In this document: positions 1 to 64,000 of the stretch, in pieces
How positions within the stretch are numbered: position 1 is the stretch's first letter
Layout of the letters: every line of letters starts with the position of its first letter
Source: Comamonas testosteroni
Lineage (GTDB): Bacteria; Pseudomonadota; Gammaproteobacteria; Burkholderiales; Burkholderiaceae_C
Direction: 5' to 3'
Length of the DNA stretch: 64,000 nt
Assembly (NCBI RefSeq): GCF_014076415.1
Contig: NZ_CP043568.1
Span: forward strand, 1,984,001 to 2,048,000
Translations under genes and position numbers: made by a program
The notes under the pieces: model-generated
The model's database searches: none
What the model was told of the DNA's origin: nothing
The model's input: only the letters and a program-made list of their open reading frames with translations

Positions 1-36
1 TGTCCGCTCGGCATGCCCCTGAAGGCGCGCCGCGCT

Positions 37-51
37 CGGAACATTGTTCCG
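37..51. promoter_or_regulatory. perfect palindrome upstream of hupE-like gene
   Basis: CGGAACA and TGTTCCG are perfect 7-bp arms around one central base, about 65 bp before the start of the HupE-like gene. The position fits an operator for a metal-responsive repressor, but I cannot assign the regulator. The first 115 bases hold no other recognisable feature. Confidence 0.35.
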
Positions 52-115
52 CGACCAACCCTGCCGTCGCACCGCGCGGGTTGGGCTGTTGCAATACACA
101 GAGGGCTCTTGCTCC

Positions 116-907
116 ATGACCCAAACCATTTCCAACCGCCTGGTGGCATTGCTGCTGCTTGGCTTCATCCCGCTCGTGGGCCTCGCCCACGGCATCTCCG
201 AGGAGGACCGACAGCGCATGCTCGATGGCGGATACCTGCAGTACGTCGGCCTGGGCGCGAGCCACATGCTGACGGGCTACGACCATCTGCTGTTCCTGTT
301 CGGCGTGGTGTTCTTCCTGACCACGTTCAAGGACGTGGCCAAGTTCGTGACCGTCTTCACCGTCGGCCACTGCATCACGCTGGTGTTCGCGACCTACTTC
401 AAAATCACCTGGAACTACTACCTGGTCGACGCCATCATCGCCGCGAGCGTCATCTACAAGGGCTTCGACAACAACGGCGGCTTCCAGCGCGTCTTCGACA
501 TGAAGTCGCCGAACTTGCTGGGCGCCGTGTTCATCTTCGGGTTGTTGCATGGGTTTGGCCTGTCCACGCGACTGCAGCAACTGCCGCTGGGCGATGACCC
601 GGCGGCAATGCTCGGGCGCATCCTGAGCTTTAACGTCGGTGTCGAGCTGGGCCAGATTGCGGCACTGACCGCCATGGTGGCGCTGCTGGCTGCTTGGCGG
701 CACCGGCCCTCGTTCAAGCGCTTCAGTTACGCGGCCAACCTGGCGCTGGTCTATGCCGGCGTCTACCTGCTGTTCACGCAGCTGCATGGCTACCAGCACG
801 ACACGGCCCCGGACAGCTTCCGTTTCCCCGTCGAAGAGCACCGCCACGTGCACGACGACATGAACATCGAGAACACCCAGGATGACAGCCGCAACACGCT
901 CAACTGA
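116..907 (+). CDS. HupE/UreJ-family membrane protein
   Basis: A 263-residue integral membrane protein of the HupE/UreJ family, thought to move nickel, cobalt or a related divalent metal. The N-terminus is a signal-like hydrophobic stretch ending near GLAHG, followed by five or six membrane segments. The family-typical GYDHLLFLFG and GLLHGFGLS motifs are visible, with His and Asp suited to metal binding. The C-terminal tail has a short His cluster (EEHRHVHDD). I chose the ATG at 116 because GAGGG lies about 10 bases upstream and the signal-like segment follows at once; an in-frame start at 44 is possible. It leads a likely operon with the DUF6488 and DMT genes. The metal specificity is not shown by the sequence. 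Confidence 0.85.
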   Translation: MTQTISNRLVALLLLGFIPLVGLAHGISEEDRQRMLDGGYLQYVGLGASHMLTGYDHLLFLFGVVFFLTTFKDVAKFVTVFTVGHCITLVFATYFKITWNYYLVDAIIAASVIYKGFDNNGGFQRVFDMKSPNLLGAVFIFGLLHGFGLSTRLQQLPLGDDPAAMLGRILSFNVGVELGQIAALTAMVALLAAWRHRPSFKRFSYAANLALVYAGVYLLFTQLHGYQHDTAPDSFRFPVEEHRHVHDDMNIENTQDDSRNTLN

Positions 908-953
908 ACCCGTTTCCTTCTCCTCTCCCATCTCTTCCTTCAAGGACCGCACC

Positions 954-1304
954 ATGAACAAGTCTCTCGTCGCCACCATCGTCCTGTCCGCCGCTGCCTG
1001 CGTGCCTGCCGCCTACGCCAACGAGGGCGGCGCGTGCCACTTCCATGGCTCCAAGCCCGCCGCCGAGTCGGTCGTGACCGGCTGCGCCGAACAGCGCAAG
1101 CAGACGCTGGTCAAAGGTGGCAAGCTCGATGCATCGTGGACTGCCATCAAGCCCGAGAAGGTTGAGGCCATCGACGGCAAGAAGGGAAAGGAGTGGAAGC
1201 TGACCTTCAAGAACCCGGCAGTGGCCGATGCCAGCAAGCAGACGCTGTACATGTTCTACAGCCTGCCGGGCAACTTCATTGCCGCCAACTTCACCGGGCA
1301 GTAA
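954..1304 (+). CDS. DUF6488-like small periplasmic protein
   Basis: A 116-residue secreted protein. The first 22 residues form a signal peptide with likely cleavage after AYA; the mature part starts NEGGACHFHG and contains a second Cys in VTGCAEQRK. It resembles the DUF6488 proteins that accompany HupE-like genes in betaproteobacteria. The CHFH motif near the mature N-terminus could bind a metal, which is inference. The gene lies 46 bases after the HupE-like gene and 3 bases before the DMT transporter gene, so the three are probably co-transcribed. The ATG at 954 is preferred over an upstream in-frame start because it opens the signal peptide. Confidence 0.7.
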   Translation: MNKSLVATIVLSAAACVPAAYANEGGACHFHGSKPAAESVVTGCAEQRKQTLVKGGKLDASWTAIKPEKVEAIDGKKGKEWKLTFKNPAVADASKQTLYMFYSLPGNFIAANFTGQ

Positions 1305-1307
1305 GCC

Positions 1308-2360
1308 ATGCAGCGCGAACTGGCCTCACCCGCGCTGCGCGGCGGACTGCTCGCGCTGCTGGCTGCCGCCCTGTTCGGCCTGAGCACGCCGCTGGTGCAG
1401 GGCTTCGGGGCCGGCATCGGGCCGTTCACCACGGCGGCGCTGCTGTATGGCGGCGCCGCTGCGGTGGCGGCCTTGCTGCGCCGGCCCGCCACGCGCGAGG
1501 CGCAGCTGCGCCGTGGCGACCTGCCGCGCCTGCTGGCGATGGCCGGCATGGGTGCGGTCGTGGGGCCGGTCGCGCTGGCTTGGGGTCTGCAGCGCACCAG
1601 CGGTTCCAGCGCATCGCTGATGCTGACGCTGGAGGCCGTGTTCACGGCCATCCTGGCCTGGCGCTGGTACGGCGAGACGCTGGACCGGCGCGTCATCGCG
1701 GCCGTCGCACTGTTGCTGCTGGGCGGCGTGGTGTTGGTGCTGGAGCAAGGCCTGGCCGGCCAGGTTCAGTTGCTCGGACTGCTGGCCGTGACGGTGGCCA
1801 CCATCGCCTGGGGCGTGGACAACACGCTGTCGCGCGGTGTGGCCGACCGTGACCTGGGCCAGGTCGTCGTGGTCAAGGCCACGCTGGGCACCGTGGCAAC
1901 CGTTCTGATGGCCTGGCTGTGGGGCGAGCCGGTCCCAGGACTGGCAACCGTGCTGGCATTGTTGGCCGTGGGTGCAACCGGCTACGGCCTGAGCCTGCGC
2001 TTTTACCTACTGGCGCAGCGCGAGTTCGGCGCCGCACGCACGGGTTCGGTGTTCGCCTTCGCGCCCTTCATCGGCGCCCTCGGCGCTTTTGCATTGGGCG
2101 ACCGGTCGGGGTCGTGGTTGATGGGCCTGGGTGGGGTGTTCATGATTTGCGGCGTGGTGCTGCACCTGGCCGAGAGGCACGAGCACTCCCATACGCACGA
2201 GGCCCTCGAGCATGAGCACGCGCACACCCATGACGACGACCATCACCTGCACGGCCATGACGTGATGCCTGCTGGCCCACACAGCCATCCGCATCGCCAT
2301 ACGTCAGTCAAACATGCTCATCCACACGTGCCCGACGCACATCACCAGCATCCGCATTGA
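1308..2360 (+). CDS. EamA/DMT-family transporter with His-rich tail
   Basis: A 350-residue drug/metabolite transporter with about ten membrane segments forming the two EamA repeats (roughly residues 10-145 and 155-290). After the last membrane segment comes a cytoplasmic tail of about 60 residues dominated by His (HEHSHTHE, HEHAHTHDDDHHLHGHD and more). This points to divalent metal sensing or storage, as in His-rich metal transporters. The gene starts 3 bases after the DUF6488 stop. Its last 50 bases are overlapped in antisense by the reading frame of the neighbouring IS66 transposase, so the end of the tail may have been altered by that insertion. The substrate is unknown; nickel, cobalt or zinc are reasonable guesses from the neighbours. 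Confidence 0.8.
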   Translation: MQRELASPALRGGLLALLAAALFGLSTPLVQGFGAGIGPFTTAALLYGGAAAVAALLRRPATREAQLRRGDLPRLLAMAGMGAVVGPVALAWGLQRTSGSSASLMLTLEAVFTAILAWRWYGETLDRRVIAAVALLLLGGVVLVLEQGLAGQVQLLGLLAVTVATIAWGVDNTLSRGVADRDLGQVVVVKATLGTVATVLMAWLWGEPVPGLATVLALLAVGATGYGLSLRFYLLAQREFGAARTGSVFAFAPFIGALGAFALGDRSGSWLMGLGGVFMICGVVLHLAERHEHSHTHEALEHEHAHTHDDDHHLHGHDVMPAGPHSHPHRHTSVKHAHPHVPDAHHQHPH

Positions 2361-3888
2361 CCCAGCGGTGCGGCAGGAGCTCACCGATACGGCTTGCAGG
2401 CTGAGTGGGCAGGCGCTCCAGCACGTCGCGTAGGTAGGCATAAGGGTCGTGCCCGTTGAGCCGCGCCGAGTGCACCAAGCTCATCACGGCCGCGGCGCGT
2501 CGACCAGCACGCAAGCTGCCGGCGAACAACCAGTTGGCTCGTCCAAGGGCCACTGGTCTGATTTGGTTTTCGACGCGGTTGTTGTCTGGCGGCAGCCGAC
2601 CGTCCTCCAGATAGCGCGCCAGTGCGTTCCAGCAGCCGAGGCTGTACTGGATGGCTCGGGCCGTGGCGGAGCCACTGGGCACCAGCGCGCGCTGCTGCAG
2701 CAACCACGCATGCAGCAGGTCGGCCACCGGTTTGGCTTCACTCCTGCGCCGTTGGAGTCGCTCCTCAGCGCTCAACTCCTGCAACTGCCGTTCGATGTCG
2801 TACAGGCGCGTGAAGAACCGCAGCGCCTGTTCGGCAACCGTGCTCTGGTGGCTGACCCACAGGTCGTAGAACTTGCGCCTCGCATGGGCCAGGCAACCCG
2901 CTTCGACGACGCCCATCTCGAAGAGCGCCTTGTACCCAGAGAACTGGTCGCAAACCAGCGTGCCGCGCCATCCGCCCGATGGCGTCACGCCAAGGAACTC
3001 ACGCGCGTGCTGGCCTGCGCGGCTCTCGGCGAAGTCGAAGACCACGGCGTGCATGCCGGAGAAGCGCGTGCTGCAGTAGCTCCACAGGTAGGCGCGGTGT
3101 GTCTTGCCGTTGCCTGGCTTGAGCATGGCCACGGGCGTTTCGTCCGCGTGCAGCACAGGGTGCAGCAACAGCTCCTGCTTGAGCGCGTCCACGAGCGGCT
3201 GCAGCTGCACGCCGCAGGCGCCGACCCACTGTGCCAGGGTGGAGCGCGACAGCGCCATGCCAGCCGGCGCAAAGATGCTCTCCTGGCGGTACAGCGGCAG
3301 GTGGTCCGCATACTTGGCCACCAGGACCTGGGCCAGCAGACCGGCGGTCGGAATGCCCTTGTCGATGACGTGCGGTGGCACCGGTGCCTGCACCAGGGTC
3401 TCGCAGCGCGCGCACACCCACTTGCCGCGCACGTGACGCTCCACCGTGAAGGCACCGGGTTGGTAGTCCAGCTTCTCGGCGATGTCCTCGCCAATGCGCT
3501 TGAGCGCGCAGCCGCAGTGGCAAGTGGTGCTGTGCGGCTCGTGGTGCACGTCGCGTCGCGGCAGGTGCGTCGGCAGTGGAATGCGTCGCGCGGTCTGGCG
3601 GTCGGGCACGGCCTGCTTGCCCGGTGCGAGGCGGTCCATCTCGCTGGCCAGTGCCTCCAGGTCGGCTTCGACGGCTTCTTCGAGGAGGCTAATCTGTTCG
3701 GGGCTGTAGCGCTCAGCCTTGGCGCCGAACTTCATGCGCTTGAGCACGGCCATCTCGTGCGTAATCTTGTCGATGACGGCCTGCTTGAACGTGAGCGCGC
3801 TCTCAGTGGCCTGGACCTTGGCCTGCAGCGACTGCACCATCTCGCGCAGCTGGTGCGTGTCCAGGTGGTGCAGCTCGGCGGCGTTCAT
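2308..3888 (-). CDS. tnpC: IS66-family DDE transposase TnpC
   Basis: A 526-residue IS66 transposase. In order: an N-terminal coiled-coil/leucine-zipper region (residues 5-60), the IS66 zinc-finger-like domain with HEPHSTTCHCGCAL and CARCETL, and the catalytic core. Likely catalytic acidic residues are in LHADETPVAML, LVCDQFSGY and NNRVENQIRP. The family usually ends soon after the LLPHRW motif. Here the frame continues 17 residues beyond it into the antisense of the His-rich DMT tail, so the natural C-terminus and the left IS end were lost. The ATG at 3888 is preferred over the preceding GTG. Confidence 0.9.
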   Translation of the reverse strand: MNAAELHHLDTHQLREMVQSLQAKVQATESALTFKQAVIDKITHEMAVLKRMKFGAKAERYSPEQISLLEEAVEADLEALASEMDRLAPGKQAVPDRQTARRIPLPTHLPRRDVHHEPHSTTCHCGCALKRIGEDIAEKLDYQPGAFTVERHVRGKWVCARCETLVQAPVPPHVIDKGIPTAGLLAQVLVAKYADHLPLYRQESIFAPAGMALSRSTLAQWVGACGVQLQPLVDALKQELLLHPVLHADETPVAMLKPGNGKTHRAYLWSYCSTRFSGMHAVVFDFAESRAGQHAREFLGVTPSGGWRGTLVCDQFSGYKALFEMGVVEAGCLAHARRKFYDLWVSHQSTVAEQALRFFTRLYDIERQLQELSAEERLQRRRSEAKPVADLLHAWLLQQRALVPSGSATARAIQYSLGCWNALARYLEDGRLPPDNNRVENQIRPVALGRANWLFAGSLRAGRRAAAVMSLVHSARLNGHDPYAYLRDVLERLPTQPASRIGELLPHRWVNADAGDVRRARVDEHV

Positions 3889-3946
3889 CACCCCGGTAGC
3901 TTGCCGCTTGCGCCGTGCAGGCGCATCGGCACATCCGGCAATTGCG

Positions 3947-4279
3947 TCAGAGCAGGCGAATGACCCCAGCCTCGCCCATGAGCTGCCAGGGCAGGCCCAG
4001 CACCAGCGCGTCGAGCTGCTGGCTCGTCAGCTGCAGCGTGCCGGTGACGTCACATGGCCAGGCGAACCGGCCCTTGTTGAGCCGCCTGGCTGCGAGCCAC
4101 ACGCCCACACCGTCGTGGACGAGCACCTTCATACGGTTGGCCCTGCGATTCGCGAAGAGGTAGGCGGTGTGCGGATGGGCGCCGCCGAACACGCGCACAA
4201 CGCGAGCCAGCGCGGACTCTGTGCCCGAGCGCATGTCTAATGGCTCGACCGCCAGCCACACGGCGTCGACCCGAATCAA
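3947..4279 (-). CDS. tnpB: IS66 accessory protein TnpB
   Basis: A 110-residue IS66 Orf2/TnpB protein needed for transposition of this family. The motifs RVDAVWLAVEPLDMRSG, HPHTAYLFANRRANRMK and GVGVWLAARRLNKGRFAW are diagnostic. I chose the TTG at 4279 because it overlaps the tnpA stop (TTGA), the usual translational coupling of these genes, and because family members begin with (M)IRVDxVWL. A longer frame from 4333 would lie inside tnpA. The C-terminus (LGLPWQLMGEAGVIRLL) is slightly unusual but complete. Confidence 0.85.
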   Translation of the reverse strand: MIRVDAVWLAVEPLDMRSGTESALARVVRVFGGAHPHTAYLFANRRANRMKVLVHDGVGVWLAARRLNKGRFAWPCDVTGTLQLTSQQLDALVLGLPWQLMGEAGVIRLL

Positions 4280-4638
4280 CGCAGAATCTCGCGCAGCCAG
4301 GCCGCGCACTGCGGCATCGACGACACCGGCCAAGTGCAGTTGACGGTCAGCGTGCCTCGGCGCAGTTCCAGTTGGACCACCTCAGCAGCGGTGGGCTGCA
4401 CAGCTGGCGGCAAGGTGACCGCGATGAACCTGGGCTCAGGACCGACATCATGGGTTGAGCCCAGACCGGCCGGTGCAGGACGCGCTTCGCGCCGCCACTT
4501 GTGCACGAGGTTGGCGTTCAGGCCATGCGCCAGCGCGATGCTGGCCACCGACGCACCAGGCGCGGCGCACTGCTCGAGAACTGCCTGCTTCAGGCTCGCA
4601 TCATGACGGCGGCGCTTTGCCGGTTGACTGGCTTCCAT
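4276..4638 (-). CDS. tnpA: IS66 accessory protein TnpA (HTH)
   Basis: A 120-residue IS66 Orf1 protein, a helix-turn-helix DNA-binding subunit. The N-terminus KRRRHDASLKQAVLEQC and the HTH ASVASIALAHGLNANLVHKW are typical. The C-terminal half matches the usual IS66 TnpA beta domain. The ATG at 4638 gives a standard length; an in-frame ATG at 4671 is also possible. Its stop overlaps the TTG start of tnpB. Confidence 0.8.
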   Translation of the reverse strand: MEASQPAKRRRHDASLKQAVLEQCAAPGASVASIALAHGLNANLVHKWRREARPAPAGLGSTHDVGPEPRFIAVTLPPAVQPTAAEVVQLELRRGTLTVNCTWPVSSMPQCAAWLREILR

Positions 4639-4701
4639 GGTGTCCACTTCAATCCCGTTGGTGGACACCATCCTCGGCGGCCGGCCCGGCAATCTCAAGA
4701 T

Positions 4702-4720
4702 GGGTTTGCCGGACGCTTAC
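4702..4720 (-). repeat. IS66 right terminal inverted repeat
   Basis: The minus strand reads GTAAGCGTCCGGCAAACCC, with the GTAAGCG start typical of IS66 elements, 64 bases upstream of the chosen tnpA start. No partner is seen near 2360. Confidence 0.75.
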
Positions 4721-5063
4721 CGACGTACGGAGTTAGGGGAGCGCTTGGCTACACGCTCGGCACCAGTCTTGGCTTCTCCATCGTCGTCACTACCAGCTCC
4801 GTGCTAGTCGCGGTTGCCTATGAGATTCCTGCTGGCGGGCAATTTGGCCTAAAGCTGTTCGCGTCTGGCTATACCGCGTGGATTGCAAGCAAGTGCTTGC
4901 GTACTGCCTGGACGTCCAGCCGTGATTCCACCAAGGCTCTTGCCTTCACCAAGCTTGGGGCCTATGACGGTGCCATTCAGCAACTCGCAAACCCACGAGG
5001 GTGGGCCCTCGCCACTGTCTCAGTGGTCGGGTTCTCCGACGCCCAAGTCCCACCGTTGATGGA
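4721..5063 (+). other. 343-bp unassigned segment between IS66 and Tn21-like transposon
   Basis: The plus strand is open in one frame across the whole segment. It encodes a hydrophobic stretch (LGFSIVVTTSSVLVAVAYEI) followed by a polar part ending VPPLMEG. The frame is entered from inside IS66 and leaves through the transposon end, so no start or stop belongs to it. It looks like an internal fragment of a gene from an earlier site, cut by the elements on both sides. I do not recognise the family. Confidence 0.4.
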
Positions 5064-5101
5064 GGGGTCGTCTCAGAAAACGGAAAATAAAGCACGCTAA
5101 G
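5064..5101 (+). repeat. Tn21-type 38-bp inverted repeat, left
   Basis: It begins GGGGTCGTCTCAGAAAACGG and ends GCACGCTAAG, the Tn21-subgroup terminus. The last 5 bases overlap the tnpA stop codon region. Confidence 0.95.
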
Positions 5102-8069
5102 CCGGTGGCAGCGGTCGCAATGGCCTGAACTTCCCCGCACCGACCTTGGCACTGCTGCGCCATAGGTAATCGCCGGTCAGGTTGATATGCTCCCACCCCA
5201 GCGGTGACAGATATTGCAGCAACGTGTCGTCCAGCGCCTTGCCGTGGGCACGCAAAGCACTGGTGGCACGCTCCAGATAGACCGTGTTCCACAACACGAT
5301 GGCCGCCGTCACCAGATTGAGGCCGCTGGCCCGGTAGCGCTGCTGCTCAAAACTGCGGTCGCGGATTTCACCCAATCGGTAGAAGAAGACCGCCCTGGCC
5401 AGCGCGTTGCGCGCCTCGCCCTTATTCAGCCCCGCATGGACGCGGCGGCGCAGCTCCACGCTTTGCAGCCAATCCAGAATGAACAGCGTGCGCTCGATGC
5501 GCCCCAGCTCGCGCAGGGCGACGGCCAAGCCGTTTTGGCGCGGATAGCTGCCGAGCTTGCGCAGCATCAGCGAGGCCGTCACCGTGCCCTGCTTGATCGA
5601 AGTGGCCAGCCGTAGGATTTCATCCCAATGAGCGCGAATAGCCTTGATGTTCAGCCTGTCGCTGCTAATCATCGGCTTGAGTGCATCGTAGGCAGTATCG
5701 CCCTTGGGAATGAACAGCTTGGTGTCGCCCAGGTCGCGGATGCGCGGCGCGAACCGGAATCCCAGAAAGTGCATCAGGCCGAACACATGATCGGTGAAGC
5801 CCGCCGTGTCGGTGTAGTGTTCCTCGATACGCAAGTCAGACTCGTGGTACAGCAGGCCATCGAGCACATAGGTCGAGTCGCGCAAGCCGACGTTGACCAC
5901 CTTGGCGCTGAAGGGCGCGTATTGGTCGGAGATATGGGTATAGAACGTCCGCCCAGGGCTACTTCCATACTTCGGATTGATATGCCCGGTGCTCTCTGCC
6001 TTGCTGCCGGTTCGGAAGTTCTGGCCGTCCGACGATGACGTGGTGCCGTCGCCCCAGTTTCCGGCGAAGGGTTGTCGAAACTGTGCGTTCACCAGCTCGG
6101 CCAGCGCCGTCGAATAGGTTTCGTCGCGAACGTGCCAGGCTTGCAGCCAAGACAGCTTGGCGTAGGTGGTGCCAGGGCAGGACTCGGCCATCTTGGTGAG
6201 CCCAAGATTGATACCATCAGCCAGAATCGTCGTCATCAGCAAGGTTTTGTCCTTGGCCGTGTCGCCGGTCTTCAGGTGTGTGAAGTGGCGCGTGAAGCCC
6301 GTCCATTCATCGACCTCCATCAGCAACTCGGTGATCTTGAGGTGCGGCAGCAACATCGCCGACTGGTCAATCAAGGCTTGCGCGGCGTCTGGCACCGCTG
6401 CGTCCAGCGGCGTGATCTTCAGGCCCGATGCAGTGGTGATGATGGCATCCGGTAAGTCGTTGGTCGCCGCCATGCGGTTGACTGTGGCGAGTTGCGCCTC
6501 CAATAATTCCAGTCGGTCATGCAGATATTGGTCGCAGTCGGTGGCCACGGCCAGTGGCAATTCGCTGGCCAGCTTCAGGGTGGCGAACTTCTCGATCGGC
6601 ACCAGGTATTCGTCGAAGTCCTTGAACTGGCGCGAACCCTGCACCCAAACATCACCAGAGCGCAGTGCGTTCTTCAGCTCCGACAGGGCGCATAACTCGT
6701 AGTAACGCCGGTCAATACCCTCGTCGGTCAGAACCAGCTTTGCCCAGCGCGGCTTGATGAATGCGGTTGGCGCATCGGCGGGCACCTTGCGCGCGCTGTC
6801 GCTGTTCATGCCGCGCAGCACGTCGATGGCATCGAGCACACCCTTGGCGGTGGGCGCGGCGCGCAGTTTGAGCACGTCCAGGAACTGCGGCGCATAGCGG
6901 CGCAGCGTGGCGTAACTCTCGCCGATATGGTGCAGGAAATCAAAATCGGCAGGCCGCGCCAGCGTTTGCGCCTCGGTGACGTTGGCGGCGAAGGTGTCCC
7001 ACGGCATGACCGCTTCGATGGCGGCGAACGGATCGCCGCCGCTTTGTTTGGCTTCAATCAGCGCCTGACCGATGCGCCCATACATCCGCACCTTGTCGTT
7101 GATCGCCTTGCCGGAAGCCTGGAACTGCTGTTGATGCTTGTTCTTGGCCGCATTGAACAGCTTGCCGATGATGCGGTCGTGAAGGTCGATGATTTCATCA
7201 GTGACGGTGGCCATGCCCTCGATGGCCAGTGCTACCAAGGTGGCGTAACGCCGCTGCGACTCGAACTTGGCCAGGTCGGCGGGCGTCATCTGGCCGCCCT
7301 CGCGGGCGATCTTGAGCAAGCGGTTTTGGTGTACCTGCCGTTCGATGCCAGCAGGTAGGTCAAGCGCCTGCCAGGCTTTGAGGCGTTCGATGTGTTCAAG
7401 CATGTGGCGCGAGTTCGGCTTGGCGGGCGATTGGCGCAGCCACGCTAGCCACGTCATTTTGCTACCATCCTTGCGCTTGAGCAGTTCGTCCAGGCGCTGG
7501 CGATGGACAGGTATCAAGGAATCGGCCAATGCCGCATGGATGCTCCGGTTGGCACGGGTAATGGCCTCGGCGCTTGCGCGCTCGATGGCATTCATGGCGG
7601 GTAGGATGATGCTCTGCCGCCGCAGGTTTTCAACAAGGGTGCTGGCCAGCACAATGCCTTTGTCTGTTTGCAAGGCCAGTTCGGTCAGTGTATGCACGGC
7701 TTGCCGGTAGTGACTCATGGTGAAGGGCTTGAATCCAAACACCGTTTGCAGCTCGACCAAGTGCTCCCGCCGTGTCTGCTCGCGCTGGCCGTAATCGTTC
7801 CAGCTTTCCACCGGCACCTTGAGTTGTGCGGCCACCATGCGCAGCAGGGGCGGAAATGGAGGTTCATCGACGCCCAAGAAGATGCCAGGGAATCGCAAGT
7901 AGCAAAGCTGCACGGCGAAGCCCAATCGATTCGCGGCGCCGCGACGCTGACGGATCACCGACAGGTCGGTTTCGTTGAACGTGTAGTGCCGTATCAGTTC
8001 GTCTTTGGCATCTGGCAGTGCCAGCAGACTTTCGCGCTCGGTGGCGGACAGGATTGAGCGGCGTGGCAT
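5097..8069 (-). CDS. tnpA: Tn3-family transposase TnpA (Tn21 subgroup)
   Basis: A 990-residue transposase of standard Tn3-family length. The N-terminus [19 protein letters not shown] and long stretches such as [20 protein letters not shown] and [20 protein letters not shown] match the Tn21 subgroup closely. The N-terminal half binds the inverted repeats. The C-terminal DDE core includes [20 protein letters not shown], and a conserved C-terminal block reads [16 protein letters not shown] (here [16 protein letters not shown]). The stop codon lies inside the left inverted repeat, as in Tn21. It starts 2 bases after the tnpR stop, so the two are translated from one message. It appears intact. Confidence 0.97.
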
Positions 8070-8071
8070 GG

Positions 8072-8629
8072 TCAGTCTTCCCGCAGGTACTGGTACAAGG
8101 TTTCGCGGCTGATGCCGAAGTCACGGGCCACCAAGGTTTTTTGGTCGCCTGCCGCAACTCGCCGTTTCAACTCGGCAATTTGTTCGCTGTTCAGCGATTT
8201 CTTTCGTCCCCGGTAGGCACCGCGCTGCTTGGCCAGCACGATTCCCTCGCGCTGACGTTCGCGGATCAGGGCGCGCTCGAACTCAGCAAAGGCTCCCATG
8301 ACCGACAGCATCAGATTGGCCATCGGTGAGTCCTCGCCGGTGAACGTCAGCCCTTCTTTGACGAACTCCATGCGCACGCCCCGTTGTGTCAGCCCTTGGA
8401 CGATGCGGCGCAGGTCATCAAGGTTGCGTGCCAACCTGTCCATGCTATGCACCACCACGGTGTCGCCCTCGCGGACGAAGGCCAGCAGCCTTTCAAGTTC
8501 GGGACGTTGTGTGTCCTTGCCTGAAGCCTTATCGGTGAATACCTTGCCGACTTCTATTTGTTCCAGTTGTCGATCAGGATTCTGGTCGAAGCTGCTGACG
8601 CGGACGTAGCCGATACGTTGACCTTGCAA
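8072..8629 (-). CDS. tnpR: Tn3-family serine resolvase TnpR
   Basis: A 185-residue serine recombinase that resolves cointegrates at res. The N-terminal catalytic domain shows [17 protein letters not shown] with the nucleophile Ser, HSMDRLARN and a C-terminal HTH ([19 protein letters not shown]). Family proteins start near (M)xGQRIGYxRVS, where no ATG exists; a TTG at 8629 with GGAGG four bases upstream gives that start. An in-frame ATG at 8704 would add 25 residues that lack family similarity. tnpA follows after 2 bases. Confidence 0.93.
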
Positions 8630-8759
8630 GATGCCTCCAAAGGTAAAAATGTCAGGATGAAATCTATTACCCTTGACTGAATGTGTCAATAAATATAAAT
8701 TCACACTCTACTCTGACGTTGTTTGTGCTCAACATCTGACATCAGGTTAGGGCATAGCC
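8630..8759. promoter_or_regulatory. probable res site and tnpR promoter region
   Basis: This AT-rich 130-bp gap directly upstream of tnpR is where Tn21-type res sites lie. It contains several TGTCA/TGACA half-site-like motifs (for example near 8651, 8684 and 8737-8741). Resolvase subsites cannot be delimited by eye. Confidence 0.5.
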
Positions 8760-10247
8760 TTAACTGACACCACCTCCCAGGGCCTGATATAAAGCAACAC
8801 TATCGACTAGGCGTTGTGCCTGGGCCGCAACCATATTGATCCGGATTGACTGTGCCTGTTGCTGCGCGATGAGCAGTTGCAGGTAGCTGGCCGCGCCCAG
8901 CCGGTATTGCCGCTCGACCGACTGCAAGGAGGCCTGTGCAGCCATATCAGCGGCAGCGAGGGCAGTCAAAGTTTGTGCATCGCTTTCCACCGCGCGCAGG
9001 GTGTCGGCGACGTTACGCAAAGACTCCAATACGACGCTCTGGTAATTGGCTGCGGCGGCATCAAAAGCGGCGAGCGCCGCTCTTTTTTCAGCGGGTAGCC
9101 CTGGATTAAAAAGAGGCTGGGTGAGCTGCGCAACCAGGCCCCACACTGCCGAGCCACCACCGAACAGGGTACCGGTGGTCAGCGCTTGAGAGCCAAGGTT
9201 GGCGCTCAGGTTGATCTGTGGGTAGAGCTTGGCGACAGCCACACCATAGTCTGCATTGGCCGCATGCAACAGCGCCTCTGACGCCTGGATATCCGGTCGG
9301 CGGCGCACCAGTTCTGAGGGCACGACGAGCGGCATCTCGACGGGCAGAGTGAAATCGGCCAGAGTGAAGGCCGGGATGCCACCCGTGCCTGGGGCACGAC
9401 CGGCTAGCACCGCCAGTAGATGTTCGGTTTGTTGCAGTTGTTTACGCAGCGCAGGCAGTTCTGCCCGCGTTTGCTCCGCCTGAGCTTGTAGGCTCAACGC
9501 TTCATCAGGTGAGGCCTGACCGATACGCACGCGTTCATGGGCTAGGCGCAGTTGCTCATCCTGCACGCGCAAAATGGCAGTAGTGGCTTCTAGTTGCGCG
9601 GCGAGGCGTGCTCGGGTAATGGCAGCGGTTGCCATGTTGCCGGCAAGGGCCAGGCGCGCAGCATTCAGTTCGAAGCGACGGTAGTCGGCGCGAGCAGCCA
9701 AGGCTTCGAGTGCGCGCCGGTTGCCGCCAGCCAGATCGAGGTTGTAATGCACGCCAACGCTGGCGTTGTAGAGGCTGAATTGACGTGCGTCTCCGCTCAA
9801 CCCTTGGCTACTGGGACTCATTTGCTGGCGCTGAGATCCCAGTGCGACATCTACCTGTGGATATTGCGTCGAGCCCGCCTGTGCGGCAAGAAGCTCCTGC
9901 GCCTGTCGCAAATTGGCGCTGATGCTCGCCAGCGTCGGGCTGACATGGAAAGCTTCGTTGATCAGTCCGTCGAGTGTGGATGAACCCAAGCTTTGCCACC
10001 ATTGCGTTTCGATCGGAAGCCCTTCGACTAGACGTTGTGTTTCGCCGAACTGCGTGGGAGCGGACGCGGTTCTATCAGCCACCGGTGTTGCAGTGTAGCG
10101 AGCCACATCGGGTGCGGTGGGACGCTGAAAATCAGGGCCGGCGGCGCAACCGGCCAGACCGGCGGTGACCAGACCAGCTACCAGGTAAGTTGCCGCAAGC
10201 CGTCTTTCGAGGCTGATGGGGCGCTGGCATGTTTTAGCGTGCTCCAT
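8760..10247 (-). CDS. NodT-family outer membrane efflux lipoprotein
   Basis: A 495-residue TolC-like outer membrane factor. Residues 1-34 form a lipoprotein signal ending in LAGC, with Cys as the acylation site, followed by AAGPDFQRP typical of the NodT family. Two OEP repeats with long coiled-coil helices follow, including LGSSTLDGLINEAF and RRPDIQASEALLHAANADYG. It would form the outer membrane channel for the ABC pump encoded upstream in the same operon. Its start overlaps the end of the cytochrome gene by 14 bases. It is the last gene of the transposon cargo. Confidence 0.92.
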   Translation of the reverse strand: MEHAKTCQRPISLERRLAATYLVAGLVTAGLAGCAAGPDFQRPTAPDVARYTATPVADRTASAPTQFGETQRLVEGLPIETQWWQSLGSSTLDGLINEAFHVSPTLASISANLRQAQELLAAQAGSTQYPQVDVALGSQRQQMSPSSQGLSGDARQFSLYNASVGVHYNLDLAGGNRRALEALAARADYRRFELNAARLALAGNMATAAITRARLAAQLEATTAILRVQDEQLRLAHERVRIGQASPDEALSLQAQAEQTRAELPALRKQLQQTEHLLAVLAGRAPGTGGIPAFTLADFTLPVEMPLVVPSELVRRRPDIQASEALLHAANADYGVAVAKLYPQINLSANLGSQALTTGTLFGGGSAVWGLVAQLTQPLFNPGLPAEKRAALAAFDAAAANYQSVVLESLRNVADTLRAVESDAQTLTALAAADMAAQASLQSVERQYRLGAASYLQLLIAQQQAQSIRINMVAAQAQRLVDSVALYQALGGGVS

Positions 10248-10707
10248 AAAAATGCTCCACGAAAGGTTTACGGAAAGCTTGGTGGCAGCCCAAGCAGCTT
10301 TCCTGCACGTGGGCGAATGATTGGATCACCGCCTTGCCGTCGCTGCTCGCAGCAGCCAGCTTCATGGCCAGCGCCGCCTCGTGAGTCTGCGCGTCAAAGT
10401 TTCTGAACTTGGTCGCATCAGCGCCGAGGTAAGCAAGGATGCGCATTTTTTCAGTAAGCGGTGGCTCGGGGTGTGCAGCAACTTTTGGGGCGAGCTGAAC
10501 GACCTGAACCCATTCCTCCTGCGAAATCGCACCGGTAATAGCCTGCATGTTGCGCCCGAGTTCCTGCATGATCTTGCGTAGCGCCAGTGGCTCAACCTGG
10601 GTAGCGTCACCAGCCCAAGCTGGCAACTGAAAACCCCATAAAAGCAGGCAGGCCGTAACGGTCAGGGTGATAGTTCCAAATGCGTGGCTGTGTTTGCGGT
10701 GGGTCAT
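10234..10707 (-). CDS. cytochrome c'-like (class II) periplasmic protein
   Basis: A 157-residue secreted c-type cytochrome. A signal peptide (residues 1-32, ending PAWAG) is followed by a mostly helical domain, and a single heme site SCLGCHQAF lies about 17 residues from the C-terminus. A CXXCH near the C-terminus is the mark of class II cytochromes (c', c556). The ATG at 10707 has AGGAGA six bases upstream. It sits between the ABC ATPase gene and the outer membrane factor gene in one operon, an unusual place for a heme protein. It may bind a small ligand or shuttle electrons; neither is shown by the sequence. Confidence 0.8.
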   Translation of the reverse strand: MTHRKHSHAFGTITLTVTACLLLWGFQLPAWAGDATQVEPLALRKIMQELGRNMQAITGAISQEEWVQVVQLAPKVAAHPEPPLTEKMRILAYLGADATKFRNFDAQTHEAALAMKLAAASSDGKAVIQSFAHVQESCLGCHQAFRKPFVEHFYGAR

Positions 10708-10735
10708 GAAATTCTCCTGTAATTCAATCGTTCTC

Positions 10736-11446
10736 TCATTCGAACTCCCGCCCTTCGCCAGCTTCCTCATGGGTCACACCGTCGCGGATGTGGTAGATGC
10801 GCTTGAAAGTGGGGATGATCTTTTCGTCATGGGTGACGACGATGATGGCGGTCTCGAACTTCCGAGCCATGTCATTGAGGATGCGGATTACAGCCATGGC
10901 GCGCTCACTGTCTAGTGGAGCTGTGGGCTCATCAGCCAGGATCACCGGAGGGCGATTGACCAAACCTCGCGCAATGGCGACCCGTTGCTGCTCGCCACCG
11001 GAGAGTTGCGAGGGCATGGCGCGAGCCCGGTGTTGCACATCGAGCGCGGTGAGCAGTTCCAGTGCCTTCGCGCGCGACTCCCCATTCGCGACGCCTGCGA
11101 GCATCGGCAGTAGCGCCACGTTGTCGGTGACATCGAGAAACGGAATCAGGTATGGTGCCTGGAAAACGAAACCGATCTTGTCGCGCCGCAAGGCGCGCAA
11201 GTCGCGGACTTTCCAGCCATCGTCGTAGATCACTTCATCGCCCAGCGTCATGCGACCGGCGGTCGGATCAATCACCGCGCCCAGACATTTGAGCAGCGTG
11301 CTCTTGCCGGACCCGGAAGGGCCAATCAGGCCCACCACCTCGCCGGGTGCCACCTGCATGTCCACGCCTTTCAAGGCATTGACCGCGGTATCGCCCTCGC
11401 CATAACGTTTTCTCAAACCTTCGATGCGAATGCCTTTGCCACTCAT
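10736..11446 (-). CDS. ABC transporter ATP-binding protein (MacB/DevA type)
   Basis: A 236-residue ATPase of the LolD/MacB/DevA group. Walker A is GPSGSGKST, the signature is LSGGEQQRVAIARGL and Walker B is VILADEPTAPLD; the H-loop His is in VVTHDEKI. The APLD after the Walker B Glu departs from the common TA(N/A)LD. It would power export with the FtsX-like permease directly upstream. The ATG at 11446 was chosen because GGAGG lies five bases before it; it directly follows the permease stop. Confidence 0.93.
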   Translation of the reverse strand: MSGKGIRIEGLRKRYGEGDTAVNALKGVDMQVAPGEVVGLIGPSGSGKSTLLKCLGAVIDPTAGRMTLGDEVIYDDGWKVRDLRALRRDKIGFVFQAPYLIPFLDVTDNVALLPMLAGVANGESRAKALELLTALDVQHRARAMPSQLSGGEQQRVAIARGLVNRPPVILADEPTAPLDSERAMAVIRILNDMARKFETAIIVVTHDEKIIPTFKRIYHIRDGVTHEEAGEGREFE

Positions 11447-11447
11447 C

Positions 11448-12653
11448 TCAACCTCCAATGGCTTCGGCCGGGTCGACCTTGAGTGCCATGCGAATGGCGA
11501 CGATGCTGGCTAGAACGCAGATCACGAGCACGGCGAAAAAACCGGCGATGGAGTCGAACGGCATCAGCAGTACGTACTTGGGAAACAGGGGCGCTGAGAA
11601 AGTGGCTGTGATCTTGCCGACCACGAAACCAATCACGCCCAGGGCGAGCGCCTGCTGCATGATCATCGCGGCGATGGTTCGGTTGCGTGTGCCGATGAGC
11701 TTCAACACCGCGATCTCGCGGATTTTGTCCATCGTCAGCGAATAGATGATGAAGGCAACGATGGCCGCGCTAACGATGGCCAGAATCACCAAGAACATGC
11801 CGATCTGCTTGGCCGACGTGGCGATCAACTTGCCGACGAGGATGTCTTCCATCTGTGCCCGTGTGTAGACCGTCAAACGTTTCCAGCGCCGGATGGATTC
11901 GGCAACCTCGTCCGGCGCATGACCAGGTTTCAGAGTGACCAGCACTGCATTGACGAACGCGTTGGTGCTCTGTGAAGCAATCACGGCATCCAGCAAACCA
12001 GTAACACCGGGTCGATTGAAGGCCGGGTTGGCTTCGGTGCGACGCCGGCTTTGCCAAATGGCGTCGTTGTCCTTGAGGAACTGAGCCTCTTGGGCATCCT
12101 TGAGCGGAATGAATACCATCGGGTCGCCGCTGGACGACACCATGCGCCGTGTCAGCCCCACGACGGTGTAATGATTTCGGCGAATGGCAAGACGATCTCC
12201 CAGTTTGAAGCCGGTGGCGATGTCGGCCACCGCCTCGTAGTGACCGCGCGTGATCTGGCGTCCAGCGACGAGATAAGGAGGCCATCCGGGTGTAGCCCCC
12301 AACGCACCGGGCGCGATGCCGACCACCATGGTGCGTACATCACTCTCGCCCTTGCGTACCTGCATGGTCAGGTAGGTCACGTTCGCTGCCTGTGAGACTC
12401 CCGGCATGGCGAGAATGGCGCGATACACGTCATCGTTGAGGCTGGACGACTCCGCATAAGGACCCAGAGTATCCTTTTGCACCACCCAAAGGTCAGCGCC
12501 ACTGTTGTCGAGCAACGCCTTGCCGTCGTCCACCATGCCTCGGTACACCCCAGCCATGACCAGGGTGACGCCGATCAGCAGACCCAGACCGATGCCGGTG
12601 AAGACGAATTTTCCCCAGGCATGGAGAATGTCGCGGCCGGCCAGGCTGATCAT
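11448..12653 (-). CDS. FtsX/MacB-type ABC transporter permease
   Basis: A 401-residue permease with the MacB/DevC plan: one N-terminal membrane helix (residues 13-35), a large periplasmic domain (36-275) and three C-terminal helices (about 280-305, 330-355 and 365-390). The C-terminal KIREIAVLKLIGTRNRTI and ALKVDPAEAIGG are typical of FtsX-domain permeases. With the ATPase, adaptor and NodT-like channel it forms a tripartite ABC exporter. The start overlaps the adaptor stop (ATGA). The substrate is unknown. Confidence 0.92.
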   Translation of the reverse strand: MISLAGRDILHAWGKFVFTGIGLGLLIGVTLVMAGVYRGMVDDGKALLDNSGADLWVVQKDTLGPYAESSSLNDDVYRAILAMPGVSQAANVTYLTMQVRKGESDVRTMVVGIAPGALGATPGWPPYLVAGRQITRGHYEAVADIATGFKLGDRLAIRRNHYTVVGLTRRMVSSSGDPMVFIPLKDAQEAQFLKDNDAIWQSRRRTEANPAFNRPGVTGLLDAVIASQSTNAFVNAVLVTLKPGHAPDEVAESIRRWKRLTVYTRAQMEDILVGKLIATSAKQIGMFLVILAIVSAAIVAFIIYSLTMDKIREIAVLKLIGTRNRTIAAMIMQQALALGVIGFVVGKITATFSAPLFPKYVLLMPFDSIAGFFAVLVICVLASIVAIRMALKVDPAEAIGG

Positions 12654-13801
12654 CGTGACACTCCTGGGATATGGTCGACCACATGGATGCGGCTGCGCGC
12701 CGTCAGTGCCTTTTCGCTATAGGTCACAACCTGGTCCCCATTCTTGAGCCCTTCGCGCACCTGCACGTAACCATTGAGGTCGGAAGTACCGAGCTTGACC
12801 GGGGAGAAATGCAGATCACCATCCACGATTTGCCAGACACCAACTTTGTCGCCCTCACGCTGGACGGCAGCGTTGGGGATCAGTGGAGCGGCCGGGAGCG
12901 CCGGCAAGTCAACCGTGACTTCGGCCAGTTCACCCACCGGTGGCAAAGGTTCTGGTTTGTTATCGAATGTCACCTTGGCAAGCGTTTCCTCGGTTACCGC
13001 GTCGGCCTTGGGTTCCACCCGCAGCACGCGACCTTTCAAGGTCTGGCCACCACGCGAACGCAGGACGATAAGAGTCGGCAACCCCCCAGCCAGCCCCGAT
13101 GCGCTGATCTGGTCGAAGCGCGCATTGATCCACAAACTCTTGGGGTCGATCACTTCCACCACGGCCTGGCCCGCGACGATGGTCGTGCCGGGATCGGCAT
13201 CGCGCACGGCGACTACACCGTCGACCGGCGCGATCAGGCGCAGATTGCTCCGCTGCGCGACGAGTCCTTCGCGGTCGGAGCGTGCCCGGACAATATCTTC
13301 CCGAGCGGCAGATAAGGCGGCATCGGCGATCTGCAGTTCCTGCCGCTTGGTGGTGACGATTTCCTCGCTGGTCGAGCGCACCGCAAACAATTGCTCGTAG
13401 CGGCGCGCCTGGGTTTGCGCGTAGGCTTGCCGGGCTTCTGCCTCGCGCAAAGCCGCTTCCGCACGCTTGAATGCCGACTCCTGTGAGCGCACCCGATCAT
13501 CGAGGTCGACCGGCTCCATCTCGCCGAGCACCTGTCCGGCCTTGACCTGGTCGCCTACATGCACCTCCAGGCGTTTGACGCGCCCGGCAAACGTCGGCCC
13601 GATCTTGTAGGTGTAGCGCGCCTCCACCGTGCCGATGCCGAACAGCGCCGGTGTGATAGCCCGTGATTCCACGCTTGCCACCGTCACCGCGACCGGGGCG
13701 AGCGGCCCTGATCGCAGACCGACATAAATAAAAAGCACCAGCAAAGGAATGATGACGGCAAGCAGCGCCAGGGTGCGGCCTTGCAAGGGTAACTTTTTCA
13801 T
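12650..13801 (-). CDS. HlyD-type periplasmic adaptor of ABC efflux pump
   Basis: A 383-residue membrane fusion protein. It has an N-terminal membrane anchor (residues 9-27), a lipoyl/barrel-sandwich half-motif GRVKRLEVHVGDQVKAGQVL, a coiled-coil hairpin (about residues 85-165), the second half-motif LIAPVDGVVAVRDADPGTTI and a beta-barrel domain. It links the FtsX-type permease to the outer membrane channel. It resembles DevB/MacA-like adaptors that pair with DevC/DevA. The start overlaps the tetR stop (ATGA), and its own stop overlaps the permease start. Confidence 0.92.
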   Translation of the reverse strand: MKKLPLQGRTLALLAVIIPLLVLFIYVGLRSGPLAPVAVTVASVESRAITPALFGIGTVEARYTYKIGPTFAGRVKRLEVHVGDQVKAGQVLGEMEPVDLDDRVRSQESAFKRAEAALREAEARQAYAQTQARRYEQLFAVRSTSEEIVTTKRQELQIADAALSAAREDIVRARSDREGLVAQRSNLRLIAPVDGVVAVRDADPGTTIVAGQAVVEVIDPKSLWINARFDQISASGLAGGLPTLIVLRSRGGQTLKGRVLRVEPKADAVTEETLAKVTFDNKPEPLPPVGELAEVTVDLPALPAAPLIPNAAVQREGDKVGVWQIVDGDLHFSPVKLGTSDLNGYVQVREGLKNGDQVVTYSEKALTARSRIHVVDHIPGVSR

Positions 13802-14406
13802 TGCGCACTCCTTATGCCACGCCGATAAATTGCAAAGACGCGCGGCGCATCGCGGTGCATACGTCCCACATCACCCGCCAACAGCGATTGCATGACCAAG
13901 CCCTGGATCGTGCCAATGAACAGCGTTGCCGCCGCCTCGTTGTCAAGCGAGGGAGACAACTCGCCGCTGGCCTTGCCTTTCTCGATGAGACGATGCAAAC
14001 GTTCGCCGTAGCGCTGAATCAAGGTTTGCACCATGCGCTTGGCCGGTGTCGATTCGGCACGCTGAAGCTCACCAAACATCATTCTTGGCACGCCTGGGTG
14101 CTCAGCTACGAATTCGATATGACTCATGAACATCGCCTCCATGGCTGCCAAGGGCGACTCGATTCCTTGTGCGGATCGATCGATTCTGGCTAATAGGCGC
14201 TCTGCTACCCACTCCATGACCGCCTGCCAAATGGCTTCCTTGTTCGGGAAGTGCCGAAACAGCGCACCCTGGGTCAAGTTCATGTGTTTAGCGATAGCTG
14301 CAGTGGTTATCTCGCTTGGGTTTTGTGAACCGGCAAGCGCCACGACGGACTCGACAGTTACGGCACGACGTTCATCGGCCGGCAGATGCTTTGGATGGGT
14401 GTCCAC
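13798..14406 (-). CDS. TetR-family repressor of the efflux operon
   Basis: A 202-residue TetR/AcrR regulator. The N-terminal HTH includes EITTAAIAKHMNLTQGALFRHFPNKEAIW; the rest is the helical ligand-binding and dimer domain. It is the first gene of the cargo operon, and a perfect 13-bp-arm palindrome lies 11 bases before its start, so autoregulation of the whole operon is very likely. The GTG at 14406 has GGAG five bases upstream; the earlier GTG at 14412 overlaps that site. The inducer is unknown. Confidence 0.92.
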   Translation of the reverse strand: MDTHPKHLPADERRAVTVESVVALAGSQNPSEITTAAIAKHMNLTQGALFRHFPNKEAIWQAVMEWVAERLLARIDRSAQGIESPLAAMEAMFMSHIEFVAEHPGVPRMMFGELQRAESTPAKRMVQTLIQRYGERLHRLIEKGKASGELSPSLDNEAAATLFIGTIQGLVMQSLLAGDVGRMHRDAPRVFAIYRRGIRSAQ

Positions 14407-14417
14407 GAGCACTCCTT

Positions 14418-14445
14418 GTAAGATAGTAATTGATTACTATCTTAC
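14418..14445. promoter_or_regulatory. TetR operator, perfect palindrome
   Basis: Arms GTAAGATAGTAAT (14418-14430) and ATTACTATCTTAC (14433-14445) are perfect inverted repeats around two bases. The site lies immediately upstream of the tetR ribosome binding site, so bound repressor would block transcription of all six cargo genes. Confidence 0.85.
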
Positions 14446-14510
14446 CACAAGAGGCAACTCAAACAAGAGAAAACCCGACGTACTCGTCAATATCTAGCGT
14501 CTGCAATGGG

Positions 14511-14548
14511 CTTAACGTGCTTTATTTTCCGTTTTCTGAGACGTCCCC
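14511..14548 (-). repeat. Tn21-type 38-bp inverted repeat, right
   Basis: The minus strand begins GGGGACGTCTCAGAAAACGG and ends GCACGTTAAG, matching the left repeat with few differences. It abuts the truncated SCO1 gene. Confidence 0.95.
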
Positions 14549-15058
14549 ACGTACAAAGGTGTCGATCTGACCGGTGCAACCTATGCCACGGACATCCGGC
14601 TCTCCGACCCGGATGGCAATGAGCGCACGCTGGCGGACTTCCGAGGCAAGGCCATCCTGGTCTTCTTCGGCTTCACTCAGTGCCCAGATGTCTGCCCGAC
14701 GGCCCTGGCGCGGGCGGCCGAGGTCAAGCGGCTTCTCGGCCCCGACGGCGAGCGCTTCCAGACACTGTTCGTCACGGTCGATCCCGAGCGCGACACGCCC
14801 GAGGTGCTCAAAGCCTACACGGCTGCATTCGACCCCAGCTTTATCGGTCTGTACGGCGACCTGGAACGCACCGCACAGATCGCCAAGGACTTCAAGGTCT
14901 ACTACAAGAAAATGCCGACGGGATCGTCCTACACCATGGACCACACATCGCTCAGCTACGTCTACGACCCGCTAGGAAAGCTGCGCTTGGCCCTGCGCCA
15001 TGAGCAACCCGCCCAAGACTATGCGGACGACATCCGCAAGCTCTTGAACCCTGCCTGA
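14549..15058 (+). pseudogene. SCO1/SenC copper chaperone, 5' end missing
   Basis: The frame is open from the transposon end to a stop at 15058 and encodes about 169 residues of a SCO1/SenC protein. The thioredoxin-like fold carries the copper motif QCPDVCPT and the distant His in TMDHTSLSYVYDP. SCO1 proteins normally start with a signal or anchor of about 25-40 residues, which is absent here. The first internal ATG (14804) lies after the CxxxC motif and could not yield a working protein. The missing 5' part is not found on the other side of the transposon. The intact gene would have delivered copper to cytochrome c oxidase together with the PCu(A)C gene that follows. Confidence 0.88.
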
Positions 15059-15084
15059 CCCTCTATCCCCTCAAGGAGAACACC

Positions 15085-15564
15085 ATGAAACTCGTCATCC
15101 GCACAGCCATCGTCGCCGCCTCGCTGCTCGCGGCCACCGCCCAGGCGCAAGTCACCGTCAAAGATGCCTGGGTGCGCGCCACCGTACCGCAACAGAAAGC
15201 CACCGGCGCCTTCATGCAGTTGAAGGCAACCAAGAATAGCAAGCTGGTCTCGGCCAGCTCGCCGCTTACGCCCGCCGTCGAGGTCCACGAGATGGCCATG
15301 CAGGACAACGTGATGAAGATGCGCCAGGTGCCGGCCGTCGAGCTGCCCGCAGGCAAGACCGTGGAACTCAAGCCCGGCGGCTACCACGTGATGCTGATGG
15401 ACCTGAAGCAGCAGGTGAAGGAAGGCGACACGGTGCCTCTGACCCTCGTCATCGAGGGCCCGGACGGCAAGCGCGAATCGGTCGAAGTGAAGGCTCCCGT
15501 GCGTGCGCTCAACGCCAGCGCCCAGCCGGCTGGCCACGATGCCCAGGGCGGCCACAAGCACTGA
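15085..15564 (+). CDS. PCu(A)C-type periplasmic copper chaperone
   Basis: A 159-residue periplasmic Cu(I) chaperone that supplies the CuA site of cytochrome oxidase with SCO1. A signal peptide (residues 1-21, ending AQAQ) precedes VTVKDAWVRATVPQQKATGAF. The copper ligands are visible in VEVHEMAMQDNVMKMRQ and GGYHVMLMDL (His/Met motif H-x10-M-x21-H-x-M type). The C-terminus is His-containing (AGHDAQGGHKH). It lies 26 bases after the SCO1 remnant with a good AAGGAGA site. The loss of SCO1's 5' end probably also removed the original promoter. Confidence 0.9.
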   Translation: MKLVIRTAIVAASLLAATAQAQVTVKDAWVRATVPQQKATGAFMQLKATKNSKLVSASSPLTPAVEVHEMAMQDNVMKMRQVPAVELPAGKTVELKPGGYHVMLMDLKQQVKEGDTVPLTLVIEGPDGKRESVEVKAPVRALNASAQPAGHDAQGGHKH

Positions 15565-15680
15565 AGCACTTGGCGGGTGGGTGAATGGCGCACCTGTAGC
15601 ACACCCCACCGCTTGCAGCCCTCGAAATTCGAAGCCGCGATGCCAACTCCCGCAACCTAGGTCACGCATAGCCAAAAAGC

Positions 15681-15956
15681 TCACGGCGTACGGCAACCGG
15701 AGATGGTTACTCCACCAGCGTTTTGCAATGCGTGTTTACTAGCGCTGTTTCTCTGAAACCCACGGTCTCCTTGCATGAAGGCCTCTAGCATGTGCGGGAT
15801 CAGCGTCGTGGCATCGACCGCTTCGCCGTACACCTGCGCGTGCAGCGCGGCGTAACGGTCGAGGTCGGCTTTCAGGCTGACCGGGCACGCAAAGGCCAGC
15901 TTGACGCTCTCGACCTTGGGCAGCGGCCCAAGCCGCAACTTCCTGGTGGTGTTCAT
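15681..15956 (-). CDS. DUF2274 protein, C-terminus altered
   Basis: A 91-residue protein whose first ~72 residues match the DUF2274 family found after trbI in Tn4371-type elements (KLRLGPLPK, LACPVSLKADLDRYA-like region, LIPHMLEAFMQGDRGF). The residues after GFQR (NSASKHALQN...) look unrelated, so the junction between ICE core and left cargo probably lies in this 3' end near 15745. The start overlaps the trbI stop (ATGA). Its function is unknown. Confidence 0.8.
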   Translation of the reverse strand: MNTTRKLRLGPLPKVESVKLAFACPVSLKADLDRYAALHAQVYGEAVDATTLIPHMLEAFMQGDRGFQRNSASKHALQNAGGVTISGCRTP

Positions 15957-17221
15957 TTCGCAATTCCACGGTTGAAGAACATAGGCTGGTACGGCCGCAG
16001 CACAAAATCGCGGTTGACGATGATCCGCACCGGCAGGCCCGGCCGCTCGGTCAGCGTCGGCTGGATGTTCATGTTGCGCCGGGTCATCTCTTGGCCGACC
16101 TGGTTGATGCTGTCCTGCGCGCTATCGCGCCCAGCGATCACGATGCGGTTGCCATCCTGCCGGTTTTCCGGTGCGGCCAACTCGGCACCCACGCCCAGCA
16201 GGGTCGTCAGCGCCGCACCCGCGAAGACGCGATCCCAATGCCAATCGACGCCATCCTCCAGGCCGGAATAGCCGGCAGGGTCAGTGCCCGCCAGGTTGTC
16301 TAGCTTCAGCGAGGACGTGTCCGGCAGGATGACGCGGTTCCACACCACCTGTACGCGGCTCTGCCCGTAGCTCACCTGGCTGTTGTACTTGCCCAGGATG
16401 CGCGATCCCTGTGGGATCAGCAGGAACTTGCCAGTGGCCGTGTCATAGACCGGCTCCGTCACCGTGGCTATCACGTCGCCCGGCAGATCGGACTTGATGC
16501 CCGTCACCAGCGCGCCCGCGATCACCGTTCCCGCCATGACCTGATACGGCGAGGCCGGCATCTGGAGATTGCCGGAATTGCGGGTTTCCGTAGAACCGCC
16601 TTTCAGGAAAGCCTCTTTCTGGTCTTGCCGGTTCTGCACGGCTGTCGGGTCGGATGGCTGGGCCGCCGTCGAGGCCGGGCCAGCGGCCAGCGGGTCGAAG
16701 CCCGCCAAGGCGCTGCCGGGCGCAGCCGCAGCGGCTTGCGCCGTGACCGGCGCGGTGGCCTTGCCTTGGTTGCCCGAGCGGAAAAACACCGACGAGTTCG
16801 CCGCCGCATCGGCCTCCTTGCGCCACGCATCCGCCGGATCATGTCCCGGCGGTGCGTAGGCCGGCGTCACCGGCTGCTGCGACTTCACGATGGCTGGGCC
16901 GAGATCACCCGGCAGCGGCGGCCCCAGCTCGGGCACCTTCGGCGGCAGCTTCGAGTAGTCGGCCGGCAGACCATCCAGCCCCTCGGACTTCGAGACGCGA
17001 TCGACGTTGTAAAGCTCGGTCTGCTCGCCCGTGCCGCGCCGGTGCGGCTGCAATGACCAGATCGTGGCCCCGAGCACGGCGACCGACAGGACGCCGACGA
17101 GGATGGCCAGCGTGCGCCGGTTCAGGCGCGTGACCGGGCGCGGCTGGGCGCGCAGCGCCACCGCCTCGGGCGCGACCTTGCCCGCCTGCGCCGCAAGATC
17201 AGGGGAATCGTCCTGGCTCAT
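15953..17221 (-). CDS. trbI: conjugal transfer protein TrbI (VirB10-like)
   Basis: A 422-residue TrbI/VirB10 protein that spans inner and outer membranes in the type IV secretion channel. It has a short cytoplasmic N-terminus, one membrane helix (about residues 33-53), a Pro/Ala-rich periplasmic linker (60-210) and the conserved C-terminal beta domain (GTVIAGALVTGIKSDLPGDV, IPQGSRILGKYNSQVSYGQS). It is the last trb gene and overlaps DUF2274; it starts 2 bases after trbG. Confidence 0.95.
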   Translation of the reverse strand: MSQDDSPDLAAQAGKVAPEAVALRAQPRPVTRLNRRTLAILVGVLSVAVLGATIWSLQPHRRGTGEQTELYNVDRVSKSEGLDGLPADYSKLPPKVPELGPPLPGDLGPAIVKSQQPVTPAYAPPGHDPADAWRKEADAAANSSVFFRSGNQGKATAPVTAQAAAAAPGSALAGFDPLAAGPASTAAQPSDPTAVQNRQDQKEAFLKGGSTETRNSGNLQMPASPYQVMAGTVIAGALVTGIKSDLPGDVIATVTEPVYDTATGKFLLIPQGSRILGKYNSQVSYGQSRVQVVWNRVILPDTSSLKLDNLAGTDPAGYSGLEDGVDWHWDRVFAGAALTTLLGVGAELAAPENRQDGNRIVIAGRDSAQDSINQVGQEMTRRNMNIQPTLTERPGLPVRIIVNRDFVLRPYQPMFFNRGIAK

Positions 17222-17223
17222 GG

Positions 17224-18225
17224 TCAGTTCCTCCGTGTGCCGTCCGTGCGCTCAATCCGCACCACGTCGCCTTTGTCCCCGCCCAGGCGCAGTTCGGCCG
17301 CGCCGAACAGGCGATCAACGATGTAGTACGGCGCACGGAATCGGTAGTTCACCAGTTGCCCGTCGCCTTGCGCGCCGATCACGAACAGCGGCGGCAGCTC
17401 GCCCTGGGCGATGCCGGGCGGGAACTGGATGTAGACCTTCTCGCCGTCATCGAAAGCACGCAGCGGCTTCCACGGCGGATTGCTGCCGCTGATGGCATAG
17501 CGGAAACGGATCTTCTCCAGCGACAGGCCGCTATCGACCGGGGCGGCGGCGCTGGCCGCCTGCGCCTGGCGCTGCAAGGCCAGCATCTTGTCCTTCGGGT
17601 ACTCCCAGGACACCGACGCCATCCACGTCTTTTCGGTCGAAGTCAGCTCCAGCAGATACGTCCGGCGGCTGGTGGTGATGACCAGATTGGTCTTCAAGCC
17701 CGAGCGGATCGGCTTGACCATCACGTTGACGCGCAGAGCCTCACCGCTGCCGCTCGACGTGTCCCCGACGATCCAGCGCACCGTGTCGCCGGCCGCGACC
17801 GTCACCAGTTCCTCGCCGGGCTGCAGCGAAACCACCGTCACGCGGCCCACGGCCGCATAGAGCTGGTAAAGCGCGCCATCGGTAAAGGGCCAGACCTGGA
17901 TCGCGTTGACGTAGCCTTCGCGCGTGGGCGCGACACGGGCCTCGGCATTGGCGCGCGAGACGCGCACTTTCTCATCCGCGGGTTCCGGCGCGGGCTTGGC
18001 CTCCTCGGTCTCTGGCAGTGGTTTCAACTGCGACGGCAGCGCGAGCGGCTGCGGCACCGTGACCACCTCCACCGGTTTTGGTGGCTCCGGCAGCGGCTGG
18101 GCCTGCACCGGCTCATCGAGCGAAATGGTCGGTGGCGGCTTGCCCTGAGTAGCGCAGCCAGAGAACAGCACGGTCGAAGCCAGAAGCATCACCGGCAAGG
18201 CGGATTTACGGAAAAGATCATTCAT
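17224..18225 (-). CDS. trbG: conjugal transfer protein TrbG (VirB9-like)
   Basis: A 333-residue TrbG/VirB9 outer membrane core component. A lipoprotein signal is visible (LLASTVLFSGC at residues 15-25), then a Pro-rich linker and the VirB9 domain with WPFTDGALYQLYAAVGRVT and KTNLVITTSRRTYLLEL. It works with TrbI and TrbF in the secretion channel. It overlaps trbF at its start (ATGA). Confidence 0.95.
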   Translation of the reverse strand: MNDLFRKSALPVMLLASTVLFSGCATQGKPPPTISLDEPVQAQPLPEPPKPVEVVTVPQPLALPSQLKPLPETEEAKPAPEPADEKVRVSRANAEARVAPTREGYVNAIQVWPFTDGALYQLYAAVGRVTVVSLQPGEELVTVAAGDTVRWIVGDTSSGSGEALRVNVMVKPIRSGLKTNLVITTSRRTYLLELTSTEKTWMASVSWEYPKDKMLALQRQAQAASAAAPVDSGLSLEKIRFRYAISGSNPPWKPLRAFDDGEKVYIQFPPGIAQGELPPLFVIGAQGDGQLVNYRFRAPYYIVDRLFGAAELRLGGDKGDVVRIERTDGTRRN

Positions 18226-18926
18226 GGTTTTGCTCCTTCGTTAGCTTCCAGTTCGCGGCTCCACGACAGCCCGTTGACGTAGATGCCCAGGGGGTTCTTG
18301 CGCAGACGCTGCTCGGTGCGCGGGGTTTGCAGCACCGTGGAAATCACCGCGTTCCAGCGTTCGGTGCGATCCAGCGCGCCATTGACGAAGCGCGTTTCCG
18401 TCCAGCGCACGTTGAAAGACGTGTCGCTGGCGCGGGTCACGCTGGTGATCTGCACCGTCACCGACTCCTTGCCGATGCGCGCGAACGGGTCATTCGTGCG
18501 GGCGTACTCGTTGAGCACGACCGCGCCTTTGTCGGTCGTGTAGTCGTAGGCATCGAGCCAGTTCTGCCGCACCACGATGGGGTCGATGGACAGCGAGCGC
18601 ACCAGGCCGATGAAGCGGCCCAGGTGGTAGGCGATCTGCGCATCGCTGGGCTTGTAGGGCGTGGCGGCCTCGCCGACAGCGCGCACCTGGCCCGCGTTGT
18701 CCACCTCAATGACGTAGGGCGTGACGATGGACTGCGCCGAGCGCCAGACTAGGCCGCCCGCCATCAGCACGGCCAGCGTGAGGCAGCCAAAGGCCATGAA
18801 ACGCCAGTTTCTGGCCTGCACGCGGGCCGAGCCGATGCGCTCGTCCCAAACCTGGGCGGCGGATTGATACGGAGTAGCAGGCTGTGGCGTATCGGCGTAG
18901 CGCACCTGCGGTCGTTTGAATCGCAT
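18222..18926 (-). CDS. trbF: conjugal transfer protein TrbF (VirB8-like)
   Basis: A 234-residue bitopic inner membrane protein of the VirB8 family. One membrane helix (about residues 43-65) is followed by the periplasmic VirB8 domain (VIEVDNAGQVRAVGEA, RSLSIDPIVVRQNWLDAYDY). It is the assembly factor of the mating channel and lies 18 bases after trbL. Confidence 0.95.
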   Translation of the reverse strand: MRFKRPQVRYADTPQPATPYQSAAQVWDERIGSARVQARNWRFMAFGCLTLAVLMAGGLVWRSAQSIVTPYVIEVDNAGQVRAVGEAATPYKPSDAQIAYHLGRFIGLVRSLSIDPIVVRQNWLDAYDYTTDKGAVVLNEYARTNDPFARIGKESVTVQITSVTRASDTSFNVRWTETRFVNGALDRTERWNAVISTVLQTPRTEQRLRKNPLGIYVNGLSWSRELEANEGAKP

Positions 18927-18944
18927 GGGAGTTCTCCTTGAAGA

Positions 18945-20297
18945 TCAGGAATCGGAATCGCGCAGGCTCGGGCCTTGGCTGGAGCTGCCGCCATCGCCGC
19001 CGCGCAGCGTGTGGGCGGCGGTCGTCGCGGCATGGGTGAGCTGCTGCCTGCGATGCAGGCGCTTGGCCCAGGCGGGTTGCGCGGTGGATGGGGTTGGCTC
19101 GTTTGCAGCCTGTGCGGCACCGCCCCCTGACGCCGATCCGGCGTCATCGGGCCGGAAGGCGGCGGCGACACGCTCCTTCATCGAGCGCGCGCCCTCAGCC
19201 ACCTTCTGCCCGGTCGCCTGCGCGCCGGTCTTGGCGACATTGCCGACACCAGCGGCAGCGCCCTTGAGGCCGCCGCCGGCGGATGCAGAACCCGCCTGAA
19301 ACGCCGACCGCGCGCTGCTGGCGGCCCCAGTGGCGGCACGCGCTCCGCTACCGGCCAGCTTGGCGGCTGCGGGCGCCATGCGCGCCCCGGCGGCGACTGC
19401 GCCGCCGACGCCCGTAGCCGCAGCGCCCACGGCAACAGCAGCGCCGGCCGCGCCCAGCGCCGCACCGGCCATCGCACCTGCGCCGAGCTGCGGGCCGCCG
19501 GACACCAGCCCGGTTGCAATGCCCGGCCCGAAGATGCCCAAGGCCAGCAGCGTCAGCGAGGCCAGCATCACGACCACGGAGTGGTCGATGGATGGTTCGG
19601 CGGGCTGTACCTGAAACTCGGCGAACAGGCCCGAGCCGATGCCCACGATCACCGCCAGCACCAGCACCTTGATGCCGGACGACACCACGTTGCCCAGCAC
19701 CTTCTCGGCGAGAAATGCGGTCTTGTTCCAGAGCGCGAACGGCACCAGCACGAAGCCGGCAAGCGTGGTCAGCTTGAACTCGATCAGCGTGATGAAAAGC
19801 TGGATCGCCAGCACGAAGAAGCACAGCAGGACGATCAGCCAAGCGAGGAACATCACGACGATGGGCGTGATGTTCACGAAGACTTCGGGGAAGCCCGCCA
19901 TGTCGCCGATCCGTTTCAGGATCGGCGCACCGGCGTCGATGCCGACCTTCGCCAGCCGGCCCGGTTGCAGGAAGTTCTCCATGCTCAGGGTCGAGCCGCT
20001 GGCCGTCAGGCCCAGCCCGGCGAAGGAGCGGAACACGATGCCAGCCAACCAGTTGAAGTTGCCGATGATGTAGGCGAAGGCGCCGACGTACAGCACCTTG
20101 CGGATCAGCTTGGCGATCACGTCCTCGCCCTGGCCGGTGGCATGGCTCATCGCCCAGAACAGCCCGGCGAGCGTCATGTCGATGACGATCAGCGTGGCGG
20201 TCAGAAACGCCACTTCGCCGTGCAACAGGCCAAAGCCCGAGTCGATGTAGCGCGAGAAGGTGTCGAGGAAGCGGTCGATGACCGTCACGTCGTTCAT
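18945..20297 (-). CDS. trbL: conjugal transfer protein TrbL (VirB6-like)
   Basis: A 450-residue polytopic membrane protein of the VirB6/TrbL family. About six membrane helices lie in residues 25-270. They are followed by a long Ala/Gly-rich low-complexity region (275-370) and a polar tail. It forms part of the inner membrane channel. The start overlaps the trbK-like stop. Confidence 0.94.
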   Translation of the reverse strand: MNDVTVIDRFLDTFSRYIDSGFGLLHGEVAFLTATLIVIDMTLAGLFWAMSHATGQGEDVIAKLIRKVLYVGAFAYIIGNFNWLAGIVFRSFAGLGLTASGSTLSMENFLQPGRLAKVGIDAGAPILKRIGDMAGFPEVFVNITPIVVMFLAWLIVLLCFFVLAIQLFITLIEFKLTTLAGFVLVPFALWNKTAFLAEKVLGNVVSSGIKVLVLAVIVGIGSGLFAEFQVQPAEPSIDHSVVVMLASLTLLALGIFGPGIATGLVSGGPQLGAGAMAGAALGAAGAAVAVGAAATGVGGAVAAGARMAPAAAKLAGSGARAATGAASSARSAFQAGSASAGGGLKGAAAGVGNVAKTGAQATGQKVAEGARSMKERVAAAFRPDDAGSASGGGAAQAANEPTPSTAQPAWAKRLHRRQQLTHAATTAAHTLRGGDGGSSSQGPSLRDSDS

Positions 20298-20620
20298 GGC
20301 GAGTCCTCCTGCCCAGGCAGAGCGATTGCCGCGCTGCCATCGGCGGGTTCATCGAAGCTGGGCGGGATCGGCGGCAGGTCGGCCAGCGTCTGGTACTCAT
20401 TCGGCCCGGCCTGGCCGGAGAGAAAGCGCCGCAGGTCGGCCTGTGCCACCTGCGCGCAAAACGCGCCGTCGTGCGCGCCCGCGCGGCACTGCGCGCGCAG
20501 CGCGTGCAACCGGGCCGGGTCGGCGGCGAGCGCATTCACCGACACTTGCTGCGGCCGGTCACAGCCGGCCAGCACCAGCGCATGAATGGCGAAAGCAAAC
20601 ACGACGGGCGTGCGTTGCAT
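20294..20620 (-). CDS. trbK: TrbK-like lipoprotein
   Basis: A 108-residue lipoprotein with signal IHALVLAGC at residues 12-20 and a Cys-containing mature domain (LRAQCRAGAHDGAFCAQV). Its size and place between trbJ and trbL fit TrbK, the entry-exclusion lipoprotein of RP4/Tn4371-type systems. Similarity is weak, so the assignment rests mainly on position. The ATG at 20620 lies 11 bases after the trbJ stop. Confidence 0.7.
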   Translation of the reverse strand: MQRTPVVFAFAIHALVLAGCDRPQQVSVNALAADPARLHALRAQCRAGAHDGAFCAQVAQADLRRFLSGQAGPNEYQTLADLPPIPPSFDEPADGSAAIALPGQEDSP

Positions 20621-20631
20621 GGCAGCCTCCG

Positions 20632-21387
20632 TCAGCGGTTGTAGAAATTGACGGGCTGCGGCGTGTACGGCGTGCCTTCGCCCAGGAAGCGGCGCGTCAC
20701 TTCGCGCCCGCGCTCCGTGGCCGCCGCCTGCCGCGCCAGTTCCAGCGAGGCCGCGCGGTCTTGCGTGATCTGGAGCCGCTGCGTCTGGATCGACTGCTTG
20801 GCCTGCAAGGCCAGCAACTGGTTCATGGCCTGCATCGCTTGCAGCGCGCCCTCGGCCGACTGGCTCTTGCCCACGAGGTCGGCCAGCACGCTTTCGTCGT
20901 CGCTCAGGTTCTGCGACGCCTGGGCCTGCATCTGCATGGTCGTTTGCAGGCCGTTGAGCGTGTTCTTCCAACGCTCCTGCGCATCGAGGTACATCTGATT
21001 GCCGCTCACCGTGGCGGCGTACTTCTCGGGATACAGGCGCACGAATTCGCGGTCGATGCTTGTCACTTCGTAGGCCAAGCCCTTGGCCTGCGCGATCAGT
21101 CGCTGGGTGGTCGCCAGGTTCGCGCGCAACTGGCCGACCACGCTGGACGGCAGGCTGGCCAGGTTGCGCGCCTGGTTAATGAGCATCTGCGCTTCGTGCT
21201 GGAGTTGCTGGATCTGGTTATTGATCTGCTCCAGCGTGCGAACGGCGGTGAGCGTGTTCTGCACCAGATTGGTCGGGTCGAGCACGATGTCGCCGACGCC
21301 GAACAAGGCGTGGGCGGGTTGCGCGATGCCGAATGCGAGCACGCAGGCGGCGGTCAACGCGGCGAGCTTGGGGGTATGCAATTTCAT
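20632..21387 (-). CDS. trbJ: conjugal transfer protein TrbJ (VirB5-like)
   Basis: A 251-residue secreted protein of the TrbJ/VirB5 family, a minor pilus component. A signal peptide (residues 1-27, ending PAHA) is followed by the family start LFGVGDIVLDPTNLVQN and long helices (LEQINNQIQQLQHEAQMLIN). The start overlaps the trbE stop (ATGA). Confidence 0.94.
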   Translation of the reverse strand: MKLHTPKLAALTAACVLAFGIAQPAHALFGVGDIVLDPTNLVQNTLTAVRTLEQINNQIQQLQHEAQMLINQARNLASLPSSVVGQLRANLATTQRLIAQAKGLAYEVTSIDREFVRLYPEKYAATVSGNQMYLDAQERWKNTLNGLQTTMQMQAQASQNLSDDESVLADLVGKSQSAEGALQAMQAMNQLLALQAKQSIQTQRLQITQDRAASLELARQAAATERGREVTRRFLGEGTPYTPQPVNFYNR

Positions 21388-23855
21388 AGTTGGTTCTCCT
21401 GGGGGTGGTCAGCGGTACGGAGGGAACCCGGCGCGTAGCCGGGGAACGAGGGCAGCAGGTCGGCCGCCCAATCGAGGCCGCGATGGCGCAGCCAGGCGCC
21501 CGCGAAGCCGGGCACGCCGGCGTCCTGCGGCACGCGGCCAAGAACCTCATCAATGGCGCGCTGGTCTTGCGGCGTGGAAGCACCCGCGAAGGCCAGCGTC
21601 GCCGGCCCCAGGTCGAGGTCGAACACGCGGTTGCCGAGGCGGGATTGGTAGTAGTAGTCGCGCTTGGGCTGCGCGGTGGCGACGATCTCGATCTGCCGGC
21701 TGTTGAGGCCGAAGCCCTCGTAGATCGCGCGAATCTGCGGTTCGGTCGCTTGCGGGTTCGGCAAGAAAATCCGGCTCGCGCAGCTTTCGATGATGGCCGG
21801 CGCGATGGCCGAATCCTTCACGTCCGCGAGCGACTGCGTGGCGAAGATGACACTGACGTTCTTCTTGCGCAGCGTCTTGAGCCACTGGCGGATGCGCGCC
21901 GCAAACACCGGGTCATCGAGGAACAGCCAGGCTTCATCGAGGATCAGCAGCGTGGGCGCACCATCCAGCCGCTCCTCGAAGCGCGCGAACAGGTAGCGCA
22001 GCACCGCGAGCACAGCAGCCTTGCTGTGCATCAGCTCCTCCATCTCGAACGCCTGCACGTCGGATGTGCCGAGGCGGTCGTGGTCGGCATCCAGCAGCCT
22101 GCCGTGCGCGCCGCCCAGGACGTAGGGCGCGAGTGCCTGGCGCAAGGTGTTCGATTGCAGCAAGGCCGTCAGGCCCGTGAGCGTGCGCTGCTCCACCGGC
22201 GCGCTGGCCAGGCTCCCCAGCGCAGACCAGATGGCCGCCTTCTCGTCCGGGCCGACGGCCGCGCCTTCGTGCAGCAGGCGGCCTTCCACCCATTCGCTGG
22301 CCCAGGTGCGGTAGCCCTCTCGGTCGATGCGCGCCAGCGGCTGGAAGGCGATCTCGTCGTCCGCGCCCAGGTCGTAGTGCTCGCCGCCCATGCCCAGGAT
22401 GGCCGCGCGGATCGAGCGCCCCATGTCGAAGGCGAAGATGCGCGAGCCGCGATAGCGGCGGAACTGCATCGCCATCGTCGCCAGCAGCACCGACTTGCCC
22501 ATGCCGATGGGGCCAACCACCAGCGTGTTGCCCACGTCGCCGATGTGCGTCACCAGCCGGAACGGCGTGGCGCCGTCTGTGCGCGTGACGATCAGCGGCG
22601 GCCCATCGAGATGCGCATTGCGTTCCTGGCCGGCCCATACCGCCGACACCGGCATCATGTGCGCCAGGTTCAGCGTCGAGACGATGGGCTGGCGGACATT
22701 GGCGTATGCGTTGCCCGGAATGGACGACAGCCACGCATCCACGGCGTTGAGCGTTTCGGGGATGGTGACGAAGCCGCGCCCCTGGATGACGCGCTCCACC
22801 ATGCGCAGCTTCTCGTCGGCAACGGCGGCGTCCGCGTCCATGACGGTGACGGTCGCCGTCAGGTAGCCGAAGGCGACCTGATCGCTGCCCAGCTCCTGCA
22901 AGGCAGCATCGGCGTCGGCGGCCTTGTTGTTGGCGTCGGTATCGACCAGCGGGCTTTCCTGCTGGAAGATCGTCTCGCGCAGCAACGCGATGACGTTCTT
23001 CCTTTTCGCAAACCACTGGCGGCGCAGTCGGGCGAGTTCTTTTTCCGCCTCGGCTTTGTCGAGGCACAGAAAGCGCGTACTCCAGCGATACGCGAAGCCC
23101 AGGCGGTTGAGGTCGTCCAGAATCCCCGGCCAGGTCGAGGTCGGGAAACCGCGCACCGACACCACGCGCAGGTGCTGGTCGCCCAGCATCGGCGCCAGGC
23201 CACCGACCAGCGCGGAATCGGTCAGCAGCGCGTCGATGTGGAACGGCACTTCGGGAACGCCGACGCGGTAGCGGCGCGTCGAGACGGTCGAATGCAGGTA
23301 GGTCAACGTCTGGCTGTCATCAAGCCAGGCGATCTCCGGCATCACGCCATCGAGCAGGTCGAAGATGCGATCCGTTTCAGCGACGAAGGCGTGCAGCCGC
23401 TCGCGCCAATCCACGCCTTCGGTGGGCCGGTTTTCGTACAGCAGGCCCGCGGCCCGAGCACGGGATTCCTCGGACGGCAGGTAGGCCAGCGTCAGGTGAT
23501 AGCCGCTCTCGAAGTGGTTGCCCGAATCCTCGAAGGCGGCGCGGCGTTCTTCATCGACCAGCCAGGACAGCGGTTCGGGGAAATCGGAGTGCGGGTAGTC
23601 GGCGGCAGACCGGCGCTCGGCTTCGATGAACAGCGCCCAGCCCGAACCCAGGCGGCGCAGCGCGTTGTTCAAGCGCGCCGATGTGGCGATCAGCTCGCCT
23701 TGCGTCGCGCTGTCGAGGTCGGGGCCACGAAAGCGCGCCGTGCGCTGGAAGCTGCCGTCCTTGTTCAAGACGACGCCCGGTGCCACCAGTCCGGCCCAGG
23801 GCAGCCAGTCGGCGAGCAAGGCCGGTCGCTGGCGGTATTCGGCGAGGTTCAGCAT
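21384..23855 (-). CDS. trbE: conjugal transfer ATPase TrbE (VirB4-like)
   Basis: An 823-residue VirB4/TrbE ATPase that powers pilus assembly and DNA transfer. The CagE/TrbE N-terminal domain is followed by the RecA-like domain with Walker A VVGPIGMGKSVLL and Walker B TLLILDEAWLFLDD, and the motif FATQSLADVKDS. The ATG at 23855 starts MLNLAEYRQRPALLADWL, has GGAGG eight bases upstream and directly follows trbD; an upstream start would overlap trbD. Confidence 0.96.
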   Translation of the reverse strand: MLNLAEYRQRPALLADWLPWAGLVAPGVVLNKDGSFQRTARFRGPDLDSATQGELIATSARLNNALRRLGSGWALFIEAERRSAADYPHSDFPEPLSWLVDEERRAAFEDSGNHFESGYHLTLAYLPSEESRARAAGLLYENRPTEGVDWRERLHAFVAETDRIFDLLDGVMPEIAWLDDSQTLTYLHSTVSTRRYRVGVPEVPFHIDALLTDSALVGGLAPMLGDQHLRVVSVRGFPTSTWPGILDDLNRLGFAYRWSTRFLCLDKAEAEKELARLRRQWFAKRKNVIALLRETIFQQESPLVDTDANNKAADADAALQELGSDQVAFGYLTATVTVMDADAAVADEKLRMVERVIQGRGFVTIPETLNAVDAWLSSIPGNAYANVRQPIVSTLNLAHMMPVSAVWAGQERNAHLDGPPLIVTRTDGATPFRLVTHIGDVGNTLVVGPIGMGKSVLLATMAMQFRRYRGSRIFAFDMGRSIRAAILGMGGEHYDLGADDEIAFQPLARIDREGYRTWASEWVEGRLLHEGAAVGPDEKAAIWSALGSLASAPVEQRTLTGLTALLQSNTLRQALAPYVLGGAHGRLLDADHDRLGTSDVQAFEMEELMHSKAAVLAVLRYLFARFEERLDGAPTLLILDEAWLFLDDPVFAARIRQWLKTLRKKNVSVIFATQSLADVKDSAIAPAIIESCASRIFLPNPQATEPQIRAIYEGFGLNSRQIEIVATAQPKRDYYYQSRLGNRVFDLDLGPATLAFAGASTPQDQRAIDEVLGRVPQDAGVPGFAGAWLRHRGLDWAADLLPSFPGYAPGSLRTADHPQENQL

Positions 23856-23869
23856 CGCGGCGTCCTCCC

Positions 23870-24142
23870 CTACACGTCCAGCAGCGGGCGGTGCTTGATG
23901 TGCCGCGCGAACACGGCCATGAACTGCGGATCGACGCGCGCGCCCCGCATCGCCAGCGAATGGCCGACGATCCAGAGCACGACACCGGGAATCCACAGTT
24001 GCAGGCCCAGCCCGACAGCGGCGGCCAAGGTGCCGTTGGCGATCGCCACGGTGCGCGGTGCGCCGCCCAGCAGGATCGGCTCGGTGAGCGAGCGATGCAG
24101 CGGCACCTCGAACCCGGCCGCGAAGGTGTCCGGGGCACTCAT
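23870..24142 (-). CDS. trbD: conjugal transfer protein TrbD (VirB3-like)
   Basis: A 90-residue inner membrane protein of the TrbD/VirB3 family, with family motifs VPLHRSLTEPILLGGAPR and two close membrane helices (residues 33-62). It lies between trbC and trbE and overlaps trbC by ATGA. Confidence 0.93.
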   Translation of the reverse strand: MSAPDTFAAGFEVPLHRSLTEPILLGGAPRTVAIANGTLAAAVGLGLQLWIPGVVLWIVGHSLAMRGARVDPQFMAVFARHIKHRPLLDV

Positions 24143-24525
24143 ACGACGGCCCCGCCCGAGAAGCTGAAGAACGACAGGAAGAACGAGGACGCGGCGAAGG
24201 CGATGCTCAAGCCGAACACGATCTGGATCAGCTTGCGAAAGCCGCCCGACGTGTCGCCGAACGCGAGCGCGAGGCCCGTGGCGATGATGATGATGACCGC
24301 GACGATGCGCGCCACCGGCCCCTGGATGGATTCAAGGATGGATTGCAGCGGGCCTTCCCACGGCATCGAGGAACCGGCGGCCTGTGCAGTGCCCGCAAGC
24401 AGCAGCATGAAGGCAGCGAGCATCAAGCCTTGCATGGCCGGGCGGGCCAGGCCATCCAGCCGCGCGGGACTGGAGCGGCGGGAAAGCGGATTTACAGAAA
24501 TACGGAAAGCATCAACGTGCGTCAT
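24139..24525 (-). CDS. trbC: conjugal transfer pilin TrbC (VirB2-like)
   Basis: A 128-residue prepilin. A long signal region (to about residue 52, ending GTAQAAG) precedes two hydrophobic helices (VARIVAVIIIIATGLALAFG and LIQIVFGLSIAFAASSFFL), the VirB2 plan. The pilin may be cyclised by the TraF peptidase encoded at 45996, as in RP4 TrbC; this is inference. It overlaps trbB by ATGA. Confidence 0.93.
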   Translation of the reverse strand: MTHVDAFRISVNPLSRRSSPARLDGLARPAMQGLMLAAFMLLLAGTAQAAGSSMPWEGPLQSILESIQGPVARIVAVIIIIATGLALAFGDTSGGFRKLIQIVFGLSIAFAASSFFLSFFSFSGGAVV

Positions 24526-25571
24526 GGCAGTTCTCCAGAAAGGTCGAGGGATGGGGAAGTCGCCGCAGCGGGTGCGGCATCGGGAAGTGGCGGCAGCTCG
24601 GGAAACGGCGCGTCCATCGCATCCGCCAGTCGGTAACCCACGCCGTCGAAGCCGACGACGCGGGCGATGCTCTCGATGCGGCGCTTGCGTCCGCGCCCGG
24701 CGATGTGGATCACCACGTTGACCGCCTCGGCGATCAGCGCGCGGGGCGGGTTCACCGCCACTTCGAGAATCAGTTGCTCCAGGCGCAGCAGCGCGCCGAG
24801 GGCGGAGCCGGCGTGGATCGTGGCAATGCCACCCGGATGGCCCGTGCCCCACACCTTGATGAGATCCAGCGCCTCGGCGCCGCGCACCTCGCCCACGACC
24901 ACGCGGTCAGGCCGCAGGCGCATGGACGAGCGCACAAGCTCGGTCATCGACACCACGCCTGCGCGGGTGCGCAGCGGAACGTGGTCGCGGGCCGCGCATT
25001 GCAGTTCCACCGTGTCTTCGAGCACCAGCACGCGGTCGCCCGTGGCGGCGATCTCGGCCAGCAGCGCATTGGCGAGCGTGGTCTTGCCGCTGCTGGTGGC
25101 GCCGGCGATCAGGACGTTCTGCCGCTCGCGCACGGCACGAACGAGAAAGCCCGCCTGCGCGCTGGTCATCATCCCGTCGATGACGTACCGCTCCAGCGGA
25201 ATCACACCGATGGCGCGCTTCCGCAGCGCGAAGGCCGGCCCTGGCGCGGCGGGCGGCAAGATACCCTCGAAGCGTTCGCCGGTTTCGGGCAGTTCGGCGG
25301 ACAGTAGCGGCTGGCCGCGATGGACTTCTGCGCCAACGTGGGCGGCGACAAGGCGGATGATTCGCTCGCCGTCCGCCTCGGACAGCTCCACGCCCATCGG
25401 TGCGCGGCCCGATGAAAGCCGATCCACCCAAAGGGTGCGATCAGGATTGAGCATGACTTCCACCACGTCCGGGTCTTCGAGCGCGGCAGCGATCAGCGGC
25501 CCCATCGCCGTGCGCAGCATCTGAATGCGGCGGTCGAGCGAGGTGGCGAAGGACGAAGGTGCGACGCTCAT
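24522..25571 (-). CDS. trbB: conjugal transfer ATPase TrbB (VirB11-like)
   Basis: A 349-residue hexameric secretion ATPase of the VirB11/TrbB family. Walker A is IAGATSSGKTTLANAL, the Asp box is VLVLEDTVELQ, Walker B is RPDRVVVGEVRGAEALD and the His box is HPGGIATIHAGS. It is the first trb gene of the mating operon and overlaps the RHH gene upstream. Confidence 0.96.
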   Translation of the reverse strand: MSVAPSSFATSLDRRIQMLRTAMGPLIAAALEDPDVVEVMLNPDRTLWVDRLSSGRAPMGVELSEADGERIIRLVAAHVGAEVHRGQPLLSAELPETGERFEGILPPAAPGPAFALRKRAIGVIPLERYVIDGMMTSAQAGFLVRAVRERQNVLIAGATSSGKTTLANALLAEIAATGDRVLVLEDTVELQCAARDHVPLRTRAGVVSMTELVRSSMRLRPDRVVVGEVRGAEALDLIKVWGTGHPGGIATIHAGSALGALLRLEQLILEVAVNPPRALIAEAVNVVIHIAGRGRKRRIESIARVVGFDGVGYRLADAMDAPFPELPPLPDAAPAAATSPSLDLSGELP

Positions 25572-26032
25572 GAGGCGCGCTCTTGCGCTTCGGCAACTGC
25601 CGCCGCGTCATCCATCCGCGCCGGGTCGGGGTGCAGTTCCTCCACCACATCGCGCACCAGGCTTCGACCGCGCAGCAGGTGGCGACCCAACTGTTCAACG
25701 AACTGCTCGAAGCGCGCTTTGCCCTGTGCGCGTGCCGCGTCTTGGTGCGCCTCGGGAACTGGCGTGCTGACCGTGAGGTAATAGCGGATGAACAGCGCCA
25801 GCGTTTCGATGGCGATGTTCTGGTCGCGCTCCATGCGCTCGGCCTGGCGCGAGAGGCGATCAAGCCGCTTGGCAATCGCTGCCTCGCGCTGGTCGGCAGC
25901 ATCGGGCGACAGCCACGATGCGAGCGCCGCCGCGACGATGCTGGATTTCGATACGCCTTTCTTGGCGGCCAGCTCGTCCAGACGCTTGGCATGCTCCGGC
26001 TGGATGAACAGGTTGAGGCGGTAGTGGCTCAT
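25568..26032 (-). CDS. ribbon-helix-helix (CopG-like) regulator
   Basis: A 154-residue protein with an N-terminal ribbon-helix-helix motif (YRLNLFIQPEHAKRLDELAAKKGVSKSSIVA split across residues 4-34) and a helical, charged C-terminus. It occupies the usual place between traG and trbB in Tn4371-like elements, where CopG-type genes occur. It overlaps both neighbours by ATGA and probably regulates the traG-trb operon. Confidence 0.85.
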   Translation of the reverse strand: MSHYRLNLFIQPEHAKRLDELAAKKGVSKSSIVAAALASWLSPDAADQREAAIAKRLDRLSRQAERMERDQNIAIETLALFIRYYLTVSTPVPEAHQDAARAQGKARFEQFVEQLGRHLLRGRSLVRDVVEELHPDPARMDDAAAVAEAQERAS

Positions 26033-28038
26033 AGCTCGATTCCGTCGTTGGGGTCGAGGGAAGCCAGCCGGGCCGTGCGCTGCATGGCCGGGTCAAGCTG
26101 GCGAGGAAGGGGAAGCGGCAGGTCGTCATCGTCATCGAGCAACCCGAGGTCGGCTGCGGACGCGGCCAGCTCGGGGTCGTAGGCGACGGCTTCGGAAAGT
26201 TCGGGCTGACGGCGCGGTCCGCCGTCGTCGGCCGAACCCAAGTGCTCCAGGCCATCAGTAGGTGCAGTGGCCGGTGCGGCAGGCACGGCGGGAATCGCCA
26301 GCCCGCTCCAGTCGTCGGCTCGCGAGGGCGGAACGTCGGCATAGCGTCCGGCCGCAAGCACGGGCGGCGGCAGCACGCGCCGCTTGAAATTGGTGTCCGC
26401 GTAATAGCGCAGCTTTTTGGCCTTGATCGGCGCCACGCTGGACACCATCACCACGGCTTCATCCGGCGGTAACTGCATCACTTCGCCCGGCGTCAGCAGT
26501 GGGCGCGCGGTCTCCTGGCGCGACACCATCAGGTGGCCCAGCCACGGCGCGAGCCGGTGGCCTGCGTAGTTGCGCTGTGCGCGCAGCTCGGTTGCAGTGC
26601 CCAGCGTTTCGGAGATCCGCTTGGCCGTGCGTTCGTCGTTGGTGGCGAACGTCACGCGGACATGGCAGTTGTCCAGAATCGAATGGTTCTGCCCATACGC
26701 CTTGTCGATCTGATTGAGCGACTGCGCGATGAGAAAGCTGCGAATGCCATAGCCCGCCATGAAGGCCAGTGCCGTCTCGAAGAAGTCGAGCCGCCCGAGC
26801 GCCGGGAACTCGTCAAGCATCAGCAGCAGCTTGTGGCGGCGCTCGATGCCGTCGGAGCCATCGAGCGATTCCGTCAGCCGTCGCCCGATCTGATTGAGGA
26901 TCAGGCGGATCAGCGGCTTCGTCCGCGAAATATCTGAAGGCGGCACCACAAGGTACAGCGATACCGGATGCTCGGCCGCGATCAGGTCGGCAATGCGCCA
27001 ATCGCAACGCGACGTGACTTCGGCCACCGTAGGGTCGCGGTACAGGCCGAGGAACGACATGGCCGTGCTCAACACGCCGGAACGCTCGTTGTCCGACTTG
27101 TTGAGCACTTCGCGCGCCGCCGATGCGACGACCGGATGCGGGCCATAGCCGAGATGCGGCGTGGTCATCATCCGGTGCAGCGTCAGCTCGAATGGGCAAG
27201 CCGGATCGGAGAGGAAGTTGGCGACGCCGCGCAGCGTCTTGTCCTCGCCCGCATAGAGCACGTGCAGGATGGCGCCGACCAGCAGAGCATGGCTGGTCTT
27301 CTCCCAATGGTTGCGCCGCTCCAGCGCGCCTTCGGGATCGACCAGGATGTCCGCGATGTTCTGCACGTCGCGCACCTCATGGGCGCCGCGACGCACCTCC
27401 AGCAGCGGGTTGTAGGCCGCTGACTTCGCATCGGTCGGGTTGAACAGCAGGCAATGCGAGAAGCGCGAGCGCCAGCCTGCGGTGATCTGCCAGTTCTCGC
27501 CTTTGATGTCATGGGTGACGGCGGACGCGGGCCAGCTCAACAAGGTGGGCACCACCAGGCCCACGCCTTTGCCCGAGCGGGTTGGTGCGAAGGTCAGGAC
27601 GTGTTCCGGACCTTCGTGGCGCAGGTACTGGCGTTCGTGCTGGCCGAGGAACACGCCGTCCGGCTGCGTGAGACCGGCCTCGCGAATGTCATCCGCGTTC
27701 GCCCAGCGCGCCGAGCCGTAGGTCGTGACCAGGCGCGATTGCCGCGAGCGCCAGATCGACATGCCGATGGCCACCAGCACGGCCACCAGGCCGCTGCCAC
27801 CCGCAATGGCGCCGCCGATGTCAAAGACGCTGGGCGCGTAGGCATCGAAGAAGAACCACCACTCGAACAGCCGCCACGGGTGATAGACCGGCGTACCGAA
27901 GAAGTCGAACCAGGGCGAGCCAAGGCGTAGCTGATAGCCCAGGGCGGCGGCTGTCCATTGTGTGGCTGCCCACACGCCGGCGATCACGATGCCGAATACC
28001 ACGGCGATCTGACCGAACAGCACGTTCGTCCCTTGCAT
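26029..28038 (-). CDS. traG: type IV coupling protein TraG (VirD4-like)
   Basis: A 669-residue VirD4/TraG coupling ATPase that brings the relaxase-DNA complex to the secretion channel. Two membrane helices at the N-terminus (residues 8-27 and about 80-105) precede Walker A FAPTRSGKGVGLVVPTLL and Walker B LLLMLDEFPALGRLD. The motif SLYLVVPPSDISRTKPLIRL is typical. The ATG at 28038 (MQGTNVLFG) has GGAGG seven bases upstream. It probably opens the conjugation operon that runs to DUF2274. Confidence 0.96.
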   Translation of the reverse strand: MQGTNVLFGQIAVVFGIVIAGVWAATQWTAAALGYQLRLGSPWFDFFGTPVYHPWRLFEWWFFFDAYAPSVFDIGGAIAGGSGLVAVLVAIGMSIWRSRQSRLVTTYGSARWANADDIREAGLTQPDGVFLGQHERQYLRHEGPEHVLTFAPTRSGKGVGLVVPTLLSWPASAVTHDIKGENWQITAGWRSRFSHCLLFNPTDAKSAAYNPLLEVRRGAHEVRDVQNIADILVDPEGALERRNHWEKTSHALLVGAILHVLYAGEDKTLRGVANFLSDPACPFELTLHRMMTTPHLGYGPHPVVASAAREVLNKSDNERSGVLSTAMSFLGLYRDPTVAEVTSRCDWRIADLIAAEHPVSLYLVVPPSDISRTKPLIRLILNQIGRRLTESLDGSDGIERRHKLLLMLDEFPALGRLDFFETALAFMAGYGIRSFLIAQSLNQIDKAYGQNHSILDNCHVRVTFATNDERTAKRISETLGTATELRAQRNYAGHRLAPWLGHLMVSRQETARPLLTPGEVMQLPPDEAVVMVSSVAPIKAKKLRYYADTNFKRRVLPPPVLAAGRYADVPPSRADDWSGLAIPAVPAAPATAPTDGLEHLGSADDGGPRRQPELSEAVAYDPELAASAADLGLLDDDDDLPLPLPRQLDPAMQRTARLASLDPNDGIEL

Positions 28039-28172
28039 GATCCCGCCTCCAATCACGGCACAACAACGTGCCGCGTGCATCAGGATCAAGGCGTGTGCAT
28101 AGGTCGGTCAAAGACCGTTATGGCGGGGATTTAGGCCGAAAAAGCCTGATTTCTTGCAGGAGCGAAGGCAAT

Positions 28173-28205
28173 AAAAACGCCGCAGACGGGAGCGCGTTGC
28201 GGCGT
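28173..28205 (-). terminator. rho-independent terminator after eexN-like gene
   Basis: On the minus strand an 8-bp stem (ACGCCGCA with TGCGGCGT) is followed by TTTTTAT. It separates the LysR-eexN unit from traG. The rest of the 28039-28254 gap holds nothing else clear beyond the expected traG promoter. Confidence 0.8.
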
Positions 28206-28254
28206 AGTGAGGTGTCAGCGAGAACTTTGTCGCTGCGAAGCGACTACAACAGAG

Positions 28255-28482
28255 CTATTTGGACTTCTGCTCAGGTCGGTCACCGAAGAAACGCCGATTG
28301 GCGGCTTCGGCAGCACGGCGGCAAAGTTCATCACCGACTTTTGTGCGATCTTCCTTGCATTGCCGTTGAATCTCCTTGATGCGCTCGGGATGCGCCGCGA
28401 GGAAATCCACGGTTTCCGAAGGTTGAGACGAGCCACATGCGGTCAGTGCGACGGTCAGCATCAGTAGCATCACTCTGTTCAT
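28255..28482 (-). CDS. EexN-like small lipoprotein
   Basis: A 75-residue lipoprotein with signal MLTVALTAC (Cys16) and a mature part LAAHPERIKEIQRQCKEDR...CRRAAEAANRRFFG. This pattern of two Cys in a short helical domain matches EexN-family entry-exclusion lipoproteins of conjugative elements. It resembles the TrbK-like protein at 20294 in layout, and both carry PxRxxxxxxQC motifs. It is probably co-transcribed with the LysR gene upstream and ends at a terminator. Confidence 0.75.
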   Translation of the reverse strand: MNRVMLLMLTVALTACGSSQPSETVDFLAAHPERIKEIQRQCKEDRTKVGDELCRRAAEAANRRFFGDRPEQKSK

Positions 28483-28507
28483 GATTCCAGTCCTTTCGTC
28501 GGATGGT

Positions 28508-29422
28508 TCAGGCATCGTCGGCAGCGTCGATACCGTCTGCCGAATCAATGAAGGCCACACGCTCGATGAACCGAGCCAGCATCTCGGACGGCTCCGCATC
28601 GCGGCGTAGCAGATAGGTCGTAAGCATGTATGGCTTGCCTGCCAAGCGGCGGGCCACGACACCCGGCTCGCGGCTGGAGGCGATATGCGCCTCGCCCGCT
28701 AGGCCCAAAGCCAGGCCAGCGGAAACCAGCGTCATCATCACGTCGAAGGTTGCCACGCGCTGCGCAATCAGCGGCTCCTGATCGAGCTTGCGCAGAAAAC
28801 GATCGATCTGCCGCGCGTGGCCTTCGCAGACCGCCGGGTCGCCCAGTGCCAACGGATAGCGCAGCACTTCTTTCAGCGGAACCTGTTTGAAGGCGAGCAC
28901 GGGATGGCGGGCTGGCACCGCTACCATCAGTTCATCTTCCCAAGCAGGTGTGACCAAGATACCATCGCCTCCATCCTCTGCCATCGAAAAACCTACGTCA
29001 TACAGATCTTCATGCAAACCCTTGATCTGCAGCCCGAGCGGCACCTCAAACAGACGCATCTCAACTTCAGGGTCCTCTTCACGGCATCGCGCCAGCAAAG
29101 TTGACAATCGTGTGGGTGTTACACCATCAGACAAGGCAATGCGTAACTGGCCTAAAAATCCGTTGGTGGCAGACTTGACGCCATCACGGGCCTGATCCAA
29201 TGCGGTAAAAATGCGCGGGACATGCTCCAAAAGCTGTCGCCCGGCACGGGTTAGTTGAGTGCTTCGGGTAGTACGAATGAATAAACGAGCACCAAGTTCC
29301 TCTTCTAATTCTTTGATAGTGCGTGAAAGTGGAGATTGGTCGATATGTAGTCGTTCAGCGGCGCGAGCGAAATGAAGTTCCTCCGCAACGATGAGAAAGC
29401 AGCGAAGATGTCGAAGCTCCAT
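28508..29422 (-). CDS. LysR-family transcriptional regulator
   Basis: A 304-residue LysR regulator. The winged HTH is at residues 15-45 (FARAAERLHIDQSPLSRTIK), followed by the linker helix and a type 2 periplasmic-binding-like effector domain. The ATG at 29422 has GGAG eight bases upstream; an in-frame GTG at 29431 is possible. It lies at the boundary between the conjugation genes and the cargo island. No divergent target gene is present. Its effector is unknown. Confidence 0.9.
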   Translation of the reverse strand: MELRHLRCFLIVAEELHFARAAERLHIDQSPLSRTIKELEEELGARLFIRTTRSTQLTRAGRQLLEHVPRIFTALDQARDGVKSATNGFLGQLRIALSDGVTPTRLSTLLARCREEDPEVEMRLFEVPLGLQIKGLHEDLYDVGFSMAEDGGDGILVTPAWEDELMVAVPARHPVLAFKQVPLKEVLRYPLALGDPAVCEGHARQIDRFLRKLDQEPLIAQRVATFDVMMTLVSAGLALGLAGEAHIASSREPGVVARRLAGKPYMLTTYLLRRDAEPSEMLARFIERVAFIDSADGIDAADDA

Positions 29423-29464
29423 TGTGCTCACTCCACTTTAATTCGTCTAATTTCATTTGCGCGG

Positions 29465-29887
29465 CTAATTAATCAGCCTTTGCCAGAGTGCTGACAGCCA
29501 AACCCCCCCGGTCAGCAAAGTGGCTAACAGCACGGCAGCGCTTCCCATGTCCTTTGCACGCTTTGATAGCTCATGCCATTGAGGGCCAATACGATCAATC
29601 GCCGATTCCACAGCAGTATTGAGTAGCTCCACAATCATCAAAATAAGGATACTTCCTGAGAGAAGAGCGACTTCGACCCATCCCTGCCCCAACCAGAAGG
29701 CCAATGGGACCAACACAAAGGAAAATACTGACTCAAGTCTAAAGGCCGGCTCATTCCATCCAGCGCGCAATCCCTGAATTGAGTAATGGGACGCATGCCA
29801 AATTCTCAATATTCCTCGGCGAGATTTTTGTTTATTTTCGAATGCGGACATGGAATCAGCTGCGATTGTGTGTTTTTTATCTTTCAT
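29465..29887 (-). CDS. dgkA: diacylglycerol kinase DgkA
   Basis: A 140-residue trimeric membrane kinase that rephosphorylates diacylglycerol, the by-product left when phosphoethanolamine is taken from phosphatidylethanolamine. Motifs GLRAGWNEPAFRLE and IVELLNTAVESAIDRIG contain the family's active-site Glu and Asn residues. There are three membrane helices. The N-terminus is about 20 residues longer than usual. It follows the phosphoethanolamine transferase gene by 11 bases, an association also known from mcr-3-type loci, and completes a lipid A modification cassette. Confidence 0.92.
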   Translation of the reverse strand: MKDKKHTIAADSMSAFENKQKSRRGILRIWHASHYSIQGLRAGWNEPAFRLESVFSFVLVPLAFWLGQGWVEVALLSGSILILMIVELLNTAVESAIDRIGPQWHELSKRAKDMGSAAVLLATLLTGGVWLSALWQRLIN

Positions 29888-29898
29888 GAGAACAACTC

Positions 29899-31572
29899 TT
29901 ATATATTCTTATCATCACAGCCAAAGAAAAAATCGAAATTCCTATCGTACTCACTTGTTTTAACCTGCATTAGCCCCAAGACAGACGAAAACAATGCGTC
30001 GTGATCCGCATAAGAGCGGGCTCGCTCACTCAAACAGCCAATATTCAGCCCGCGACTTTGCGTAAACGTTGAAGAGAACCACATAACCAAAGGAACACGA
30101 GTCTGCTCTTGTGGAGCAATCGCATAAGGCATGCCGTGCAGAAAAAGACCCTTCTCGCCCAGGGATTCGCCGTGATCCGAGACGAATATCATAGCTGTGT
30201 CGTAGTCGGAAAGCCCCTGCAATTGTTTGATGGCTCGGCTTAGGAAATGATCTGTGTAGAGAATAGCGTTGTCGTAGCTATTCACGATCTGTTCGCGGGT
30301 GCATTTCCCCATTTCCGGTGTGTCGCATGTTGGGATGAATTTGCGATACGCTGCTGGGTATCGTTGAAAGTAGCTGGGGCCATGATTTCCAATCTGGTGC
30401 AAAAAAATCACACGATCACCGGGAATTTTGCGAGCCTGAGCTGGTAAGTCTTCAAGCAAAATCTCATCGAAACACCGACCATCAACGCATAAAGAGGGAC
30501 TTTGTGCGTTCCCTAGACGTTGATTTTCGAGACCATCGCACACCCCTTTGCAACCTGACTGGTTATCCCTCCATAAGGTGGTAATACCAGCACGCTCCAG
30601 AACATGCAGTAAGGATTGGTGTGAACGAATCTTGTCCTCATCGTAGTTTCGGCGACCAAAGGACGAGAACATGCAAGGCACAGAAACCTCGGTGTTAGTT
30701 CCACAGGAGTGCATGTCGGAGAAATTGATCACACCTATCTGAGCCAATTGAGGCGTTGTTTCGCGTGCATAGCCGTTCAATCCCCAGTTTTGGGCGCGAG
30801 CCGTCTCGCCTACGACAAAGACTAATAAACGTGGCCGACTGCCTTCGGGCCTGACTGTTGCAACGGCATCAGCTCCAATGGTTTTCTTTTCGGCGGACTG
30901 CGTGATAGAGGAACCTTTTAGTGCCTTCGGTAAGCCCACCAGATAGTTTCCCGGTGTAATCAAGTATCGAACTTCGCGATGATTTCTCATCAGTGCGGAC
31001 ATGTCCTGAAATGACAGCATGACACCGACCGAAATCATCAGTGCCGAAAACAGCATTAATCCCATACGCCACACGGTTGCTTTCAGCCAAGTACGCCCGA
31101 CCAATCGGATTCGCCAAAGCAAAATAATCGGCACTACTGCCAGTTGGCTTAGTGGAGCAATCAATGCAGGCGTCAGTAGCTCGCGACTTTCCTTGAAGTC
31201 TGTGGCTAGAACATTGCGCAACATGCTCGAATCGAGGTAGATATGAAAGCTGCGCATGTAGTGTGTTGCGAGGGCAGAGGCAACAAACAGCACCGCAAGT
31301 AAAACCCTGGCATTCCAGCGCCATACAACCAAACTCAACAGCAGACTGTGAATTCCCACCAGAAACAGCAGTACGGATGTGCCCATGCGTAGACTGGACT
31401 GGACGCCTAAGGCGCTACTCCAAAATAGACCATTGCAGGCCAGTGCAAAGAAAATACTGGTCATCAAGATCAGCCACTCGACGCTGCATTGTGGTCGCCA
31501 ATGGCTTAGGTTCTTGAGGTTTGCAGTTCTGAATCGCGGCACCAGACCGAGAGCCTGTTTGAAAGTTCTCAT
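29899..31572 (-). CDS. eptA: lipid A phosphoethanolamine transferase (EptA/MCR superfamily)
   Basis: A 557-residue inner membrane enzyme that transfers phosphoethanolamine to lipid A, lowering surface charge and binding of cationic peptides such as polymyxins. Five membrane helices lie in residues 30-190. The periplasmic alkaline-phosphatase-like domain follows, with GETARAQNWGLNGY (zinc Glu256), CGTNTEVSVPCMFS (nucleophile probably Thr294), HQIGNHGPSYFQRYP and VSDHGESLGEKG (zinc Asp/His). Several Cys fit the usual disulfides. The ATG at 31572 overlaps the PAP2 stop. Whether it clusters with mobile MCRs or with chromosomal EptA cannot be told without a tree. Confidence 0.9.
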   Translation of the reverse strand: MRTFKQALGLVPRFRTANLKNLSHWRPQCSVEWLILMTSIFFALACNGLFWSSALGVQSSLRMGTSVLLFLVGIHSLLLSLVVWRWNARVLLAVLFVASALATHYMRSFHIYLDSSMLRNVLATDFKESRELLTPALIAPLSQLAVVPIILLWRIRLVGRTWLKATVWRMGLMLFSALMISVGVMLSFQDMSALMRNHREVRYLITPGNYLVGLPKALKGSSITQSAEKKTIGADAVATVRPEGSRPRLLVFVVGETARAQNWGLNGYARETTPQLAQIGVINFSDMHSCGTNTEVSVPCMFSSFGRRNYDEDKIRSHQSLLHVLERAGITTLWRDNQSGCKGVCDGLENQRLGNAQSPSLCVDGRCFDEILLEDLPAQARKIPGDRVIFLHQIGNHGPSYFQRYPAAYRKFIPTCDTPEMGKCTREQIVNSYDNAILYTDHFLSRAIKQLQGLSDYDTAMIFVSDHGESLGEKGLFLHGMPYAIAPQEQTRVPLVMWFSSTFTQSRGLNIGCLSERARSYADHDALFSSVLGLMQVKTSEYDRNFDFFFGCDDKNI

Positions 31573-32351
31573 GCTTGGAACCCCGATGAATGGACATCGC
31601 CTGAGCCACCAACAAACCAGCGTTGCCAGACCATGAAAAGACCCAAGGCAACGACCCAACAAATCAGGAGTGTCCACAAGTCATGAGAAAGGAAATGGGC
31701 TCCGCGCACCTGCTGGGTCCATCCAAAGATGGCACCTATCATCAAACCTGCGGCCAAGGCCATCCAACGCCAGGCAGGACGAACCATCAAGGTAAAGAAA
31801 TAGAGGCTGACCCATGCATATCCGGCACTTGCATGCCCTGCGGGAAAGCACACACCGCGGGGCATACCGAGCGGGCGTGTTTCAAACAGGCCCACAAACA
31901 CTCGCGCTCCGCCATAGCGCACCAAGTTCCAAGGGCAATCCATGTTAGTGAACGATTTCAGTGCCGAAACCGTCAGTGCCCCTATCAAGTACGCACAAAA
32001 AAGATACAGTAGCGGCCAGCGTAGGTATGCCGCGCATTTGTTGCTACGTTTTTTTCTCCAAGCCCAGATGCACGTTGCTGCAACCGCAATTGCCAGCAAG
32101 GTGGAAAGATTCTTTCCTCCCCGATGCAGCAGATTGTTGGTTAGCCAGGCATCTCGCAAAGCCCATCGGCTGCCCTGCAAGCGATAGAGATGATCGGCGA
32201 CCCAGAAGTCCCCACCGCCATCCATCAATAGACTGCTTATGATCAGCGCCGCACCCGCTGGTAGCGCTAGATGAGTGATTAAGAATCGAGGTGCGAATGG
32301 TGCGTTGGATGGTGGGGCGTTGCCCAGTAGTCGAAATTCATTGGGGGGCAT
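31569..32351 (-). CDS. PAP2-family membrane phosphatase
   Basis: A 260-residue PAP2 phosphatase with six membrane helices. The three active-site motifs are present: KSFTNMDCPWNL, FPAGHASAGYAW (a PSGH variant with His) and QQVRGAHFLSHDLWT with the catalytic His/Asp. Such enzymes accompany phosphoethanolamine transferases (also beside mcr-1) and may remove phosphate from lipid A or recycle undecaprenyl or diacylglycerol phosphates. The ATG at 32351 has GGAGG nine bases upstream. The gene starts inside the end of the czcC-like gene, tying it to the metal efflux operon. Confidence 0.85.
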   Translation of the reverse strand: MPPNEFRLLGNAPPSNAPFAPRFLITHLALPAGAALIISSLLMDGGGDFWVADHLYRLQGSRWALRDAWLTNNLLHRGGKNLSTLLAIAVAATCIWAWRKKRSNKCAAYLRWPLLYLFCAYLIGALTVSALKSFTNMDCPWNLVRYGGARVFVGLFETRPLGMPRGVCFPAGHASAGYAWVSLYFFTLMVRPAWRWMALAAGLMIGAIFGWTQQVRGAHFLSHDLWTLLICWVVALGLFMVWQRWFVGGSGDVHSSGFQA

Positions 32352-33636
32352 CGACATGTGCCTCCTTCGAATGCCACAGCGCATGCGCATCGATACGCAC
32401 CAGTGCTGACGCTTGCAGCGCATCGACGCGAGCCTGTGCCTCGGCGAGTCGTGTCTGGCGCAGGTTGCGCAACGTCAAGAGGTATTCGGCCAAGGCGGCC
32501 TCTCCCAGTTCCCAAGCCCGCCGCGTGTGGTTGCTGGCCGTGGTCTGCGCGGCCAGCGCCTGCGCGAATGACTGCCACTGCGTGCGCTTGCTGTCAACAG
32601 CCTGCGCGGCGACCCACGCACTTTGCTCCACCGCGCGCCGCACGCCGAGCGCCTCCGCCTCTGCGGCCGCCGCGTTGGCGCTTTCCGTGGCAGCCATTGC
32701 ACTGCGATAGTCTGTGCCAAATGGCACCGTCAGGACAACGCCAATGACACGTTCCGCCCCGCCGCGTTCAGACATCATGCGTACCCCGACTGTGGGGTCG
32801 GGCGTGCGGTTGGCGTGGGCGCGCTCAGCCACCTTGGCAAGACGGGCCGCCTCTCCATCTGCAATGCCGATTTCGACGCTCTGCCGCACGATACGCGCCA
32901 GCCAGTCCTGTGAGCCTCCTGGTAAGGGAGCGGGATCTGGCAGCGTGGATGGCCGGGCGGGAATCTCAATGCCGGGGAATTCGATCACCACCGTTTGACG
33001 CGCTGCCCGTTCTGCGTCGCGCGCAGCGCTGACCTGGGCTGCAAGCATTGCAAGCTCGGCTTGCAGAACGTCGCTGTCCCGCCGCGCGGCATCGCCCAGG
33101 GCCACGCGCCGGGCCATTGCTTCCTGCTCACGAATAAGCAACTTTTCCTGCGCTTGCATCTCGTCGGCTACGACGAAACTGCGCAGCCATCCGGCCCAGA
33201 CTTCCAACAGTCGCCTTGCCATTTGGTGCTCGGCATCTTCAAGGCGCATGTCGGCCACCCTGCGGGTGCTGCTGCCGATGTCCCGATCCAGACGCGCCTT
33301 GTTCGGCAGGCGAACAGCACGGCTGAGCTGGATTTCCCATTCGTTGTAGCGGCGCGCTTCGTTGGTCACGTTGCGGCGTTGTAGGCCGCTGCTGAGTTCA
33401 AATTCGTGACTACCGGCTTCAAGGGCGCTTTGCGTGGCAGCCGCCGCGTTCAAGCGAGCGGCTGCGGCATTCACGACCGGCTGGGTTTTCATCGCCGTTT
33501 CGACTTGCGCCTGCGCAGGCAGCCAGGAGAGATCATCGGCACGCGCTTGCGCGGGATGGAATGTCAAAGCCGCGATGGCCACCATGACGGCACCAGTCGG
33601 TAGTACCAGGCTGCATCCTTTGTTTTTATTCGTCAT
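32338..33636 (-). CDS. CzcC-like outer membrane efflux protein
   Basis: A 432-residue TolC-type outer membrane factor of metal RND systems. A signal peptide (about residues 1-33, ending AQARADD) is followed by two OEP repeats rich in coiled coil (LEAGSHEFELSSGLQRRNVT, MLAAQVSAARDAERAARQTV). It is the outer channel for the CzcA-like pump. The ATG at 33636 overlaps the DUF3240 stop. Its own end overlaps the PAP2 start by 14 bases. Confidence 0.88.
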   Translation of the reverse strand: MTNKNKGCSLVLPTGAVMVAIAALTFHPAQARADDLSWLPAQAQVETAMKTQPVVNAAAARLNAAAATQSALEAGSHEFELSSGLQRRNVTNEARRYNEWEIQLSRAVRLPNKARLDRDIGSSTRRVADMRLEDAEHQMARRLLEVWAGWLRSFVVADEMQAQEKLLIREQEAMARRVALGDAARRDSDVLQAELAMLAAQVSAARDAERAARQTVVIEFPGIEIPARPSTLPDPAPLPGGSQDWLARIVRQSVEIGIADGEAARLAKVAERAHANRTPDPTVGVRMMSERGGAERVIGVVLTVPFGTDYRSAMAATESANAAAAEAEALGVRRAVEQSAWVAAQAVDSKRTQWQSFAQALAAQTTASNHTRRAWELGEAALAEYLLTLRNLRQTRLAEAQARVDALQASALVRIDAHALWHSKEAHVDAPQ

Positions 33637-33953
33637 ACCAGTCTTCCACTTGCCAACACCGGCTCCACCCACCAGCGCACGTCGCTCGATGCGATGCGCT
33701 GGCGCAGATGCGCCAGAACCTGTTCCAGCCGTTCGGGTTCGATCAACACCCAGATGACACGCCGATCCACACGGCCGCGAACCTTCTCGCGAATGGACGC
33801 GCGCGCGAAGTCGCCGGTATGCCCTTCTGCGTGCAACAGGGTGAACCCTGGCAGCACCGGGTCGGCCATCAGGGCATCGGTGACGGCGTCTTCGAGCGTG
33901 GGTGGAAACACCAGATTCAGGCGCACCAGTTGCGCTTCTTTCAATCCGTTCAT
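33633..33953 (-). CDS. DUF3240 (PII-like) protein of metal efflux operon
   Basis: A 106-residue soluble protein of the DUF3240 family, small ferredoxin-like/PII-like proteins encoded inside CzcA-type operons. Visible motifs are LNLVFPPTLEDAVTDALMAD and GFTLLHAEGHTGDFARASIREKVRGR. It may act as a metal or nucleotide sensor for the pump; this is inference. It overlaps both neighbours by ATGA. Confidence 0.8.
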   Translation of the reverse strand: MNGLKEAQLVRLNLVFPPTLEDAVTDALMADPVLPGFTLLHAEGHTGDFARASIREKVRGRVDRRVIWVLIEPERLEQVLAHLRQRIASSDVRWWVEPVLASGRLV

Positions 33954-36900
33954 GCGCGGACTCCTTGTTGTGAGGAGATGGCCTGGCCGAATCGCCGGTA
34001 CAGCACCGGCAGCAGGACCAGGGTCAGCGCCGTGGAGCTGACCAGTCCGCCAATCACCACGATGGCGAGTGGGCGCTGGATCTCAGAGCCAGGGCCACTG
34101 GCCAGCAGCAGGGGCACCAGGCCAAAGGCGGTGATGGAAGCCGTCATCAGCACTGGGCGCAGCCGTCGCAACGAACCTTCGCGCACCACCTGTTCCATGG
34201 GCAGGCCTAGCGCGTGCAAGTGGTTGAAGTGCGTCACCAGCACCAATCCGTTGAGCACGGCGATGCCCAGCAGCGCGATGAAGCCGACCGAAGCAGGCAC
34301 CGACAGGTACTGCCCCGACAGCCACAGCGCCGCCACGCCGCCGACCATGGCAAACGGCACGTTGCCGAGGATGAGCGCGGCCTGCCGCACCGAGCCGAAG
34401 GTCATGAACAACACGAAGAAGATCAACGCTAGGGCCACCGGCACCACCATGCCAAGGCGGGCCGCCGCGCGCTGCTGGTTCTCGAACTGGCCGCCCCATT
34501 CGACGCGGTAGCCGGGCGGCAGCGGCACGTCGCGCGCCACGGCGGCACGCGCTTCATCCACGAAGCCGACCAGATCGCGCCCGCTCACGCTGGACTGGAT
34601 CAGCGCGAAGCGCGAGCCGTTCTCGCGCCGCACCAGCACGGGGCCATCGGTGGTGGCGATGCGCGCCAGCGAGGCCAGGGGGATTTCGCCCTGATCGCCA
34701 CGGGCGAGTTGCAAGTCCTTGAACCGCTCGGCCGATCCGCGCAGCCGGGCATCCCCGCGCACCACGATGGGCGTGCGCCTGTCCGGCTCGATCACCAGCC
34801 CGGCCGGCACGCCTTCGAGCTGCGCGCGCAACTCGTCCTGAACCTGTGTCACGGCCAGACCGGCGCGGCCTGCGGCCTGCGCATCCACCTTCACCTGCAG
34901 GTATTCCACGCTGTCGCTGGCCTGGGTGAGCACGTCGCGCGCACCGGGCACTTTCTCGATGCGAGCGGCCATGCGCTGCGCCAGATCGCCCAGTGTTTGC
35001 AGATCAGGGCCGAACAGCTTGACGGCCACGTCGCCCCGGCTGCCGGTGAGCATTTCCGAGATGCGCATCTCGATGGGCTGGGTAAAGCCGAATTCCAGGC
35101 CGGGGAAGGCATCCATCACCTTGCGTATCTCGGCACTCAACGCGTCCTTGTTAGCTGCATGCCAATCCTTGCGCGGTGCGAGCTGCATGAACAGGTCGGT
35201 TTCGTTCAGGCCCATCGGGTCGAGCCCCAGCTCGTCGGAGCCCACCCGCCCGATGCTGTGCCGCACCTCGGGCACCGCCGTACCGATGGCCTTCTGCACC
35301 GCCAGGTCAATCTCTAGCGAGCGCTGCAGCCCAATGGACGGCGGTTTTTGCAGTTGCAGCAGGATATCGCCCTCGTCCATCGTCGGCATGAACGCCTTGC
35401 CCGTGCCGAGGTAGGCCACCACACCCAATGCCAGGGCCGCGATGGCGACCGCCGATGCGCGTAGCGGGTGGTGAAGCGCAGCCTCCAGCAGCGGTTGGTA
35501 CAGGCGCGTGGCCCAGCGCATCACCCACGGCTCGGTGTGCGCGTGTTCCTTGAGCAGCAGGGAGGCAAGCACCGGCACCAACGTGAGCGACAGCAGCAGC
35601 GAGACGCCCAGGGCGAACACGATGGTCAGCGCCACCGGCACGAACAGTTTGCCTTCCAACCCTTGCAGCGTGAGCAGGGGCATGAAGGTCAGACAGATGA
35701 TGAGGATGCCGGAGGCCACGGGCACGGCGACCTCGCGCGCCGACGCGAATATGCGGTGCAGGCGCGGCTGGTGCGCACTGGGTGCGTGCGGGTCGAGCCG
35801 ACTGACGGCGTTTTCCACCACCACTACGGCAGCGTCCACCAGCATGCCGATGGCGATTGCGAGGCCCCCTAAGCTCATCAAGTTGGCGCTCATGCCGACA
35901 AGGCGCATCAGCAAGAAGGTACCCAGCGCCGCCAGCGGCAGCATCACCGCCACCACCAGCGCGGCGCGCAGCTCGCCGAGGAACAGAAGCAGCAGGATGA
36001 CAACCAGTACCGTCGCTTCCAGCAAGGCGCTTTCCACCGTGCCCACAGCGCGCTCGATCAACGTACTGCGGTCATAAAACGGCACCACCTTGACGCCGGG
36101 CGGCAAGCTGGGAGTCACCTCGTCCAGCCGCGCTCGAATAGCTTTGACCAGCGCCGAGGCATCGGCCCCGCGCAGCGCCACCACGATGCCTTCCACCGCT
36201 TCGCCCGCGCCGTCCCGGGTGACGGCGCCATAGCGCGTCACGCCTTCGATGCGCACCTGGGCCACGTCGCCCAGGCGAACTGGGGCCGTGCCATTGGCCC
36301 CCGCGCGCAGGATCAGACGGGACAAATCGTCCAAAGTGTGGATCGCGCCTTCAGCGCGCACGATCAGCGTGTCTTCGCCTGCATCCAGGCGGCCCGCACC
36401 GTCATTGCGGTTGTTGCGGCCGATCGCCGTGATGACATCAGAGAAGCTGAGGCCCGCAGCGGAAAGCCGTGCGCGATCCGGCACCACGGCAAAGCTCTTG
36501 GCTTCTCCACCCAGCACGTTGACATCAGCAACACCGGGCAGCGTGCGCAGGGCCGGGCGCAGCGTCCAGTCCAGCAGGGCGCGGCGCTCGCTCAACGTGA
36601 GGCCACCGCCTTCGATGGTGAACATGAACACGTCCGACAGCGGTGTCGAAATCGGCGCCAACCCGCCGCTGACGCCTTCGGGCAGGCTGCCCGAAACGCC
36701 GGCATAGCGTTCGGCCACTTGCTGACGCGCCCAGTAGATGTCGCTGCCTTCGGCGAAGTCCAGCGTGATGTCCGCGATGGCGTACTTGGCGGTGGAGCGC
36801 AGCATCACGCCTCGCGGCACGCCGAGCAACTCCATCTCCAGCGGCGTGATCACGCGTGACTCCACCTCCTCGGGCGTCATGCCAGGGGCCTTGATAATCA

Positions 36901-37045
36901 TCTTGACCTGCGTTGGAGAAATGTCCGGATAGGCGTCGATCGGCAATTGCAGGAAGGCCGCCAGGCCCGCGCCCGCCAAAGCCAGCACGCCGAGCAGCAC
37001 CAGCGCGCGTTGGCGCAGGGAAAACTCAATCAGACGGGACAACAT
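33950..37045 (-). CDS. CzcA-like heavy-metal RND pump
   Basis: A 1031-residue HME-family RND proton antiporter with 12 membrane helices and two large periplasmic loops. It uses proton flow to export divalent cations. The family start MLSRLIEFSLRQRALVLLG and the fourth-helix motif AIGMLVDAAVVVVEN are clear. The DFG part of the classical CzcA motif (DFGxxVDGAVVxVEN) is replaced by AIG, which fits another HME subgroup than the archetypal Co/Zn/Cd pump, so the metal is uncertain. The start lies 13 bases after the adaptor stop. Confidence 0.93.
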   Translation of the reverse strand: MLSRLIEFSLRQRALVLLGVLALAGAGLAAFLQLPIDAYPDISPTQVKMIIKAPGMTPEEVESRVITPLEMELLGVPRGVMLRSTAKYAIADITLDFAEGSDIYWARQQVAERYAGVSGSLPEGVSGGLAPISTPLSDVFMFTIEGGGLTLSERRALLDWTLRPALRTLPGVADVNVLGGEAKSFAVVPDRARLSAAGLSFSDVITAIGRNNRNDGAGRLDAGEDTLIVRAEGAIHTLDDLSRLILRAGANGTAPVRLGDVAQVRIEGVTRYGAVTRDGAGEAVEGIVVALRGADASALVKAIRARLDEVTPSLPPGVKVVPFYDRSTLIERAVGTVESALLEATVLVVILLLLFLGELRAALVVAVMLPLAALGTFLLMRLVGMSANLMSLGGLAIAIGMLVDAAVVVVENAVSRLDPHAPSAHQPRLHRIFASAREVAVPVASGILIICLTFMPLLTLQGLEGKLFVPVALTIVFALGVSLLLSLTLVPVLASLLLKEHAHTEPWVMRWATRLYQPLLEAALHHPLRASAVAIAALALGVVAYLGTGKAFMPTMDEGDILLQLQKPPSIGLQRSLEIDLAVQKAIGTAVPEVRHSIGRVGSDELGLDPMGLNETDLFMQLAPRKDWHAANKDALSAEIRKVMDAFPGLEFGFTQPIEMRISEMLTGSRGDVAVKLFGPDLQTLGDLAQRMAARIEKVPGARDVLTQASDSVEYLQVKVDAQAAGRAGLAVTQVQDELRAQLEGVPAGLVIEPDRRTPIVVRGDARLRGSAERFKDLQLARGDQGEIPLASLARIATTDGPVLVRRENGSRFALIQSSVSGRDLVGFVDEARAAVARDVPLPPGYRVEWGGQFENQQRAAARLGMVVPVALALIFFVLFMTFGSVRQAALILGNVPFAMVGGVAALWLSGQYLSVPASVGFIALLGIAVLNGLVLVTHFNHLHALGLPMEQVVREGSLRRLRPVLMTASITAFGLVPLLLASGPGSEIQRPLAIVVIGGLVSSTALTLVLLPVLYRRFGQAISSQQGVRA

Positions 37046-37058
37046 GCGTGGTCGCCCC

Positions 37059-38282
37059 TCATTGCAATGGAATCATGGATTTGAGCAGTGCCGTACCGCG
37101 CACGACGACCTGCATGCCTGCCGCAAGCGGCGCAGTGTCTGGCGAGACGGCACGCACGGCGCTTGACGCCTCTGATTCGTCTTGCCCCAGCAGTTGCACT
37201 GGAACGGCGCGGACGCGCAGGTCGCCTTGCTTGTCTTGCGATGTCGGTTCCGCAACGTAGAGCACGTGGCCGCTGCCCGCTGGCAGCAGTGCGGACGTTG
37301 GCACGCTCAAGGTGCCCTGCGATGCTGGCAGCAACAGCGCGACACTGATCTGCTGCCCGGCCGCATAGCGGTCTGCCCCTGCCTGATCGGCATCGACGCG
37401 GGCACGTACCCGCAGGCTCTGGCTACTGAGGTCAGTGTCGCCACCAACAGCCGTCACGCGAGCGGTCGTGCCATCGGGAAGACGTACTTCCAAGCCGGGG
37501 TGGAGATCCGAGCGCCAGCGCAGCGGAACCGCGACGCTGACATCCAGCGGGCCAGGCTGAGCCACTATGAAGGCGATGTCGAGCGGCGCGACCGCCTGCC
37601 CGAGGCTCAGGTGACGACGCATCACCCGCCCGGACAAAGGCGCCAGCAATTCATACTCGCCGGCCTGCCCGCCGCTAACGGGTCGAAGCCGCGCAAGAGC
37701 GCCATTGGCCTCTTGCAACGTACTTTGCGCAGCCGCCGCGCGCGCCTGGGTTTGCTCGTTGCGCGTGGCTGGGATGATGCCCTCGGCCAAGAGCGCGGCA
37801 TCGCGCCGGGCCTGCGCCGCGGCTACCGCCGCTTCGGTGCGAGCACGCGCCAGATCAGCCTGTAACGTCAGAACGTCCTTGCTCTGGATGCGCGCCAGCG
37901 CCTGTCCTTGGCGCACTGAGGCGCCTTCATCGACCAGAACGCGCGTCACCACACCGCCATAGGGCGCCACGACCTGCGCGCTGGCCGAGAGTGGTGCCAC
38001 CGTCTGCGCGGGTAAGCCATCCAGCGGTATCACTGCGGCATCCTTGACGAGTGCGGTTTCCACACCCTGCGCGCGAAGCTGAGCGGCGTTGAGGTGAACG
38101 CCGCCAGCGTTCGGTTGGGCGACAGCCTCGCTCGCGTCTCTATCGGCCACGGTTGTCTGCTGCGTTGTCCAAGCCCACCAGCCGTACCCTACGGCAGCCA
38201 GAACTGCCACACTGACGGCGGACAGGGCCAAGGTCTTGGTTCGGCTGGCGGTGCCCGCCGCTTTCAAGGTCGGGAAGCTCAT
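37059..38282 (-). CDS. CzcB-like periplasmic adaptor
   Basis: A 407-residue membrane fusion protein for the RND pump. An N-terminal anchor (about residues 16-36) is followed by the barrel-sandwich half-motif VVAPYGGVVTRVLVDEGASV, an Ala-rich coiled-coil hairpin (about 145-205), the return half YELLAPLSGRVMRRHLSLGQ and beta domains. It lacks the His-rich metal-binding start of archetypal CzcB. The ATG at 38282 (MSFPTLKAAG) gives the normal topology. It is the first gene of the operon that runs through pump, DUF3240, channel, PAP2, eptA and dgkA. Confidence 0.88.
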   Translation of the reverse strand: MSFPTLKAAGTASRTKTLALSAVSVAVLAAVGYGWWAWTTQQTTVADRDASEAVAQPNAGGVHLNAAQLRAQGVETALVKDAAVIPLDGLPAQTVAPLSASAQVVAPYGGVVTRVLVDEGASVRQGQALARIQSKDVLTLQADLARARTEAAVAAAQARRDAALLAEGIIPATRNEQTQARAAAAQSTLQEANGALARLRPVSGGQAGEYELLAPLSGRVMRRHLSLGQAVAPLDIAFIVAQPGPLDVSVAVPLRWRSDLHPGLEVRLPDGTTARVTAVGGDTDLSSQSLRVRARVDADQAGADRYAAGQQISVALLLPASQGTLSVPTSALLPAGSGHVLYVAEPTSQDKQGDLRVRAVPVQLLGQDESEASSAVRAVSPDTAPLAAGMQVVVRGTALLKSMIPLQ

Positions 38283-38593
38283 GCTTGTGCCGCCCCAAAC
38301 GACGTAGAGCAGAGTAGAAAGCACACAGCGCGGATTGAAAATCCGTCGCATATGAAGCGGTGCGCGAGGTTAATGAGGCGAAACATGCTGTCGATCTCTT
38401 ACTTAAAGATCGACTCATCTTCCTCGGTGAAGCTTTGAGAAAGCTTTGGAGAAAACGAAATTTGCTCAGTACGATGTATTTCGGCGAAACGCCTGCTTTG
38501 AGCAGCAAGCAATCGATAAACTGACTTTTCAGTAACTTGCTCTGATATGCCAGCGGTGCGCCTTTGCTACCTCAAACATCGGAGCTATACACC
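38283..38593. promoter_or_regulatory. divergent control region czc-like operon / cytochrome b561
   Basis: This 311-bp gap separates minus-strand czcB from plus-strand cytochrome b561. It contains a direct repeat AAGCTTTG/AAGCTTTG with 11-bp period (38430-38448), a perfect 8-bp-arm inverted repeat GTCGATCT/AGATCGAC (38390-38414) and a small hairpin CGGATT/AATCCG (38331-38345) in the czc leader. The order suggests activator site first, then leader structures. Confidence 0.6.
38430..38449 (-). promoter_or_regulatory. candidate OmpR-type regulator site upstream of czc-like operon
   Basis: Two copies of AAGCTTTG lie 11 bp apart, one helical turn, as expected for tandem binding of an OmpR-family response regulator. 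The same CTTTGGA-type repeat with the same spacing occurs at 43484-43501 before the regulator operon. Confidence 0.55.
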
Positions 38594-39145
38594 ATGAATG
38601 TCAGGAATTCCGAATACCGTTTCAGTCCTTTGGTCATAGGACTGCATTGGCTGACTGTGCTTCTCATCATCGCGGTCTATGCGAGCATGGAGCTGCGCGG
38701 ACTGGCACCCAAGGGCGCCTTGAGAGACGCCATGAAGTCCTTGCACTACCTGCTGGGCCTCAGCGTTCTGGTGATCGTCGTGATCCGTATCGGGGTGCGC
38801 ATCCAGGCGGGCGTGAAGCCCGCGATCCAACCACCCATGCCACGCTGGCAGGCCACGCTCGCCGATGTCATGCACTATGCGCTCTACAGCTTCATGCTCG
38901 CCATGCCGCTGCTCGGATGGCTCACCTTGAGTGCGGCGGGCAAGCCGATTGTTCTGTTTGGCTTGCCCATTCCCTCTCTGATCGGCACCGACGTTGCTTT
39001 GTCGCGCCAACTCAAGGATGTCCATGAGGCGCTGGCGACATTGGGCTATGTCTTGATCGGATTGCATGCGATGGCGGCGCTGTTGCACCACTACGTCATG
39101 CGTGACAACACACTGGTTCGCATGCTTCCCGGTCGACGCCCCTGA
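38594..39145 (+). CDS. cytochrome b561-family membrane protein
   Basis: A 183-residue bacterial cytochrome b561 with four membrane helices and heme-ligand His residues in IGLHWLTV, LHYLLGLS, VHEALATLG and LIGLHAMAALLHHYV. These proteins move electrons between the quinone pool and periplasmic acceptors such as superoxide. The ATG at 38594 has GGAG nine bases upstream. It is divergent from the metal efflux operon and followed by a VIT-family gene. Confidence 0.9.
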   Translation: MNVRNSEYRFSPLVIGLHWLTVLLIIAVYASMELRGLAPKGALRDAMKSLHYLLGLSVLVIVVIRIGVRIQAGVKPAIQPPMPRWQATLADVMHYALYSFMLAMPLLGWLTLSAAGKPIVLFGLPIPSLIGTDVALSRQLKDVHEALATLGYVLIGLHAMAALLHHYVMRDNTLVRMLPGRRP

Positions 39146-39186
39146 CCTACTGGCCTCAGGCTGCTTCATATGAATTCGAATCTCCA

Positions 39187-39894
39187 ATGACCAAATTTCA
39201 CCACCGCGCCCACCCTGAAAGTCACCGCACTGAACATATCGGATGGCTGCGCGCCGCTGTTCTGGGTGCCAATGACGGCATCATTTCCACGGCCAGCCTG
39301 GTTGCAGGCGTGGCTGCTGCCCATGCAAGCCATGCCAGCATCATGACCACGGCCATCGCGGGGTTGGTAGCCGGTGCCATGTCCATGGCTGCAGGCGAGT
39401 TCGTGTCGGTCTATTCACAAGCTGATACGGAGAAGGCGGATCTGGCGCGGGAACGTGATGAACTGAAGAACAGTCCGGAAGCCGAACATCGCGAACTCAC
39501 GGCCATCTATGTTCGGCGCGGCCTGGATCATCGACTCGCGGATCAGGTCGCCACGCAATTGATGGCGCATGATGCGTTGGGCGCGCACGCGCGCGATGAA
39601 TTGGGCATTTCTGAAACCTTGAGCGCTCGCCCGCTGCAAGCCGCTATGGCGTCCGCTGGAAGCTTCGCCGTGGGTGCGGCCATGCCGCTGGCCGTGGTTC
39701 TGTTGGCGCCGGAACAGAGCCTGCTCTATTGGATCGTCGCGACGGCGATTGTCTTCCTGGCCCTGCTCGGCGCTGCGGCTGCTGCCGTGGGTGGTACGCC
39801 GCTCTTCAAAAGTGCGCTGCGCGTCGCGTTCTGGGGCACATTTGCCATGGCGGTGACAGCGGGCGTGGGAGCCATGTTCGGCACTGCGGTGTAG
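39187..39894 (+). CDS. VIT1/CCC1-family iron/manganese transporter-like protein
   Basis: A 235-residue membrane protein of the VIT family, which moves Fe(II) or Mn(II). The first helix pair carries AAVLGANDGIISTASLVAGVAAA and AGLVAGAMSMAAGEFVSVYSQAD; a charged cytoplasmic metal-binding segment (residues 80-140) and three C-terminal helices follow. It lies 41 bases after cytochrome b561, and its end converges with the sensor kinase gene 13 bases away. A role in metal detoxification is inferred from context. Confidence 0.9.
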   Translation: MTKFHHRAHPESHRTEHIGWLRAAVLGANDGIISTASLVAGVAAAHASHASIMTTAIAGLVAGAMSMAAGEFVSVYSQADTEKADLARERDELKNSPEAEHRELTAIYVRRGLDHRLADQVATQLMAHDALGAHARDELGISETLSARPLQAAMASAGSFAVGAAMPLAVVLLAPEQSLLYWIVATAIVFLALLGAAAAAVGGTPLFKSALRVAFWGTFAMAVTAGVGAMFGTAV

Positions 39895-39907
39895 ATCTTC
39901 GTCAATC

Positions 39908-41320
39908 TCAGAGCAGCGGTGGCCAAGGGCCAAGCCGTGCGGACAGCCGACCGTTGTCCAGTGAGAACGCCAGCGGCAGGTCTATGGCATGCGCGAGCGC
40001 CAGAGCCAGTGCAAGTCCCAGCCCGGCGTGGTGCGCCGTGCCACCTTCGGAATCCTTGCGCCAGAAGCGAAGTCCGAATTGATCCAGATCGGATGCCTGC
40101 AAATTGGGAGCTGTGTTGACGATGGTCAACATCCAGCCGGAAGCCGCGCGCTCCAGCCTACATTGAATGTCGTCGCCTTCGGGCGCGTATTCAATGGCAT
40201 TGCGCAAGAGGTTGGAGACGATGCGTTCGATCACGCCCTGATCGCTTTGCACCCATGCCGATTCAGGCAAAGTCACACGGATAGGTGACTTGGGTGCCAT
40301 TTGCTGGACGTTGAATCCCGCCAGCAACTCTTGCAGCAAAGCTGTTAGATCCAGAGGATCAAGCGCAAGTGTGTGTTGGCCGGATTCAAGCCGCGCCAAC
40401 AACAGCAGAGTGTCCACACTGCGCTGCATGCGTGAACTGGCCTGGATCGTTGCATTCAGGGCGCGCTGGATTCGGGTCGGGTCGGCATCGATCAAAGCGC
40501 TTTCTGCGCTGATGCGGATTTCTGCCAAGGGCGTGCGCAACTCGTGGGCCACGTCGCGGGAGAAGCGGCGCTCGCGGGCAATGGCCGCATACAGGTGATG
40601 CAAGCCCTGATTGAAGGCTTCGGCAAACGGCCGCAGTTCGCGTGGAAAGTCCGCTCCGATCCGCGCAATCGGCCGATCCGAACGCAGGTCGGCCAGTTGC
40701 ACGCCGACGCGCTCCAGCATGACCACGATGCGCCGAACCATGAGCAGCGCCAGGCCTGTGGCCAGGAGCGTCGCCAGTGCGATACCGCCCAGGAGCGTGA
40801 AGTGGATGCGCCGCTCGGTTTGATCCCAATCCCGACGTTCTGTTGCCACAACCAGCAATCGAGATTCCTCACCTCTTACCGGCACGCGCGTCGCCAGCGC
40901 GCGGCCCGCGTGGCCGTCCGGGAGTATCACGTCGTAGTAGCGTGGGGTGCCTTGCTCCACCGGTCCAAGCGCCAGCTCGGCCCCAGCACTGCTGGGCGAA
41001 CGCAGCAAGGCCCGGTGGGTCTGCGGATCGAAGATCGTGAAGAACTCGGTATGCCCGCCAGGCTCGTATTCCGGCATGAGGCTTTCGAGCTTTCTCGCAT
41101 CCAACTCCTGCAGCACGCGCCCCACCGCCGCTGATCGTTGCATCAGGGTGGTATCCATCCGTCGGTAGATTTCGTGGTCGATCCAGTGGTCGAGGACGGG
41201 AAACAGGATCGCGAAGGTTCCTCCAATGCAGATCACGAGGCTGGCAGCCAGCCGCCGCTGCAAGGACCAGGATCTGCCTTGACTCGTATCAGAGAGGGCT
41301 TCGGAATCGGGACGTACCAT
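39908..41320 (-). CDS. sensor histidine kinase
   Basis: A 470-residue two-component kinase. Two membrane helices (about residues 24-45 and 172-195) flank a periplasmic sensor domain of about 125 residues. A HAMP region precedes the phospho-acceptor FSRDVAHELRTPLAEIRIS, the N box NLLRNAIEYAPEGD and a G box HHAGLGLALALA. It follows the response regulator after 3 bases. The signal could be a metal or cationic peptide given the targets around it; the sensor domain gives no clear hint. Confidence 0.93.
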   Translation of the reverse strand: MVRPDSEALSDTSQGRSWSLQRRLAASLVICIGGTFAILFPVLDHWIDHEIYRRMDTTLMQRSAAVGRVLQELDARKLESLMPEYEPGGHTEFFTIFDPQTHRALLRSPSSAGAELALGPVEQGTPRYYDVILPDGHAGRALATRVPVRGEESRLLVVATERRDWDQTERRIHFTLLGGIALATLLATGLALLMVRRIVVMLERVGVQLADLRSDRPIARIGADFPRELRPFAEAFNQGLHHLYAAIARERRFSRDVAHELRTPLAEIRISAESALIDADPTRIQRALNATIQASSRMQRSVDTLLLLARLESGQHTLALDPLDLTALLQELLAGFNVQQMAPKSPIRVTLPESAWVQSDQGVIERIVSNLLRNAIEYAPEGDDIQCRLERAASGWMLTIVNTAPNLQASDLDQFGLRFWRKDSEGGTAHHAGLGLALALALAHAIDLPLAFSLDNGRLSARLGPWPPLL

Positions 41321-41323
41321 CGT

Positions 41324-41989
41324 TCAGGGCAGTATGTAGCCGAAGCCACGTCGTGTCACGATCAGTTCATCCAGGCCGCACTGGGCGAGCTTGGTTCGCA
41401 AGGTGCTGACAATCACCTCCACCACCTTGTCCGATGCATCGCTGCGGCTGTCGTACAAATGTTCAAAAATCTGCGGGCGCGACAGCGTGGCGCCGCGCCG
41501 ACGCAGCAGCAAGTCGAGTAGTCCATATTCCTTCGGCGTGAGCCCAAGATCAATGCCCTTGAACCTCGCGGTGCGCGAGCGCGGATCGACTTCCAGATCG
41601 CCGTGGCGCAGAACTGGAACGTCCCGTTGCGGCGGACGCCGCACCAGCGCCCGCAGGCGAGCCAGCAGTTCGGCCAGCTCGAAGGGTTTTGTCAGGTAGT
41701 CATCGGCACCCGCATCCAAGGCCCGCACCCGGTCGTCGAGCAACTCGCGCGCGGAGAGCACCAACACCGGTGCGGCATGGGCCTCCCGGCTCAATGCGCG
41801 CAACACGCCAAAGCCGTCCAGCCGGGGCAGCATCAAGTCCAGAATAATGGCGTCGTACCGGTAGCTGGCAAGAAACTTCAGCGCGGACACGCCATCGGCT
41901 GCTGTATCGCAGGCATAGCCTTCCGACTGAAGGCTCTGGCTCAGGGCTTCGGCCAGCGTTTGCGAGTCTTCCACGATCAATACGCGCAT
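41324..41989 (-). CDS. OmpR/PmrA-type response regulator
   Basis: A 221-residue regulator with an N-terminal receiver domain (phospho-Asp in IILDLMLPRLDG, conserved Lys in YLTKPFEL) and a C-terminal winged helix (LTPKEYGLLDLLLRRRGATL, VVEVIVSTLRTKLAQ). The ATG at 41989 lies 14 bases after the oxidoreductase stop, so the three genes form one operon. It is the likely binder of the 11-bp-period repeats at 43484-43501 and 38430-38449. Confidence 0.94.
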   Translation of the reverse strand: MRVLIVEDSQTLAEALSQSLQSEGYACDTAADGVSALKFLASYRYDAIILDLMLPRLDGFGVLRALSREAHAAPVLVLSARELLDDRVRALDAGADDYLTKPFELAELLARLRALVRRPPQRDVPVLRHGDLEVDPRSRTARFKGIDLGLTPKEYGLLDLLLRRRGATLSRPQIFEHLYDSRSDASDKVVEVIVSTLRTKLAQCGLDELIVTRRGFGYILP

Positions 41990-42003
41990 ATGCTTTCTTC
42001 CAT

Positions 42004-43347
42004 TCAGCGCATCTCGAAAAGCTCCTGGTGGAACGCCTCCGGCTCCAGCCCCTGGGCCAGCAGGTCGGCGCGCAACGCGCGGCCGAAGGCCGTGGGGCCG
42101 CAGAACCAGACGCTGGCGTCTTTCCAACCCGGCACCATGGCACGCAGGCGCTCACCTGTCAGGCGACCGTCCTTTTTGTCGATGAACAGGTGTAGCGCAA
42201 CGCCGGCCGCCTGGCTGTCGGCGCGCAGTTTCTCGATGGCCTTCGGATCAACGTCGCTCGTCGGATGAAACAAATCGATGGGACGTGCGTCCTGGCCCTC
42301 GTGCTGCGCCAGGAACTTCATGCGCGCGATGAACGGCGTGATGCCGATGCCAGCACCGATCCAGATCTGGCGGGCACGCCCGTCGTCGAAAGTGAAGCAG
42401 CCGTAAGGCCCCTCGACCGTTACCCGGTCGCCGACCCGTAGGCGCTCAGGCAGCCGGCGGGTGTGGTCGCCCAGCGCCTTGGTGATGAAGGTAATGCGCC
42501 GGTCTTCCGGCACCCAGGCTGAGGCCAGCGTGTAGGGGTGCGGGCCTTCTTTCGGGTTGGACATAGCGAAGGCAAACTGCCCGGGCCGGTGGCCGGGCCA
42601 ACCCGGATCCATCCGCAGGGTGGTTTCCAGCACATTCAGCGCCGGGTAGGCTTGCAGCGACTCGATAACGCCGCGCGCGGTGCGCTGCGCGCCGATCCGG
42701 CCCAGCAGCACCCACACCGCCGATACCGTGCCGCTCGCCAGCAGCATAGCCAAAGCCCAGCCCACGGGCTGCGCCCAGTAGGTGAACTGCACCAGCACCA
42801 AGGTGTGGAAGGCCAGCACCAGGTAGATCGCTGCCATCCAGTGGTGCGTCTTGGCGAACAGCCGGTATGGAAAGCGCTTGAGCAACGCCAGTACCAGTAG
42901 CACCGCGACGGCGTAGAAGGCCCATTCGCCCAAGTCTTCGGCCAGCCCGCGCCAGCCGCGCAACGCCGATTCAATGGAGCCCATTGAATCAGCCTCTGCG
43001 CGGGGCTTGCGCGCCGGGCGCGTCAGCCAGCCCCAGCCCACGGCCCACTTGGTGCCCTGCGCCCACAGCCAGTGCACTGTTGCGGCGGCCAGAGCGGCTA
43101 TGCCGAGCCACTTGTGCAGGCGGTACATCTTGTCCAGTCCGTTCAAGCGGGGCTCCAGCCACGCAGGGCGCGTGGCCAGCACCATCGCCACGGACATCGT
43201 GCCGATGGCCAGTACGCCGCTGTATTGAATCCATACCGTCCGCAGGGCGAAGTAGTTGGACTGTGCAGGCCACAGCGTATCGGCAAAAAACCATAGAGCG
43301 CTCAATGCCAGCGCAAAAACCCAGAACGTCCAAATTATTCTCTTCAT
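42004..43347 (-). CDS. ferric-reductase-like membrane flavoprotein
   Basis: A 447-residue oxidoreductase. Six membrane helices with heme-type His (LHKWLGIAALAA, KTHHWMAAIYLVLAFHTL) occupy residues 5-215; the FAD-binding barrel has HRPGQFAFAM, and the NAD(P)H domain has IGAGIGITPF and WFCGPTAFGR. It can move electrons from NAD(P)H across the membrane to ferric or other metal acceptors. It leads an operon with the two-component system, a coupling sometimes seen near lipid A modification loci. Confidence 0.9.
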   Translation of the reverse strand: MKRIIWTFWVFALALSALWFFADTLWPAQSNYFALRTVWIQYSGVLAIGTMSVAMVLATRPAWLEPRLNGLDKMYRLHKWLGIAALAAATVHWLWAQGTKWAVGWGWLTRPARKPRAEADSMGSIESALRGWRGLAEDLGEWAFYAVAVLLVLALLKRFPYRLFAKTHHWMAAIYLVLAFHTLVLVQFTYWAQPVGWALAMLLASGTVSAVWVLLGRIGAQRTARGVIESLQAYPALNVLETTLRMDPGWPGHRPGQFAFAMSNPKEGPHPYTLASAWVPEDRRITFITKALGDHTRRLPERLRVGDRVTVEGPYGCFTFDDGRARQIWIGAGIGITPFIARMKFLAQHEGQDARPIDLFHPTSDVDPKAIEKLRADSQAAGVALHLFIDKKDGRLTGERLRAMVPGWKDASVWFCGPTAFGRALRADLLAQGLEPEAFHQELFEMR

Positions 43348-43483
43348 CGTGGATTTGCCCCAAATTCTGCGGAAGGCGCATGCGGTACTGGTCGGAAACC
43401 ATCAATCCAGATAAGCGATAGCGTGCCTTTGAATGTGACCATGTATCCGCAATTACAGAAAATTTTAATTCTGACATCCCAAC

Positions 43484-43501
43484 CTTTGGAAACGCTTTGG
43501 A
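43484..43501 (-). promoter_or_regulatory. candidate autoregulatory site upstream of reductase/two-component operon
   Basis: CTTTGGA occurs at 43484-43490 and again at 43495-43501, an 11-bp period. The site is about 137 bases before the oxidoreductase start, like the related repeat about 150 bases before czcB. The rest of 43348-43562 is AT-rich and holds no gene. Confidence 0.55.
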
Positions 43502-43562
43502 TTGATCAATCATCAATGAATAGGATCTAATTTTTTCCGCCGGCTTGTGGCATTACCTTGAC

Positions 43563-45536
43563 TCAAGAAATGGTTGGCCCCAGATGCCGCCCAATCTCCC
43601 ATGACACCCCGCCGCCGCGCACCGTCGCGGCCAGTTGCTTCCCCAGCCGCTGCTCGATCACCGGCTTCCACGGCACCAGCGAAAACCCCATGCCGTCGTC
43701 GAGCATCGCATAACGCCCACTGGCAAGCATGATGCTTCGCCGGTAGATGCCGGCCACGCGTTGCCCGTCGGCCACCGGGCGATGCTCTAGGCCGGTTTCG
43801 CCGGCAATGTCCTTCGCGGCCTGCGCTAGTTCCCGGTTGCGCAGCGTGCCCAGCAGGTTGCGCGCCAGGATCACACGCTGCCCGCGCCGCACGGCTAGCC
43901 CCTGTTCGGCCAGGAAGTCGGCGCGCTGCTGCATCGCCTGCTTGGCCTCGCCACCAAAGCCCAGGTCGCCCAAGCCCGAGCCGCCGTCGATCAACTGCTG
44001 GTCGAGCCAGGTGGCCCCGATCACGCGCGCCTGCCGCTCGATGGGCAGGTGCGATTTCAGCTCCACGGCCACGCCGCCCAGCCGTTGCGCGTCGTAGCGG
44101 CGGCCTTGCTCTGGCAGGTCGCCCGGCACCTTCCATAGCCCTTCGGCCACGCGCTCCACGATGCCAGCCCGGCGCAGGGCTTCCAGCCTGCGCACATGGG
44201 TGGCCACGACCTCCTGCGGGTCACGGCCCGGTGCGGCCTGCCCCTGCGCCACGGCCAGGTGATGATCGGTGCGGTACAGGCCATCGCTCGCCAGCGCGGC
44301 GATGTTCCTGTCGGCCGCGCGCACGTCGGTCGATCCCTTCACCTCCACCACGGCCCCGGTCGGGTAGTTCGCCAGCTCGTCGCGGGCGTTCAGGGCGACG
44401 TAGTGGGCCTTGCCGTCCACGCCGTCGATGACCAGATAGCCCCGGTCGCGCAGTTCGTCGGCCAGCCCCTTCGCGGCCACGCGCCCGAGGATGGTTCTGC
44501 CATTGTCTCCAGGCTCGAATACCGCCAGTTCGCGCGGCTTCCCACTCATTGCCCGCTGCATGGTGCGGATGATGTCGCCACGCTCGCCCAGGGCGCGCAG
44601 GGTCTTCTCCGCATCGGCATGGACGGCCCAGGCGCCCGGCTGCGTCTCGTCGGCCAAGCCCAGGCGCTGCAAGCGTTGCAGGCGGCCAATCAGCAGCAGG
44701 CGCTGGCGTTGCAAGTTCGGCTCGTTGAAGCGTTCGATCTGCACGCGGCCATCCTCGCCGGCCTCGCGCTTCAAGGTGCGATCCAGGCTCGTCCACCGCT
44801 CTTGCCCCACCTCGCGCTGCAAGGTCTGCTGGATCTCCAGCTCGGTGCGCGGCCCCAGCCACTCGGTCGCCAGATCGGCGGCCCGGTGGCGGAAGCCGTC
44901 GGCGATGTAATCGCCCGCGATGATGAGGTCTTTGCCGGTGTCATCGCGCCCGCGCACGATCAGGTGGGTATGGGGGTTGTCGGTGTTCCAATGGTTTACG
45001 GCCACCCAGTCGAGGCCCGTGCCCAGGTCGGCCTCCATGCGGCCCATGAGGTGCCGCGTGTAGGTGCGCAGGTCTTCCAGTTCCGCGCCATCTTCGGGCG
45101 AGAGGATGAAGCGGAAATGGTGCCTGTCGTCGGCGCAGCGTTCCTTGAAGGCGTCGAGGTCGGCGGTATCGGTCTGCGGCCCGTAGGCTTGGCCCGGCTC
45201 GCCGTCGCGGCCCACGCCATCGCGCTCGATGTAGCGCAGGTGCTTGGCGAGCGACTGCGGGCTGGCCCGCTGGTGATTCACCAGCAAGGTCTTGATGGTC
45301 ACGCGCCGGGACATGGGCGTCAGCCTCGCCCCGGCGAATCGAGCTGCCGTGTGGCCGCGCCCCAGGCGCGAGCCGGGACGCTGGCCGGTGCCATGAGCCG
45401 ACGCCGGACGGCGCACCGTGGACTTGCCGCCGCTGGCCTTGCCTGCCTGCTGGAGCACCTTGGATACGAAGCCCTGGCCCCGGTTCTTCGGTGCGCTGGG
45501 GCGGATGCGGAAATCATCGTCGCGGCGGTTGGTCAT
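43563..45536 (-). CDS. MOBP-type relaxase/mobilization protein (DUF3363)
   Basis: A 657-residue relaxase that nicks oriT and pilots the strand in conjugation. The N-terminal region is basic and disordered (residues 1-75); the relaxase domain has VTIKTLLVNHQRASPQSLAKHL-type motif I and the HUH-like metal motif NPHTHLIVRGRD. A C-terminal DUF3363 region follows. The ATG at 45536 (MTNRRDDDFRIRPSAPKNRG) matches the conserved start of this ICE family. It ends 47 bases before the cargo island's control region. Confidence 0.92.
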   Translation of the reverse strand: MTNRRDDDFRIRPSAPKNRGQGFVSKVLQQAGKASGGKSTVRRPASAHGTGQRPGSRLGRGHTAARFAGARLTPMSRRVTIKTLLVNHQRASPQSLAKHLRYIERDGVGRDGEPGQAYGPQTDTADLDAFKERCADDRHHFRFILSPEDGAELEDLRTYTRHLMGRMEADLGTGLDWVAVNHWNTDNPHTHLIVRGRDDTGKDLIIAGDYIADGFRHRAADLATEWLGPRTELEIQQTLQREVGQERWTSLDRTLKREAGEDGRVQIERFNEPNLQRQRLLLIGRLQRLQRLGLADETQPGAWAVHADAEKTLRALGERGDIIRTMQRAMSGKPRELAVFEPGDNGRTILGRVAAKGLADELRDRGYLVIDGVDGKAHYVALNARDELANYPTGAVVEVKGSTDVRAADRNIAALASDGLYRTDHHLAVAQGQAAPGRDPQEVVATHVRRLEALRRAGIVERVAEGLWKVPGDLPEQGRRYDAQRLGGVAVELKSHLPIERQARVIGATWLDQQLIDGGSGLGDLGFGGEAKQAMQQRADFLAEQGLAVRRGQRVILARNLLGTLRNRELAQAAKDIAGETGLEHRPVADGQRVAGIYRRSIMLASGRYAMLDDGMGFSLVPWKPVIEQRLGKQLAATVRGGGVSWEIGRHLGPTIS

Positions 45537-45995
45537 GCCTGCGCTCCCTGCAAACTCTGGCGTGTCCGGGCGTGCGAAGCACGCGGACATGCCTGCATTG
45601 GCGCGGGCTTCGCGCCACAAGCAGCACGGCGGCAAAGCCGCTGCGTGCCTCGCCCCCCCACGTGCAGACTGGCTTTGCGGGCCGACAGGTGCCGCCCCCT
45701 TTTGTCTTGCCTTCCGCCTTTGCCCCTCGCTGTCGCTCGGAGCAGCGGCGGCCCGGCGGCGCTGCTGCGCGAGCAGCCAGCGCGCCGGCGAACGCGGACA
45801 CGGCCGCAGGCCGGGCGCGTTCGAGGCAAGACGCCTGCACGTTGGACGGCTGCGCCGAAGGCAGCGCGAAGTGCGGTGCCCAATGCGCAGGATTGGCACC
45901 CGCACTGCACGCGCGACGACACGGCGACGACCAGCAGGACGACACGCCCGATGGCACGATGAGATGCACGGCAACGTGCAGCGAATCGACGGCCA
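45537..45995. other. 459-bp intergenic region with several hairpins, candidate oriT
   Basis: This gap between the relaxase and traF contains no convincing gene. It holds clustered inverted repeats, for example GCGTGC-GAA-GCACGC flanked by GTCC/GGAC (about 45568-45592), GGCGCG/CGCGCC (about 45600) and GCTGCTGCGCGAGCAGC (about 45759). Transfer origins usually lie beside the relaxase gene. No nick-site consensus is recognised, so this is a candidate only. Confidence 0.35.
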
Positions 45996-46592
45996 TCATG
46001 GGCGGGATTCCAGCCAGACCGGATGCGCGACGCCGATCACGGCGGATGCGCTGACCGGCCCGAAATACCGGCTGTCGAACGACGCCGGATTGGTGACACT
46101 GAGCAGGAACAGCTCGCCAGGCCGAAGGCGGCGGCACTGCTGCCAGGATGGCAGCGGGCGGCCCCAGCGGTCGGCAGGCAGCACGGCGGCCGAAGGCACG
46201 CCGTTGATGCGGACGCTGCCGTCAGCGATGCACACCTCTTGCGGCGCCACCGCACCTACGCGCTTGAGCAGCGAGATGCGCGTTGGTAGGTAGCCGCGCT
46301 GCGCAGCGAGCGCGGCAGCCTCGGCGGGCAGCGGCACCAGCACGATGCTGCCCACGGACAACGGACGTGGCGGCGAGCTGGCGCGAGGGTCGAGCGGATC
46401 GACGCGATACCAGCCGACCGCCACGCTGTCGGACGGGTTGTAGGTCAGGCGCGGCAGTGGATGCACGAAGGACGCCCAGGCCAGCGCAGCGAGGCCGCAG
46501 GCGGACAGGCCCGCCAACACGAGGCGAGCGCGCAAACGTGCGCGGTGCGAGCGAGGATGCGGCGTGGTGCCGGAAGTGGAAACGGCGGTCAT
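45996..46592 (-). CDS. traF: TraF-type conjugative signal peptidase (S26)
   Basis: A 198-residue S26-family serine peptidase that processes the TrbC pilin. One membrane helix (residues 22-42) precedes the catalytic Ser in YNPSDSVAVGWYRVDP and the Lys-containing motif ISLLKRVGAVAPQEV; the C-terminal block YFGPVSASAVIGVAHPVW is typical of TraF. It overlaps the DUF2840 gene by ATGA. Confidence 0.92.
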   Translation of the reverse strand: MTAVSTSGTTPHPRSHRARLRARLVLAGLSACGLAALAWASFVHPLPRLTYNPSDSVAVGWYRVDPLDPRASSPPRPLSVGSIVLVPLPAEAAALAAQRGYLPTRISLLKRVGAVAPQEVCIADGSVRINGVPSAAVLPADRWGRPLPSWQQCRRLRPGELFLLSVTNPASFDSRYFGPVSASAVIGVAHPVWLESRP

Positions 46593-47134
46593 GGCAGTGC
46601 CCTCCCGGCGAGCCAAGCGGAGTGCCGCTCGGCGGTGTATTCGGGCAGCGGCAGGCGCGCAGCGAGCCGGTTGGCGAGCGTGCGCCAGTACGCGGGCGAA
46701 GCGGCAGCGGGCGTGATGCCCAGCGCCTCGATGGCGTCGATGCGTTCCAGCACGGCGCGCACCTGGTTCTCGCCCTCGGCGTGCAGCACCAGGCGCGCGC
46801 CCGGCTGCACGCCGGGGATGCGCTGCGCTGCATCGAGCGGCGTGCACGCCTGCATGACCATGAGCTGCCAGCGCACGGTGCCGTAGTCGTTGGCCTGCCA
46901 GCGAATGCGGCAGAACACGGCGTTGGGCATGAACACGGCGAGACTGCGCCAGCGATCGAGCCGCAGCGTGCGCGCCGGTTCGCCAAAGCGCAGATAGAGC
47001 TTGAAACGGTGCTCCAGGAAGGCCAGCGAAACGCGCGTCAGCGGCGTTGAGATAGGCCGCGCCGCACGTGCTGGGAGTGATGGCGACGTTGCAGCCGTGG
47101 CCGCGTCAGCGGCAGGCAAAGCGGATGCGATCAT
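46589..47134 (-). CDS. DUF2840 protein
   Basis: A 181-residue soluble protein of the DUF2840 family, conserved between parA and traF in Tn4371-type ICEs. Visible motifs are RVSLAFLEHRFKLYLRFGEP and FCRIRWQANDYGTVRWQLMV. The Ala/Ser-rich first 30 residues are variable. Its function is unknown; its fixed place suggests a role in transfer or maintenance. It overlaps both neighbours. Confidence 0.85.
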   Translation of the reverse strand: MIASALPAADAATAATSPSLPARAARPISTPLTRVSLAFLEHRFKLYLRFGEPARTLRLDRWRSLAVFMPNAVFCRIRWQANDYGTVRWQLMVMQACTPLDAAQRIPGVQPGARLVLHAEGENQVRAVLERIDAIEALGITPAAASPAYWRTLANRLAARLPLPEYTAERHSAWLAGRALP

Positions 47135-47415
47135 GGTGTGTTCTCCCTGCGGTGTTCTGGAAACTCCCGCTCCAGCAGCGCGCGCAGCAAGTCGGCCACT
47201 GTCACGCCTTGCGTGAAGGCCGATACCTTGATGCGCGCCCGCATCGCGGGCGTGATGTCGAGGGTCAGGCGGGCCGTGTAGAGGTCGCCCTTACCCAGCG
47301 CATCGGCATCGCCTTGGCGAATCCACGCCTCGGCGTGCGGATTCGCAGGCGGACGCGCGCCGATGCAGACATGCTTGGCCGTGCGTTTGCTGCTGGGTGG
47401 CGGCTTCGCAGTCAT
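47131..47415 (-). CDS. small RHH-like partner of ParA
   Basis: A 94-residue basic protein encoded directly after parA and overlapping it. The C-terminal part (YTARLTLDITPAMRARIKVSAFTQGVTVADLLR) fits a ribbon-helix-helix fold, as in small ParB-like centromere-binding partners. The ATG at 47415 overlaps the parA stop (ATGA). Confidence 0.75.
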   Translation of the reverse strand: MTAKPPPSSKRTAKHVCIGARPPANPHAEAWIRQGDADALGKGDLYTARLTLDITPAMRARIKVSAFTQGVTVADLLRALLEREFPEHRRENTP

Positions 47416-48050
47416 GTCGGCCACCGCAGAAGTTCGTCCACCAGCGCGGTGATTTCTCGCGCGGCGGTACTGTCGGGCGCCGTCTCGCGGGCAAGCCGAC
47501 CAGCGGCCACGCTGTCGGCGAACACGATGCGCTGATGCACTTCCGAGCGCAGCGCAGGAAGCGGCTGGTCGGCGAGCGCCTGGCGCGCTTCGCGTCCGAT
47601 CACGGTGGTGCTCACGCGCCGGTTGATGACGAAGGCCGCGCGTAGCGCAGGCCGGAACACCTGCGCTTCGCGGATCAGCGCCACCATCTCGGCGCTGGCC
47701 CACAGGTCGTAGGGGCTGGGCTGCACGGGGATCAGCACGCGCTCGGCCGCCAGCAGCGCGGAGCGCGCCAGCGCCGCGATGCGTGGCGGGCCGTCGATGA
47801 CGACGTGATCGGCGCGACGGGCCAGTTCTGGCGCTTCCTGGTGCAGCGTTTCGCGTGCGAGGCCCACGGTGCTGAACAGCCGTGGCAAGCCTTGCTGGCT
47901 TCTGCGCTGTGTCCAGTCCAGCGATGAACCCTGCGGGTCGGCGTCCAGCAGAACGACGTGCTGGTCGCGCATCGCCAGCTCACCGGCGATGTGGGTGGCG
48001 AGCGTGGTCTTGCCCACGCCGCCTTTCTGGTTGAGCAGCGCGACGATCAT
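47412..48050 (-). CDS. parA: ParA-family partition ATPase
   Basis: A 212-residue deviant-Walker ATPase of the small plasmid ParA type. Walker A' is LLNQKGGVGKTTLATHIA, with Walker A residues near 7-15, and LLDADPQGSSLDW and VVIDGPPRIAALARS complete the site. It acts with the RHH protein to segregate or position the excised ICE. It lies 253 bases downstream of repA. Confidence 0.94.
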   Translation of the reverse strand: MIVALLNQKGGVGKTTLATHIAGELAMRDQHVVLLDADPQGSSLDWTQRRSQQGLPRLFSTVGLARETLHQEAPELARRADHVVIDGPPRIAALARSALLAAERVLIPVQPSPYDLWASAEMVALIREAQVFRPALRAAFVINRRVSTTVIGREARQALADQPLPALRSEVHQRIVFADSVAAGRLARETAPDSTAAREITALVDELLRWPT

Positions 48051-48213
48051 GGCCTGGCCCTCCGTGTTGGAAAGCCCGGCTGTTGCTGCTGTGCGTGGTG
48101 CCGCTCAGCGGTTTTCCACCGGCGCGCGGCGCTTCTACTACCAGTTAGAGGTTTTAAGTTAGGGAAGTTAGAAGGGCCGCAAACCCGCGCCGTTATTGGG
48201 TTTGCGGGCGATT

Positions 48214-48279
48214 CGTACTCCTGATAGCACGAGAGTCGTACTCCCGATAGCACGATACCCCGTACTCCTGATAGCACGA
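48214..48279. repeat. three iterons downstream of repA (putative oriV)
   Basis: Three 19-bp direct repeats, cgtactcctgatagcacga, lie at 48214-48232, 48237-48255 (one mismatch) and 48261-48279, spaced 23-24 bp. They sit in the repA-parA gap, a normal place for a RepA-dependent replication origin. The rest of the 48051-48303 gap contains an inverted repeat GCAAACCCGCG/GCGGGTTTGC-like hairpin near 48179-48208. Confidence 0.8.
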
Positions 48280-48303
48280 GTCTGTCCACAGGCAACGCAC
48301 CGT

Positions 48304-49173
48304 TTATCCCCGTGCCATGAACGGCACGGGCCGAAAGGTCAGCAGCTCGGCGCCGTTGTCCGGCATTCGCTCGATGCCCAGGACGTAGCCGGGCATCGAC
48401 TGCCGCGCGACCAGCGCGCGCAGGTCGTAGGCGAAATCCGAGAAGCGCGTGGCGCTGCCCGATTTCCGATACAGGTGCCGGAAATCGAATTGCCAGCCGC
48501 CCGGCTGGCGCCCGCCGTGTTTGCGCACCAGCCGGTACAGCCAGCGCTCGATCCCGCCCGTGAGCCGGAAATACGCTGGGTCGATGGACAGCACCAGTGC
48601 GGCATCCATGACGCCCGCGTAAAACCAGTCCGGCAGGATCAGCTCCAGCCCCAAGGGCGTGCCCTTGGCATCGGCTAGTTCCTTCCACTCGTTGATCCAC
48701 GAGAAGCGGTGCAGCCGTCTTCCCGTGGTCTCCCGGATGGACGTGGCCACCGTGGTGGATTGGAGGCGATCCAAGGCCGCCTTGAGGCGTTGGTAGTCGC
48801 GCAGCGACGTACCGCGCCCGATGAAGCGCAGGATCTCGTAGGGCGTGGCCTGCATCAGCCGCGACGGGCGCAAGCCCGCGTCGCGTGCTTCCACGATCTG
48901 CGAAGCTGCCCAAATGAGCACGTCCGCATCCCAAATGGTGGCGATGCCGTGCTCCTGCGTGCCCTCCACGCGGATCGTGATGCCGCTGGCGCGGAAGTCG
49001 ATCGGCGCCACGCGCCGCGACTTCGCTAGCGAGAAGAACGGAAAGGCCATCAAGTCCTGGCTGTCGCGCGGCGCCATGTCGCCCGGCAAGGCGCGGAACA
49101 GGTCGAGCTGTTCGCGCTCTGGCACGGGCCGCTGCCGGGACGGCAGCGCAGGGCTGGACATGGCGAAGGCCAT
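48304..49173 (-). CDS. repA: replication initiator protein RepA
   Basis: A 289-residue RepA of the type found in Tn4371-like ICEs and related plasmids (RPA family). Motifs include DLMAFPFFSLAKSRRVAPID, YEILRFIGRGTSLRDYQRLK and LHRFSWINEWKELADAKG. It would bind the iterons just downstream and let the circular ICE replicate transiently. It starts 14 bases after the HTH gene. Confidence 0.93.
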   Translation of the reverse strand: MAFAMSSPALPSRQRPVPEREQLDLFRALPGDMAPRDSQDLMAFPFFSLAKSRRVAPIDFRASGITIRVEGTQEHGIATIWDADVLIWAASQIVEARDAGLRPSRLMQATPYEILRFIGRGTSLRDYQRLKAALDRLQSTTVATSIRETTGRRLHRFSWINEWKELADAKGTPLGLELILPDWFYAGVMDAALVLSIDPAYFRLTGGIERWLYRLVRKHGGRQPGGWQFDFRHLYRKSGSATRFSDFAYDLRALVARQSMPGYVLGIERMPDNGAELLTFRPVPFMARG

Positions 49174-49187
49174 CCGCGCGCAAGCGA

Positions 49188-49478
49188 TCAGCGCGCACGG
49201 CTGTCCGCCGAATGCTGCTCGGCGTATTCGGGATCGGATGTGCTCTCGAAACTGCGCTCTGAAGCCCAGGCATCGAGGTCGGCCACGGCGTACATGACGC
49301 GGCGGCCGAATTTGCGGAACTTGGGGCCACCACCCAGCACGCGCTGTTTCTCCAGCGTTCGCGGCGACAGGCGCAGGTAGTCGGCGGCTTCGTCGTTGGT
49401 GAGGTAACGCTGCGGCTGCGCAGCGGTGGTCGAGGCAGTGGCGGAAGCGGCGGCAGGCCGCAAGGGAGCGGGACGCAT
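49188..49478 (-). CDS. AlpA/excisionase-like HTH protein
   Basis: A 96-residue protein with a MerR/AlpA-like winged HTH (RYLTNDEAADYLRLSPRTLEKQR, FRKFGRRVMYAVADLDAW). Such proteins act as regulators or excisionases in ICEs. The ATG at 49478 has GGAGG eight bases upstream. Its position before repA suggests control of replication and excision together. Confidence 0.85.
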   Translation of the reverse strand: MRPAPLRPAAASATASTTAAQPQRYLTNDEAADYLRLSPRTLEKQRVLGGGPKFRKFGRRVMYAVADLDAWASERSFESTSDPEYAEQHSADSRAR

Positions 49479-49561
49479 GGTGTGTACCTCCATAGCTTTC
49501 AAAGCTCCGGCCACACAGCGCAACCGGATGGAGGCAGTCTCAGAAAACGAGGCCCTTCTGC

Positions 49562-50323
49562 TCAGGGTCGTTTTGCATCCTCATCAAAACGACCCTTCTC
49601 AAGCGGCGCAAGCTGTGCTAAGCGGTGATAGCCGCCGCGCATCAGCGCATCGCCGCGCCGCGCCAGGCGGCGCACCTTGGAGCGCAAGCCGCCATCGCTG
49701 TACCAACCGGCTGCGGCGTCCACGCCGAACAAGCCTTCGGCCACGTCGCGCAAGGATGCGCCCGCCAGGGTCGCGTCGAGCGCCTGCAAGGTGTGCAGCT
49801 CCAGCAGCGCGGAAGGTGCTGGTCTGGGTGTGGTAGCGGCGAAGGTCGCGCCGCGTGCATGAGCGCGCACAGGCACGGCAGTGCCGCTCCGCTGGGCATA
49901 GGCCACGGCCATGCCATCTTCGAGGCCAGCCGCGAGCGCGAAGCGCAGGCACTGGCCGGGGCTGCACGCGATCAGCGCCAGTCCCTTGCCATCGTGGAGA
50001 AGTTGCTTGTGGCCGGGGATACGCCAGAACGTGAAGGGCTCGGCATCCACAGGCGGATCGGCATCGGGGTAGAGCTGCACCACATCAGCTTGGCGGGGCT
50101 GCCATGCCGGATGCGCGTCGCGCGCATCCAGCGCCGGGTCTTCCAGCACGCGCAAGCCCCAGCGATGCGCCGCATCGGGGCGGCGTGCACGGCGCAGCCA
50201 GTCGAGCCGGTATTCGGGGTGCCTGCGCAGGTACTCCCAAGCCAGCGCAAGCGCATCCAGCCAGAGGACATAGAGGTAAGCCGCAGTGGGATACCAGTGC
50301 GCGACATGATGAGGATTGACCAT
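49562..50323 (-). CDS. DUF2285 regulator-like protein
   Basis: A 253-residue protein with an N-terminal DUF6499-like part (WYPTAAYLYVLWLDALALAWEYLRR split over residues 10-35) and a C-terminal DUF2285 region (LLELHTLQALDATLAGASLR, GLRSKVRRLARRGDALMRGGY). It is a standard ICE maintenance gene and may be a transcription factor. It probably starts the operon running through repA, parA and traF. The ATG at 50323 (MVNPHHVAHW) is chosen from family starts. Confidence 0.82.
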   Translation of the reverse strand: MVNPHHVAHWYPTAAYLYVLWLDALALAWEYLRRHPEYRLDWLRRARRPDAAHRWGLRVLEDPALDARDAHPAWQPRQADVVQLYPDADPPVDAEPFTFWRIPGHKQLLHDGKGLALIACSPGQCLRFALAAGLEDGMAVAYAQRSGTAVPVRAHARGATFAATTPRPAPSALLELHTLQALDATLAGASLRDVAEGLFGVDAAAGWYSDGGLRSKVRRLARRGDALMRGGYHRLAQLAPLEKGRFDEDAKRP

Positions 50324-50653
50324 GACCAAAGCTCCCGTCGAACAGCAGGAACGTCGCCACGGCGTCAAACATGCGGGAGCATTAAATCAAGGTGAAAATC
50401 CGGTTAAGCTGTAACGGTTGGTGTCAAGACTGGTTGGCTCCGGCATATTGCGTAATCCGTCCGAATGCGACGGCCGCATGGCACCAAAAACGTCATGCGG
50501 TACTGACACCGTGCCGCAAGCCGCATGAGAGATCGTGGCTGATTCCGCCACGCACGCACAGGTTTGGTGCAAGAGTGCTGATTCAGACTGGAAAGGTCTG
50601 GAGCAAGACCGAAATAGTCTGAATGCGCCCGGCTTGGTCGTAGCGCGAGCGGT
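50324..50653. promoter_or_regulatory. 330-bp control region upstream of the rep/par/tra operon
   Basis: No gene is seen. The main feature is the nested palindrome at 50581-50624. The region is less GC-rich than its surroundings and is the natural place for the promoter of the DUF2285-repA-parA-traF operon. Confidence 0.5.
50581..50624. repeat. 44-bp nested perfect palindrome
   Basis: Outer arms ATTCAGACT (50581-50589) and AGTCTGAAT (50616-50624), and inner arms GGTCT (50595-50599) and AGACC (50606-50610), are all perfect. They are separated by equal 5-base internal loops and a 6-base apex. It may be a four-site operator or a cruciform/oriT-like element. Confidence 0.7.
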
Positions 50654-51004
50654 TCAATCGACGACGGAACCGTTTTCCTGCGCCAGGCGCAGATATTCCG
50701 ACAGCGGGCGCATCGCCTGGAAATGCAAATCTCGCGTCACGGGCAGCTTGTTCGGCCCGACGATGGAAGCCAGGTCGGAAAGTTTCACCGTCCCCAGCTC
50801 GGGCATGCTGATTCCCAGGTCGATCAGGCCGTAGGCCGTGTCACCATCGACGGGATCGAGCGAGGTCAGCAGCCAGGTGGCGTGCGCGTCGGGAGTGAAC
50901 AGCCGCACAACCGGCAACGGGTCGTACGGTTCACCGGCGGCGGCCCGCCGCCCGTTCTCCAGCAGCGCGGCACGCTGCGCATCGGTGTCGAGGGGAGCAT
51001 TCAT
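50654..51004 (-). CDS. DUF2958 protein (copy 1)
   Basis: A 116-residue DUF2958 protein with LFTPDAHATWLLTSLDPVDGDTA and LGISMPELGTVKLSDL. A paralog of equal length lies at 59796-60146. The family is common on plasmids and ICEs; its function is unknown. The ATG at 51004 is preceded by GGAGC-like bases. It is divergent from the XRE gene. Confidence 0.85.
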   Translation of the reverse strand: MNAPLDTDAQRAALLENGRRAAAGEPYDPLPVVRLFTPDAHATWLLTSLDPVDGDTAYGLIDLGISMPELGTVKLSDLASIVGPNKLPVTRDLHFQAMRPLSEYLRLAQENGSVVD

Positions 51005-51130
51005 CGTGGTGCTCCTGTTCCAACGCGGAAAGTCGGTTTTGCACATCCACGCCAAAGCGTGGAAACACGAAAGCGCAAAGGCTCAATTGTAGAAATCTGC
51101 AAAGGAACGTTGGCGGTTTTCCGGTTCTGC

Positions 51131-51155
51131 CGGAATCCGCAGAAGCGGATTTCCG
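51131..51155. promoter_or_regulatory. near-perfect inverted repeat between DUF2958 and XRE genes
   Basis: CGGAATCCGC (51131-51140) and GCGGATTTCCG (51145-51155) pair with one extra base. The site lies in the divergent region and may be the XRE protein's operator. Confidence 0.45.
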
Positions 51156-51238
51156 TAAAAGCACGAATAAGGGCCAAAAGCATGAATGAGTTAAAGATAA
51201 CGTGGTTTTAATTGTGCTGCGAATTGACGCTTCTGTCT

Positions 51239-51529
51239 ATGCAGAGGCGATCCATCCAGCGCGGCCGACCAGCGGGCGCCACCACCTACGATGCCGAGCT
51301 GGCGCAAGCCTTCGGCGCGGCGGTGCGCGCGCTGCGGACGGAGCGCGGCATCGCGCAGGAATCGCTGGCGCACCTCGCCGGCATCGAGCGCTCCCACATG
51401 GGCAAGGTCGAGCGCGGCGAACACATGCCCACGCTGGCGATCATCTTCAAGATCGCCGGCGCGCTTGAATGCAGTACCGCGGTGCTGATGGCCGCGACGG
51501 AAGGCCAGCTCGCGGCTACGAGGACGTAG
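51239..51529 (+). CDS. XRE-family HTH regulator
   Basis: A 96-residue protein with a central HTH_3 domain (VRALRTERGIAQESLAHLAG then RSHMGKVERGEHMPTLAIIF). It is one of the few plus-strand genes in this part of the ICE and is a candidate repressor of ICE transfer or of the divergent DUF2958 gene. The ATG at 51239 was chosen; an in-frame start at 51212 exists. Confidence 0.85.
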   Translation: MQRRSIQRGRPAGATTYDAELAQAFGAAVRALRTERGIAQESLAHLAGIERSHMGKVERGEHMPTLAIIFKIAGALECSTAVLMAATEGQLAATRT

Positions 51530-51574
51530 GGCGGGGCCTCGCGCTCCGCCACAACGGGCGGGGCGCTGCGGCGG

Positions 51575-51889
51575 TTACGCCGCCTGGGGCTTGCTGCGCG
51601 ACCAGATCAGGTCGTGCGTGCCGTTCTCTCCTTCGATCAGGCGGGCATAGACCGTTGCCGCGAACGAAGGGTCGTCGAGGGCCACGGACAGGTATTCCCG
51701 CCCGGCCTCGCTGGTCTTCTTCCACGCTGCGCCGATGTCGTGGCTGGCGGCCTGGACGCGGAAGTCAGGGGCTTTCTCGTTGTCGCCCTTGTCGTTGGGA
51801 ACCAGCTTGACCTTGACGTTGAGCGTCAGGGTGCGAAGCGTGCCGGTGAAGCCGTCTTTGTCTGCGGTGAAGGTGCCGATGTTGGCCAT
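51575..51889 (-). CDS. DUF736 protein
   Basis: A 104-residue protein of the DUF736 family with typical start [20 protein letters not shown] and KAPDFRVQA. The family is found on many plasmids and ICEs; its role is unknown. It converges with the XRE gene 45 bases away. Confidence 0.88.
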
Positions 51890-52702
51890 GATGTTTTCTC
51901 CGTTCGGTTGAACAAGGTTCGCGCCCATCGCGTCCTTGTTGTGATCCGGCCGGCGGGGGACGGGCTGGCTGCACCGCTTGCGGTCGCAACGCAGTGGAGA
52001 GTCGGGAGGCGAAAAGAATTTGCTGCGCGAGGAAGCCGCGCAGCGGCGGGGAAATTGTTTTCGCCGGACGGTTGCAGCCATGAAGCCCGAGGCGCAGCCG
52101 CGCCACCGCCAGGATTCACAACAACACAAGGACGCCTTGGGCCGAACCGCTCCGAAAGGAGATAGGGCCGACTCGGCATCCCCGCCCGAAGGCTTCGCCG
52201 GTGCGCTTCCTGACGCGGACAAGGTCAACCGTCCGACGACAAGCGAGAACGCCCCTGCCGCACCTTGCGGCGCCGGTCTTGAGGCGTGGCGTGGAAACTT
52301 CATGGCGATGCCGGGCAGGTTGTCCGTGAACCGTCCTTCGTGACGTGACGGGCAGGAACCGCCAGCGTGGAAGGCGGCACGCATCCGTGCAACCTGCCGC
52401 AGCAAGCGTCAGCGTATTCGCCAGCACCCCGTCCATTGCGGCGGGGTGCTTGCCGGGCCGATCCGGCATCGCCGGTTCGGCGGCATTGAGGGGCGCCAAG
52501 CCTGCGCGGCGGGGATGGGCCGTGTGCCGATCCCCCGGAGGCAAGCAAAGCGCGCAGCGCCGCAGGCGCGAAGGCGTGAGGGATTGAAGCCGAATGACCG
52601 TGACGGCGAAGACGGCACGGGGCGCAGCCCGCAAAGCCCGGCGGCGCTGTGCGCCGACACGCCCCGGCCGTTCTATATTTTGAGAAGGGAACGCAGAACA
52701 CC
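51890..52702. other. 813-bp gap with hairpins and a dispersed repeat copy
   Basis: No credible gene is seen; open frames here are long only because of high GC. It contains a strong hairpin (GCTGCGCG/CGCGCAGC around 52021-52043) in the DUF736 leader and, at about 52534-52670, a copy of the intergenic repeat also seen at 61134-61260. The GNAT promoter is probably in the AT-rich bases at 52671-52685. Confidence 0.5.
52534..52670 (+). repeat. dispersed intergenic repeat, copy 1
   Basis: It shares with 61134-61260 the blocks GGCAAGC, GCGCGCAG, GGCGT-AGGGAT, AAGCCGAATG and GGGGCGCAGCCCGC in the same order. A partial third copy is at 56918-56970. Confidence 0.65.
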
Positions 52703-53221
52703 ATGACCATCCAGCTCCGACACGAAACCCCGGACGACATCGCGGCCATCGAGGCTCTGACCATTGTCGCTTTCGCCAATGCACCGCACACCAGCCACGC
52801 GGAGCAATTCATCGTGCGCACATTGCGCGACGCAAACGAACTGACGCTTTCCATCGTGGCCGAAGAACAGGGCCAGGTTGTCGGCCATGTGGCCCTGTCG
52901 CCGGTGAGCATCACCGATGGCCACGGCCACAGGGCCGCAGGCTGGTACGGCTTGGGGCCGATCTCCGTCCTGCCGCAACGACAGGGGCAAGGCATCGGCT
53001 CGCGCCTGATGGAACAGGCGCTGGCCGAACTGCGGGCCATGCAGGCCGCAGGCTGCGTGCTGTTGGGCGAACCCGCGTACTACGCGCGTTTTGGTTTTCA
53101 GGCCCATGCGGGCCTGCAACTGCCGGGCGTGCCGCCCGGCTACTTCATGGCACTGGCCTTCGATGGGCCTGTGCCCGAGGGCATCGCGCACTACAGCGGT
53201 GCCTTCAACGCCGCCGCCTGA
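52703..53221 (+). CDS. GNAT-family N-acetyltransferase (YhbS-like)
   Basis: A 172-residue acetyltransferase with the acetyl-CoA motif LPQRQGQGIGSRLMEQAL and a C-terminal block GEPAYYARFGFQAHAGLQLPG typical of the YhbS group. The start at 52703 has GAAGGGA upstream. It lies alone on the plus strand and ends before paired hairpins. The substrate is unknown. Confidence 0.9.
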   Translation: MTIQLRHETPDDIAAIEALTIVAFANAPHTSHAEQFIVRTLRDANELTLSIVAEEQGQVVGHVALSPVSITDGHGHRAAGWYGLGPISVLPQRQGQGIGSRLMEQALAELRAMQAAGCVLLGEPAYYARFGFQAHAGLQLPGVPPGYFMALAFDGPVPEGIAHYSGAFNAAA

Positions 53222-53260
53222 GTGCCAGCGAAGGCGGCGGCGTGATGTTCGGCTTCAACA

Positions 53261-53330
53261 CCGGGCGCGGCCACTGCCGCGCCCGGATTTGCATTTCACC
53301 GCGCCCAGGTCGGAAGGGCCTGGGCGCGGT
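53261..53330. terminator. two adjacent perfect hairpins between convergent genes
   Basis: CCGGGCGCGG/CCGCGCCCGG (53261-53286, 10-bp stem) and ACCGCGCCCAGG/CCTGGGCGCGGT (53298-53330, 12-bp stem) lie between the convergent GNAT and small hypothetical genes. They probably end transcription in both directions, though there is no U-tract. Confidence 0.55.
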
Positions 53331-53341
53331 GCTGATCGCGG

Positions 53342-53551
53342 TTATTCTTTCGTCTCGATGAGCCACCACACGGCACGCGGCAAGGCGCGGCCCGTGATGG
53401 GATGAATGTCGGTGAGGTCAGCGCGGGCCGACCAGCCCGAGGGCGGGCGGTAGCCGCGCACGTCACCATCGCAGTGCCAGCGGCGGGCGCGTACCGTGCC
53501 GGAGGCGTAGATCGCCGCCATGCGCGAGCGGCTGGTGGTGGTGCGGTTCAT
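53342..53551 (-). CDS. conserved small hypothetical protein
   Basis: A 69-residue basic protein starting MNRTTTSRSRMAAIYASGTV and ending RAVWWLIETKE, with a regular WHCDGDVRGYRPPSGW core. I do not recognise a family. The start at 53551 has GGAGAAGC-type bases upstream; it lies downstream of parB and is probably co-transcribed with it. Confidence 0.55.
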   Translation of the reverse strand: MNRTTTSRSRMAAIYASGTVRARRWHCDGDVRGYRPPSGWSARADLTDIHPITGRALPRAVWWLIETKE

Positions 53552-53614
53552 GTGGGCTTCTCCTTCCAGCGAAGCGCCCCCGTCGAGGCTGGGGGCGCTT
53601 GCCATCGGTGCGGG

Positions 53615-55669
53615 TCAAGCGGCCAGCGCCTCGGCGGGTTCATCCGCCATTGCTTCGGCATCCTCCGGGGCGTCCTGCTCCGGGCCAACCTCCTGCGCGG
53701 CATCCTGCGGGCCTTGGGCCTTGAAGATGGCAGGCATCCAGCCCGTGCCATCGGCCAGCCGCTCGGCTTCGCTGGCAATGTCGGTCTTCTTCAGCTTCGC
53801 CAGCCGGGAAACCTGATCGGGAGCGTACTCGCCCACGGCTTGCAGAACTGCCGCCTTCGGGACGTGCTTGAAATACCCCTCGGCGGTCGGCTGCCACCAT
53901 GCGGCCATGTCGAGGCTAACGGCCTGCGCCAGTTCCTCGCCGGGCTGGTGCGGCGTGGCGCGGGGCGTCACCACGTCCACCGTGGAAGCCACGCACACGG
54001 CCAGCAGCTTGACCAGTTCGCCTTGCTCCATCGCCAGCAGCGCGGCGAACAGTTCGGCGCTGTCCTCCGGCAAGGCTTCGCCCGCCACCTGTTGCAGTTC
54101 GCGCAGCGCCACGGCGGCGGCGGAGTGAGGCCAATCCGGGGCCATGCCTTCCAGCCGGTCTTGCGGTTTCAGGCTCACGCCCAGCGGCAAGGAACTACGC
54201 TTGAAGCCATAGCGGCTTTCCTGCAAGACGGCCTGCACCATGCCATGCACCACGGCAGCCAGCGCAGCTTGCGGATGTCGTGCGACTTCGATTTGCAGCG
54301 CGGCGGTACGGTGGGCGCTCAAGCGTTGTGCCAGCCGGTCGGACATGGCTGGGGCTTGCGTCTCATCCTCCGTGTCGCCTTCGTCGTCGTTCTCGGCGCT
54401 CTCGCCGCTGAACCCTTGGCGCAGCCGTTCCAGCGTGCGCAGCGCCTTGGCCTCGGCCTCGCGCATCAGGCCGCGATAAATAACGGCCTCGCCGTTGCGG
54501 TCGATGGTGACGATGGCACCGGCTGCGGCCTTCACGTTCGCGCCGTAGTCCTGCAAGCCATCTTCCAGTGCCTGCAGCTGCTCGCCCAGGGCTTCGCCTT
54601 CCTCCTGCAAAACGTCGGCCTTGTCCTCATCGTCGGCGTCCATCGCAGCATCCACCGCTTCGGCAACCTCCTGCATCTTGGCTTGCAGCTTCTCGATGCG
54701 TGCGGCTTGCCGCTTATTCGGCTCGCGCCGTTCCCTCGGAGCACGCTGGAAGGCGTGCAGATCGGCATGGGTCACGCCCGGCGTGGCATCCACCCACGCC
54801 CAACCCTCGGCGCGGACAGCGGCGGCGATGCGTGCCAGCTTGTCTTGCGCCAGCCGTTCCAGCAGCGCGGCGTCGTTGAGGTACACGCCCGCATCGCCTT
54901 CCGCGAACAGGTCGCGGCGGATGCCGCCGCCTGCGGCTTCGTAGCCGTCCAGCCCGACGAAGCGCACCAGCGGATGCCGGTAAGCGTCGATTTCGCGCTC
55001 GGTGAGGCGTTCGCGCAGCGCGGACGGTTGGCGCTGCCACTGCGGGGCATCGTAGAACGCGGTTTCCTGCGCGGCGTGGTCGTCGGTAATGGACAAGGCC
55101 ATCAACTGATCGAGCGTGACGGCATCGGCCCGATAGTCCGCCATCAGGCGCGGCGAGACATTCGCCAGCTTCAAGCGACGCTGCACCACCAGCGGCGTAA
55201 CGCTGAAATCCGCCGCAATGTCCTCGATGGGTCGGCCTTCGGCCACCAGCGCCGCGAAGGCTTCAAACTGGTCTGCCGGGTGCATGGCTTCGCGCTGCAC
55301 GTTCTCGGTGAGGCTGGCGGTGCGGGCCGTGCCATCGGCTACCAGCAGGCAAGGCACCTCCCATTCCTTGCCGATGCGGTGCTTTTTCGCCAGCAGCTTG
55401 AGGGCCGCGAGGCGACGGCCACCGGCCACGACTTCGTAATGCTCGCCATCGGCGGATGCAATCACGATGAGGTTTTGCAGCAGGCCCACGCGCTGGATGC
55501 TCGCGGCCAGTTCAGGGATGGACATGCGCGGGATCTTGCGCACGTTGCGGCCCGTGGGGCGCAGCACCAGCCGCGACAGCGGAACCAGAATCAGGTTCTT
55601 GGTCGGGTCGGCAGCTTCCAGCGCGGGGGCTTGGATGGCGCGGGCTGCGGTTTGGGTGATGGCGTTCAT
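53615..55669 (-). CDS. parB: ParB/RepB/Spo0J-like nuclease-domain protein
   Basis: A 684-residue large ParB-like protein of ICEs. The N-terminal ParB/sulfiredoxin-like domain (RMSIPELAASIQRVGLLQNLIV, VVAGGRRLAALKLL, TENVQREAMHPADQFEAF) and the HTH (IEDIAADFSVTPLVVQRRLKLA) are clear. A central coiled coil (residues 305-375) and a helical C-terminus follow. It is larger than chromosomal ParB and is typical of Tn4371-like elements, where it lies far from parA. It may serve partition or regulation. Confidence 0.93.
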   Translation of the reverse strand: MNAITQTAARAIQAPALEAADPTKNLILVPLSRLVLRPTGRNVRKIPRMSIPELAASIQRVGLLQNLIVIASADGEHYEVVAGGRRLAALKLLAKKHRIGKEWEVPCLLVADGTARTASLTENVQREAMHPADQFEAFAALVAEGRPIEDIAADFSVTPLVVQRRLKLANVSPRLMADYRADAVTLDQLMALSITDDHAAQETAFYDAPQWQRQPSALRERLTEREIDAYRHPLVRFVGLDGYEAAGGGIRRDLFAEGDAGVYLNDAALLERLAQDKLARIAAAVRAEGWAWVDATPGVTHADLHAFQRAPRERREPNKRQAARIEKLQAKMQEVAEAVDAAMDADDEDKADVLQEEGEALGEQLQALEDGLQDYGANVKAAAGAIVTIDRNGEAVIYRGLMREAEAKALRTLERLRQGFSGESAENDDEGDTEDETQAPAMSDRLAQRLSAHRTAALQIEVARHPQAALAAVVHGMVQAVLQESRYGFKRSSLPLGVSLKPQDRLEGMAPDWPHSAAAVALRELQQVAGEALPEDSAELFAALLAMEQGELVKLLAVCVASTVDVVTPRATPHQPGEELAQAVSLDMAAWWQPTAEGYFKHVPKAAVLQAVGEYAPDQVSRLAKLKKTDIASEAERLADGTGWMPAIFKAQGPQDAAQEVGPEQDAPEDAEAMADEPAEALAA

Positions 55670-55749
55670 GGTGATAGCTCCTTGCGGTTAGGAAATGCAG
55701 CAGCGAAGAACGCGGCAAAGGCTGCTGCCTGCCTCTGCCGCATGGGGAT

Positions 55750-56577
55750 TCAGGCTTTCAACAGGCGCAGGCCATCGGCCAGAATCCAGAGGGCGCGATT
55801 GAGGCGCACATCGGAATCAATGCCCTGCACGGGTCGGGTTTGCTGGCGGCGTCCGTTGACGCTGCGGCCATGCAATCCGCCTTTGGTCAAGTTCTCCTGC
55901 GTGCGGTTGAACACGCTCCACAGGTCGGGGCGGCGGTCATCGAACCGGCGCGGCATCAGGATTTGCGATTCAGTGATGGGCGCGGGCTTGTCGGGGTCGT
56001 CGTACTTCAACGCCAGCGCAGCACGGGCGAACACTTCGGATTCGCCATCGTCCAAGGTGATGCCACGCATCAGGTCGCGCGATTCCTTCACCCGCTCAAA
56101 GCCGCTCAACACCTCGAAAGCGCCTTCGATGACGGAACCGGCCACGTCGCCTTTGTGGGGCACGCGCACATCGGCCACGGTGTCACCACACACAAGGCCA
56201 TTGCTGCAAACGAAGCGGAACATTCCGGCCAGCATCTGATAGCTGCTCGTGCCGTCGTGCGAGTTCAGTAGCACGATTTCGTTGGCCTCCGCGCCGTTGA
56301 TCTGGCTGGCATGGCGCAGGCGTAGCATGTGTTTGGTGTGCTCGCGCTTGCCTTCATCGCGCACGCGGGTTTGCGTCACCATGAAAGGCTGGAAGCCTTC
56401 TTTGCGAAGCTCGGTCAGGACGGCGGCGGTGGGGATGTAGCTGTACCGTTCGGAACGGCTCTCGTGCGGGGCGTCCGCGAAGATGGACGGGGCCACGCTG
56501 CGAATCTGGTCATCGGACAGCGGGTAGTCGCTGCGCAGCGAAGGGGAACGGGAAGCGAAGCGGGATGCGAGTTGCAT
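55750..56577 (-). CDS. DUF932 protein
   Basis: A 275-residue DUF932 protein, common on plasmids, phages and ICEs. Motifs include RYSYIPTAAVLTELRKEGFQ, KREHTKHMLRLRHASQ and FRFVCSNGLVCGDT. The function is unknown. The ATG at 56577 (MQLASRFASRSPSLRSDYPL) has GGAGAAAGACC upstream. A large stem-loop is encoded about 170 bases into its leader. Confidence 0.9.
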   Translation of the reverse strand: MQLASRFASRSPSLRSDYPLSDDQIRSVAPSIFADAPHESRSERYSYIPTAAVLTELRKEGFQPFMVTQTRVRDEGKREHTKHMLRLRHASQINGAEANEIVLLNSHDGTSSYQMLAGMFRFVCSNGLVCGDTVADVRVPHKGDVAGSVIEGAFEVLSGFERVKESRDLMRGITLDDGESEVFARAALALKYDDPDKPAPITESQILMPRRFDDRRPDLWSVFNRTQENLTKGGLHGRSVNGRRQQTRPVQGIDSDVRLNRALWILADGLRLLKA

Positions 56578-57230
56578 GGTCTTTCTCCTGATAAAAGAGG
56601 TTTGCTGTTCACACCGCACACCGGATTCCAAGATTCGGAGCCCAGCCTTTCGGCTGTTCGGTGCGGTCGGCACGAGGAACCCGGTTGGCCCTGTTGCCAC
56701 CGTCTTTCCTGAGTTCATCGCCCGCGACGAAAGGGAGCCCGTGGACGGGGGCCGTCAAGGAGACAAGCGCAGGGTTGGTGCGGCCCGCAGCGCAGCGAGG
56801 ACACGGCCCTGCGCGCCTTGACGGCACACGGCCGCGGGCTACAGTCGCGGACAAGGTGATGGAGTCAGGGAAGACGGCTGGACATGGCAACGGCCTTCCC
56901 TGTGTGCCGACCGCACGGCAAGCGCAAGCGCGCAGGCCCGGATCTGGAAATCCGGGCCGGAGGCGTCAGCCGACCGGAGGGAGGGGACGATGGAAGCCCG
57001 ACGGGGGCGAGACGCCGCAGGCGGCTCGATGCGCCACGCGCACGACAGCGCGACCGGCCATCTCCCAGGGGCCGGGGACGCCCAATGGCAGCTCATGGGG
57101 CTTGCATCGACAGACATGGCAGCCGAACGCGCCAATGCCGAAAGCTCCACCAGATAGATAGCGCACATTTCGGATGGCTCGATTGCAGCCAGATGCCTAC
57201 CGTGGGATCTCTAACTTCTGGAGAAACAGC
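56578..57230. other. 653-bp gap with structured leader of DUF932
   Basis: No gene is convincing. It holds the long stem-loop at 56751-56825 and a 9-bp-arm hairpin GGCCCGGAT/ATCCGGGCC at 56935-56958 inside a partial copy of the dispersed repeat. Both lie upstream of DUF932 on the minus strand. Confidence 0.5.
56751..56825 (-). ncRNA. candidate structured 5' leader element upstream of DUF932
   Basis: Outer arms GCCGTCAAGG (56751-56760) and CCTTGACGGC (56816-56825), and inner arms GCGCAGGG (56767-56774) and CCCTGCGC (56807-56814), are perfect. The GCCGTCAAGG word also occurs in the leaders of radC and DUF2958, so these may be related RNA elements. Confidence 0.5.
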
Positions 57231-57539
57231 ATGTCAGATCACACGCACACCGAAGCCGTAACGCCCATGCCGCCACCGCGAGGCATCTTCCTGCCCACGA
57301 TGACCTGGACGACCGACCGCCAGCAAGTCGGCGATGAAATGCAGCGATTGCTGAGGTGGCGCGCGCAGCTCAACGCCGTGGTGAACAAGGCCGCCGGATC
57401 GGACGGATGCGCGACCTGGTACTTGATGGCCGAAACCTCGCGCAATCAACTGGACGGTGACATCGACACCCTCATGGAATGGCTGGCAACTTCACAGCCC
57501 GAAACGCTGGAAGCCCATCCGACCGAGAGCCACCGTTGA
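57231..57539 (+). CDS. hypothetical protein
   Basis: A 102-residue acidic protein starting MSDHTHTEAVTPMPPPRG, with a helical core (QVGDEMQRLLRWRAQLNAVV) and no membrane segment or signal. A GGAGAAACAG ribosome site precedes the ATG at 57231. I do not recognise the family. It lies alone on the plus strand next to a radC remnant. Confidence 0.6.
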   Translation: MSDHTHTEAVTPMPPPRGIFLPTMTWTTDRQQVGDEMQRLLRWRAQLNAVVNKAAGSDGCATWYLMAETSRNQLDGDIDTLMEWLATSQPETLEAHPTESHR

Positions 57540-57614
57540 CCGAGGCGATTCGGCACAGGCCGGGTCGCCGCATTCAGGGGCGCGAAGGCATCACGCCAAG
57601 CCGTCGGGCACTGA

Positions 57615-57695
57615 CCCAGCACCTTCTTGACCAGTTCGCACGGATACACCGATGCAATGTCGATGAAGCCCAGGAACATCTCGGCGTAATTGATG
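57615..57695 (-). pseudogene. radC fragment
   Basis: The minus strand encodes MFLGFIDIASVYPCELVKKV, matching EMFRGTIDSASVYPRELVKEA of the intact radC at 60427-60936. The matching DNA is about 65 bases at roughly 80 percent identity. No catalytic part remains. It marks the left edge of the inserted sulfur cassette. Confidence 0.8.
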
Positions 57696-57701
57696 CCGAT
57701 A

Positions 57702-57735
57702 AAAGCGGCAAAGGCCGCCCGGAGGGCGGCCTTTG
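57702..57735 (-). terminator. terminator of the sulfur cassette
   Basis: GGCCGCCC and GGGCGGCC pair around GGA with flanking AAA/TTT. It lies just after the DUF2892 stop (minus strand), and U-rich bases follow on that strand. Confidence 0.7.
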
Positions 57736-57754
57736 TATTGAGGCACTGGTCGGC

Positions 57755-57952
57755 TTACTTGCTTTTCTTCAATGGGCAGGTGTTCAAGCCCAACAGCCGA
57801 TAGGCCGGGCAAGCGCCCATCAACCCGGTCAGCAGTGGCACCACCCCAAGCCAACCCCACCAGCCCACGGTATTGGTTGCAGCCAAGGCAATAAGCACGA
57901 CGCCCACCACAATGCGCAGTACGCGGTCAATTCCGCCAACATTCGATTTCAT
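57755..57952 (-). CDS. DUF2892 small membrane protein
   Basis: A 65-residue inner membrane protein with two helices (IVVGVVLIALAATNTVGWWGW and VVPLLTGLMGACPAYRLLG) and a conserved CPAYRLLGLNTCP. DUF2892 domains also form the C-terminus of YgaP-like rhodaneses, such as the one encoded just upstream. The two Cys may carry persulfide; this is inference. Confidence 0.88.
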   Translation of the reverse strand: MKSNVGGIDRVLRIVVGVVLIALAATNTVGWWGWLGVVPLLTGLMGACPAYRLLGLNTCPLKKSK

Positions 57953-57985
57953 GAGTTCTCCTATGAAAGATAAAAGGGAAACGAA

Positions 57986-58513
57986 TCAACTGGACAACGC
58001 CCTCCGATTCCAAGGCGCCTTCATCAGCAAGCGCGCCAGGCCACAGAATCCGCTCACGCCCGCGAATACCAGGCCGGCACCGATGAAACCGGACAGTGCG
58101 TAAAACCACGGCGACAGCGTGGCGCCCAGTGCCGTCCCCGCGAACACCGCTGCGCCAGCGGCGATCTGCACCTGCCGCTGCAACTCCAGCGGCTGGCGAG
58201 CGTCGGTGACGATGGGCAGGTCGGCGCGCTTCCACGCATCGAGCCCGCCTTCGAGCAGGTAGGTATCGCAGGCCGCACAGCCGTCCAGCAACTGCGCATT
58301 CATCAGCGTGCGAGCACCCGAGCGGCAATGGAAGATGACGGCGCTCGCCCCCTCGAAGCGCATGGCGCCTTGCGCCAATTTCGCCAAAGGGATGTGGCGA
58401 GCCTGCGCAATGCGCACACGCGCATGTTCGTTGGCGGAGCGAATGTCCACCAGGACAGCACCCTGCGCGAGGAGCGCGCCAGCAGCGTCGGGAGAAAGCG
58501 TCTTCAAGGTCAT
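57986..58513 (-). CDS. YgaP-like membrane rhodanese
   Basis: A 175-residue protein with an N-terminal rhodanese domain (active-site Cys in VIFHCRSGARTLMNAQLL) and a C-terminal DUF2892 membrane hairpin (about residues 115-160). It transfers sulfane sulfur at the membrane, as in E. coli YgaP. It lies between the ArsR-type repressor and the second DUF2892 gene in a minus-strand operon. Confidence 0.9.
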   Translation of the reverse strand: MTLKTLSPDAAGALLAQGAVLVDIRSANEHARVRIAQARHIPLAKLAQGAMRFEGASAVIFHCRSGARTLMNAQLLDGCAACDTYLLEGGLDAWKRADLPIVTDARQPLELQRQVQIAAGAAVFAGTALGATLSPWFYALSGFIGAGLVFAGVSGFCGLARLLMKAPWNRRALSS

Positions 58514-58538
58514 CGTGTGGGTTCCAGAATGAAAGGAA

Positions 58539-58850
58539 TCAAGGACAGAAGATGTCCTTCAGCGTGGCGATGAGCTTGGCCACGTTCGGGTCTTCGATGC
58601 GGTAGTACAGCGTCTGCGCCTCACGCCGGTAAGTCACCAGACCTTCCTCGCGCATCCGGGCCAGATGCTGCGAGAGCGCCGATGGACTCAGAGGCACCTG
58701 CTCGTTGAGGGCTCCCACGGTCATCTCACCGTGGACGATCAGCAGACACAACATCACCAACCGGCTGGGGTTTCCCACCGCCTGTAGCAATGCCGCTGCC
58801 TGCTCGGCGCTGTCCTGCAACAGCTCAATGTCGGATTTGCGCTGGGTCAT
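58539..58850 (-). CDS. SqrR/BigR-like ArsR-family repressor
   Basis: A 103-residue ArsR/SmtB regulator. The HTH is LSPSALSQHLARMREEGLV. It has two Cys, Cys35 in VMLCLLI and Cys102 at the IFCP C-terminus, in the positions that form a tetrasulfide bridge in SqrR/BigR persulfide sensors. This points to control by reactive sulfur rather than metals. It is divergent from the AhpD-like gene; an operator overlaps the promoter between them. Confidence 0.85.
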   Translation of the reverse strand: MTQRKSDIELLQDSAEQAAALLQAVGNPSRLVMLCLLIVHGEMTVGALNEQVPLSPSALSQHLARMREEGLVTYRREAQTLYYRIEDPNVAKLIATLKDIFCP

Positions 58851-58864
58851 GTCTTCAGGGGAAG

Positions 58865-58893
58865 TTGACGCATATAGTTTAGCATTGTCTAAT
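58865..58893 (+). promoter_or_regulatory. sigma70-like promoter of the AhpD-like/DsrE operon
   Basis: TTGACG at 58865-58870, a 17-base spacer and TCTAAT at 58888-58893 make a strong promoter reading right. A TATAAT on the other strand (58908-58913) may serve arsR. Confidence 0.65.
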
Positions 58894-58911
58894 TTAGCTA
58901 GCACTAAATTA
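58890..58911. promoter_or_regulatory. operator of the SqrR-like repressor
   Basis: TAATTTAG (58890-58897) and CTAAATTA (58904-58911) are perfect arms with a 6-base spacer, overlapping the -10 element of the rightward promoter. A second TTAG/CTAA dyad with equal spacing lies just upstream. Confidence 0.75.
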
Positions 58912-58993
58912 TATCTTTCAGGAAAGCCCCTGTCCGCGCGGCAGGACAGGGGGCGCCCATCCACTTCATCAACCCGAAACCAGGAGCTATCCC

Positions 58994-59350
58994 ATGACCG
59001 TCCCGCACTACAAATCACTCACTCAGACCATCTCGACCAACCTGGCCCAACTGCACAAGACCCAGGCGAGCGTGATGAAAGGCTTTGGCGACATGGGCAA
59101 GGCCGCCATGGCGGGAGGTGTCATCGACCCCAAAACCAAGGAGCTGATCGCCTTGGCCGTGGGGGTGGCTGCGCGCTGCGATGGCTGCATCGGGTTTCAC
59201 ACCAAGGCGCTGGCGCGCCTGGGTGCCAGCACCGAGGAAGTCCACGAGGCCCTGGGCGTTGCCATCTACATGGGTGGTGGCCCAGTGGCCATGTACGCGG
59301 CCAATGCAGTGGCCGCATTCAATGAATTTTCCGCACCGGCCCAAGCTTGA
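58994..59350 (+). CDS. AhpD-like carboxymuconolactone decarboxylase-family protein
   Basis: A 118-residue all-helical protein of the CMD/AhpD superfamily. The redox motif RCDGCIGFHTKAL (CXXC plus His) with the upstream Glu in KELIALAVGV indicates a peroxidase-like or thiol oxidoreductase function rather than decarboxylation. It is the first gene of the rightward operon with DsrE and may handle persulfides or peroxides. Confidence 0.9.
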   Translation: MTVPHYKSLTQTISTNLAQLHKTQASVMKGFGDMGKAAMAGGVIDPKTKELIALAVGVAARCDGCIGFHTKALARLGASTEEVHEALGVAIYMGGGPVAMYAANAVAAFNEFSAPAQA

Positions 59351-59366
59351 GCGAAGGAGAAAACGC

Positions 59367-59741
59367 ATGCTTCAGACAGCAGCCTTTGTTTCAACCTTGT
59401 TCCACGGCCCTGGCAACGCCGACAAGATGACCGTCGCGCTGACTATGGCGCTTAACGCGCGGCTCAAGGGCCATTCGGCTTGCCTGATCCTCATGGCCGA
59501 GGGCGTTGCACTGGGCGTTCCGGGCACGGCCGACGGCATCAATATTGGTCAGCCCTTCGAGCCCGCGGCCGACCTGCTGAGCAAATACCTGGCCGAAGGT
59601 GGCCGGGTGGCCATTTGCAAGTCGTGCATGCTGCACAATGGCCTTTCTGCCGAACAGATGGACGCGCGCTTCGAGATCATCACTGCTCCCGATGTGGTCG
59701 ATATGCTGATGGGCGCCGTAGGCTCTTTGCAGGTGGCCTGA
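59367..59741 (+). CDS. DsrE-family sulfur-transfer protein
   Basis: A 124-residue DsrE/DsrF-like protein with VSTLFHGPGNADKMTVALTMA and the Cys motif VAICKSCMLHNGL. Members carry sulfur on a conserved Cys between sulfur enzymes. AAGGAGA at 59354-59360 precedes the ATG, 16 bases after the AhpD-like stop. It ends the sulfur cassette. Confidence 0.9.
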   Translation: MLQTAAFVSTLFHGPGNADKMTVALTMALNARLKGHSACLILMAEGVALGVPGTADGINIGQPFEPAADLLSKYLAEGGRVAICKSCMLHNGLSAEQMDARFEIITAPDVVDMLMGAVGSLQVA

Positions 59742-59795
59742 GCCGCAGGCTGACGCCTAGAGCAAGAGGCTGCTCAATGCAGCCCAAATGCGGGA

Positions 59796-60146
59796 TCAGA
59801 CAGCGATTCGCCCGGCCAGCCGCGCATCGCACGCATAGACGCTCATCCGCTTCTCGGCGTGGAAAGACAGGTCGCGCTCGATCGGCAAGCCCAGCCGCCC
59901 GCGCACCGTCGCCAGTTCGCCCAGGCTGACCCAGCCGATTTCCGGCGCCCCCAGGCCCAGGTCGCAAAGACCAAAGGCGTGGTCGTGGTCATCGGGATCA
60001 ATCTCGGTCAGCAGCCAGGTCGCGCCGGCGTCCGGCGTGAACAGCTTGACCACGGGGGCCGGATCGAAGTCGGGGTTCTCCAAGGATTCGCGGCCGTTGG
60101 CCAGCAGCACGATGCGCTGCTCGTTAGTGATGAGTGCGTTGTTCAC
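59796..60146 (-). CDS. DUF2958 protein (copy 2)
   Basis: A 116-residue paralog of the DUF2958 protein at 50654-51004, sharing LFTPDAxATWLLT and the LxxPE pattern. Copy 2 has a distinct C-terminus (SFHAEKRMSVYACDARLAG). A structured leader nearly identical to that of radC precedes it. Confidence 0.85.
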   Translation of the reverse strand: MNNALITNEQRIVLLANGRESLENPDFDPAPVVKLFTPDAGATWLLTEIDPDDHDHAFGLCDLGLGAPEIGWVSLGELATVRGRLGLPIERDLSFHAEKRMSVYACDARLAGRIAV

Positions 60147-60167
60147 GATGAACTCCTGACAGGATGC

Positions 60168-60313
60168 CGGGCGGAATTGCCCGACCCTTCCGGGGCACGG
60201 CGCAGCGCAAGCAGTCAGGGGTCAACGACGGCCGCAGGCCGCAAGCGTGCAAGTACGCGCAGCCCTTGACGGCGAGAACGCCGTGGCACGATGAAGGGAA
60301 CAGCAAGACCGCC
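60168..60313 (-). ncRNA. structured leader, copy A (radC-motif-like RNA)
   Basis: About 146 bases upstream of DUF2958 share high identity with 60955-61104 upstream of radC. Conserved stems include ACGGCG-TTCT-CGCCGT and, 21 bases before the start codon, CGGGC-AATTCC-GCCCG (minus strand). The set-up resembles the radC RNA motif described from comparative genomics in 5' leaders of radC and antirestriction genes. Confidence 0.65.
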
Positions 60314-60401
60314 TCCCTCTCACCTCCACGCAACCCGGTTTTCGGCAAGTGCGCAGCACGCGCAGGCCCGCGCGGGCCAGAGTTGCACCGTCGGGCACAG
60401 C

Positions 60402-60422
60402 AAAAAGGGGGCCGAAGCCCCC
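60402..60422 (-). terminator. rho-independent terminator after radC
   Basis: On the minus strand GGGGGC-TTCG-GCCCCC is followed by TTTTT, 5 bases after the radC stop. Confidence 0.92.
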
Positions 60423-60426
60423 TCGG

Positions 60427-60936
60427 TCAAATCAGACCGCATTCGGCGAATGACGTAGTGCTGCTTCCCGCGACGATGACGTGATCCAGCGTGCGAACGT
60501 CCACCAGCGCCAGCGCCTCCTTGAGCCGCTGGGTCAGCGCCCTGTCGGCCGCGCTTGGCTCCGGGTTCCCGCTCGGATGGTTGTGCGACACGATGACCGC
60601 CGCCGCATTGAGCCGCAGTGCCTCCTTGACCAGCTCGCGCGGGTACACCGATGCACTGTCGATGGTGCCGCGGAACATCTCGGCGTATTCGATCAGGCGA
60701 TGCTGCGAATCGAGGAACAGCACCGCAAAGACTTCGTGCTCGTAGCCGGCCAGCTTGGCGCACAGGTACTCCTTGACCGCCGCCGGCGAACTGAACGCTT
60801 CACCGCGTTGCATCTTGTGCTCGATGGCCTGGCGCGCAGCCTCCAGAATCTGGTCAGTCGTCGCCAGCAGGTAGCCGCCCTGCGCATCACGCACCATCAG
60901 CGAGGCATCGAACGAGGAAAAGGACAGTTGCGACAT
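60427..60936 (-). CDS. radC: RadC-family JAB-domain protein
   Basis: A 169-residue RadC-like protein with the JAMM-type metal motif VSHNHPSGNPEPSAAD and the family block FRGTIDSASVYPRELVKEAL. It lacks the N-terminal HhH domain of chromosomal RadC, as in other mobile copies. The role is unclear; the family was wrongly linked to repair. It has a structured leader and its own terminator, so it is a single-gene unit. Confidence 0.93.
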   Translation of the reverse strand: MSQLSFSSFDASLMVRDAQGGYLLATTDQILEAARQAIEHKMQRGEAFSSPAAVKEYLCAKLAGYEHEVFAVLFLDSQHRLIEYAEMFRGTIDSASVYPRELVKEALRLNAAAVIVSHNHPSGNPEPSAADRALTQRLKEALALVDVRTLDHVIVAGSSTTSFAECGLI

Positions 60937-60954
60937 GATCGTGCTCCGGTTGCT

Positions 60955-61104
60955 CGGGCGGAATTGCCCGGAACCGTCGGGAGCACGGCGCAGCGCAAGC
61001 AGTCAGGGGTCGCAGACGGCCGCCAGGACGCAAGCGCGCACCCGCGCGCGCCGCCCTTGACGGCGAGAACGCCGTGATACGGTGAAGGGAACAGCAAGAC
61101 CGCC
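60955..61104 (-). ncRNA. structured leader, copy B (radC-motif-like RNA) upstream of radC
   Basis: Homologous to 60168-60313, with the same two stem-loops and conserved GACCCCTGACTGCTTGCGCT between them. Its 3' hairpin ends 18 bases before the radC start. Confidence 0.7.
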
Positions 61105-61133
61105 CACACCCGCCCACTGCACACAGTTGGCTT

Positions 61134-61260
61134 TGGGGGCAAGCGGAGCGCGCAGGCCCGAGAGGGCCGGAGGCGTCAGGGATCAAAGCCGAATGGCCGC
61201 GATTCGGCACGAAGCGCGGGGCGCAGCCCGCGAGCCCGACGGCGGCACGCCGGGACGCCC
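61134..61260 (+). repeat. dispersed intergenic repeat, copy 2
   Basis: Matches 52534-52670 in block order, with a GGCCC/GGGCC hairpin and GGAGGCGTCAGGGAT. It lies directly after the DUF1016 stop codon. Confidence 0.65.
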
Positions 61261-61262
61261 GG

Positions 61263-62432
61263 TTATTGCCGGAGCTTCTTGGGCTGCTTCACCACACGCG
61301 ACTCCAGCAAGCGCCGCGTGGTTTCCAGCTCTTTCTGCAACAGCTCGGCATCGGGCAACACAGTACGGTAGTTCGCCGCCATCACCTTCGTCGGCAAACC
61401 TTCCAAGGCATACCGCGCCAGCGCGTGGCCCTTGTCGGCGCAGAGGATCAACCCCACGGGCGGGTTCTCATCGGGATAGGCCCAATGCTCCTTGGCATAG
61501 TTGCAATACATGTGCATCTGGCCCACGTCCGCATGGGTCAGGCTGCCCAGCTTCAAGTCGATGATGACCAAGCAACGCAACTTGCGATGGAAAAACAGCA
61601 GATCGACCCGATACCAAGTCTGGTCAATGCGCAAGCGCCGCTGCCGGCCGACGAAGGTGAAGCCTTCGCCCAGCTCCAGCAGAAAATCCTCCAGCCGCTG
61701 GATTAACGCGGCCTCCAGATCGGATTCCGAATACTCGTCCTTGAGGTTCAGGAACTCCAGTACATACGGGTCTTTGATCGCGTCGTCGGGCGTGACGGCA
61801 TCCTCGGGCCTCGCCACAGCTCCCTTGACCAGCATCGCCGCCTTATCCTTGGACAAGGCGGTGCGCTCGTAGAACTGGCTGCCAATCTGCCGGTCAAGCT
61901 GGCGCACGCTCCAGCCGCCGCGTAGTGCCTCGGTTTCGTAGAAGCGCCGGGCATGGGTATCCTTGACCACCAGCAGCCGGACATAGGCCGACCACGGCAG
62001 CGTGAACACTTGCGCCAGCTCGGCGAGGCTCAATTTCCCAGACACCGTCTGGGATTTCTCATCAGGCAGCTCGTTGTCCAATTTCCCAGACAGTGTCTGG
62101 GAAATCTCGGAGACTGGGTATGCGAGGAAGAACCGCCGCATGTTCTCCAGGTTGTTCACGCCAAAGCCCCGCCCAAACTGAGCGGTCAGGTCGGCGGACA
62201 GCCGGGCCATCAACTGTTCGCCATACCCCGCACGCCGCTTGCCCTGTTGCTCGGCCTCCACGATGCGGCGGCCGATCTCCCAGTAGCTGGCCGTCATCAG
62301 CGCATTGACGCTGCGCGCCGCCGCCTGGCGGGCAGCGTCGAGCATTTCCACGATACCGCCGTGGATGCCGGCGTAGCCGGCAGGCAAAGCGGCGGGTGCG
62401 GCTCCCGCCGCCGCAGGCGTCTTCTTGGTCAT
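61263..62432 (-). CDS. DUF1016/PDDEXK nuclease-domain protein (YhcG-like)
   Basis: A 389-residue protein with an N-terminal DUF1016 helical domain (ASYWEIGRRIVEAEQQGK, FGVNNLENMRRFF) and a C-terminal PDDEXK nuclease-like domain (YRVDLLFFHRKLRCLVIIDLK, with the D...(E/D)xK site). Such proteins occur in ICEs and near restriction systems and may act in DNA processing or defence. Residues 109-135 contain two SQT(L/V)SGKL repeats encoded by DNA palindromes. It overlaps the integrase by ATGA. Confidence 0.9.
   Translation of the reverse strand: MTKKTPAAAGAAPAALPAGYAGIHGGIVEMLDAARQAAARSVNALMTASYWEIGRRIVEAEQQGKRRAGYGEQLMARLSADLTAQFGRGFGVNNLENMRRFFLAYPVSEISQTLSGKLDNELPDEKSQTVSGKLSLAELAQVFTLPWSAYVRLLVVKDTHARRFYETEALRGGWSVRQLDRQIGSQFYERTALSKDKAAMLVKGAVARPEDAVTPDDAIKDPYVLEFLNLKDEYSESDLEAALIQRLEDFLLELGEGFTFVGRQRRLRIDQTWYRVDLLFFHRKLRCLVIIDLKLGSLTHADVGQMHMYCNYAKEHWAYPDENPPVGLILCADKGHALARYALEGLPTKVMAANYRTVLPDAELLQKELETTRRLLESRVVKQPKKLRQ
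62036..62105. repeat. two palindromes inside the DUF1016 gene
   Basis: A palindrome TCCCAGAC/GTCTGGGA (62036-62054) and a longer one with 12-bp arms (62081-62105) lie in a 29-bp direct repeat with 48-bp period, in frame. Confidence 0.8.
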
Positions 62433-63628
62433 GCTGCCACCTCTGCGGGACGTTGCGCCTCGGTGATCGTCTTGCGCCGGTTCGCCACCAGTTCAGCCGC
62501 CTTGCGCACCGGATCGTCCTCGGTGTGGACGTAGCGCATGAACATCGCCACGGTCTTGTGCGCCGTCAGCGCCATGCCGACCTTGACCGGGATGCCCGAG
62601 TTAGCAATGTCGGTCGCAGAACGGTGGCGGATACCGTGCGTGCCGACGTGCGTGGCGCCCGCCGCCTTGAGGGCGCGGCTCCAGCCGTTGTAATACTCGC
62701 CCGTGGTCAGATGCTTGCCCGGATGGCTTGGAGACGGCAGCACGTAGGGAATGCCTTCCTGCCGTGGCGCCGTCGAGAGCAGCCGATAGGCTTCCTCGCT
62801 CATGGGCTTGGACATGCCACCCGTCTTGCTGTCCGGCCAGACCACGCGGCGGTTGTCCATGTCCACCCAATCCCATTGGAGCGTCACGATTTCGGAGCGG
62901 CGGCCAGCGAACTCGAATTGCAGACGGATCGCCAGCGGGATGACGTAGTTCTCCAGACCCTCGGCTTCGATGTGCTCCAGTCGCCGAAACAGCTTGCCCA
63001 TGTCCTCGTCGCTGATGAGGTGGGTAGCCTTGCCGTTGGGGTACATCGGGACGTGGCGGCAGGGGTTGGTGCCATCAGGCCGGTGGCCCCACACCTCGGC
63101 CAGGTTGAACATCTTGCGCATCACGCTGAAAGCACGGTTGGCCTCGGCGGGCTTGTGGGCCATCTTCTTCATCGCCGTGGCCACGTCCGGCCGCTTCACG
63201 TCCTGAACCTTCAAACGGCCCAGCATCGGAACGATGCAGCGGTCGATGACGGCCTGATACCCGCGCTGGGTGCTGGGCTTGTTGCGCTGTTTGGAGTAGT
63301 CCTCCATGAACTTGGTGCACAGCTCCTTGACCGTGGGGGCTGAACGGGCGGCGGCCTTGGCCGCGCTGGGGTCGCCGCCTCGGCGAACCTCGGCCAGCCA
63401 TTCCTGGGCCAGCGAGCGGGCCTGTTCGACCGTCAGTTCCCCATACAGGCCCAGGGCTGGCTTGCGCCGCTCGCCAGCGTTCGTGCGGTACTGGAGCATG
63501 AACACCTTGCGGCCCGCTGGTGTAACCTTGCACAGGAAGCCGGGCACCAGCGTGTCCCGGAGTTCGACGGCCTGCGCTTGGGGTTGTGCCGCATCGACTG
63601 CGGACTTGGTGAGCTTGATTTTCGCCAT
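62429..63628 (-). CDS. int: ICE tyrosine integrase
   Basis: A 399-residue P4-type tyrosine recombinase. The N-terminal arm-binding domain DUF4102 (residues 3-90) precedes the core-binding SAM-like domain and the catalytic domain. Catalytic residues are Arg243/244 in EFAGRRSEIV, His331 and Arg334 in THGIRHRSATD, and Tyr366 in AMFMRYVHTE. GAGGAG precedes the ATG. It lies 175 bases from the ATGAAAAA att site beside efp and drives ICE integration and excision. Confidence 0.96.
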   Translation of the reverse strand: MAKIKLTKSAVDAAQPQAQAVELRDTLVPGFLCKVTPAGRKVFMLQYRTNAGERRKPALGLYGELTVEQARSLAQEWLAEVRRGGDPSAAKAAARSAPTVKELCTKFMEDYSKQRNKPSTQRGYQAVIDRCIVPMLGRLKVQDVKRPDVATAMKKMAHKPAEANRAFSVMRKMFNLAEVWGHRPDGTNPCRHVPMYPNGKATHLISDEDMGKLFRRLEHIEAEGLENYVIPLAIRLQFEFAGRRSEIVTLQWDWVDMDNRRVVWPDSKTGGMSKPMSEEAYRLLSTAPRQEGIPYVLPSPSHPGKHLTTGEYYNGWSRALKAAGATHVGTHGIRHRSATDIANSGIPVKVGMALTAHKTVAMFMRYVHTEDDPVRKAAELVANRRKTITEAQRPAEVAA

Positions 63629-63803
63629 GATGACTCCTCGGAAAGACCCGATTCCCAGGAGCCTTGTAGGGGCCAGCAGAGGGGAAGCCAGGTCAGGTTT
63701 CGGAAAGCACCGGCATATGTTGAACTCGCCTAAGTTATTGATAAACCTGCTGTATCGGGCTTCGGCGTAGTCCAGCGAAGTTCGGTGCTGGAGTCATGGT
63801 GAA

Positions 63804-63811
63804 ATGAAAAA
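63804..63811. other. ICE attachment site core (TTTTTCAT-type)
   Basis: ATGAAAAA, the complement of the TTTTTCAT reported as the Tn4371-family target, lies between int and efp and overlaps the start of the efp terminator stem. The second copy should flank the other end of the ICE, outside what can be defined here. Confidence 0.65.
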
Positions 63812-63835
63812 AGGCTTCCTGAAGGAAGCCTTTTT
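63811..63835 (-). terminator. rho-independent terminator of efp
   Basis: AAGGCTTCC-TGAA-GGAAGCCTT forms a 9-bp stem; on the minus strand it is followed by TTTTTT. It lies 36 bases after the efp stop. Confidence 0.92.
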
Positions 63836-63867
63836 GCAGGGGAGCAGCTGCGGCAGCTGCCGCCACA

Positions 63868-64000
63868 TTACACGCGCTTGCGGTATTCGCCGGTACGGGT
63901 GTCGATTTCGATCTTGTCTTCTTGAGACACGAACAGGGGCACGGCCACTTCGAAGCCGGTGGCGATCTTGGCGGGCTTCAGAACCTTGCCGGAGGTATCG
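63868..64000 (-). CDS. efp: elongation factor P, C-terminal part (runs off window)
   Basis: The last 43 codons of EF-P, the factor that helps ribosomes through polyproline stretches. The visible end [17 protein letters not shown] and [11 protein letters not shown] is the conserved third OB domain. The 5' part lies beyond the window. As a chromosomal housekeeping gene it marks the host side of the integration site. Confidence 0.93.

Follow-up and report, generated by a model that had tools for sequence, protein, structure and literature searches.

Gene content and organization of the block

The window, a 64,000-nucleotide stretch of Comamonas testosteroni contig NZ_CP043568.1, carries seven genes on its minus strand (38282-29465) in the order czcB-czcA-DUF3240-czcC-PAP2-eptA-dgkA. 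Each of the seven has a Pfam match above the cut-off.

37059..38282, minus: czcB, membrane-fusion protein (RND_mfp 108.1 bits, cut-off 94.9; Pfam HlyD_3 and HlyD_D23)
33950..37045, minus: czcA, heavy-metal RND pump (TIGR00914 987.9 bits, cut-off 701.45; Pfam ACR_tran)
33633..33953, minus: DUF3240 protein (PF11582 131.5 bits)
32338..33636, minus: czcC, outer-membrane factor (PF02321, OEP, 30.4 bits, cut-off 22)
31569..32357, minus: PAP2 phosphatase, LpxE-like by kinship to the Lysobacterales lpxE-eptA pair (PF01569)
29899..31572, minus: eptA, EptA/MCR-type phosphoethanolamine-lipid A transferase (NF028537 562.9 bits, cut-off 500; Pfam EptA_B_N and Sulfatase)
29465..29887, minus: dgkA, diacylglycerol kinase (PF01219, DAGK_prokar)

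The genes are closely joined. There are 4-base overlaps between czcA and DUF3240 and between DUF3240 and czcC, czcC and PAP2 overlap by 20 bp with the PAP2 ribosome site (GGAGG) lying within czcC, and PAP2 and eptA share the joint ATGA; the largest gaps are 13 bp (czcB-czcA) and 11 bp (eptA-dgkA). The first-pass annotation had placed the czcC stop inside the start of PAP2 and an ATGA between PAP2 and eptA, and the gene coordinates bear out both. Gene order and overlaps likewise support its proposal that pump and lipid genes form one operon. Each part is known; the unit of pump and lipid genes is an unusual hybrid.

The pump had been described as a CzcCBA-like RND set with DUF3240. Family and operon agree with this, czcA passing the CusA/CzcA heavy-metal RND model TIGR00914, while the order proved to be B-A-DUF3240-C. 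Strict CzcA-type Zn/Co/Cd pumps have an acidic DFG...DGA-type motif in TM4, which ZneA also carries. The TM4 motif of czcA (AIAIGMLVDAAVVVVEN, starting at residue 396) aligns with that of CusA rather than that of ZneA (AIAIG...VDAA as in CusA, versus AIDFG...VDGA in ZneA), so that czcA is not a strict CzcA-type pump by this motif, and the name CzcCBA-like is justified by family and operon rather than by any substrate demonstrated. At what we take to be the positions of the CusA methionine triad, in an alignment judged by eye, czcA reads I/E/E, which counts against a Cu/Ag pump.

We looked for inactive catalytic residues in the transferase, which the annotation had named as a possible failing, and found the zinc and nucleophile residues conserved: E256, T294, D466 and H467 align with active-site residues of N. 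meningitidis EptA, whose roles are given in PMC8306577. Judged by model score and these residues, the protein is an EptA/MCR phosphoethanolamine-lipid A transferase, intact by sequence. It is neither mcr-12 (NCBIfam MCR-12, 352.6 bits, cut-off 1200) nor a member of any numbered MCR family (best model MCR-5, 534.5 against 1250).

PAP2 scores 45 against the Pfam PAP2 cut-off of 27.2, and falls below the cut-off of the lipid A phosphatase model NF028538 (75.7 bits, cut-off 275). It is 47-79% identical to 33 selected homologues, with the PxGH and RGAHFxSHD columns invariant, and among the matches listed its named homologues are mostly from Stenotrophomonas or Xanthomonas. Homology and invariant residues thus indicate a protein of PAP2/LpxE type, as paired with eptA in Lysobacterales. 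A sequence search up to E = 1 returned no PDB relative; the predicted structure has eight helices (pLDDT 82.4), and no conclusion is based on this model. The dgkA product matches PF01219 and is similar to solved DgkA.

The block is a chimera

Base composition shifts abruptly where czcC meets PAP2. The pump genes have a GC content of 62-67% and a GC3 of 0.69-0.84, versus 48-55% for the lipid genes and 0.49-0.56 for GC3 across PAP2-eptA-dgkA. In L103 and L104, two older pump operons related to this one (59-86% identity), czcC is the last gene, and an IS3-like element and a thioesterase gene come after it. Among the matches listed, PAP2-eptA is nearest to the lpxE-eptA pair of Stenotrophomonas and Xanthomonas, and dgkA looks to be of Burkholderiales origin. 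The block is therefore a chimera, in which lipid genes were added at the 3' end of an older efflux operon. The ancestral operon would have been czcB-czcA-DUF3240-czcC with a sensor/regulator pair adjacent, to whose 3' end a Lysobacterales-type PAP2-eptA and a dgkA would have been joined.

Regulatory genes and a tandem repeat upstream of czcB

Upstream of the block lie a candidate regulatory pair and two operator-like repeats:

38430..38448, minus: putative tandem operator CAAAGCTT-TCT-CAAAGCTT, 147 bp upstream of the czcB start, exact in the window
38594..39145, plus: cytochrome b561-like protein (PF01292)
39187..39894, plus: VIT-family transporter (PF01988)
39908..41320, minus: sensor histidine kinase, heavy-metal-sensor-like, under the family cut-off (TIGR01386 160.6 bits, cut-off 292.55)
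41324..42001, minus: OmpR-type response regulator, start codon not fixed (Response_reg and Trans_reg_C)
42004..43347, minus: ferric-reductase-like membrane protein, preceding the two-component genes (Pfam Ferric_reduct)
43481..43499, minus: second operator-like repeat, weaker (3 mismatches), ahead of the genes for the ferric-reductase-like protein, the response regulator and the sensor

The tandem repeat before czcB is exact in all 11 other copies of the block scanned (12/12 with the window). It recurs in pump operons that lack lipid genes, with one mismatch in L103 and L104 and three in L053. The donor-type loci L105, L016 and L017 lack it; with up to 4 mismatches allowed, it was not found in 20 of the 23 other loci scanned. 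In the window it was not found near PAP2-eptA. The weaker repeat at 43481..43499 was not found in L049, the sole other copy that holds that stretch. The repeat before czcB is probably the site of the response regulator, and a predicted operator at czcB with none near PAP2 supports co-induction of the lipid genes. That the lipid genes show no regulator site of their own would follow from their having been joined to the 3' end of the efflux operon.

Alternatively, the block could consist of two adjoining units, the pump ending functionally at czcC and PAP2-eptA-dgkA being read from a weak constitutive promoter of their own inside the end of czcC, with co-selection being purely physical. The composition change at the joint fits this, as does the report of constitutive expression for mcr-12, which also neighbours czcCBA (PMC13373230). 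Scans for promoters and terminators performed at chance level here and gave no promoter even before czcB, so that an internal promoter is possible. The joint itself argues the other way: the PAP2 start, preceded by a strong ribosome site, falls within czcC and leaves no gap, the arrangement is kept in 10/10 other copies checked (GGAGG ahead of PAP2 in 8, GGGGG in 2), and the same chance-level scan found no terminator-like site on the minus strand there. We regard two separate units as unlikely, if a serious contender.

Location on an integrative and conjugative element

The annotation had assigned the whole block to an ICE, and the surrounding genes confirm it:

21384-23996: TrbE-type ATPase
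26029..28089, minus: traG coupling protein, ICE backbone (PF02534)
28508..29431, minus: traR (LysR-type), backbone gene directly after the cargo (LysR_substrate and HTH_1)
43563..45974, minus: relaxase-type protein (DUF3363) of the ICE backbone, bordering the cargo slot on one side (PF11843 495.5 bits; Relaxase domain under its cut-off, 20.7 versus 24.6)
45996-46847: TraF-type peptidase
62429-63628: integrase (Phage_integrase domain)

The order relaxase-cargo-traR-traG-TrbE ATPase is that of Tn4371-type ICEs as laid out in section 6 of PMC2789088, with the TrbE-type gene as the trb gene checked, and the tyrosine integrase expected at the end of such an element lies at 62429-63628. The block thus occupies the cargo position of a Tn4371-type ICE, with the relaxase gene on one side and traR/traG on the other. 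The 8-mer of Tn4371-type flanking repeats occurs twice, at 13794 and 63804, in opposite orientation (0.58 copies expected by chance), and a direct-repeat search did not locate one of the ICE ends. The end of dgkA lies 33 bp ahead of traR with no terminator found between them, so that the same transcript may enter traR.

Distribution, rarity and gene decay

The same seven-gene order, for which the annotation had proposed a search in other genomes, is present and complete in 11 distinct records including the window, unchanged and with 92-100% protein identity, so that the arrangement is more than chance. Carriers belong to several beta- and gammaproteobacterial genera, though some of the counted records may belong to the same species. 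L012 and L068 are one genome and were counted once; L049 stops in PAP2 at a contig edge and was left out of the 11. The traR gene holds the same place beside the block in 11/11 complete records, traR and traG adjoining each time. With protein identity of 92% or more among all copies, the records show only a single fusion.

A joint operon for metal export and lipid modification had been called unusual, and it is indeed rare. None of 17 other czc-DUF3240 loci (L051-L067) has lipid genes, in a comparison covering 19 places of 41 DUF3240 matches (own included) in which L060 ends at czcC and L055 extends only ~1.5 kb beyond it. Pump genes are likewise missing from the ~1.5 kb flanks of 28 other eptA loci (L021-L048), taken from the best 30 of 91 genomes with an EptA-like match, two of the 30 being this block; a PAP2-like match lies nearby in 17 and a dgkA-like one in 3. 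A location on sequenced plasmids was considered and rejected: megablast matched at most 7% of the block in 11 records, the best plasmid-borne transferase among the matches listed is 49.1% identical, and DUF3240 relatives are below 60% identical in 9 records. Protein searches scored up to 8000 candidates, and relatives were drawn from the best 120. Among the papers listed by searches of an open-access library, none was found to describe this block.

A lipid gene is broken by a stop or frameshift in 4/11 distinct copies (PAP2 in L011, dgkA in L012, eptA and dgkA in L015, dgkA in L106), as against pump genes in 0/12, several of the copies behind these counts being draft assemblies or MAGs. Coupling is thus not strictly maintained. 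This decay would be expected if the lipid genes were passengers, co-expressed with the pump and adding nothing, and the host genome holds two more EptA-like genes (38% identity). Such a reading sits poorly with dN/dS values among block copies of 0.21 for eptA and 0.24 for PAP2 (the dgkA value was discarded, frameshifted copies having been compared codon by codon) and with a gene order constant in 11 records from several genera; we consider it improbable.

A predicted metal-induced operon

We therefore favour, as the probable reading, a single chimeric metal-induced operon, carried as cargo by a Tn4371-type ICE, that couples efflux to phosphoethanolamine modification of lipid A. Excess divalent metal would be detected by the sensor kinase, the regulator would bind the tandem repeat ahead of czcB, and one transcript would yield both pump and lipid enzymes. 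PAP2 would take off a lipid phosphate, EptA would transfer phosphoethanolamine from phosphatidylethanolamine to lipid A, and DgkA would recycle the diacylglycerol by-product. Efflux would work in concert with a surface that is less negative and binds less metal, and polymyxin tolerance would be a by-product.

The co-selection claimed for the block holds in its physical form, since the metal and lipid genes are linked. Discussions of how metal and polymyxin resistance are co-selected usually treat it as physical linkage of separate units; the linkage here looks transcriptional and mobile. More tentatively, at a little under even chances, the block is a mobile operon in which genes of MCR/EptA kind from a ColRS/RaxRH-type setting were rewired to a metal-efflux promoter on a multi-genus ICE, metal alone inducing efflux and polymyxin-tolerance chemistry, with a transcript that may reach the ICE transfer regulator traR. 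Exposure to metal may, in addition, trigger a change of the surface able to blunt polymyxins; if so, a metal signal would induce it without antibiotic, through an element found in several beta- and gammaproteobacterial genera. Surveys for mcr-like genes would accordingly do well to cover ICE cargo that is annotated simply as metal resistance. The element also makes a direct test possible, namely whether metal raises phosphoethanolamine on lipid A only when it is present.

Comparison with known systems

In line with the favoured reading, Zn-responsive ColRS is reported to control eptA and a predicted lpxE in Pseudomonas, and like control is predicted for RaxRH in Xanthomonas (PMC8306577, PMC4074579). 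The Lysobacterales raxRH-arnT-lpxE-eptA cluster, orthologous to the Zn-responsive ColRS system, resembles the block in its lpxE(PAP2)-eptA pair with ATGA overlap and an adjacent metal-type two-component system (PMC8306577). Its genes are, among the matches listed, the nearest named homologues of the block's PAP2 and eptA (59-69% identity for eptA). Unlike the block, the cluster is chromosomal and has arnT, and the order described there includes neither metal pump nor dgkA. The Stenotrophomonas order arnT-pap2-mcr-5-like also resembles the PAP2-eptA pairing (PMC13402532).

The mcr-12 region of plasmid pPLE30.2 (Pigmentiphaga litoralis) likewise places an EptA/MCR-type gene beside czcCBA; mcr-12 is a different transferase, reported there as constitutive and without shared regulation, and the words PAP2 and dgkA are absent from the main text (PMC13373230). 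The mcr-1, -2, -3, -7.1 and -8 genes adjoin pap2 and/or dgkA, the same two accessory enzymes, but mostly only one of them (both near mcr-7.1), and the portion consulted describes no metal-efflux operon (PMC10285318). The Tn4371-type ICEs described in 2009 share the cargo slot between relaxase and traR/traG, and czc pumps were noted in them (PMC2789088). Six lipid-gene terms are absent from the main text of that paper; the elements themselves may carry the same block.

Architecture and distribution of the block

Gene calls and family profiles show that the gene content and overlapping layout described in the first-pass annotation, which proposed one operon for metal efflux and lipid A remodelling, are right in substance. 

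38282 to 29465, minus strand: seven-gene block czcB, czcA, DUF3240, czcC, PAP2, eptA, dgkA

The pump set is present, in the order B-A-DUF3240-C. Overlaps of 4 bases join czcA to DUF3240 and DUF3240 to czcC, the final 20 bases of czcC overlap PAP2, and PAP2 and eptA share a stop/start ATGA; the only two intergenic gaps within the block are 13 and 11 bases long. The PAP2 start codon lies within the czcC reading frame with GGAGG just before it, and this joint was kept in all ten other copies checked, GGGGG replacing GGAGG in two. Judged from sequence, joint transcription of the pump and lipid genes (PAP2, eptA and dgkA) is likely.

The same seven-gene order was found in other genomes. An EptA-based scan of genome contigs identified nine loci, seven with complete blocks (Pigmentiphaga, a Burkholderiaceae MAG, two Delftia, Xenophilus, Variovorax and Stenotrophomonas) and two with PAP2-eptA alone. 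Together with L050, L106, L107 and the window, these give 11 distinct complete records, with 92-100% protein identity to the window across the seven genes. A twelfth copy, L049, breaks off inside PAP2 at a contig edge. Within the same family, 6 of 399 genomes contained the whole of a 501-bp query over the czcC-PAP2 joint at 96% or better; for the same phylum the figure was 2 of 398, both of one genus. Each count includes the window's genome.

Position on a Tn4371-type ICE

The block is flanked by the following features.

39908-41320, minus strand (same direction as the block): sensor kinase, upstream of czcB
41324-42001, minus strand: response regulator, upstream of the sensor kinase
42004-43347, minus strand: ferric-reductase-like gene, preceding the two-component genes
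Between the two-component genes and czcB, plus strand: VIT-type transporter and cytochrome b561 gene
Beyond the ferric-reductase-like gene, upstream side: DUF3363 relaxase-type protein and TraF-type peptidase
28508-29431: LysR-type traR, starting 33 bp past dgkA
Downstream of traR: traG

In Tn4371-type ICEs, the variable region sits between the relaxase and traR, as described in the cited part of PMC2789088. The layout around the block, with a relaxase-type gene on one side and traR/traG on the other, is this scaffold, confirming the proposed placement on an ICE, and traR/traG adjoin the block in 11/11 complete records. The same source names czc pumps as cargo of Delftia, Comamonas, Diaphorobacter and Pseudomonas elements; six lipid-gene terms searched for in its main text were absent. 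Within the window, one end of the ICE was not found. The VIT gene is split by ~2.5 kb in L050 (14504-17688), and in L049 (5093-5527) the VIT match is shortened, with no cytochrome b561 match ahead of czcB. Elsewhere in the window, a DUF1016/YhcG-type nuclease gene (61263-62432) directly adjoins the ICE integrase, and a Tn3-family transposase gene lies at 5097-8069.

Our scan detected no terminator-like site in the dgkA-traR gap (29432-29464), and it is possible that cargo transcription runs on into the transfer regulator traR. By eye, a 16-bp near-perfect palindrome lacking a T-run (29463-29478) spans the dgkA stop just ahead of traR, perhaps as a LysR-type site. Other Tn4371-type loci become similar roughly at the traR start, and the preceding sequence differs.

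Chimeric origin

Related pump loci end where the lipid genes begin. L103, from the same family, carries the sensor, VIT, cytochrome b561, czcB, czcA (interrupted by ~1.4 kb, L103 11459-16008), DUF3240 and czcC at 60-86% identity, while L104, from another order of the same class, carries the regulator, sensor and four pump genes at 59-85%. In both, czcC is the last gene of the set, with an IS3-like element and a thioesterase gene beyond it. The lipid genes are absent from 17 other czc-DUF3240 loci, in L060 because the contig ends there.

Among the matches listed, eptA relatives form clusters at 97% and 79%, after which the nearest named are Stenotrophomonas and Xanthomonas at 59-69%; PAP2 likewise has its nearest named relatives there (~46-64%, with one Paracidovorax at 61%). 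The nearest named dgkA among those listed is from Comamonas testosteroni (93%, possibly the same ICE), followed by other Burkholderiales at ~70-75%. GC content is 62-67% in the pump genes (GC3 0.69-0.84) and 48-55% in the lipid genes (GC3 0.49-0.56). The differing relatives and composition of the pump genes, PAP2-eptA and dgkA indicate that several sources were joined, at least two and probably three. The block is a real chimeric operon borne on a mobile element.

Xanthomonas PAP2 (named lpxE) and eptA also overlap by ATGA, with raxRH and arnT alongside (PMC8306577, section cited). An ArnT-like PMT_2 gene precedes PAP2 in the donor-type locus L105. In L036 (3143-4210), relatives of eptA, dgkA and PAP2 are grouped without pump genes. 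Two protein matches, P0002 (transferase, 79%) and P0247 (dgkA, 77%), both have a longest contig of 3859, and may come from a single metagenomic contig that bears a diverged eptA-dgkA pair.

Regulation

When czcB upstream regions were aligned, the tandem repeat CAAAGCTT-TCT-CAAAGCTT proved better conserved than its flanking sequence. An exact match stands before czcB in the window (chance alone would give 0.02 matches at <=3 mismatches) and in 11/11 other copies scanned; the repeat also precedes czcB in L103 and L104 (1 mismatch each) and L053 (3 mismatches). Within 4 mismatches it is absent from 20 of 23 other loci scanned, among them the related pump locus L055 and the three PAP2-eptA loci of donor type. 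The sole other match in the whole genome (<=3 mismatches) is ~1.1 Mb off. Two half-sites spaced by one helical turn would suit an OmpR-type regulator. In L049, the upstream sequence departs just before this operator, which is itself kept.

A weaker copy at 43481-43499, ahead of the ferric-reductase-like gene, suggests possible autoregulation; this second site was not found in L049. Since nothing like the czcB repeat lies ahead of PAP2, PAP2, eptA and dgkA seem to rely on the promoter of czcB. A consensus promoter scan found none before czcB either, so an internal promoter may have escaped it.

Functions, selection and decay

EptA scores above the general family cut-off and below that of every numbered MCR model. 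An inactive transferase would have weighed against the original proposal; E256, T294, D466 and H467 are conserved, aligning with the N. meningitidis EptA active-site residues, and H397 and H479 are likewise common to both. Two more EptA-like genes (38% identity) occur in the same genome. PAP2 falls short of the curated lipid-A phosphatase model cut-off, and its third-motif spacing departs from the textbook PAP2 motif. Its PxGH and RGAHFxSHD columns are invariant across 34 sequences, and its structure model has eight helices (pLDDT 82.4). The pump scores nearer ZneA (637 bits) than CusA (579 bits); its TM4 motif is CusA-like.

In pairwise codon comparison, dN/dS was 0.21 in eptA and 0.24 in PAP2, and ranged from 0.05 to 0.23 among the pump genes. 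A stop or frameshift affects a lipid gene in 4/11 distinct copies (L011, PAP2 codon 8; L012, dgkA codon 105; L015, eptA codon 199 and dgkA; L106, dgkA), and each lipid gene has intact copies. Broken pump genes were found in none of 12 distinct copies. Identity is mosaic along the block: in czcC the window matches L010 and L050 at 100%, in eptA it matches L009 at 100%. Copies therefore recombine within the block while gene order is kept.

Comparison with known systems

Metal-responsive control of lipid-A modification has been described for PmrAB and ColRS (sections cited of PMC4074579 and PMC8306577), as has mcr near pap2 and dgkA (PMC10285318, in part). In mcr-12, published in 2026, an mcr gene lies beside czcCBA and was judged constitutive, with no joint regulation, in the part cited (PMC13373230). 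A transferase appended to a pump operon as one unit was not found in the literature searched. Metal-induced lipid-A modification by the block is plausible.
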